Source of the DNA: a virus
Length of the DNA: 22,278 bases
Virus record (IMG/VR): IMGVR_UViG_3300008113_008230
Coordinates: 1-22,278 of that record
Strand: one strand, 5' to 3'
The position numbers and the translations under genes are program-made. Under the pieces are notes generated by a model, which had not been told where the DNA came from, did no database searches, and was given only the letters and a program-made list of their open reading frames with translations. Of the stretch, positions 1 to 22,278 are shown one piece after another (the first letter of the stretch is position 1; every line of letters starts with the position of its first letter).

Positions 1-19
1 TGAATTATTACCCACATCG

Positions 20-44
20 GTCAAAATTTCTTAGTATATTTATG
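20..44 (+). promoter_or_regulatory. Putative promoter upstream of the TonB-receptor gene
   Basis: GTCAAAATTT at 20-29 is followed by TATATTTATG at 35-44, which contains the ATATTTAT box (36-43) seen before most gene clusters here. The whole arrangement, with the same spacing, recurs before the FAD oxidoreductase (13579-13603). The TAnnTTT core resembles the Bacteroidota -7 element. Promoter activity is inferred from position and recurrence. Confidence 0.5.
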
Positions 45-104
45 CTTGAAACTAAAAATTTCAATATTGTTACAAAAGTATTATACAAATATACATAACG
101 CTTT

Positions 105-135
105 GAGCGGGGACTTTGTCTCCGCTCTTTTTTTT
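105..135 (+). terminator. Intrinsic terminator in the leader of the receptor gene
   Basis: GAGCGGGGAC (105-114) pairs with GTCTCCGCTC (118-127) around a TTT loop, giving a 10-bp stem with one G-U pair. Eight T residues follow (128-135). This is a textbook Rho-independent terminator. It lies between the promoter-like box at 20-44 and the ATG at 154, so it either ends a short RNA of roughly 85 nt or acts as an attenuator for the receptor. Confidence 0.8.
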
Positions 136-153
136 AACCAAAACAAAACACAG

Positions 154-891
154 ATGAAAAAAGCGATTCTATCGTTACTTCTTTCAGTATCAGTTTTGAT
201 GGGCTTTGGTCAAGTTACCACCTCATCTATTTCTGGTGTTGTTAAGAATGAAAAACAAGAAGTGTTGGCGGGTGCCTCAATACACGTGGTCCACACCCCA
301 ACAGGTACTCAGTACAAAACTGTAACAAATAAGAATGGTGTTTATGCATTGCCTGCAGTTAGAGTAGGTGGTCCATACACAATCCATGCTTCATTTGTTG
401 GATTTAAAAAAGGTGAAGAAATGGATGTAAACGCTCAATTGGGTGTAACTACAAACGTGAACTTTACACTAGTAGATGAGAAATCAACTCTTAAAGAAGT
501 AGTTGTAAGTGGTACAAAATCAGGTTTGTTCTCTAAAGAAAAAACAGGAGCCGCTCAACAATTCACTCGTAGAGAATTACAAAGCATTCCAATTACAGGA
601 GCTAGAACTATCGATGGTATTACAAAGTACAATCCTTTCGGTAATGGTAACTCGTTTGGCGCTCAAGACTCTCGTTTGAATAACTTTACAATTGATGGTT
701 CTCAGTTTAACAACAACTTCGGTTTAGGTTCATCTGCACAAGCAGGTGGTAGAACTGGAGCAAGTGCAATTTCGTTAGACGCGATTGATCAATTACAAGT
801 TAACGTAGCACCATTTGACATTCGTCAATCTGGATTTACAGGTGCTGGTATTAACGCTGTAACAAGATCAGGTACAAATGAAGTTGAATAA
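154..891 (+). CDS. Oar-like TonB-dependent receptor, N-terminal fragment (broken gene)
   Basis: This is the 5' part of an outer-membrane receptor of the Oar / carboxypeptidase-regulatory-like TonB-dependent class, which imports large substrates across the outer membrane. I place the start at ATG 154 because it opens a good signal peptide (MKKAILSLLLSVSVLMGFGQ). An upstream in-frame ATG at 46 would add a leader translated through the terminator hairpin. After the signal peptide comes a carboxypeptidase-regulatory-like beta-sandwich (about residues 25-105, with a GVV...AGASI start and NKNGVYALP) and then a plug domain with RRELQSIP, RLNNFTIDG, LDAIDQLQV and GAGINAVTRSGTNE. The frame closes at TAA 889-891, just where the barrel should begin. 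The barrel continues in another frame from 878. Leucine codons here are mixed (TTG, CTT, TTA, CTA), whereas the 3' fragment strongly prefers TTA. It is unusual cargo for a phage. Confidence 0.8.
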   Translation: MKKAILSLLLSVSVLMGFGQVTTSSISGVVKNEKQEVLAGASIHVVHTPTGTQYKTVTNKNGVYALPAVRVGGPYTIHASFVGFKKGEEMDVNAQLGVTTNVNFTLVDEKSTLKEVVVSGTKSGLFSKEKTGAAQQFTRRELQSIPITGARTIDGITKYNPFGNGNSFGAQDSRLNNFTIDGSQFNNNFGLGSSAQAGGRTGASAISLDAIDQLQVNVAPFDIRQSGFTGAGINAVTRSGTNEVE

Positions 892-3352
892 ATTTGATGA
901 AAAAGTACAAGGTTTCCGTTTAGGTGCTCCAATTATTAAGAATAAATTGTTTATCTTTGGTAACTACGAATCAATTTCAAGAACTGAACCAGGTACAACT
1001 TGGATTTCAACAGGTTCTCCATTAGCAGGTTCTCAAGTAAGTAGACCAACTTTCCAACAATTAACTGATCTTTCTAAATTCATGAAAGAGAAATTTAATT
1101 ATGAAACGGGTCCATTTGAAGGTTATTCTAACACAAACACATCTAATAAATTCTTAGTTCGTGTTGACTGGAATATTAATGCAAATAATAAATTAACTGC
1201 TCGTTATGTGTTCCATAATTCTGAAGCACAAATTGGAATTTCAAATTCACAATCAGCAGGTTTTGGTAACAGAACACAGAATATTAATGCAATGAGTTTC
1301 CAAAATAGTGGTTACACTATTCAGGATAATACTCGTTCAGCGGTATTAGAATTAAACTCTAAGATTTCAAATACATTATACAATAACTTAATTGTATCTT
1401 ATGATAAACAAATTGAGAACAGAGGTTATATGAGCCAAATGTTCCCAACAATTGATATCTTACAAGGCTCAACTACTTTAACTTCAGTTGGATTTGATCC
1501 ATTTACTCCAGGAAACAAATTAGATTACAATACTTTTAATGTAACAAATAACTTAACTAAATATGCTGGTAAGCATACATTGGTTGGTGGTTTTAACTTT
1601 CAAAAGTATCAATCAAATAACTTATTCTTTCCTGCATCAAATGGTGTTTATATTTTTAATAGCTTAGCTGATTTCTATACTGCAGCTAATCAATCATTAG
1701 CTAACGGTGGTAAACCATCTACATTTGCCCCTGCTCGCTTCCAATTCAGATATTCTGCATTGCCTGGAGCAATTGAACCAATGCAAACTTTAAAATCAAA
1801 TAGATTAGATCTATACTTACAAGATGAGTATAATGCAACTAGAGATTTAAAATTAACATTTGGTGTTAGAGCAAATATCATTGATTTCGAAAATACAGCT
1901 TTAGAAAATCCAGCAATCACTGCAATGACATTTGCAAACGGTGAAAAATGGAATACAGGTGTAATGCCTAAAACACAAGTATTGTTTGAACCAAGATTAG
2001 GTTTTAACTACGATGTTAAAGGACAAAAGAAAACACAATTTAGAGGTGGTACTGGTATTTTCACAGGTCGTCCTCCTTATGTGTTCTTATCTAATCAAAT
2101 TGGTAACAATGGTGTATTAACTGGATTTATTGATGTGAGTGGTGCTGCTGCAGCTCAATATGGCTTTACTGCAAATCCTAACAAATATTTTATCCCATCT
2201 ACACCTACGTTACCATCTACATTTGATTTAGCATTAACAGATCCTAACTATAAATTCCCTCAAGTTTGGAAAACTAACTTAGCAGTTGATCAAAAGTTAC
2301 CATTCTTAGGATTAGTAGCAAGTGCTGAATACTTATACAACAAAACACTTAACGCAGTTCATTACTACGAAGCTAACCTAAGAAACCCAGTTGGTACATT
2401 AGGTGGTGTTGATAATAGACCTCGTTTTGGTGGATCTGATGCTACAGTAAGAGTAAACAATAATGTTTCTAGAGCAGCTGTTCTTACAAGTAAAAATGGT
2501 GCATTCCATGAATCATTAACATTGAAATTAGAAAAACCATATTCAAAAGGTTTCTGGGGTTCATTCGCTTGGACAACTGCTAACTCAAAAGACTTTATGA
2601 GTGCAGGTTCAATCGCTAGTGGTTCTTGGCAATCAGCTTTATCAATTGCAGGTAATAACAATTTAGATTTATCATTTGCAGATGCATTTGTTAAAAATAG
2701 ATTTGTTGGTTTATTAGGATATAGAATTGAGTATGGTTCTAAGTATGGTGGTGCTACTACAATTACTTTAGGTTATGTAGGCCAACAAGGTAATCCATTC
2801 TCATATATAGCTGCAGGTGATTTAAATGGTGATAGAGTAAATAACAATGATTTAATTTTTGTACCTAATAAAGGCTCAGATATTAAATTTGCACCATTAA
2901 CTGTTGGTACAAGAGTATACACAGAAGCTGAACAACAAGCAGCATTTGATAAGTTTATTGATCAAGATGAATACTTAAAAACTCGTAGAGGTCAATATGC
3001 TGAAAGAAATGGTGGTTTATTACCATACTTACATAGATTCGATTTATCAGTAGCACAAGATGTGTTTATTAAGATTGCTGGAAAGAGAAATGCTTTCCAA
3101 ATTAGAGCTGATATTTTGAACTTTGGTAATATGGTTGATAATAAGTTCGGTATATCACAAAGAGCAACTGCTCCTCAAATCTTGAACTTTGTAAGCAGAG
3201 ATGCTGTTACAAACGTACCAACATTTAGATTAGCAACTCAAAGATTAACAGATGGTTCTACTATCTTAGCTAGAGATTCATACCAATACAATTCATCAGT
3301 ATTTGATGTATGGTCTGCTCAGTTAGGTATCCGTTATATATTCGGTAGATAG
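878..3352 (+). CDS. Oar-like TonB-dependent receptor, beta-barrel fragment (broken gene)
   Basis: This is the C-terminal beta-barrel part of the receptor begun at 154. It opens in a different frame with KFDEKVQGFRLGAPIIKNKL, the family motif at the plug/barrel boundary. Alternating aromatic-rich strands follow, with DLYLQDEYN, LTFGVRANI, a GD-N-GD-R loop near 2820, and LSVAQDVFIK. The protein ends in LGIRYIFGR, a terminal aromatic strand of the type used for outer-membrane insertion. The first ATG (878) overlaps the previous fragment by 14 nt and there is no signal peptide, so alone it would not reach the outer membrane. In relatives the TRSGTNE motif and this GFR...PIIKNKLF motif are separated by some tens of residues, so I infer that a short segment has been lost along with the frame. 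Whether this is real or an assembly artefact cannot be told here. Clean termination is followed by a hairpin at 3375. Confidence 0.8.
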   Translation: MKLNKFDEKVQGFRLGAPIIKNKLFIFGNYESISRTEPGTTWISTGSPLAGSQVSRPTFQQLTDLSKFMKEKFNYETGPFEGYSNTNTSNKFLVRVDWNINANNKLTARYVFHNSEAQIGISNSQSAGFGNRTQNINAMSFQNSGYTIQDNTRSAVLELNSKISNTLYNNLIVSYDKQIENRGYMSQMFPTIDILQGSTTLTSVGFDPFTPGNKLDYNTFNVTNNLTKYAGKHTLVGGFNFQKYQSNNLFFPASNGVYIFNSLADFYTAANQSLANGGKPSTFAPARFQFRYSALPGAIEPMQTLKSNRLDLYLQDEYNATRDLKLTFGVRANIIDFENTALENPAITAMTFANGEKWNTGVMPKTQVLFEPRLGFNYDVKGQKKTQFRGGTGIFTGRPPYVFLSNQIGNNGVLTGFIDVSGAAAAQYGFTANPNKYFIPSTPTLPSTFDLALTDPNYKFPQVWKTNLAVDQKLPFLGLVASAEYLYNKTLNAVHYYEANLRNPVGTLGGVDNRPRFGGSDATVRVNNNVSRAAVLTSKNGAFHESLTLKLEKPYSKGFWGSFAWTTANSKDFMSAGSIASGSWQSALSIAGNNNLDLSFADAFVKNRFVGLLGYRIEYGSKYGGATTITLGYVGQQGNPFSYIAAGDLNGDRVNNNDLIFVPNKGSDIKFAPLTVGTRVYTEAEQQAAFDKFIDQDEYLKTRRGQYAERNGGLLPYLHRFDLSVAQDVFIKIAGKRNAFQIRADILNFGNMVDNKFGISQRATAPQILNFVSRDAVTNVPTFRLATQRLTDGSTILARDSYQYNSSVFDVWSAQLGIRYIFGR

Positions 3353-3366
3353 TATTATACTTTCTA

Positions 3367-3374
3367 ATATTTAT
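3367..3374 (+). promoter_or_regulatory. ATATTTAT box (candidate late promoter)
   Basis: An exact ATATTTAT lies 14 nt after the receptor stop codon and 41 nt before the kinase ATG at 3416. A second near-copy, CTATTTAT (3400-3407), sits 8 nt before that ATG. Either could serve the downstream operon. Confidence 0.45.
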
Positions 3375-3401
3375 AGGTGGCTTGGCTCGTCCAGGTCACC
3401 T
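3375..3401 (+). terminator. Intergenic hairpin, possible terminator
   Basis: AGGTGGCTTGG (3375-3385) pairs with CCAGGTCACCT (3391-3401) as an 11-bp stem with two G-U pairs and a CTCGT loop. The downstream sequence ATTTATATT is only moderately T-rich, so this is a weak intrinsic terminator at best. It could instead be a processing or stability element between the receptor and the kinase operon. Confidence 0.5.
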
Positions 3402-3415
3402 ATTTATATTCACGT

Positions 3416-4171
3416 ATGATCAAGTTACTAGATTTATTAAAAGAAGCACAAGGTAAACCAAAAGCCATATTCCTGGCTGGCCCCGCTGGTTCTGGTAAAA
3501 CATTTACTTCTGCGCAGTTAATACCGAAAACTTTAACTGTAATTAATGTCGATGACACCTATGAAGAATTACTGAAAGCAGCAGGTTTAGGCATGAAAAT
3601 CGCAGATTTCAATCAAGATCAATTGTCTCAAGCAGCTAAATTAATGGGTCAAGCTCAAAAAGCTACTAAAGAAAAATACGCAGAATTATCTGGAGCTAAA
3701 AAAGATATTATTATAGATGGTACTGGCGCTGCTAGTAAACCACTATTAAAGAAAAAACAAGAATTAGAAGCATTAGGCTACGATACAATGATGGTCATGA
3801 TTTGGGTTTCACCTTATACATCATTAGAACGTAATGCTAGCCGTGATCGTGCATTAGCACCTGCTATTGTTGTTAAAACATGGGCTGGTGTAAATGCTAA
3901 TATTGATAATTACAAACAAGCATTTGGTGATAAATTTGTTTTAATTAACAATGACCCAACAGGTAAAGCAGAATATGATCCTGCTGTTGCTAGAGAAAGA
4001 TTCTTTAAAACAGTTAAAGGTAGTGGTAAGGTTTACACACCAGATGAGAAAGTTAAGCGTGATAAAGAAATATTAGATTTAAATACAGCAATACAAGCAT
4101 TAGTTAAAAGAACACCAGAATTTACATCTATGGAAGATGCTAAATCTAAAATAAATACATTTTTAAAGTAA
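3416..4171 (+). CDS. Zeta-toxin-like P-loop kinase with capsid-targeting-like N-terminus
   Basis: A 251-residue P-loop kinase. It carries a Walker A motif GPAGSGKT (residues 22-29), an NVDD stretch soon after, a lid-like RNASRDRAL segment and a Lys-rich C-terminus. The layout is that of the zeta-toxin family, whose known members phosphorylate UDP-N-acetylglucosamine or other small substrates; the substrate here is unknown. The start at 3416 is chosen over an upstream in-frame ATG (3377) because 3377 lies inside the hairpin and 3416 gives the N-terminus MIKLLDLLKEAQ. That N-terminus matches the short helix ending in (L/I)xE shared by nine proteins in this window, with LKE at 8-10. No antitoxin gene lies beside it. 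The stop overlaps the next start (TAATG), so the two are translationally coupled. I infer packaging in the capsid; the enzymatic class is fairly sure. Confidence 0.75.
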   Translation: MIKLLDLLKEAQGKPKAIFLAGPAGSGKTFTSAQLIPKTLTVINVDDTYEELLKAAGLGMKIADFNQDQLSQAAKLMGQAQKATKEKYAELSGAKKDIIIDGTGAASKPLLKKKQELEALGYDTMMVMIWVSPYTSLERNASRDRALAPAIVVKTWAGVNANIDNYKQAFGDKFVLINNDPTGKAEYDPAVARERFFKTVKGSGKVYTPDEKVKRDKEILDLNTAIQALVKRTPEFTSMEDAKSKINTFLK

Positions 4172-5391
4172 TGAACTTAGGACAATATATAGCAAACGTA
4201 ATATTAGAAGCAGAAGATAAACCAACTATTGCTTTATTTCCAGGTGCTTTTAAACCACCTCACAAAGGTCACTTTGCTGCTGTTAAAAAATTATTAGAGC
4301 AAGCTGATCAAGTAGTTGTTTTAATCTCACCTAAAACACGTGAAGGTGTTACTGCAGATGAAAGTATTGCTATATGGGAATTATATAAGACATTATTAGA
4401 TGGTTCTGTTGAAATAAGAGTTGCTGGTGAAAGCCCTGTTAAAGAAGCTTATAAAGTAGCTGAATCAAATCCAGATACTAATTTTATTTTAGCTTCAGGT
4501 AAAGGTGAAGATGAAAGATTTAAAACAGCAATCGCTAAATTACCTAATGTTAAATCAGTAGATGTAGGTAATTTTGAAGGTACAAATGCAACTGATTTAC
4601 GTGTTGCTTTACAAACAAATAATGAAGACGCAATTAAACAATATCTTCCAGATGGAGTTAATATAGCTGATTTTTTACAAGCATTAAGCAAAAAAATGAA
4701 AGCCAACACAGATGCTACTCCAGTAGATGTTGATTTGCAAGAAAGACAATATCAAAATACAGATGATGCTTATGAATCAATAGTATCAGCAGAGGAAAGT
4801 GAAATTGAACGTGCAGCTCAAGATTTTAATGTTCCTATTCCTGATATGAGATATGCTTTTGTAGCAGGTAATATGGTTGTATTAAGTGATGATATTTGGT
4901 CTAAATTAGAAAATAGTGATTCATATGAAATGTTTAGTAAAGCATTAGGTAAAACACCAAAAGTATTAATGGGTACTTTAAATTTAGGTGTACCTAAACG
5001 CACTACTACAATAAGCGAAGTTAAAAAATTAAACGAAAGCGAAACGGGTACAATAGGAGAATTTATTAAATTTGCAATTAAAAATTTGGGAATACAAAAT
5101 CCTCCTCGTAACTTAGCCCTATCATATGATACTGCTAAAGCAAAGGAAATGAGGAGTTTTGGATATTTTGATCCGAATAGCAATAAAATATGGGTTTACT
5201 GCGGAAATAGAAACATGGGTGATATTTTAAGAACATTAGCACATGAGTTAGTACACCGTAAACAAGACGAAGACGGACGTATTAGTTATGAAAGCGGTAA
5301 AACAGGAAGTGAGATTGAAAATGAGGCGAACGCTAAAGCGGGAGTATTATTACGCGACTTTGGCAAACAACATGAAGAAATTTATCAATAG
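4171..5391 (+). CDS. Nucleotidyltransferase / HExxH metallopeptidase fusion, capsid-targeting-like N-terminus
   Basis: A 406-residue protein with two enzyme-like ends. Residues about 20-170 form a cytidylyltransferase/NMNAT-type Rossmann domain with FPGAFKPPHKGH, in which HKGH is the (H/T)xGH nucleotide-binding motif. Residues about 285-406 form a zincin-like domain with HELVH near residue 359 and a downstream EIENEANAKAG that could supply the third metal ligand. The middle is acidic and contains LQE and LNE tripeptides that could be prohead-protease sites separating the domains. The N-terminus MNLGQYIANVILEAED places ILE at 11-13, the shared capsid-targeting-like pattern. Nucleotidyltransferases with short MKTF-type N-termini are common in T4-like phages. 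The exact nucleotide substrate and protease target are unknown. It overlaps the kinase upstream and is followed after 2 nt by the HAD gene. Confidence 0.75.
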   Translation: MNLGQYIANVILEAEDKPTIALFPGAFKPPHKGHFAAVKKLLEQADQVVVLISPKTREGVTADESIAIWELYKTLLDGSVEIRVAGESPVKEAYKVAESNPDTNFILASGKGEDERFKTAIAKLPNVKSVDVGNFEGTNATDLRVALQTNNEDAIKQYLPDGVNIADFLQALSKKMKANTDATPVDVDLQERQYQNTDDAYESIVSAEESEIERAAQDFNVPIPDMRYAFVAGNMVVLSDDIWSKLENSDSYEMFSKALGKTPKVLMGTLNLGVPKRTTTISEVKKLNESETGTIGEFIKFAIKNLGIQNPPRNLALSYDTAKAKEMRSFGYFDPNSNKIWVYCGNRNMGDILRTLAHELVHRKQDEDGRISYESGKTGSEIENEANAKAGVLLRDFGKQHEEIYQ

Positions 5392-5393
5392 TT

Positions 5394-5861
5394 ATGTATA
5401 TTATTTATTGTGACATGGATGGTGTCCTTGTCGATTTTGAAAAAGGTTATTACGATATAACTGGTGTATCCACTAAACAATTTGTTAAGGGTGATAATGC
5501 ATTTTGGGAACCAATAGATGCTGAAGGTTCATCATTTTGGGCTAATCTACCTTGGATGCCTGATGGGCAAGAGTTATGGCGTTATATTAAAAAATATAAA
5601 CCAAATATTTTATCGTCTCCTTCTCGTAGTGCAACATCTAAAGTAGGTAAAGAAGCATGGTTGAAAATGCATCTACAAAATAGTTATAAAAAAGCTTACT
5701 TTTATGTAAGACATCAAAAACAATTATTTGCTGGTGAAAATCGTATATTAATTGACGATTTACCAAATACAATTGATGAATGGAATGCTAAAGGTGGTAT
5801 TGGTATATTACATACCTCAGCAGCAAACACAATAAAAGAACTTAAAAAATTAGGGTTATAA
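5394..5861 (+). CDS. HAD-superfamily 5'(3')-deoxyribonucleotidase-like protein
   Basis: A 155-residue HAD phosphatase. Motif I is DMDGVLVDF (residues 7-15), with the two catalytic aspartates D7 and D9. ILSSPS is a plausible motif II. RHQKQLFAGE followed by RILIDD supplies the lysine and acidic pair of motifs III/IV. The length and DMDGVLVDF fit 5'-nucleotidases of the NT5C type, which dephosphorylate nucleoside monophosphates, though other small phosphomonoesters are possible. It lacks the capsid-targeting-like N-terminus of its neighbours, so it probably works in the cytoplasm of the infected cell. It is packed tightly between the nucleotidyltransferase (2-nt gap) and the zinc-ribbon gene (TAATG overlap). 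Confidence 0.8.
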   Translation: MYIIYCDMDGVLVDFEKGYYDITGVSTKQFVKGDNAFWEPIDAEGSSFWANLPWMPDGQELWRYIKKYKPNILSSPSRSATSKVGKEAWLKMHLQNSYKKAYFYVRHQKQLFAGENRILIDDLPNTIDEWNAKGGIGILHTSAANTIKELKKLGL

Positions 5862-6442
5862 TGAGTGAATCACAATTACAACGTGAATTTAAGGAACGCG
5901 ACGTACAACGTATGCGTAATATTATTAAAAAAGATTATACTGCTAAAACCACTACTCAAGTTGGTTATACTAAAGCTTATGTTGATCATAAAGAAGGTGA
6001 TGTTTGGGAAGAAGATGGCAAAAAATGGACTCTAAAAAATGGTATCAAACAATCAGTGACTCGTTTTGATTCATTAAAAAAAGCAATATCTTTACCTATA
6101 TCATGTCCTAAATGTGGTAAAGGTATGAAATCAACTACTTTAAATAAAAAAATGTGGCCTATACATAAGATGTGTTTTGATTGTGTAATTACAATGGAAA
6201 CTGAATTAAAGCGCCAAGGTAAGTTTGAGGAATATGTTTATGAATTAACTACACGAGGTATTAAAACTTATATTAAAGATTTAGAAGATGCATTATTAGA
6301 CATGGCCTCTGAAAGTAATGAAAGTTTTGTAACTGAAGCGGGCGATGTTGAAAAATGGGCTGGTAAAGGAATAGACAATAATAAACTCACCCAAGACCTA
6401 CAGGAATACATTCAAAAATTGAAGGACCACGTTAATTCTTAA
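5861..6442 (+). CDS. Zinc-ribbon phage protein of unknown function
   Basis: A 193-residue protein with a CPKCGKGM pair and a CFDC pair about 28 residues later, a likely four-cysteine zinc ribbon (about residues 82-115). Before it comes GDVWEEDGKKWTLKNGIKQ, a segment I associate with conserved proteins of T4-like environmental phages, and after it a helical, charged C-terminal half ending in DLQEYIQKLKDH. The N-terminus is charged and helical but has no (L/I)xE signal. I cannot assign a function; nucleic-acid or protein binding through the ribbon is the simplest guess. It overlaps the HAD stop (TAATG) and ends the first tight operon, since a candidate promoter box starts right at its stop codon. 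Confidence 0.6.
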   Translation: MSESQLQREFKERDVQRMRNIIKKDYTAKTTTQVGYTKAYVDHKEGDVWEEDGKKWTLKNGIKQSVTRFDSLKKAISLPISCPKCGKGMKSTTLNKKMWPIHKMCFDCVITMETELKRQGKFEEYVYELTTRGIKTYIKDLEDALLDMASESNESFVTEAGDVEKWAGKGIDNNKLTQDLQEYIQKLKDHVNS

Positions 6443-6449
6443 TATTTAT
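6442..6449 (+). promoter_or_regulatory. ATATTTAT box (candidate late promoter)
   Basis: An exact ATATTTAT begins on the last base of the zinc-ribbon stop codon and lies 22 nt before ATG 6472. Same sequence and similar spacing as the boxes at 10569, 15926 and 19267. Confidence 0.5.
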
Positions 6450-6471
6450 TGGTAATCATCTTGTATAATAA

Positions 6472-6756
6472 ATGAATGCCGATAATATTTACACCGTACT
6501 AATGACAGCCATTACCGTTCTTGGTAGTGCTGCTGCTTTCCGATTCTATGAAAAAAAATCAATGCGCAAAGAACGTGATGAAGACTTTATTCGTCATGAC
6601 TGTAAAGATCGTATTGCTAAATTAGAAGCCTTATTAGCATCTTCATCAAAAGAAAAAGATGAAATGCGCACTCAAATACTTGAATTAGTAGCTGAAGTAG
6701 CGGCATTAAGAACTGAAATCAAATATTTGACTGATCGTAATAAATCTAGTATATGA
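6472..6756 (+). CDS. Small membrane-anchored coiled-coil protein
   Basis: A 94-residue protein with one N-terminal membrane helix (about residues 5-25, YTVLMTAITVLGSAAAFRFY), a basic stop-transfer (KKSMRKERDED) and a coiled coil (about 47-88, LEALLASSSKEKDEMRTQILELVAEVAALRTEI). This topology resembles small phage lysis-related or inner-membrane spanin-like proteins, but there is no specific signature and no neighbouring endolysin in the window. It is the first gene after a candidate promoter, and its stop overlaps the next start (ATGA). A role in the inner membrane is likely; lysis is only a guess. Confidence 0.55.
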   Translation: MNADNIYTVLMTAITVLGSAAAFRFYEKKSMRKERDEDFIRHDCKDRIAKLEALLASSSKEKDEMRTQILELVAEVAALRTEIKYLTDRNKSSI

Positions 6757-7136
6757 TAAAATTATTAGAACTTCTTGAAGAAGAAGAAATATTAGAATAC
6801 GATGTTGAAAATGAACAAGATATAAGAGAATTTATTGAGTTCATGGAATCGTATCAACAAGAGCTTAACGAAGCTGATTGTGATTGTTTGCTTGAAGCTA
6901 AGTATCAAGGTCGCACTGTGCCATTAGGTAAACCAATGCGTGGTGATAGTAAGAAATTTAAGGTGTATGTTAAAAATCCTCAGACAGGTAAAGTTGTAAA
7001 AGTTAACTTTGGTGCTAAAGGAATGAACATCAAGAAAAATAATCCTAAACGCCGCGCTGCCTTTAGAGCAAGACATAATTGTAAAAACCCAGGACCACGT
7101 ACTAAAGCTAGATATTGGTCTTGTAGAAAATGGTAA
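6753..7136 (+). CDS. Head-associated basic protein with acidic, cleavable-looking propeptide
   Basis: A 127-residue protein sharply divided in two. Residues 1-48 are very acidic and begin MIKLLELLEEEE, with (L/I)xE tripeptides at 8-10 (LEE), 38-40 (LNE, followed by A) and 46-48 (LLE, followed by A). Residues 49-127 are strongly basic, with KFKVYVKNPQTGKVVKVNFG, then NPKRRAAFRARHNC and a C-terminal ARYWSCRKW. I recognise this basic part as typical of small conserved proteins encoded near head genes in T4-like marine phages. Cleavage at LLE/A would release a compact basic, Cys-containing protein suited to bind packaged DNA. The start overlaps the upstream stop (ATGA). The processing is inference from the T4 gp21 (L/I)xE rule. 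Confidence 0.6.
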   Translation: MIKLLELLEEEEILEYDVENEQDIREFIEFMESYQQELNEADCDCLLEAKYQGRTVPLGKPMRGDSKKFKVYVKNPQTGKVVKVNFGAKGMNIKKNNPKRRAAFRARHNCKNPGPRTKARYWSCRKW

Positions 7137-7137
7137 T

Positions 7138-7548
7138 ATGATAAAATTAACTGAAATAGTACACGATATACTATCTGAAAAACTTTGTAAAAAAGGTAGA
7201 GCCTATTATAATCGTCGTAGAGCTGCTGGTGAAAAACCTTCAGCTTACCTTTCTGGTCGTGCTGTTAAAGTGTGTAAGGGATTAATGGAAGAAGATGATT
7301 TAGATATGCATGAATCACTTCGTGATTGGTTTAAAAAAGAAGATTGGGTTCGTATTGATACAGCAGGTAATATAACTGGTCCTTGTGGTACAATGAAAAA
7401 AGGTAATAAAACAACTCGTTGTTTACCTCGTGCTAAAGCAAATAGTTTATCTAAAGCTGAACGCGCGGCTACATCAAAGAAAAAAGCAGCATCATCTAAA
7501 CAATTTGTACCTAATACTAAGAAAGCAAAAGTAAAGTTAAATAAGTAA
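7138..7548 (+). CDS. Small basic protein with capsid-targeting-like N-terminus
   Basis: A 136-residue, Lys/Arg-rich protein. The N-terminus MIKLTEIVHDILSEK carries LSE at 12-14. Then come CKKGRAYYNRRRAAGEKPSAYLSGRAVKVC, an acidic stretch (EEDDLDMHES), a RDWFKKEDWVRIDTAG...GPCGT block with CLPRAKANSLSKAE, and a Lys/Ala/Ser-rich tail ending NTKKAKVKLNK. The paired cysteines and WF/DWV...GPCGT block recur in small uncharacterised phage and giant-virus proteins, as far as I can recall. High basicity and the N-terminal signal together suggest a DNA-condensing internal head protein. It follows the previous gene by 1 nt and overlaps the next start (TAATG). Confidence 0.55.
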   Translation: MIKLTEIVHDILSEKLCKKGRAYYNRRRAAGEKPSAYLSGRAVKVCKGLMEEDDLDMHESLRDWFKKEDWVRIDTAGNITGPCGTMKKGNKTTRCLPRAKANSLSKAERAATSKKKAASSKQFVPNTKKAKVKLNK

Positions 7549-10500
7549 TGAGACCCATAGACAAATTTATATTACACATAGTTCATAACTTATTCCCTTT
7601 AAATGAATATTCTGAAGGTGAATTAAAAAAGTTAATGGCTCAATTTAGAGAAGAGGCTGACGATTTAGGTATTGAAATTACTGATGGTCAATTAAAAGCT
7701 TATATTACACGTTTTGATGCACTAAAAAATTCTCCTAAAGTAACAGATAAAGATTTACGCAAATATACTTTATCAAAACTAATTAAACTAGTTACATCAT
7801 CTCCAGGTGCTGATGCTCCAGAAGAAAAAATAGACGATACCCCTGATGTAGTATATCATGAAGAACCTTATATTATTTGGAATGGTTCTAAAGAAGGTAA
7901 TTGTATTAAATATGGCCAAGGTGAAAAATGGTGTATTACTAGAGGCTCATTTAGTAGCTACCGTTATTCATCTGGTAGAGGATATCCAGTATTTTATTTA
8001 GCTAAAAACAATAGTTTATCTGATGACAACAAATTAAGTTTTGTTGCTATTCAGGTTAGAGATACTGATAGAGAGGATCAAAGATACGTTTATACTAATA
8101 GAAAAAATAGTCCATACGAATCAAATCCAATGAGTTGGGAACAACTTAATAGTGAAATTCCTTGGTTAAGAAATATTCCTAATGTTAAAAACATTATGAA
8201 ATATATCCCTATTTCTAGTCAAGAAAAACTAACTCAAAAATATGCATATGATGCTGTTACTGTTAGAGAATGGATTAATTTTCCATTTGAAACTAAAAAA
8301 CAATATTTAGTAGTTAGAGGCTCAAGAGGTCAATTTTTTAGTGATATTGATAATGATGTTTTTGTAGAAAAATATCTTCCTAAATACCCACAAATTGCTA
8401 ATTTTATAGCAATAACCCCTGGTCTTATAAGTTCAAAAGAATTATTAAAAAATATAGACAAATTTTCTAATCAAGATAGAAAATCAATTACAGCTAACTT
8501 AAGAGATAAAATTGAATTAAAATATCTATCATCAGATTATTTTCCATGGGATGTTAAGAAATTATTAACGACTTTAAATAAATGGAATTTACAACAAGAC
8601 GATAGATTATATACTACTAAAGATGGATCTGCTATAGTTAAACTATTATTAGGAGATAATATTAAAGTAAGTGTATACACAGAAGAAGATGATTATCCTA
8701 ATGTTAAGTTAAATAAACGTACAGCTAAATTTTTACTTGATTATCCTGAATTAGACAAGATTCCATTTAAAAATTTAATGAAATTGGTTGTAGATGATGT
8801 TATTGATAAAAATGTAGTTACAAAATTACTTGATGATGCTAAAACTAATCCTAATTCTGCTATTATAGTTAAACAAATAGCAGATGGTGAAATTATATTA
8901 GATTCAAATTCATTTGCTTCTTATAAAATTGATAAAGATGGTGGTATATTACCTGTACCATTTGATAATGAAGAAGTACAAGCTGCTTTTGATGATGCTA
9001 AGAATAATGAAGGATTACAACAAAATGCTCTTTCTTTATTATCATATAATACTAGAATCCCAAAAAGTATAGACAGAAAATCATTTATATCAATATTAAG
9101 AGCTATACCTTTAGATAGAAGAACAGTTGAATGGAGAGGTAATCCTGCAGTTATAATTACTACTGAAAACGATAAGATTTTAGTAATGACTGCAAATAGA
9201 GGTCCTTCAAATTTACAACAAACAGCAGTATACGGAGATTATGAAGGCGCAGAGAACTGGGTAATTCCAAATAATGGAGGTTATTCATCAGATCCTGCAG
9301 TATATAGAGCATATTACACTTATTTAGGTACCCAAAATAAAAAATTCAGCGATAATGATATTGTTGGAGCAGTTAGATCAGCAGGTCAAGCTACAGGAAA
9401 TTCTAGAGTAGGTAATGCAATTATTGAAGCTCAACCTCCAATGGTTGAAGGCAATTTAATGAAACCAATAATGTATAATGGTAATGGATATATTATTAAT
9501 ACTCAAAATCCAAGAGAAAGTTTTGGTGTATCCAGTGCTTCAGGTAAACTAGTTAAAGCTAATATTTCACCAGCTATGGCTGCTGCTATGTTAGGTTTAC
9601 CTGCTCCCGCAGCAGCTGCAGCAGCAGGTAGAAGAGGCAGACCAGCAGGTGGTGGTGCTCCTCGTCAACAAGCAGCGGCACCAGCAACAACAGGTGATAT
9701 TAACGTTCGTGAAGTAATGGATGAAACTGGATTAGATACAGCATTTTTACGTTTACCAAGATCTATTATAAGAAGATTAAATGTTACTAATGCAGTACGT
9801 GTTGCTCCAAATGGTGATAGAGGTGCTGCTCGTCGTAATAACCAATTAGGAGGTAGAGGTACTGTAGGTAGAGTAATAGCTATAGGCAGTAGCAAAATTT
9901 ATTTTATTAGATTAGCTAGTGGACAGATTATAGCATCTATCAATGTACAACCTGGTAATTACAACTATATATTAACAGGCAATAATGCTGGTAACAATGC
10001 AATATCATTAAACTCACCAGCAGATTTAGTACAAGTACTAACACAACGTGGGTTGGCAGAACATCGTTCGTATATTGTGCGTGAATATTTAAATAATAAT
10101 CCAAAACATGCACAAGAAGTAAGAGATATGGTAGCAAAACACATAGACGAAATTAGCGCTAAAAAAGCAATAGCTACAGGCGCTTTAACATTAGGTTTGT
10201 TGGGTACTCCATCATTAACACAAGCTCAAAATACTATTAAAGACAAATTTAAAGCAGGTATCACAGCTATACAGAATAAAATAAAACCTCAACAAAAATC
10301 TGATACAGTAAAAATACAAAAAGACGCACCCTTAGTGTTAGCTAAGTTTAAAGACTTTAAAGGAGCTGGATATGGGTTTGCTTCATCACCAAATCAATCA
10401 ACAGCTCGGACGCAGGCTTTACTTAAAGCTAAAGCAGACTTAATGCAAAAGATGGGAGTCCAACGTATAACAGCTGGATTTGAAGAAAAAGACAGTAAAA

Positions 10501-10562
10501 TGTACCAACTACCTGATGGGACCTATCAATGCGAGGTAGTAGTAGTAATTGGAAACATGTAA
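7548..10562 (+). CDS. Very large multidomain protein, candidate packaged internal protein
   Basis: A 1004-residue protein, the largest intact gene here. The N-terminus MRPIDKFILHIVHNLFPLNE places LNE at 18-20, the shared capsid-targeting-like pattern. Residues about 118-140 contain C-x-KYGQGEKWCITR, followed by GYPVFYLAKNN, a Cys/Trp motif I have seen in other large phage proteins without a known activity. Residues about 200-480 are helical. An Ala/Gly-rich linker near 680-720 holds GRRGRPAGGG, an AT-hook-like core. Residues about 775-840 look like a small beta domain with two GxGTVGRVIAIGSSKIYFIRL-type strands. A hydrophobic signal-peptide-like stretch follows at 872-894 (from KKAIATG to LTQAQ). 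The C-terminus GYGFASSPNQSTARTQALLK resembles an LPP20-like fold. No single family covers it. It overlaps the upstream stop and is followed by a candidate promoter. Confidence 0.65.
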   Translation: MRPIDKFILHIVHNLFPLNEYSEGELKKLMAQFREEADDLGIEITDGQLKAYITRFDALKNSPKVTDKDLRKYTLSKLIKLVTSSPGADAPEEKIDDTPDVVYHEEPYIIWNGSKEGNCIKYGQGEKWCITRGSFSSYRYSSGRGYPVFYLAKNNSLSDDNKLSFVAIQVRDTDREDQRYVYTNRKNSPYESNPMSWEQLNSEIPWLRNIPNVKNIMKYIPISSQEKLTQKYAYDAVTVREWINFPFETKKQYLVVRGSRGQFFSDIDNDVFVEKYLPKYPQIANFIAITPGLISSKELLKNIDKFSNQDRKSITANLRDKIELKYLSSDYFPWDVKKLLTTLNKWNLQQDDRLYTTKDGSAIVKLLLGDNIKVSVYTEEDDYPNVKLNKRTAKFLLDYPELDKIPFKNLMKLVVDDVIDKNVVTKLLDDAKTNPNSAIIVKQIADGEIILDSNSFASYKIDKDGGILPVPFDNEEVQAAFDDAKNNEGLQQNALSLLSYNTRIPKSIDRKSFISILRAIPLDRRTVEWRGNPAVIITTENDKILVMTANRGPSNLQQTAVYGDYEGAENWVIPNNGGYSSDPAVYRAYYTYLGTQNKKFSDNDIVGAVRSAGQATGNSRVGNAIIEAQPPMVEGNLMKPIMYNGNGYIINTQNPRESFGVSSASGKLVKANISPAMAAAMLGLPAPAAAAAAGRRGRPAGGGAPRQQAAAPATTGDINVREVMDETGLDTAFLRLPRSIIRRLNVTNAVRVAPNGDRGAARRNNQLGGRGTVGRVIAIGSSKIYFIRLASGQIIASINVQPGNYNYILTGNNAGNNAISLNSPADLVQVLTQRGLAEHRSYIVREYLNNNPKHAQEVRDMVAKHIDEISAKKAIATGALTLGLLGTPSLTQAQNTIKDKFKAGITAIQNKIKPQQKSDTVKIQKDAPLVLAKFKDFKGAGYGFASSPNQSTARTQALLKAKADLMQKMGVQRITAGFEEKDSKMYQLPDGTYQCEVVVVIGNM

Positions 10563-10568
10563 ATTAAC

Positions 10569-10576
10569 ATATTTAT
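10569..10576 (+). promoter_or_regulatory. ATATTTAT box (candidate late promoter)
   Basis: An exact ATATTTAT lies 18 nt before ATG 10595, with an A-rich spacer and no Shine-Dalgarno. The 18-nt spacing is identical to that of the box at 15926, which serves a gene with a similar N-terminus. Confidence 0.55.
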
Positions 10577-10594
10577 ACACATAAACACAATAAA

Positions 10595-11359
10595 ATGAAT
10601 ATTACCGAAGTACGTAACGTCATTAAATTAGCTATCGCAGAAGCGATGGAAAAAGGCGGCTTACCAAAAAGTGGTGGAAAATTAGTACACCTTAAGAAAG
10701 AATTAGCTAGCTTAAAGAATATGAAAGAATCTTTAGGTCAATTACAAATCGCTGAAGGCGGTGAGCAACAATTCGTAGCTGAATATGCTCATATGCAAAA
10801 ATTTGTTACTGAATTAGAAAAAATCAAAGCTGCTCATGCTAAATTAGCTGAAATGTTAGACAAACAAATTTCTGAAGTTGAAGGTAAAGTTTCATCTGAA
10901 ACTGAAAAGATTAAAGAAATGGTTGGTTTAATCGAAAAAGCTCCTAAAGCTGCTAAAAAAGACGCTAAGAAAGCTCCTGCTAAAAAAGACGATAAGAAAG
11001 AAGAGCCTAAGAAAGCTGAAAAGAAAGAAGAGCCTAAAGCTGACGATTCTAAAAAAAAAAGTAAAGAATTAGCTGAAGAATTAGATACTAAAAAAGTATA
11101 CGGCGGTATTGCACAAAACCAAGGCTCAACTGGATCTTCACTTCAATTTACAGTAAGTGAAAATACTCCTGAGTATTTTGAAATTGATTATATACTTACT
11201 CCTAATTCTAAAAATAGACCAGCGGGTGCTGGTTCTAGAAGCCCTCGTGAAAAGGAATATGGGTATGCTAAAATTTTAAAAAAGGACTTTAATGGTTCTA
11301 TTACAGTAAAAGGTGAAAATTTTAACATAGGTAAAGATTTTATTACAAACAATCTTTAA
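10595..11359 (+). CDS. Coiled-coil, Lys/Glu-rich candidate internal head protein
   Basis: A 254-residue protein. The N-terminus MNITEVRNVIKLAIAEAMEK has IAE at 14-16 followed by A, and resembles the start of the 15952 protein. Residues about 30-115 are a coiled coil. Residues about 115-165 are a low-complexity Lys/Glu/Ala/Pro linker in which the DNA word at 10994-11010 is repeated at 11021-11037. The last 90 residues form a separate soluble-looking domain (KVYGGIAQNQGSTGSS...TPEYFEIDYIL...GYAKILKKDF). No family is recognised. Coiled coil plus charged linker is compatible with a scaffold-core or internal protein. It is the first gene of a cluster running to 13485. Confidence 0.6.
   Translation: MNITEVRNVIKLAIAEAMEKGGLPKSGGKLVHLKKELASLKNMKESLGQLQIAEGGEQQFVAEYAHMQKFVTELEKIKAAHAKLAEMLDKQISEVEGKVSSETEKIKEMVGLIEKAPKAAKKDAKKAPAKKDDKKEEPKKAEKKEEPKADDSKKKSKELAEELDTKKVYGGIAQNQGSTGSSLQFTVSENTPEYFEIDYILTPNSKNRPAGAGSRSPREKEYGYAKILKKDFNGSITVKGENFNIGKDFITNNL
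10994..11037 (+). repeat. Short direct repeat in the Lys/Glu-rich linker
   Basis: The 17-base word AAGAAAGAAGAGCCTAA occurs at 10994-11010 and again at 11021-11037, 27 bases apart and in frame. It encodes repeated KKEEPK units, so length variation here would keep the reading frame. Confidence 0.7.
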
Positions 11360-11367
11360 TATAAACA

Positions 11368-11817
11368 ATGATCAAATTATTTGATATATTAGCTGAACGC
11401 GATTTATCCGCTAAAGAAGAAAAAATAGTTAAAGCATTAAAGAAAACAGGGAAGTTCAAAAAGGACGACCCTGCTCTTTATGCTATTGCTGCTTCAAAAG
11501 CTGAAGGATTAGATCCAGTAGGTAAAGAAGATGACGACATCAATAATGATGGTAAAGTAAATAAAACAGATAAATACTTATCTGCTCGTCGTAAAGCAAT
11601 ATCTAAAAACATAGATGAAACTCACCTAAATTGGCCTCCAACTCAAGATCACGAAGCTACAATGGCTATGGGTGAATTAAGAGATATGGTAGAAAACGGA
11701 ATGAAAGTCTATAAGATGATCAAACCAAACCAACAATTACCAGGTTGGGTATCAGGATACATTACATTAGCTTCCGATTACATGCATAGCATAGCTGAAT
11801 ACTTAACTGAGTACTAG
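11368..11817 (+). CDS. EF-hand-loop phage protein with capsid-targeting-like N-terminus
   Basis: A 149-residue protein starting [12 protein letters not shown], with LAE at 8-10. Residues 57-68 ([12 protein letters not shown]) form a 12-residue calcium loop with acidic or Asn residues at positions 1, 3, 5, 9 and 12, as in EF-hands and dockerins, followed by [10 protein letters not shown]. The C-terminal half has METGELRDM-type helices and [20 protein letters not shown], a segment I associate with capsid-region proteins of T4-like environmental phages. I infer a virion or prohead protein that may bind calcium. It lies 8 nt after the previous stop, and the sequence just past its stop continues open in another frame into the next gene. 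Confidence 0.6.
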
Positions 11818-11864
11818 AAAAATATGTTCGTGTAGCTGTTAAAAAAGCTATTAAGGAACAAGAA

Positions 11865-12329
11865 ATGAAGCAGAAGCGAGCTGAAAAGGCAATGTATTTA
11901 ATCTATCGTTTTCCTGGATTAAAAAAATTAATGGAAGATTTGATGTCTCCGTCTTTTGGTCGTTTTGTTACTGATATAAAATTATTAGCACCAAAACCAA
12001 CTACATTCTCTGCTAAGTTAATTAACGAACAAGATTTCGGAATTATATATAATGGTAAAGGTAAATTTACAATTAAAGTAGCAGGTAAAAAATACAATGT
12101 GCAAAACTTAGGTGAACTAGAAAGAGCACAACAATCAATTGCTAATATATTAGAATTAAATTACGGTGTAGAAGAAAAAGCAGCTGCTGAAAAACCTGAT
12201 GCAGGCGCTGAAGCATTTAGTGCTGCTACAGCCGCTCCAGCAGGTGAAATACCAGCTGAAACACCATCAGGAGCTGAAGCACCAGCTGAAGAAACACCTG
12301 AAGAAGAAGCACCACCAGCCGAAGCATAA
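11865..12329 (+). CDS. Ala/Pro/Glu-tailed small protein, uncertain start
   Basis: At least 154 residues. The N-terminal two-thirds is folded-looking (YLIYRFPGLKKLMEDLMSP, then LINEQDFGIIYNGKGKFTIKVAGKKYNVQNLGEL), and the last 50 residues are an Ala/Pro/Glu-rich disordered tail. ATG 11865 is the first ATG in frame, but the frame is open back to TGA 11808-11810, directly over the stop of the previous gene. It would encode [17 protein letters not shown], an amphipathic helix with an IKE tripeptide much like the signals of its neighbours. No ATG, GTG or TTG exists in that extension. Either translation begins at 11865, or it is reached by a -1 shift from the EF-hand gene, or a base is missing. No family is recognised. 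Confidence 0.5.
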   Translation: MKQKRAEKAMYLIYRFPGLKKLMEDLMSPSFGRFVTDIKLLAPKPTTFSAKLINEQDFGIIYNGKGKFTIKVAGKKYNVQNLGELERAQQSIANILELNYGVEEKAAAEKPDAGAEAFSAATAAPAGEIPAETPSGAEAPAEETPEEEAPPAEA

Positions 12330-12330
12330 T

Positions 12331-13485
12331 ATGGAAGTTATAGATAAAATATTATTAGAGTGGTCTTATCGTTGCCACGATGGGATTGTTGATTTAAATG
12401 ATCCTATTAAGTTGTCTATACTACAAGAAATGGTTAATGAATTAGAATTAGAAGAAGCTATGTTATCGTTAAATACAATTAAAAAACGTCCTGATCAATT
12501 TGTTAATATTTTCTATAGTAACACTCCTTTTAAATTAGGTGCTCAAGGAGAAGATAATTTTACAGCAAATAGTATTGTAGTAGGAAATGAAACTTTTTCA
12601 TCTGAAAATGAAGAAGAAAAATCTAATTTAATAGGAGCTATTAGAAATATTGATAATGCTCGTAATGTTAGAATTACAGGACAATTAAATGGTCAAGAAA
12701 CAACTATAAACATAGGTGCTATTTATAAATCAAAAAACTTAGGAGGACAAGAATTAGGAGGTGCTGGGGTATCTAATGAAAAAGAATTAGTAAATACTAT
12801 TAATAGTTTTGTAGAAGAAAATGGTGGTCCTATAAATGTTAAATTTATAGATAAAGAAAATAAAGAAATTTTTATACCTAATGTTAAACAAGCATCAGGT
12901 ATGGGAACAACAGGTAGTAAATTGGGTCTTAAAGGAGACGTATCATTAACTACAACTGATGGTGAACAAAATATATCTGTAAAAAAAGATGGTCCTTATT
13001 GGTGGAGTAGTGAAAGAAAAAATTTCAATGATTTATTAAATAAATTTATTGAAGGTGGACAAAGAGGTGCAATATCTAAATTACAGATAAAACCGAACCC
13101 ATTACAGCCTAAGATATTAGATATGATGGACCCTGAAGATGGAAGAAGATATGGAAGAGTATTTATCCTTAACTACCCAGGCATTGAAGATAATTTAGAA
13201 AATATTACATTTGGTCCTGATAAGGCTAAGATAGTACAACGTTCATTTTCATCTACAGACTATAGTCTTGAAAATGGTACTTTAACTATTAAGACTACTA
13301 GAAACATGAATGATGTAAGTGACTTACAACCTGATGATATACCCGTTATATCATTAGCACGTCATGAAAATCAAAAATATGGTATTGATTTTAGAACAAT
13401 TCCATTAAAACAAGCAAAACTAGAACCAACTAGAGGAGGAAAAACATTAGTCTTAGACTATGATAAGACTCCTGCATTACAATAA
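12331..13485 (+). CDS. Candidate PD-(D/E)xK-like nuclease with capsid-targeting-like N-terminus
   Basis: A 384-residue protein. I start it at ATG 12331, one base after the previous stop, because it yields MEVIDKILLEW (LLE at 8-10), matching the other signals. An upstream in-frame ATG at 12199 would instead read through the Ala/Pro/Glu tail of the neighbour in the wrong frame. Residues about 195-225 contain GSKLGLKGDVSLTT then NISVKKDGPYWWSS. D203 on one strand and S216-V-K218 on the next give the D...(E/S)xK spacing of PD-(D/E)xK nuclease cores. The first third has beta-rich repeats (VRITGQLNGQETTINIG and INVKFIDKENKEIFIP). The C-terminus has a beta-rich LENGTLTIKTTRN. The nuclease call is a motif-level guess; the gene itself is clear. 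Confidence 0.6.
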   Translation: MEVIDKILLEWSYRCHDGIVDLNDPIKLSILQEMVNELELEEAMLSLNTIKKRPDQFVNIFYSNTPFKLGAQGEDNFTANSIVVGNETFSSENEEEKSNLIGAIRNIDNARNVRITGQLNGQETTINIGAIYKSKNLGGQELGGAGVSNEKELVNTINSFVEENGGPINVKFIDKENKEIFIPNVKQASGMGTTGSKLGLKGDVSLTTTDGEQNISVKKDGPYWWSSERKNFNDLLNKFIEGGQRGAISKLQIKPNPLQPKILDMMDPEDGRRYGRVFILNYPGIEDNLENITFGPDKAKIVQRSFSSTDYSLENGTLTIKTTRNMNDVSDLQPDDIPVISLARHENQKYGIDFRTIPLKQAKLEPTRGGKTLVLDYDKTPALQ

Positions 13486-13489
13486 GACA

Positions 13490-13510
13490 GAACAGATTCA
13501 TTGCCTGTTC
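13490..13510 (+). other. Small inverted repeat after the nuclease-like gene
   Basis: GAACAG (13490-13495) is complementary to CTGTTC (13505-13510) with a 9-nt loop, 5 nt past the stop codon. It could be the first of two stacked stem-loops that end the upstream transcript. No T-run follows. Confidence 0.35.
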
Positions 13511-13541
13511 GCTCATAAGAGATAATTATATTGGAGTAGTG

Positions 13542-13560
13542 GCCCACCCAAAAGGTGGGC
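13542..13560 (+). terminator. GC-rich hairpin, probable transcript end
   Basis: GCCCACC (13542-13548) pairs perfectly with GGTGGGC (13554-13560) around CAAAA. It stands out in this AT-rich genome and separates the head-protein cluster from the oxidoreductase. The classical T-tract is missing (TACCTTACATTT follows), so it may be a weak terminator or an RNA-stabilising stem. Confidence 0.5.
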
Positions 13561-13578
13561 TACCTTACATTTGGAAAA

Positions 13579-13603
13579 GTCAAAATTTTTTATTATATTT
13601 ACA
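13579..13603 (+). promoter_or_regulatory. Putative promoter of the oxidoreductase gene
   Basis: GTCAAAATTT (13579-13588) and TATATTTACA (13594-13603) reproduce the arrangement at 20-44 with identical spacing. TATATTTA fits the Bacteroidota TAnnTTTG -7 element, and TTTGG at 13570-13574 lies about 19 nt upstream, a suitable -33 position. The ATG is 15 nt downstream of 13603. Confidence 0.5.
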
Positions 13604-13618
13604 TGTTTAATTTAATTT

Positions 13619-14923
13619 ATGAGTAAAAAAATTGTAATAATTGGAGCAGGAGTAGCAGGTATTAATGCCGCTACCAAATTAGTAGATAATGGCTACGATG
13701 GTAGCCTAATCACAATCATTGATAAGGGTAAAAACCCAATTGATCGTTTACCTGAAGAAGTAATGACTGGTATGCTAGGTGCTGGTGGTTGGTCAGACGG
13801 TAAATTAGTAGTATCAACAGTACAAGGTGGACAATTGTCTAAGTATTGTGGTGAAGAAAAAGCTATGGATTTAATGAATGAAGTAGTAGCTAACTTTACT
13901 CGATTCCACCCACAACCAGATGCTATATCATGTTCTAACCCAACAGAAGAACCCGAGTTTATCAAACCTTATTTTGATTTGCGTATGTCGCTTGTATGGC
14001 ATATTGGATCAAATTTCTTACATGAAATTGCTAAAAATTGGTATCAATTCTTGTTAGATAAAGGTGTTAATTTTATTTGGGAAAAAGAAGTAGTAAATAT
14101 TCATTTTCAATCAAATGATGTTCGTTATGGAGATCCTGGTTGTGGATGTAGAGCTGCTCATATGCCTTATGATGAATTAATATTTGCAGTAGGTAAATCA
14201 GGTATTGATTTTGCTCAATTATTATCAACACAATACCAACTACCAACAGAAGCTAAAGCAGTACAAATTGGGGTTAGATTTGAAGCACCACAAAAATACT
14301 TCCAGAAATTAATTGATGTATCTTATGACTTTAAATTATATCAAAAATATGATACTGTTTCTATTCGTTCATTCTGTACTAATAATAATGCGGCTTATGT
14401 TGCTGTAGAAGAAACATATGGTAATCTAAGTTATAATGGTCATGCTAAAAAAGGAGATGAATTTAAAAATGATATGACTAACTTTGGTATTTTAATGGAA
14501 ATTAAGGGTATTGAAGATCCATTTAAGTGGAGTAGAGATGTAGTTCAACAACTACAAATTGATGGAAAAGGATTATATTATTCACCTAATAGAACTCGTA
14601 CCCCTGGATTAACATCAGAAGGATCAATTGTAACTAGCTACCAAATAAATCACCTACAACCCTTTAAAGATGCTTTAGGTGAATATGCAGACTATGTTCT
14701 TAATTTTATTAATCAAATGAATAAAATATTTGAATTTGGTGATGATTGGGGAATGTATATTCCTGAAGTTAAATACTTGTCACCTGAACCATTAGTAGAA
14801 TACAAAGATTTATCTTTAACATTATTCCCAAATGTACACTTTGCTGGTGATGCTCTATCAGCTAGAGGTATTACAGTATCAGGAGCACACGGAATTTATA
14901 TTGCAGAAAATTTAATAAAATAA
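13619..14923 (+). CDS. FAD-dependent oxidoreductase
   Basis: A 434-residue flavoprotein. The N-terminal Rossmann fold has GAGVAG (G9-x-G11-xx-G14) and an acidic-end strand ITIIDKG. A central stretch holds GDPGCGCRAAHMPYDELIFAVGKSG, the second dinucleotide-binding strand with three nearby cysteines. The C-terminus VHFAGDALSARGITVSGAHGIYIAENL is the FAD-contacting GD motif. The layout resembles uncharacterised FAD-dependent dehydrogenases of the COG2509 kind. The substrate is unknown. It has its own promoter-like sequence and an isolating hairpin upstream, so it may be expressed apart from the head genes. There is no capsid-targeting-like N-terminus. It is probably a host-derived metabolic gene kept by the phage. 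Confidence 0.8.
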   Translation: MSKKIVIIGAGVAGINAATKLVDNGYDGSLITIIDKGKNPIDRLPEEVMTGMLGAGGWSDGKLVVSTVQGGQLSKYCGEEKAMDLMNEVVANFTRFHPQPDAISCSNPTEEPEFIKPYFDLRMSLVWHIGSNFLHEIAKNWYQFLLDKGVNFIWEKEVVNIHFQSNDVRYGDPGCGCRAAHMPYDELIFAVGKSGIDFAQLLSTQYQLPTEAKAVQIGVRFEAPQKYFQKLIDVSYDFKLYQKYDTVSIRSFCTNNNAAYVAVEETYGNLSYNGHAKKGDEFKNDMTNFGILMEIKGIEDPFKWSRDVVQQLQIDGKGLYYSPNRTRTPGLTSEGSIVTSYQINHLQPFKDALGEYADYVLNFINQMNKIFEFGDDWGMYIPEVKYLSPEPLVEYKDLSLTLFPNVHFAGDALSARGITVSGAHGIYIAENLIK

Positions 14924-14925
14924 AA

Positions 14926-15174
14926 ATGTCAGAAACAAAGAAAATTAAAACTAAAGATAACTCTATAGTTTATTATATAAACGTAGATGGAAAAAACAAA
15001 ATGCATAACTATGATGGTCCTGCTTATTTCCCTCAAGGTAATAAGCGTGCTGCTGAATACTATGTATTTGGAATTAAACATACTAAAGATCAATTTGATA
15101 GTATTAAAAAAGATGCTAACGGTGTTCCGTTCTATAAAACAGCAGCTGGTAAAGCAGCAGGAGCTAGAGTATAG
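14926..15174 (+). CDS. Small protein with a DGPA motif
   Basis: An 82-residue protein. The central YYINVDGKNKMHNYDGPAYF followed by EYYVFG resembles the tyrosine-rich YxNG-hR-DGPA units found in small phage proteins of unknown role, here as a single unit. The C-terminus is Ala/Gly/Lys-rich. It begins 2 nt after the oxidoreductase stop, so it is probably co-transcribed. No enzyme motif is visible. Confidence 0.55.
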   Translation: MSETKKIKTKDNSIVYYINVDGKNKMHNYDGPAYFPQGNKRAAEYYVFGIKHTKDQFDSIKKDANGVPFYKTAAGKAAGARV

Positions 15175-15201
15175 TCAAAATAAAGATCGTACATTTACTG
15201 T

Positions 15202-15411
15202 ATGAAATATCAACGAGTATACGAACACGAAGACACTACTGAGACTTGGACATTCGATACTGATAAGTTCAGAAATGGACCTATTAGTGTCGAAATCAAG
15301 TATAAAAATGGTGCTGATAAGCAGAAAAACTGGAATAAATTGGCTAAACAAGCTAGAGATGATAAGCGTAGTGCTCGTCAAATGAAAAAAATAAACGAAA
15401 GAAACAAATGA
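15202..15411 (+). CDS. Small charged protein of unknown function
   Basis: A 69-residue protein with an N-terminal beta-like half (YEHEDTTETWTFDTDKF...ISVEIKYKNG) and a basic helical C-terminus (KLAKQARDDKRSARQMKKINERNK). It overlaps the kinase start by ATGA, so coupling with the kinase is likely. No family is recognised. An overlapping + frame at 14987-15205 is rejected as a shadow. Confidence 0.55.
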   Translation: MKYQRVYEHEDTTETWTFDTDKFRNGPISVEIKYKNGADKQKNWNKLAKQARDDKRSARQMKKINERNK

Positions 15412-15926
15412 AAATTGGATTAGCAGGTACAATGAGTGTGGGTAAAACTACATTAGTTAAAGCACTATCTGAATTAGAGCGATTTAAAGACTATCATATT
15501 GCTACTGAACGTAGCAAATATCTTCGTGATTTAGGTATTCCATTAAATACAGATTCATCTATAAATGGTCAATTTGTATTTTTAGCAGAGCGTGCTAGTG
15601 AATTATTACGTGAAAATGTATTAACAGATAGAACTATTTGGGATGTTTGCGCATTTACATTCTCAGCAAAATCAATTGATTGGTTTGCTAAACGTTCTTT
15701 TGTTGAAGCTGCTATGCATCTTCGTGATCAATATGATATTGTATTTTATGTATCACCTGAAGGTGTGCCTATTGAAGATAATGGTGTGCGTACTATTGAT
15801 GCTGAATATCGTAATAAAATTGATTGGGTTATTCGTGAATCATTGGAAGAATATAAACCTAAGAAATTAGTATATATTAAAGGTACAACTGAAGAACGTA
15901 TCGCTACAATTTTACAAAACTTATAA
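15408..15926 (+). CDS. NadR-like P-loop kinase (AAA_28 type)
   Basis: A 172-residue P-loop nucleotide kinase. Walker A is GTMSVGKTT (residues 7-15), followed by LVKALSEL, ATERSKYLRDLG, a QFVFLAERASE helix, the LTDRTIWDV segment (a DR motif typical of the family) and DIVFYVSPEGVPIEDNGVRT with lid arginines. This order matches the AAA_28/NadR-C kinases, whose characterised members phosphorylate nicotinamide riboside; other small nucleosides are possible. A nucleotidyltransferase that could act on an NMN-like product lies in the same window (4171). It overlaps the small gene upstream (ATGA) and is followed at its stop by a candidate promoter. Confidence 0.7.
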   Translation: MKIGLAGTMSVGKTTLVKALSELERFKDYHIATERSKYLRDLGIPLNTDSSINGQFVFLAERASELLRENVLTDRTIWDVCAFTFSAKSIDWFAKRSFVEAAMHLRDQYDIVFYVSPEGVPIEDNGVRTIDAEYRNKIDWVIRESLEEYKPKKLVYIKGTTEERIATILQNL

Positions 15927-15933
15927 TATTTAT
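15926..15933 (+). promoter_or_regulatory. ATATTTAT box (candidate late promoter)
   Basis: An exact ATATTTAT begins on the last base of the kinase stop and lies 18 nt before ATG 15952, exactly as at 10569/10595. The spacer is A-rich. Confidence 0.55.
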
Positions 15934-15951
15934 ATGCATAATAAAAACAAA

Positions 15952-16896
15952 ATGAAAGTATCAGAACTACAAGAAATTATACGTAAAGTAATAAAAGACA
16001 CCATAAACGAAGCAGATCTATCACCAGCTGATAAAACTGCTAAAGATGCCGAGATGAAAGCAATTGATGCTAAAATTAAAGCATTAAATGCTAAAAAAAC
16101 AGATTTAGCATCTGGTAGAGAAGATATTACGGAAGACAATGTAAGCGAATTAGCTAACGTAGCTGTACGCTATGAATTAGCTCCTGATGTTAACGCTGCT
16201 GATTTTGCTGGTAAGAAAAATAGAATTATTACTGCTATGAAAGCTACAGAAGAACCAATGTCAAAAATTGATGTAGCTGGTGAGTTAGGATATGATAAGC
16301 AAAATCCAATCAATAAAGATTTTATGGAACTTGTTGCTGATGGCACAATTGTACAATCAGGTGGACAAGCAGCTCCTCGTTTAAATCGCCCAGCGGGTGA
16401 ACCTGCTGCTACTGCTGCTGCAGATGATGAATTTGATTTCATTAAAGGTGATATGAGCGATGAAGAAATTGATGCTAGTTTTGCAAAAGCAGCTGCTGCT
16501 GGAGATGAAGAACCAGAAATTGGTGATGTTGAAAGAACATCTTCATCTGCACCAAAATTAACAGATGATGAATACGAAGCTTTTATGAAAGCTATTGACT
16601 TAGAACGTCGTTTAGCTGCTACAAAATCTAATATTTTAAAATTAAGAAAAGGTAGAAGTACAGCTGGTGATATTAGTGATAAACCATCAAGCGAATTACA
16701 ACGTTTACGTGATTTAAAAGCATCATTAGAAAAACGTTTAGCTGATCTAGAATCAACCTCAGCATACTTAAGCCAACGTAACAAGTTATCTGGTAAAACC
16801 CCAGAAGAACCTAAGATTGATGATGTAGAAGATGAAGAACCAATAGACGAGTGGGCAGTTAGTAGAGCCCAATATTATGCAGGAATTAAAAAATAA
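15952..16896 (+). CDS. Coiled-coil / winged-helix-like candidate internal head protein
   Basis: A 314-residue acidic protein. I use ATG 15952 rather than 15934 because it restores the promoter-to-start spacing seen at 10595 and gives MKVSELQEIIRKVIKDTINEAD, whose pattern parallels the 10595 protein and carries INE at 18-20 followed by A. Residues about 20-45 form a coiled coil. Residues about 85-135 (NRIITAMKATEEPMSKIDVA and FMELVADGTIVQSGG) look like a winged helix. An Ala/Asp/Glu-rich middle follows, then a second long coiled coil (about 205-265) and an acidic tail ending SRAQYYAGIKK. No family is assigned. It is inferred to be packaged or scaffold-associated. Confidence 0.6.
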   Translation: MKVSELQEIIRKVIKDTINEADLSPADKTAKDAEMKAIDAKIKALNAKKTDLASGREDITEDNVSELANVAVRYELAPDVNAADFAGKKNRIITAMKATEEPMSKIDVAGELGYDKQNPINKDFMELVADGTIVQSGGQAAPRLNRPAGEPAATAAADDEFDFIKGDMSDEEIDASFAKAAAAGDEEPEIGDVERTSSSAPKLTDDEYEAFMKAIDLERRLAATKSNILKLRKGRSTAGDISDKPSSELQRLRDLKASLEKRLADLESTSAYLSQRNKLSGKTPEEPKIDDVEDEEPIDEWAVSRAQYYAGIKK

Positions 16897-16900
16897 AAAT

Positions 16901-17650
16901 ATGTTATTATTAAAAAAATGGTTACCAAAAATTATTGTTGTATTAGCAATCATAGCAATTGGTAGTGTATTATTCGAAAAATGCAGTAGTAATGTTGAAC
17001 ACAAAGCATTTTTATCTCAAATGGATAGCTTACATAAAGTAAACGATTCATTATTTGTTGAAATTAAAAAAGATGATGCTGCTATTGACTCATTAAATCA
17101 TGTTAGTGAAGTTTTATCTGATAAATTATCACACCAAAAAACTAAAGTAATTAAAATTGTTGAATTTGTTGATGCATCTAAAGCAGCAATCGATACTTAT
17201 ACAGAACATGAATTAGTAAGCTCATTTAATAATCGTTACCCTAAAGATACAATTACAAACCCATTACCAGTAGCTCAACCAGTATTAATTAGTGCTGCTA
17301 AGGATTTAGTAGAATTGGATGGTGCTAAACAAATTATTGTATTAAAAGATAGTTCAATTCATACATTAGAAGCAAAAGTAACAGTTAAAGATAGTGTTAT
17401 TAGCAAATACATTAGTAAAGAAGATAAGTTTAGATTAATCTTAACTAATAAAGATAAAGAAATTGCTGGTTGGGAAGGACAATATCAAAAATTAGAATTA
17501 CAATATAACAAGTTAAAAGTTAAATCTAAATTCCAACGTATAGGAAGAATTCCAACGTATAGGAAGCTATATAGTAATTGGTGGATTAGGTTACTTAATG
17601 TTAGCAAAATAAACCCCACGCCCCCATACATAGTTAAGGCTCAATCGTAA
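16901..17650 (+). CDS. Membrane-anchored coiled-coil protein with duplication-altered C-terminus
   Basis: A 249-residue protein starting at ATG 16901, 4 nt after the previous stop; an in-frame ATG at 16877 overlaps the neighbour and gives a poorer N-terminus. Residues about 3-28 form one membrane helix (LLLKKWLPKIIVVLAIIAIG), followed by a long helical, coiled-coil periplasm-type region. This topology suggests a spanin-like or other envelope protein. A 19-bp tandem duplication (17531-17568) shifts the frame near the end. Without it the protein would finish as FQRIG then SYIVIGGLGYLMLAK with TAA at 17610-17612, giving a C-terminal hydrophobic segment. With it the frame runs on into the terminator hairpin and stops at 17650. 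The present C-terminus is therefore suspect. Confidence 0.65.
   Translation: MLLLKKWLPKIIVVLAIIAIGSVLFEKCSSNVEHKAFLSQMDSLHKVNDSLFVEIKKDDAAIDSLNHVSEVLSDKLSHQKTKVIKIVEFVDASKAAIDTYTEHELVSSFNNRYPKDTITNPLPVAQPVLISAAKDLVELDGAKQIIVLKDSSIHTLEAKVTVKDSVISKYISKEDKFRLILTNKDKEIAGWEGQYQKLELQYNKLKVKSKFQRIGRIPTYRKLYSNWWIRLLNVSKINPTPPYIVKAQS
17531..17568 (+). repeat. 19-bp tandem duplication
   Basis: TTCCAACGTATAGGAAG occurs at 17531-17547 and again at 17550-17566, a period of 19 bases. Because 19 is not a multiple of three, the second copy changes the reading frame of the membrane protein. Confidence 0.9.
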
Positions 17651-17663
17651 GGTTGGGCCTTTC
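17636..17663 (+). terminator. Intrinsic terminator before the terminase gene
   Basis: AAGGCTCAA (17636-17644) pairs with TTGGGCCTT (17653-17661), a 9-bp stem with one G-U pair and an 8-nt loop, followed by TCTTATAT. The current stop codon of the upstream frame (17648-17650) falls inside the loop, whereas the pre-duplication stop at 17610-17612 lies clear of it. Confidence 0.65.
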
Positions 17664-17667
17664 TTAT

Positions 17668-17675
17668 ATATTTAT
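17668..17675 (+). promoter_or_regulatory. ATATTTAT box (candidate late promoter) of the terminase gene
   Basis: An exact ATATTTAT lies only 4 nt before ATG 17680. If the box is a -10-type element, the transcript would begin at or just inside the coding start, giving a leaderless message; otherwise transcripts from upstream serve this gene. Confidence 0.45.
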
Positions 17676-17679
17676 ATAC

Positions 17680-19263
17680 ATGAGTCAAGCAAATATAAAA
17701 GAAATAATTAAACAGGAGTACATCAAATGTGCTACAGATCCTGTACATTTCTTTAGAAAATACTGTTATATTACTCACCCTGTAAAAGGTAGAGTATTGT
17801 TTCATTTATATCCATTCCAAGAGGATGTATTAAATGATCTTAGAAATAACAGATTTAGTATTATAAATAAATCAAGACAGTTAGGTATCTCTACTTTATC
17901 AGCAGGGTTTGCTTTATGGACAATGTTATTTAATAAAGACAAAACTGTGTTGTGTATTGCAACAAAACAAGAAACAGCTAAAGGAATGGTAGAGAAAGTA
18001 CAATTTATGTACAATTCACTACCTACTTGGTTAAGAGGTAATCAAAAACCAATATCTGATAATAAACTCTCACTAAAATTAGCCAATAACTCTCAGATAG
18101 TTGCTACATCAGCTGCATCAGATGCAGGTAGATCGTACGCCGTTTCATTACTTATTGTGGATGAGGCTGCGTTTATTGAAGGAATTGATAGAATCTATAC
18201 GAGTATTAAACCAACTATTGCAACGGGTGGTGGAATTATAGCATTATCCTCTCCAAATGGAGTAGGTAACTGGTTTCATAGAATGTATAGTGAAGCTGAG
18301 ATTGGAAAGAATGAATTTAAAGCAATCAAATTAAGATGGGATTTGCATCCCGATAGAGATGAAAAGTGGGAACAAACCGAGCGTGCAAATATGTCACCTC
18401 GTGAATTTGCCCAAGAATATGATTGCGACTTTTTAGGATCTGGTAACTCAGTTGTTGAACCTGATTTATTATCTTTTTATGAAGAAACTTTTATACAAGA
18501 GCCTGTTGAGCGTCGCTTCATGGGTGGTGATTTTTGGATTTGGCAGTATCCTGATTATACTAAGCAGTATTTGGTTTGCGCTGACGTTGCTCGCGGAGAT
18601 GGCTCGGATTACTCAGCGTTTCACGTTATCGATGCTACCACGTGTGAACAAGTGGCTGAATATAAATCACAAGTGGATACTCGTACTTATGGCAATATGC
18701 TTGTTTCTGTTGCTACTGAATACAATAATGCTTTACTTGTGGTTGAGAACGCTAATATTGGATGGGATGTCGTTAATACAATAATTGAAAAAGGATATCC
18801 TAAAATGTACTATTCACCTAGAGCATATGGTGATTTAAGTATGGATAAGTGGTTAAATAAAATGGAATCTGAACAAACAGTTCCTGGATTCACCACATCA
18901 GCTAAGACAAGACCACTTGTTATCTCAAAAATGGAGTCGTATATTCGAGAAAAGGCATTTGTATTTCGTTCTAAACGTTTATTAGAAGAATTACGTGTAT
19001 TCATATGGATGCATGGTAAAGCTCAAGCACAGAACGGATATAATGATGACTTAGTAATGGCATTAGGAATGGGATTATTTACTCGTGACACTGCGATGAA
19101 GTTTTATGAGCAAGGAATGGATTTGTCTAAAGCAATGATCTCAAACATTACTAGAACAGGATATGATTACACAGGCCCTACAATGCCTGGTGGTCAACAA
19201 AATCCATATATGATAGATAATGGCCACGGCCAGTTCGAAGATATGACATGGGTGATGAGTTAA
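17680..19263 (+). CDS. terL: Terminase large subunit (T4 gp17-like)
   Basis: A 527-residue DNA-packaging motor. It cuts concatemeric DNA and pumps it into the prohead through the portal using ATP. The start at 17680 is chosen because the N-terminus then reads CATDPVHFFRKYCYITHP...LYPFQ, as in gp17 relatives; the in-frame ATG at 17653 lies inside the terminator. The ATPase has a Walker A-type KSRQLGIST (residues 64-72), lacking the usual Lys of GK(T/S) but with Lys64 in front. LLIVDE is the Walker B (D161, E162), followed by the SSPNG coupling motif. The nuclease domain has CADVARGDGSDYSAF, VVENANIGWDV and NDDLVMALG, which supply its metal-binding acidic residues. The length is slightly below that of T4 gp17. 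The portal gene follows. Confidence 0.95.
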   Translation: MSQANIKEIIKQEYIKCATDPVHFFRKYCYITHPVKGRVLFHLYPFQEDVLNDLRNNRFSIINKSRQLGISTLSAGFALWTMLFNKDKTVLCIATKQETAKGMVEKVQFMYNSLPTWLRGNQKPISDNKLSLKLANNSQIVATSAASDAGRSYAVSLLIVDEAAFIEGIDRIYTSIKPTIATGGGIIALSSPNGVGNWFHRMYSEAEIGKNEFKAIKLRWDLHPDRDEKWEQTERANMSPREFAQEYDCDFLGSGNSVVEPDLLSFYEETFIQEPVERRFMGGDFWIWQYPDYTKQYLVCADVARGDGSDYSAFHVIDATTCEQVAEYKSQVDTRTYGNMLVSVATEYNNALLVVENANIGWDVVNTIIEKGYPKMYYSPRAYGDLSMDKWLNKMESEQTVPGFTTSAKTRPLVISKMESYIREKAFVFRSKRLLEELRVFIWMHGKAQAQNGYNDDLVMALGMGLFTRDTAMKFYEQGMDLSKAMISNITRTGYDYTGPTMPGGQQNPYMIDNGHGQFEDMTWVMS

Positions 19264-19266
19264 TAA

Positions 19267-19274
19267 ATATTTAT
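19267..19274 (+). promoter_or_regulatory. ATATTTAT box (candidate late promoter) of the portal gene
   Basis: An exact ATATTTAT lies 3 nt past the terminase stop and 21 nt before ATG 19296. The spacing is close to that at 6442, 10569 and 15926. Confidence 0.55.
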
Positions 19275-19295
19275 TGGTATAATTAAAACATAATA

Positions 19296-21173
19296 ATGGC
19301 AGAACAACAACCAGGTTTGTTTGGCAGATTAACACGCCTTTTTAGTACAGATGTTATCATCAGAAATGTTGGTGGCAATCAACTAAAAACAATAGACGTT
19401 GATAGAATTCAAGCCTACGGTAACGTAAAAACAAACGCATTAATAGATAGATTCACTAAGTTGCATAGATACGGAGCTAATATGCCGTATAACCCAACAA
19501 TGAACTACCAAACACTTCGTATTCAGTTATATACTGACTATGAAGCAATGGACACTGAATCAATTATTGCATCAGCATTAGACATTATCGCTGATGAATC
19601 TACATTGAAGAACGAAGCAGGAGAAGTACTACAAATTAGAAGTGCTGACGATAATATTCAACGTATTCTTTATAACTTATTTTACGATGTTTTAAACATC
19701 GAGTTTAATTTATGGTTATGGACACGCAACATGTGTAAGTATGGTGATTTTTACTTGCATATGGAAGTAGCTGAAAAATTTGGTATCTACAACGTAACAC
19801 CATTATCAGTTTATGATATGGTTCGTGAAGAAGGACAAGATCCTGAAAATCCATCTTATGTATGTTTCCGCATTGATCCAATGGTGATCGCTGCTGGTGG
19901 TATTAATTCACGTGTTAAAGATAGAGATGGTAAAATCAAATTTGAAAACTATGAAATAGCGCATTTTAGGCTATTAACTGACGCTAACTACTTACCTTAC
20001 GGGCGTTCGTTTATTGAACCTGCTCGTAAAACTTACAAACAATATGTGTTGATGAAAGATGCAATGTTGTTGCACCGCATCACACGTGCCCCAGAAAAAC
20101 GCGTATTCACTGTAAACGTTGGTAACATACCTCCACAAGAAGTAGATGGATACATGCAGAAGATTATGCAAAAGATGAAAAAAACACCTTTTGTTGATCA
20201 ACAAACTGGCGATTACAATTTAAGATTTAACTTACAAAACATGATGGAAGATTTCTATCTTCCGACTCGTGGCAACGATACAGCAACTAAGATTGATACA
20301 ATCAAAGGTTTAGAATATAACGCGATTGATGACGTTAATTTCTTACGCGATGAAATGTTAGCAGCGCTTAAGGTACCTAAAGCATTCTTTGGATTTGAAA
20401 AAGATTTACAAGGTAAAGCTACATTAGCTGCTGAAGATATTCGCTTTGCTCGTACAATTGAACGTATCCAACGCATTATATTATCTGAATTATATAAAAT
20501 GGCATTAGTTCATTTATATGTTCAAGGATATGATGGTGAGGCATTATCAAACTTTGAATTATCATTAACTACTCCATCAGTAATTTATGAACAAGAGAAA
20601 GTAGCATTATGGAAGGAAAAGATTGATCTAGCTAAATCAATGCAAGACACAAATTTAATTCCTTCAGACTATATCTACCATGATATATTCCAATTCAGTG
20701 AAGATCAATATGATGAGATGCGTGATTTGGTTATTGAAGATAAGAAACGCGTATTTAGATTAGCTCAAATCGAAAATGAAGGCAATGACCCAGCTAAAAC
20801 TGGTAAGTCATTTGGTACACCACACGACTTAGCTTCATTATATGGTAAAGGTAGATCAGGAATGGATACAGATGGAGCAGTGCCTCCAGGATATGACGAA
20901 AAACGTCCCGTTGGTCGTCCTCAAGAAAAAGCATCTATGATTAATACTCAAAACGATCCACTAGGTAGAGATAGATTAGGTGCTGGTGAGAACGGTACAC
21001 TATATACCGCTAATCAACCTGAAGAAGGTAGTGGTACACCAAAAGCAATGTTTGAGCTTAAAAGACATAAAGGATTATTTGAGGGAATGAACATAGCTCG
21101 TAAAGAACTTGTAGTAGGACCTGATCAGGAACCATCATTATTAGACGAGAAAAACATCAAGGGTATACAATAA
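19296..21173 (+). CDS. 20: Portal vertex protein (T4 gp20-like)
   Basis: A 625-residue portal protein, which forms the dodecameric ring at one vertex, nucleates prohead assembly and provides the DNA channel. Typical gp20 segments are visible in order: YEAMDTESIIASALDIIADE, LWLWTRNMCKYGDFYLHMEV, DANYLPYGRSFIEPARKTYKQ, LHRITRAPEKRVFTVNVGNI, MMEDFYLPTRG, and LRDEMLAALKVPKAFFGFE with GKATLAAEDIRFARTIERIQ. The last 130 residues are a charged, flexible tail (GTPHDLASLYGKG to the end). It follows terminase at a 32-nt gap with its own ATATTTAT box. There is no capsid-targeting-like N-terminus, as expected for a shell component. Confidence 0.95.
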   Translation: MAEQQPGLFGRLTRLFSTDVIIRNVGGNQLKTIDVDRIQAYGNVKTNALIDRFTKLHRYGANMPYNPTMNYQTLRIQLYTDYEAMDTESIIASALDIIADESTLKNEAGEVLQIRSADDNIQRILYNLFYDVLNIEFNLWLWTRNMCKYGDFYLHMEVAEKFGIYNVTPLSVYDMVREEGQDPENPSYVCFRIDPMVIAAGGINSRVKDRDGKIKFENYEIAHFRLLTDANYLPYGRSFIEPARKTYKQYVLMKDAMLLHRITRAPEKRVFTVNVGNIPPQEVDGYMQKIMQKMKKTPFVDQQTGDYNLRFNLQNMMEDFYLPTRGNDTATKIDTIKGLEYNAIDDVNFLRDEMLAALKVPKAFFGFEKDLQGKATLAAEDIRFARTIERIQRIILSELYKMALVHLYVQGYDGEALSNFELSLTTPSVIYEQEKVALWKEKIDLAKSMQDTNLIPSDYIYHDIFQFSEDQYDEMRDLVIEDKKRVFRLAQIENEGNDPAKTGKSFGTPHDLASLYGKGRSGMDTDGAVPPGYDEKRPVGRPQEKASMINTQNDPLGRDRLGAGENGTLYTANQPEEGSGTPKAMFELKRHKGLFEGMNIARKELVVGPDQEPSLLDEKNIKGIQ

Positions 21174-21177
21174 ACAC

Positions 21178-21185
21178 ATATTTAT
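21178..21185 (+). promoter_or_regulatory. ATATTTAT box (candidate late promoter)
   Basis: An exact ATATTTAT lies 4 nt after the portal stop. The next gene has no ATG nearby: GTG 21191 is 5 nt away and TTG 21203 is 17 nt away, so the box also bears on the choice of start. Confidence 0.45.
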
Positions 21186-21190
21186 TGATA

Positions 21191-21820
21191 GTGCACACTT
21201 CTTTGCGTTTAAACAAGACTGCTTTACGTAAAGAAAAATACAATATTATTAAGGAAATTCGTGAACATTACGACTTAGAAGAATTTTTTAAAGCAAAAAT
21301 TAGCCATTACAAGCAATACGCTGCTGCCTTCAATTTAATTGAAGCACATAATTCATTAGAATTTACTGAACCACAGCAAATCATTGATAATAAAGTAACG
21401 TTACTTGAACACATTACTCGTAAAGAAGTAAATAAAGAAGGTGTTAAGGATCGTGTAATGGAAGAATATGCTGGTATGGATAAAGGCTCTCGTATATTAG
21501 CATACAGAATGTTATTAGAAAAATTCAATAGCAAATATGCTACTTTATCTGAGCGTCAAAAATTAACATTAAAAGAATTTATTAATAATATCACTAACAC
21601 AACTAAATTACGTGACTTTGTTAATAAAAACTTTGCTACTATAACTGAAGAAATTAATGCTTTAATTCCTACAGTAGCTGATCAAACAACTCAAATTAAA
21701 TTAACTGAGGTAGTTACATTATTACAACCATTAGATAAAACTCAGAACGTAAAAGATGAAAATATCATTTCGTTATTACAGTATTATCAATTAATTGACG
21801 AAATTAAATCTGTTAAATAA
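21191..21820 (+). CDS. Conserved T4-like head-region protein, non-ATG start
   Basis: About 209 residues, mostly helical. EIREHYDLEEFFKAKISHYKQYAAAFNLIEA, KVTLLEHITRK, EEYAGMDKGSRILAYRMLLEKFN and DENIISLLQYYQLIDE are features I associate with an uncharacterised protein next to the portal gene in T4-like marine phages. No ATG precedes the conserved region. I place the start at GTG 21191; TTG 21185 overlaps the promoter-like box, and TTG 21203 would match the 17-18 nt spacing seen elsewhere. It seems N-terminally short, since relatives, as I recall, often carry extra N-terminal sequence. The stop overlaps the next start (TAATG). A head-assembly role is inferred from position. Confidence 0.65.
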   Translation: MHTSLRLNKTALRKEKYNIIKEIREHYDLEEFFKAKISHYKQYAAAFNLIEAHNSLEFTEPQQIIDNKVTLLEHITRKEVNKEGVKDRVMEEYAGMDKGSRILAYRMLLEKFNSKYATLSERQKLTLKEFINNITNTTKLRDFVNKNFATITEEINALIPTVADQTTQIKLTEVVTLLQPLDKTQNVKDENIISLLQYYQLIDEIKSVK

Positions 21821-22053
21821 TGAATAGATTACAAGAATTAGCTAATATTCCAAGCGATGTTGCTGCATTAGGTAAAGCACAAGCTTCATCAACAACTGTA
21901 CAGAGCAGATCTAAAGCTATTAATAACATTCAAGAATTTCCTGGAGCATTTGAAAACTGGTTTAAAACACTAGGATTCCAACCAGGTAAAGTTTCTAAGA
22001 GTGCTGTTCGTATGGAAGTAGAAAAAGTATTAACTAAGTTAGGATATAAATAA
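21820..22053 (+). CDS. Small conserved head-region protein
   Basis: A 77-residue protein with a Ser/Thr/Gln-rich middle (AQASSTTVQSRSKAINN) followed by IQEFPGAFENWFKTLGF and AVRMEVEKVLTKLGYK. This C-terminal pattern is common in small proteins following the portal gene of T4-like environmental phages, as far as I can recall. It overlaps both neighbours by TAATG, indicating translational coupling. No catalytic motif is visible; a structural or core role is inferred. Confidence 0.6.
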   Translation: MNRLQELANIPSDVAALGKAQASSTTVQSRSKAINNIQEFPGAFENWFKTLGFQPGKVSKSAVRMEVEKVLTKLGYK

Positions 22054-22278
22054 TGGCTTTGGAATTAAACACATACGGTGATTTAAAAAAAGTTATTAAA
22101 GCTATTGCTCTTAAACAAAAAGGAGAGAAAATAGGAAGTGTAGCTTTAGGAACATTGATGGGTTTTATTCCTGGAGCTGAAGCTGCTAAAACAACATTTG
22201 ATTTTATAAAAGCAGCCATATCAAAACCAGATACTAAAAAAACAAAAACCTGGTTAGATAAATTAGATATAGATGATG
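22053..22278 (+). CDS. Head-region protein, partial (runs off the window)
   Basis: The first 75 codons of a gene starting at ATG 22053, overlapping the preceding stop (TAATG). It reads MALELNTYGDLKKVIKAIAL, then KIGSVALGTLMGFIPGAEAA, and ends in KKTKTWLDKLDIDD. The GxxxGFIPGA stretch and KTKTWLDKLDIDD are typical of a conserved protein in the portal / prohead-core cluster of T4-like marine phages as I remember it. The 3' end and any protease or scaffold genes that usually follow lie outside the window. Confidence 0.6.
   Translation, partial: MALELNTYGDLKKVIKAIALKQKGEKIGSVALGTLMGFIPGAEAAKTTFDFIKAAISKPDTKKTKTWLDKLDIDD

What the first reader, a model, noticed from the sequence alone, without database searches (positions are those of the whole stretch)
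3416..16896. Nine proteins share a T4-type capsid-targeting N-terminus: a candidate packaged effector set
Proteins starting at 3416, 4171, 6753, 7138, 7548, 10595, 11368, 12331 and 15952 differ completely in body, yet all begin with a short amphipathic helix ending in (L/I)-x-E within 20 residues: LKE, ILE, LEE, LSE, LNE, IAE, LAE, LLE and INE. Five even start MIKL or close to it. In T4, internal proteins (IPI-III, Alt) have an N-terminal capsid-targeting sequence cut by gp21 after (L/I)xE. The control is good: terminase, portal, HAD, NadR-like kinase and oxidoreductase here lack it. The cargo includes a zeta-like kinase, a nucleotidyltransferase/peptidase, a possible nuclease and very basic proteins. 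I infer a set packed into the head and possibly injected with the DNA.
Basis: partly seen in the sequence, partly recalled or inferred. Interest (0 to 1): 0.88.

Follow-up and report, generated by a model that had tools for sequence, protein, structure and literature searches.

The report
Phage head-loading tags on diverse proteins
In a T4-type virus of Bacteroidota bacteria, about ten unrelated proteins, including a toxin-like kinase and a nucleotide-making enzyme, carry a short start tag that very probably loads them into the virus head, where a virus protease would cut the tag off, so the virus may arrive with ready-made enzymes.

Summary
The nine leaders are real, and the T4-style reading holds up well. 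The window is a fragment of a phage related to Flavobacterium phage immuto, probably Far-T4. Every large close relative examined carries a T4-type (S77) prohead protease, a few genes past the portal where placed. In those genomes [LI]xE at residues 8-24 marks 60-75% of genes in the kinase-to-capsid block, against 17-22% elsewhere and about 20% of internal windows. The residue after E is unusually often A, G, S or N. The strongest test is one body (gene 6753): 115 distinct fused versions have a hydrophobic residue at P3 and E at P1 in 96% each, exactly where 83 leaderless homologues begin with Met. In virions of the T4-like cyanophage S-CREM2, all five proteins with a strict T4-type tag were detected by published mass spectrometry; none of 134 undetected proteins has one. 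Nobody has shown packaging, cleavage or injection in this phage. New points: a large clustered set, leader cassettes on swapped bodies, and multi-domain cargo with protease-like sites at internal joints.

The parts
3416..3445 (+). Leader MIKLLDLLKE of a zeta-toxin-like P-loop kinase (predicted mature part 3446-4168)
   Evidence: Pfam Zeta_toxin E 1.1e-9, solved zeta toxin 1gvn E 0.0013; leader kept in relatives as LLKE|A, LLLE|I, LLME|A
4171..4209 (+). Leader MNLGQYIANVILE of a nucleotidyltransferase + metallopeptidase protein (mature 4210-5388)
   Evidence: CTP_transf_like, cytidyltransferase PHROG; the same enzyme type with tag MKNFSSFLTE or MRFRQFIIE is in virions of S-CREM2 and S-SZBM1
5029..5037 (+). 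Internal LNE|S site at the joint before the HELVH peptidase-like domain of gene 4171
   Evidence: Same joint RLDE|S, RLNE|S, KLNE|S in relatives with other upstream sequence; free-standing homologue in phage B23 starts MNYKQFLRE|ST
5394..5861 (+). HAD / 5'-deoxyribonucleotidase; no leader here, but leader-bearing orthologues in relatives
   Evidence: NT5C; relatives MKKVMGNLADLLLEES, MGKLADLLLTEE, MIALKDLFLEV
6753..6896 (+). 48-residue acidic leader ending LLE|A of a small very basic protein (mature 6897-7133, pI 11.6)
   Evidence: Homologues in non-T4 phages start M-AKYKGRTV at the predicted cut; 115 distinct fused versions have [LIVM]xE|A at the joint
7138..7179 (+). Leader MIKLTEIVHDILSE of a basic DUF5872-like protein (mature 7180-7545, pI 10.2)
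   Evidence: Orthologues ILSE, ILAE, VITE, ILTE: middle residue varies, ends fixed; DUF5872 E 3e-4
7548..7607 (+). Leader MRPIDKFILHIVHNLFPLNE of a 1004-aa protein of unknown fold
   Evidence: LNE/LTE kept in orthologues down to 36% identity; no family; low-confidence model
10595..10642 (+). Leader MNITEVRNVIKLAIAE of a coiled, Lys/Glu-rich protein
   Evidence: IAE|A kept in G007, G004, G108
11368..11397 (+). Leader [10 protein letters not shown] of a small protein with a DINNDGK (EF-hand/dockerin-like) stretch
   Evidence: In relatives the LDPVGKED stretch follows the leader almost directly: DILNE|A, HLVE|G, NLVE|G, DLLE|N
11811..11864 (+). Remnant of the leader of gene 11865 ([18 protein letters not shown]), without a start codon here
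   Evidence: Start codon and leader intact in the sister contig; 50 bases absent from the window
12331..12441 (+). N-terminal module (37 aa, LLE at 10) of a PD-(D/E)XK-like candidate nuclease (to 13485)
   Evidence: Same 37 residues on a different body in immuto, 46% identity; conserved E150, D203, SxK218; fold search not significant
15952..16011 (+). Leader MKVSELQEIIRKVIKDTINE of a protein just upstream of the terminase region
   Evidence: Orthologues INE, VSE, INE, INE, LSE, ISE
17683..19263 (+). Terminase large subunit (context; not cargo)
   Evidence: Terminase_6N E 2.6e-10; has a chance IKE-8
19296..21173 (+). T4-type portal protein (context)
   Evidence: PF07230 E 7.6e-68; the S77 protease lies a few genes downstream in relatives

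Best explanation
The nine proteins (and at least one more) carry N-terminal capsid-targeting propeptides of the T4 type. During head assembly the short helical leader attaches the protein to the scaffold core. The phage's S77 prohead protease then cuts after [L/I/V]-x-E, usually before a small residue, leaving the mature body among the packaged DNA. At infection some or all of these bodies enter the cell with the DNA: a zeta-like kinase, a nucleotidyltransferase/peptidase, a candidate nuclease and very basic proteins. Shown here by sequence: the leaders, their enrichment, the cut-site pattern at domain joints, loss and gain of leaders on the same bodies, and the protease in relatives. Inferred: packaging, cleavage and injection in this phage, and the role in early host takeover or counter-defence.
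For: S77 protease in all close large relatives, with the same motif near the start of the protease itself (LLTE, ITE, LSE, LVE, LME) and of the scaffold (AIAE|A in immuto and G107), and at the likely capsid-protein cut. Enrichment in the head block. Small residue after E in 61/113 block sites against 30/137 elsewhere, p 1.3e-7. Gene 6753 body: P3 hydrophobic 96%, P1 Glu 96% in 115 distinct joints, neighbouring positions far lower; 83 leaderless homologues, S77 in 0 of 34 contigs tested. Same enzyme with or without leader (HAD; VTLDIPLFIRLLEY protein). S-CREM2 virion proteome: strict tag in 5/52 detected, 0/134 undetected, p 0.0015. T4 positive control: IPII and IPIII MKTYQEFIAE, gp24 LLRE|S. 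T4 internal proteins use 10-19-residue propeptides (PMC9026906) and IPI/IPIII act as injected anti-defence proteins.
Against: No proteomics for this phage or its near relatives. The bare motif has a 17-30% background. In the cyanophage S-SZBM1 a loose tag pattern was not enriched among virion proteins (2/30 against 17/156), and two strictly tagged proteins there were not detected. The authors of the cyanophage work say some detected enzymes could be CsCl contaminants. Mel-JY01 and some short contigs show weak or no enrichment. Site 12331 has Trp after E. Several block genes have no leader.
Confidence: 0.83

Rival explanations
1. Only some of the nine are true targeting propeptides; others (12331, 15952, perhaps 7548) have ordinary N-terminal helices that match the loose motif by chance or belong to structural, non-cargo proteins.
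For: Background rate 17-30%; Trp after E and a 37-residue conserved module at 12331; 15952 lies just upstream of the terminase region.
Against: Position and pattern are kept across orthologues with a varying middle residue.
Confidence: 0.45
2. The leaders are propeptides cut by the prohead protease, but the proteins serve head assembly or DNA compaction only and are not injected effectors.
For: Two mature proteins are extremely basic, +20 to +23; T4 IPIII affects head assembly (PMC9026906).
Against: Enzyme bodies (kinase, nucleotidyltransferase, nucleotidase) are hard to explain as assembly parts; T4 IPs and Alt are injected.
Confidence: 0.25
3. The shared N-termini are a different localisation or regulatory signal (membrane anchor, cell-envelope targeting or degron) unrelated to the head.
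For: Amphipathic helices occur in many signals (established knowledge; no tool result here favours it).
Against: Exact [LIV]xE|small pattern at domain joints, the same pattern in protease and scaffold, linkage to S77-bearing phages.
Confidence: 0.06
4. Chance: a common tripeptide picked out by the reader.
For: The bare motif is common.
Against: p 4e-9 to 9e-6 in three genomes; joint statistics.
Confidence: 0.02

Closest known systems
T4 internal proteins IPI, IPII, IPIII and Alt with capsid-targeting sequences (Mullaney and Black 1996, as reviewed in PMC9026906)
   Same: Short N-terminal leader ending [LI]xE, unrelated bodies, S77-type protease encoded by the phage (in relatives), basic small members, motif also in scaffold and capsid proteins
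   Different: About ten members in one block beside terminase and portal, three leader styles (MIKLxDILxE; MKxSELRxIIRExIxEVINE; RMQKLAGIITE), enzyme cargo, long or internal sites, Bacteroidota hosts
Virion-associated enzymes of T4-like cyanophages (S-CREM2, S-SZBM1, S-SM1: cytidylyltransferase; S-CREM2: APH-like kinase, SAM hydrolase)
   Same: Cytidylyltransferase-type enzyme in the virion, with a T4-type tag that I find in the two genomes examined here
   Different: The papers read here do not mention the tag; cyanophage tags are closer to MKxFxxFLTE
SPN3US / phiKZ head proteins with propeptides cut at AxE or SxE (PMC5694885)
   Same: Prohead protease cutting after xxE, packaged ejected proteins, long propeptides possible
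   Different: P3 is Leu/Ile/Val here, not Ala/Ser
P1 DarB capsid targeting (PMC9024508)
   Same: N-terminal signal sends an anti-restriction protein into the head
   Different: No shared consensus or known cut motif in P1

Membership tests
T4-type capsid-targeting (CTS) cargo proteins | N-terminal leader of about 10-20 residues ending in [LI]xE | tested here: met
   Nine of nine match the motif; cut placed at 48 for 6753 and uncertain for 12331
T4-type capsid-targeting (CTS) cargo proteins | Leader joined to unrelated bodies and separable from them | tested here: met
   Same bodies with and without leader; same module on different bodies
T4-type capsid-targeting (CTS) cargo proteins | S77 prohead protease encoded by the same phage | tested here: inconclusive
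   Window is a fragment with no hit; present in immuto, in 10 of 12 relatives and 7 of 8 contigs sharing cargo genes
T4-type capsid-targeting (CTS) cargo proteins | Same cut motif in protease, scaffold and capsid protein | tested here: met
   In relatives, as in T4 gp22, gp23 and gp24
T4-type capsid-targeting (CTS) cargo proteins | Protein present in virions, trimmed after the motif | not testable with these tools
   Only indirect: tagged enzymes detected in S-CREM2 virions, trimming not reported
T4-type capsid-targeting (CTS) cargo proteins | Leader sufficient to load a foreign protein; cargo injected | not testable with these tools
   Needs fusion and infection experiments
Far-T4 phages | T4-type portal and terminase closer to this group than to T-even phages and cyanophages | tested here: met
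   Best isolates immuto and Mel-JY01; RM378 ranks above T-even hits; portal only, no tree built
Far-T4 phages | Structural block with phoH near the major capsid gene | tested here: inconclusive
   True in immuto and Mel-JY01 and described in PMC4360716; window ends before it
phiKZ/SPN3US-type propeptides | Cut after AxE or SxE | tested here: not met
   P3 is L, V, I or M in 110 of 115 joints
Zeta-toxin-like kinase (gene 3416) | Zeta_toxin domain with P-loop | tested here: met
   Pfam 38.4 bits against cut-off 22.3; 1gvn E 0.0013; activity unknown
PD-(D/E)XK nuclease (gene 12331) | E...D...(S/E)xK core and matching fold | tested here: inconclusive
   Invariant E150, D203, K218; Foldseek hits to resolvases not significant, E 0.26 or worse

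The most novel reading that the evidence does not exclude
This branch of T4-type phages uses the prohead protease code [LIV]-x-E|small as a general loading and polyprotein-processing code. Multi-domain cargo (nucleotidyltransferase plus peptidase, up to 1358 residues in G108) carries internal sites exactly at domain joints, so several separate enzymes would be released inside the head and delivered together at infection. The same code would explain the puzzling metabolic enzymes in cyanophage virions.
Probability: 0.45. Interest if true: 0.82.

Novelty: new variant of a known kind. Interest (0 to 1): 0.72.

Why it matters
It turns a hard question, which phage proteins enter the cell with the DNA, into something that can be read from sequence in an abundant aquatic phage group. 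It offers a mechanism for virion-borne enzymes in cyanophages, which their authors could not separate from contamination. It gives a testable list of candidate first-wave counter-defence and takeover proteins, and a set of natural leaders for loading proteins into heads. The general idea was anticipated for T4 relatives (PMC9026906); the scale, the enzyme cargo, the joint statistics and the link to cyanophage virions I did not find in the papers searched.

Tried and rejected
S77 search in the window itself: no hit, because the record ends before the gene. Bare [LI]xE as a sufficient marker: rejected, background 17-30%. S-SZBM1 as a full replicate of S-CREM2: negative overall, only its cytidylyltransferase fits. 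A stricter pattern with a small residue after E was not significant in G108 and G009. Enrichment was not significant in the short contigs G007, G008 and in G011. Structure of 12331: model acceptable (pLDDT 76), PDB search without significant match. Structure of 7548: too poor to search. PADLOC: only weak, uninformative matches. No virion proteomics was found for immuto. Supplementary tables (S-SM1, S-SCSM1 proteomes) could not be read. One literature query failed and was not repeated.
Full report
WHAT THE WINDOW IS. The record is a 22,278-base virus fragment. It holds a T4-type terminase and a T4-type portal (Portal_T4 E 7.6e-68). The closest annotated phages are Flavobacterium phage immuto (60% over the portal) and Microcystis phage Mel-JY01, followed by uncultured phages and Rhodothermus phage RM378, ahead of any T-even phage. 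RM378 is the reference of the Far-T4 group (PMC4360716). I therefore place it among Far-T4 phages of Bacteroidota, by similarity and gene order, without a tree.

CHECK OF THE OBSERVATION. All nine starts and motifs are as stated. The bare motif alone is weak: 10 of 33 unrelated T4 genes have [LI]xE at residues 8-24, and in this window the terminase (IKE-8) and NadR-like kinase (LSE-22) have it too. Even so, 13 of 22 window proteins have it, against 34 of 213 internal windows.

GENOME-WIDE TEST. Annotated immuto: 15 of 20 block genes against 42 of 191 others, p 3e-6. With gene starts from my own caller (206 of 218 starts agree with the immuto annotation), relatives give G107 21/29 against 30/178 (p 4e-9), G108 19/31 against 36/181 (p 6e-6), G005 19/25 against 12/54 and G004 21/31 against 6/35. 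Internal windows of the same block proteins stay near 0.2. Weaker cases are reported: Mel-JY01 p 0.017, and G007, G008 and G011 not significant. Independently of how sites were chosen, the residue after E is A, G, S or N in 61 of 113 block sites and 30 of 137 others (p 1.3e-7).

THE PROTEASE. S77 (PF03420) is annotated in immuto four genes after the portal and found in 10 of 12 first relatives and in 7 of 8 contigs sharing window cargo genes, the exception being 15 kb long. Proteases of this lineage carry the motif near their own N-terminus (GLLTE|S, TITE|S, TLSE|A, TLVE|G), and the scaffold begins with an AIAE|A leader in immuto and G107.

DOMAIN JOINTS. The basic body of gene 6753 occurs alone in phages outside the T4 group, starting M-AKYKGRTV, M-ATYKGKSV or M-AKYQGRTV, exactly where LLE|AKYQGRTV would be cut in the window. 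In public viral contigs I collected 237 homologues: 83 start with Met directly before this point, 154 are fused (115 distinct contexts) to upstream stretches that can be hundreds of residues long. In those contexts P1 is Glu in 96% and P3 is L, I, V, M or F in 96%, while neighbouring positions are far lower. S77 was found in 0 of 34 contigs of the leaderless class and in 9 of 50 of the fused class; of eight fused-class contigs above 100 kb, six have a T4-type portal. The contigs are fragments and the leaderless ones are shorter (at most 55 kb), so absence is indicative only.

OTHER NATURAL COMPARISONS. The HAD enzyme has no leader here but LLLEES, LLLTEE or LFLEV leaders in relatives. A small VTLDIPLFIRLLEY protein has MKLIDLLLEAS and similar leaders in one set of relatives and starts directly in others. 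Gene 7138 keeps ILSE, ILAE, VITE, ILTE, varying only inside the motif. In relatives of gene 11368 the domain follows the leader almost directly (DILNE|A, HLVE|G, NLVE|G, DLLE|N). The first 37 residues of gene 12331 are shared with an immuto protein of otherwise different body.

VIRION DATA FROM RELATED PHAGES. For T4-like cyanophage S-CREM2 the paper lists 52 virion proteins (PMC10665884 Table 3). A strict T4-type tag occurs in five of them and in none of 134 undetected proteins (p 0.0015): SAM hydrolase MKDFDSFLEE, APH-like kinase MKRFDAFLTE, cytidylyltransferase MKNFSSFLTE and two proteins of unknown function. The regular expression was written after I had seen these sequences, although it follows the T4 leaders, so this p-value is optimistic. 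The S-SZBM1 virion cytidylyltransferase has MRFRQFIIE|A, but tags in general were not enriched there. S-SM1 also contains a cytidylyltransferase (PMC3037559). The papers read do not mention targeting sequences for these enzymes, and my searches did not find the link.

MECHANISM. As in T4 (PMC9026906): leader binds core, protease cuts after [LIV]xE, bodies stay in the head. Steps shown by sequence: leader, cut-site pattern, protease in relatives. Steps inferred: packaging, trimming, injection. Cargo roles are open: a zeta-toxin-like kinase, a nucleotidyltransferase with a peptidase-like C-terminus, a candidate PD-(D/E)XK nuclease (not confirmed by fold), two very basic proteins (mature charge +23 and +20) and a 1004-residue protein of unknown fold. 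T4 IPI and IPIII are precedents for counter-defence.

NEW ELEMENT. Multi-domain cargo has protease-like sites at internal joints: KLNE|S, RLDE|S, RLNE|S before the peptidase, and SLLLE|Q, TLAE|A, TLTE|A before the nucleotidyltransferase in relatives. A free-standing peptidase in phage B23 starts MNYKQFLRE|S. This suggests polyprotein-like processing in the head, which I rate at about even odds.

Noticed in passing
window 46-3352: A TonB-dependent receptor gene split by a frameshift near 880; homologues are 72% identical in a Bacteroidetes MAG and 68-70% in Sediminibacterium MAGs. Relatives examined (G004, G009, G107) have phage genes, not this, upstream of the kinase, so it may be host sequence joined by assembly.
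   Followed up: partly
window 4929, 11811/11812, 21198: Small gaps relative to near-identical contigs: 159 bases in frame in gene 4171 and 50 bases removing the start of gene 11865 (sister contig identical elsewhere), and about 239 bases removing the first 75 codons of gene 21185 (relative L002). Assembly collapse or real deletions.
   Followed up: partly
G107 41042, 41705, 51102; G108 54212, 57248; immuto 111675, 25061: A third leader style, R[MW]Q[KQ]LAGIITE, on unrelated proteins, nearly always in the head block.
   Followed up: partly
window 6753-7136 body: The small very basic AKYQGR domain (called HVA1 family in one record) is widespread in marine phages of several morphologies; its function is unknown.
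   Followed up: no
S-SZBM1 122311 and 122628: Two proteins with textbook T4 tags (MKSFKSFLSE, MKTFKQYITE) near the terminase that were not detected in virions by mass spectrometry.
   Followed up: no
window 13619-14923: A conserved flavin oxidoreductase-like gene without leader in the same block, 65-88% identical in relatives.
   Followed up: no
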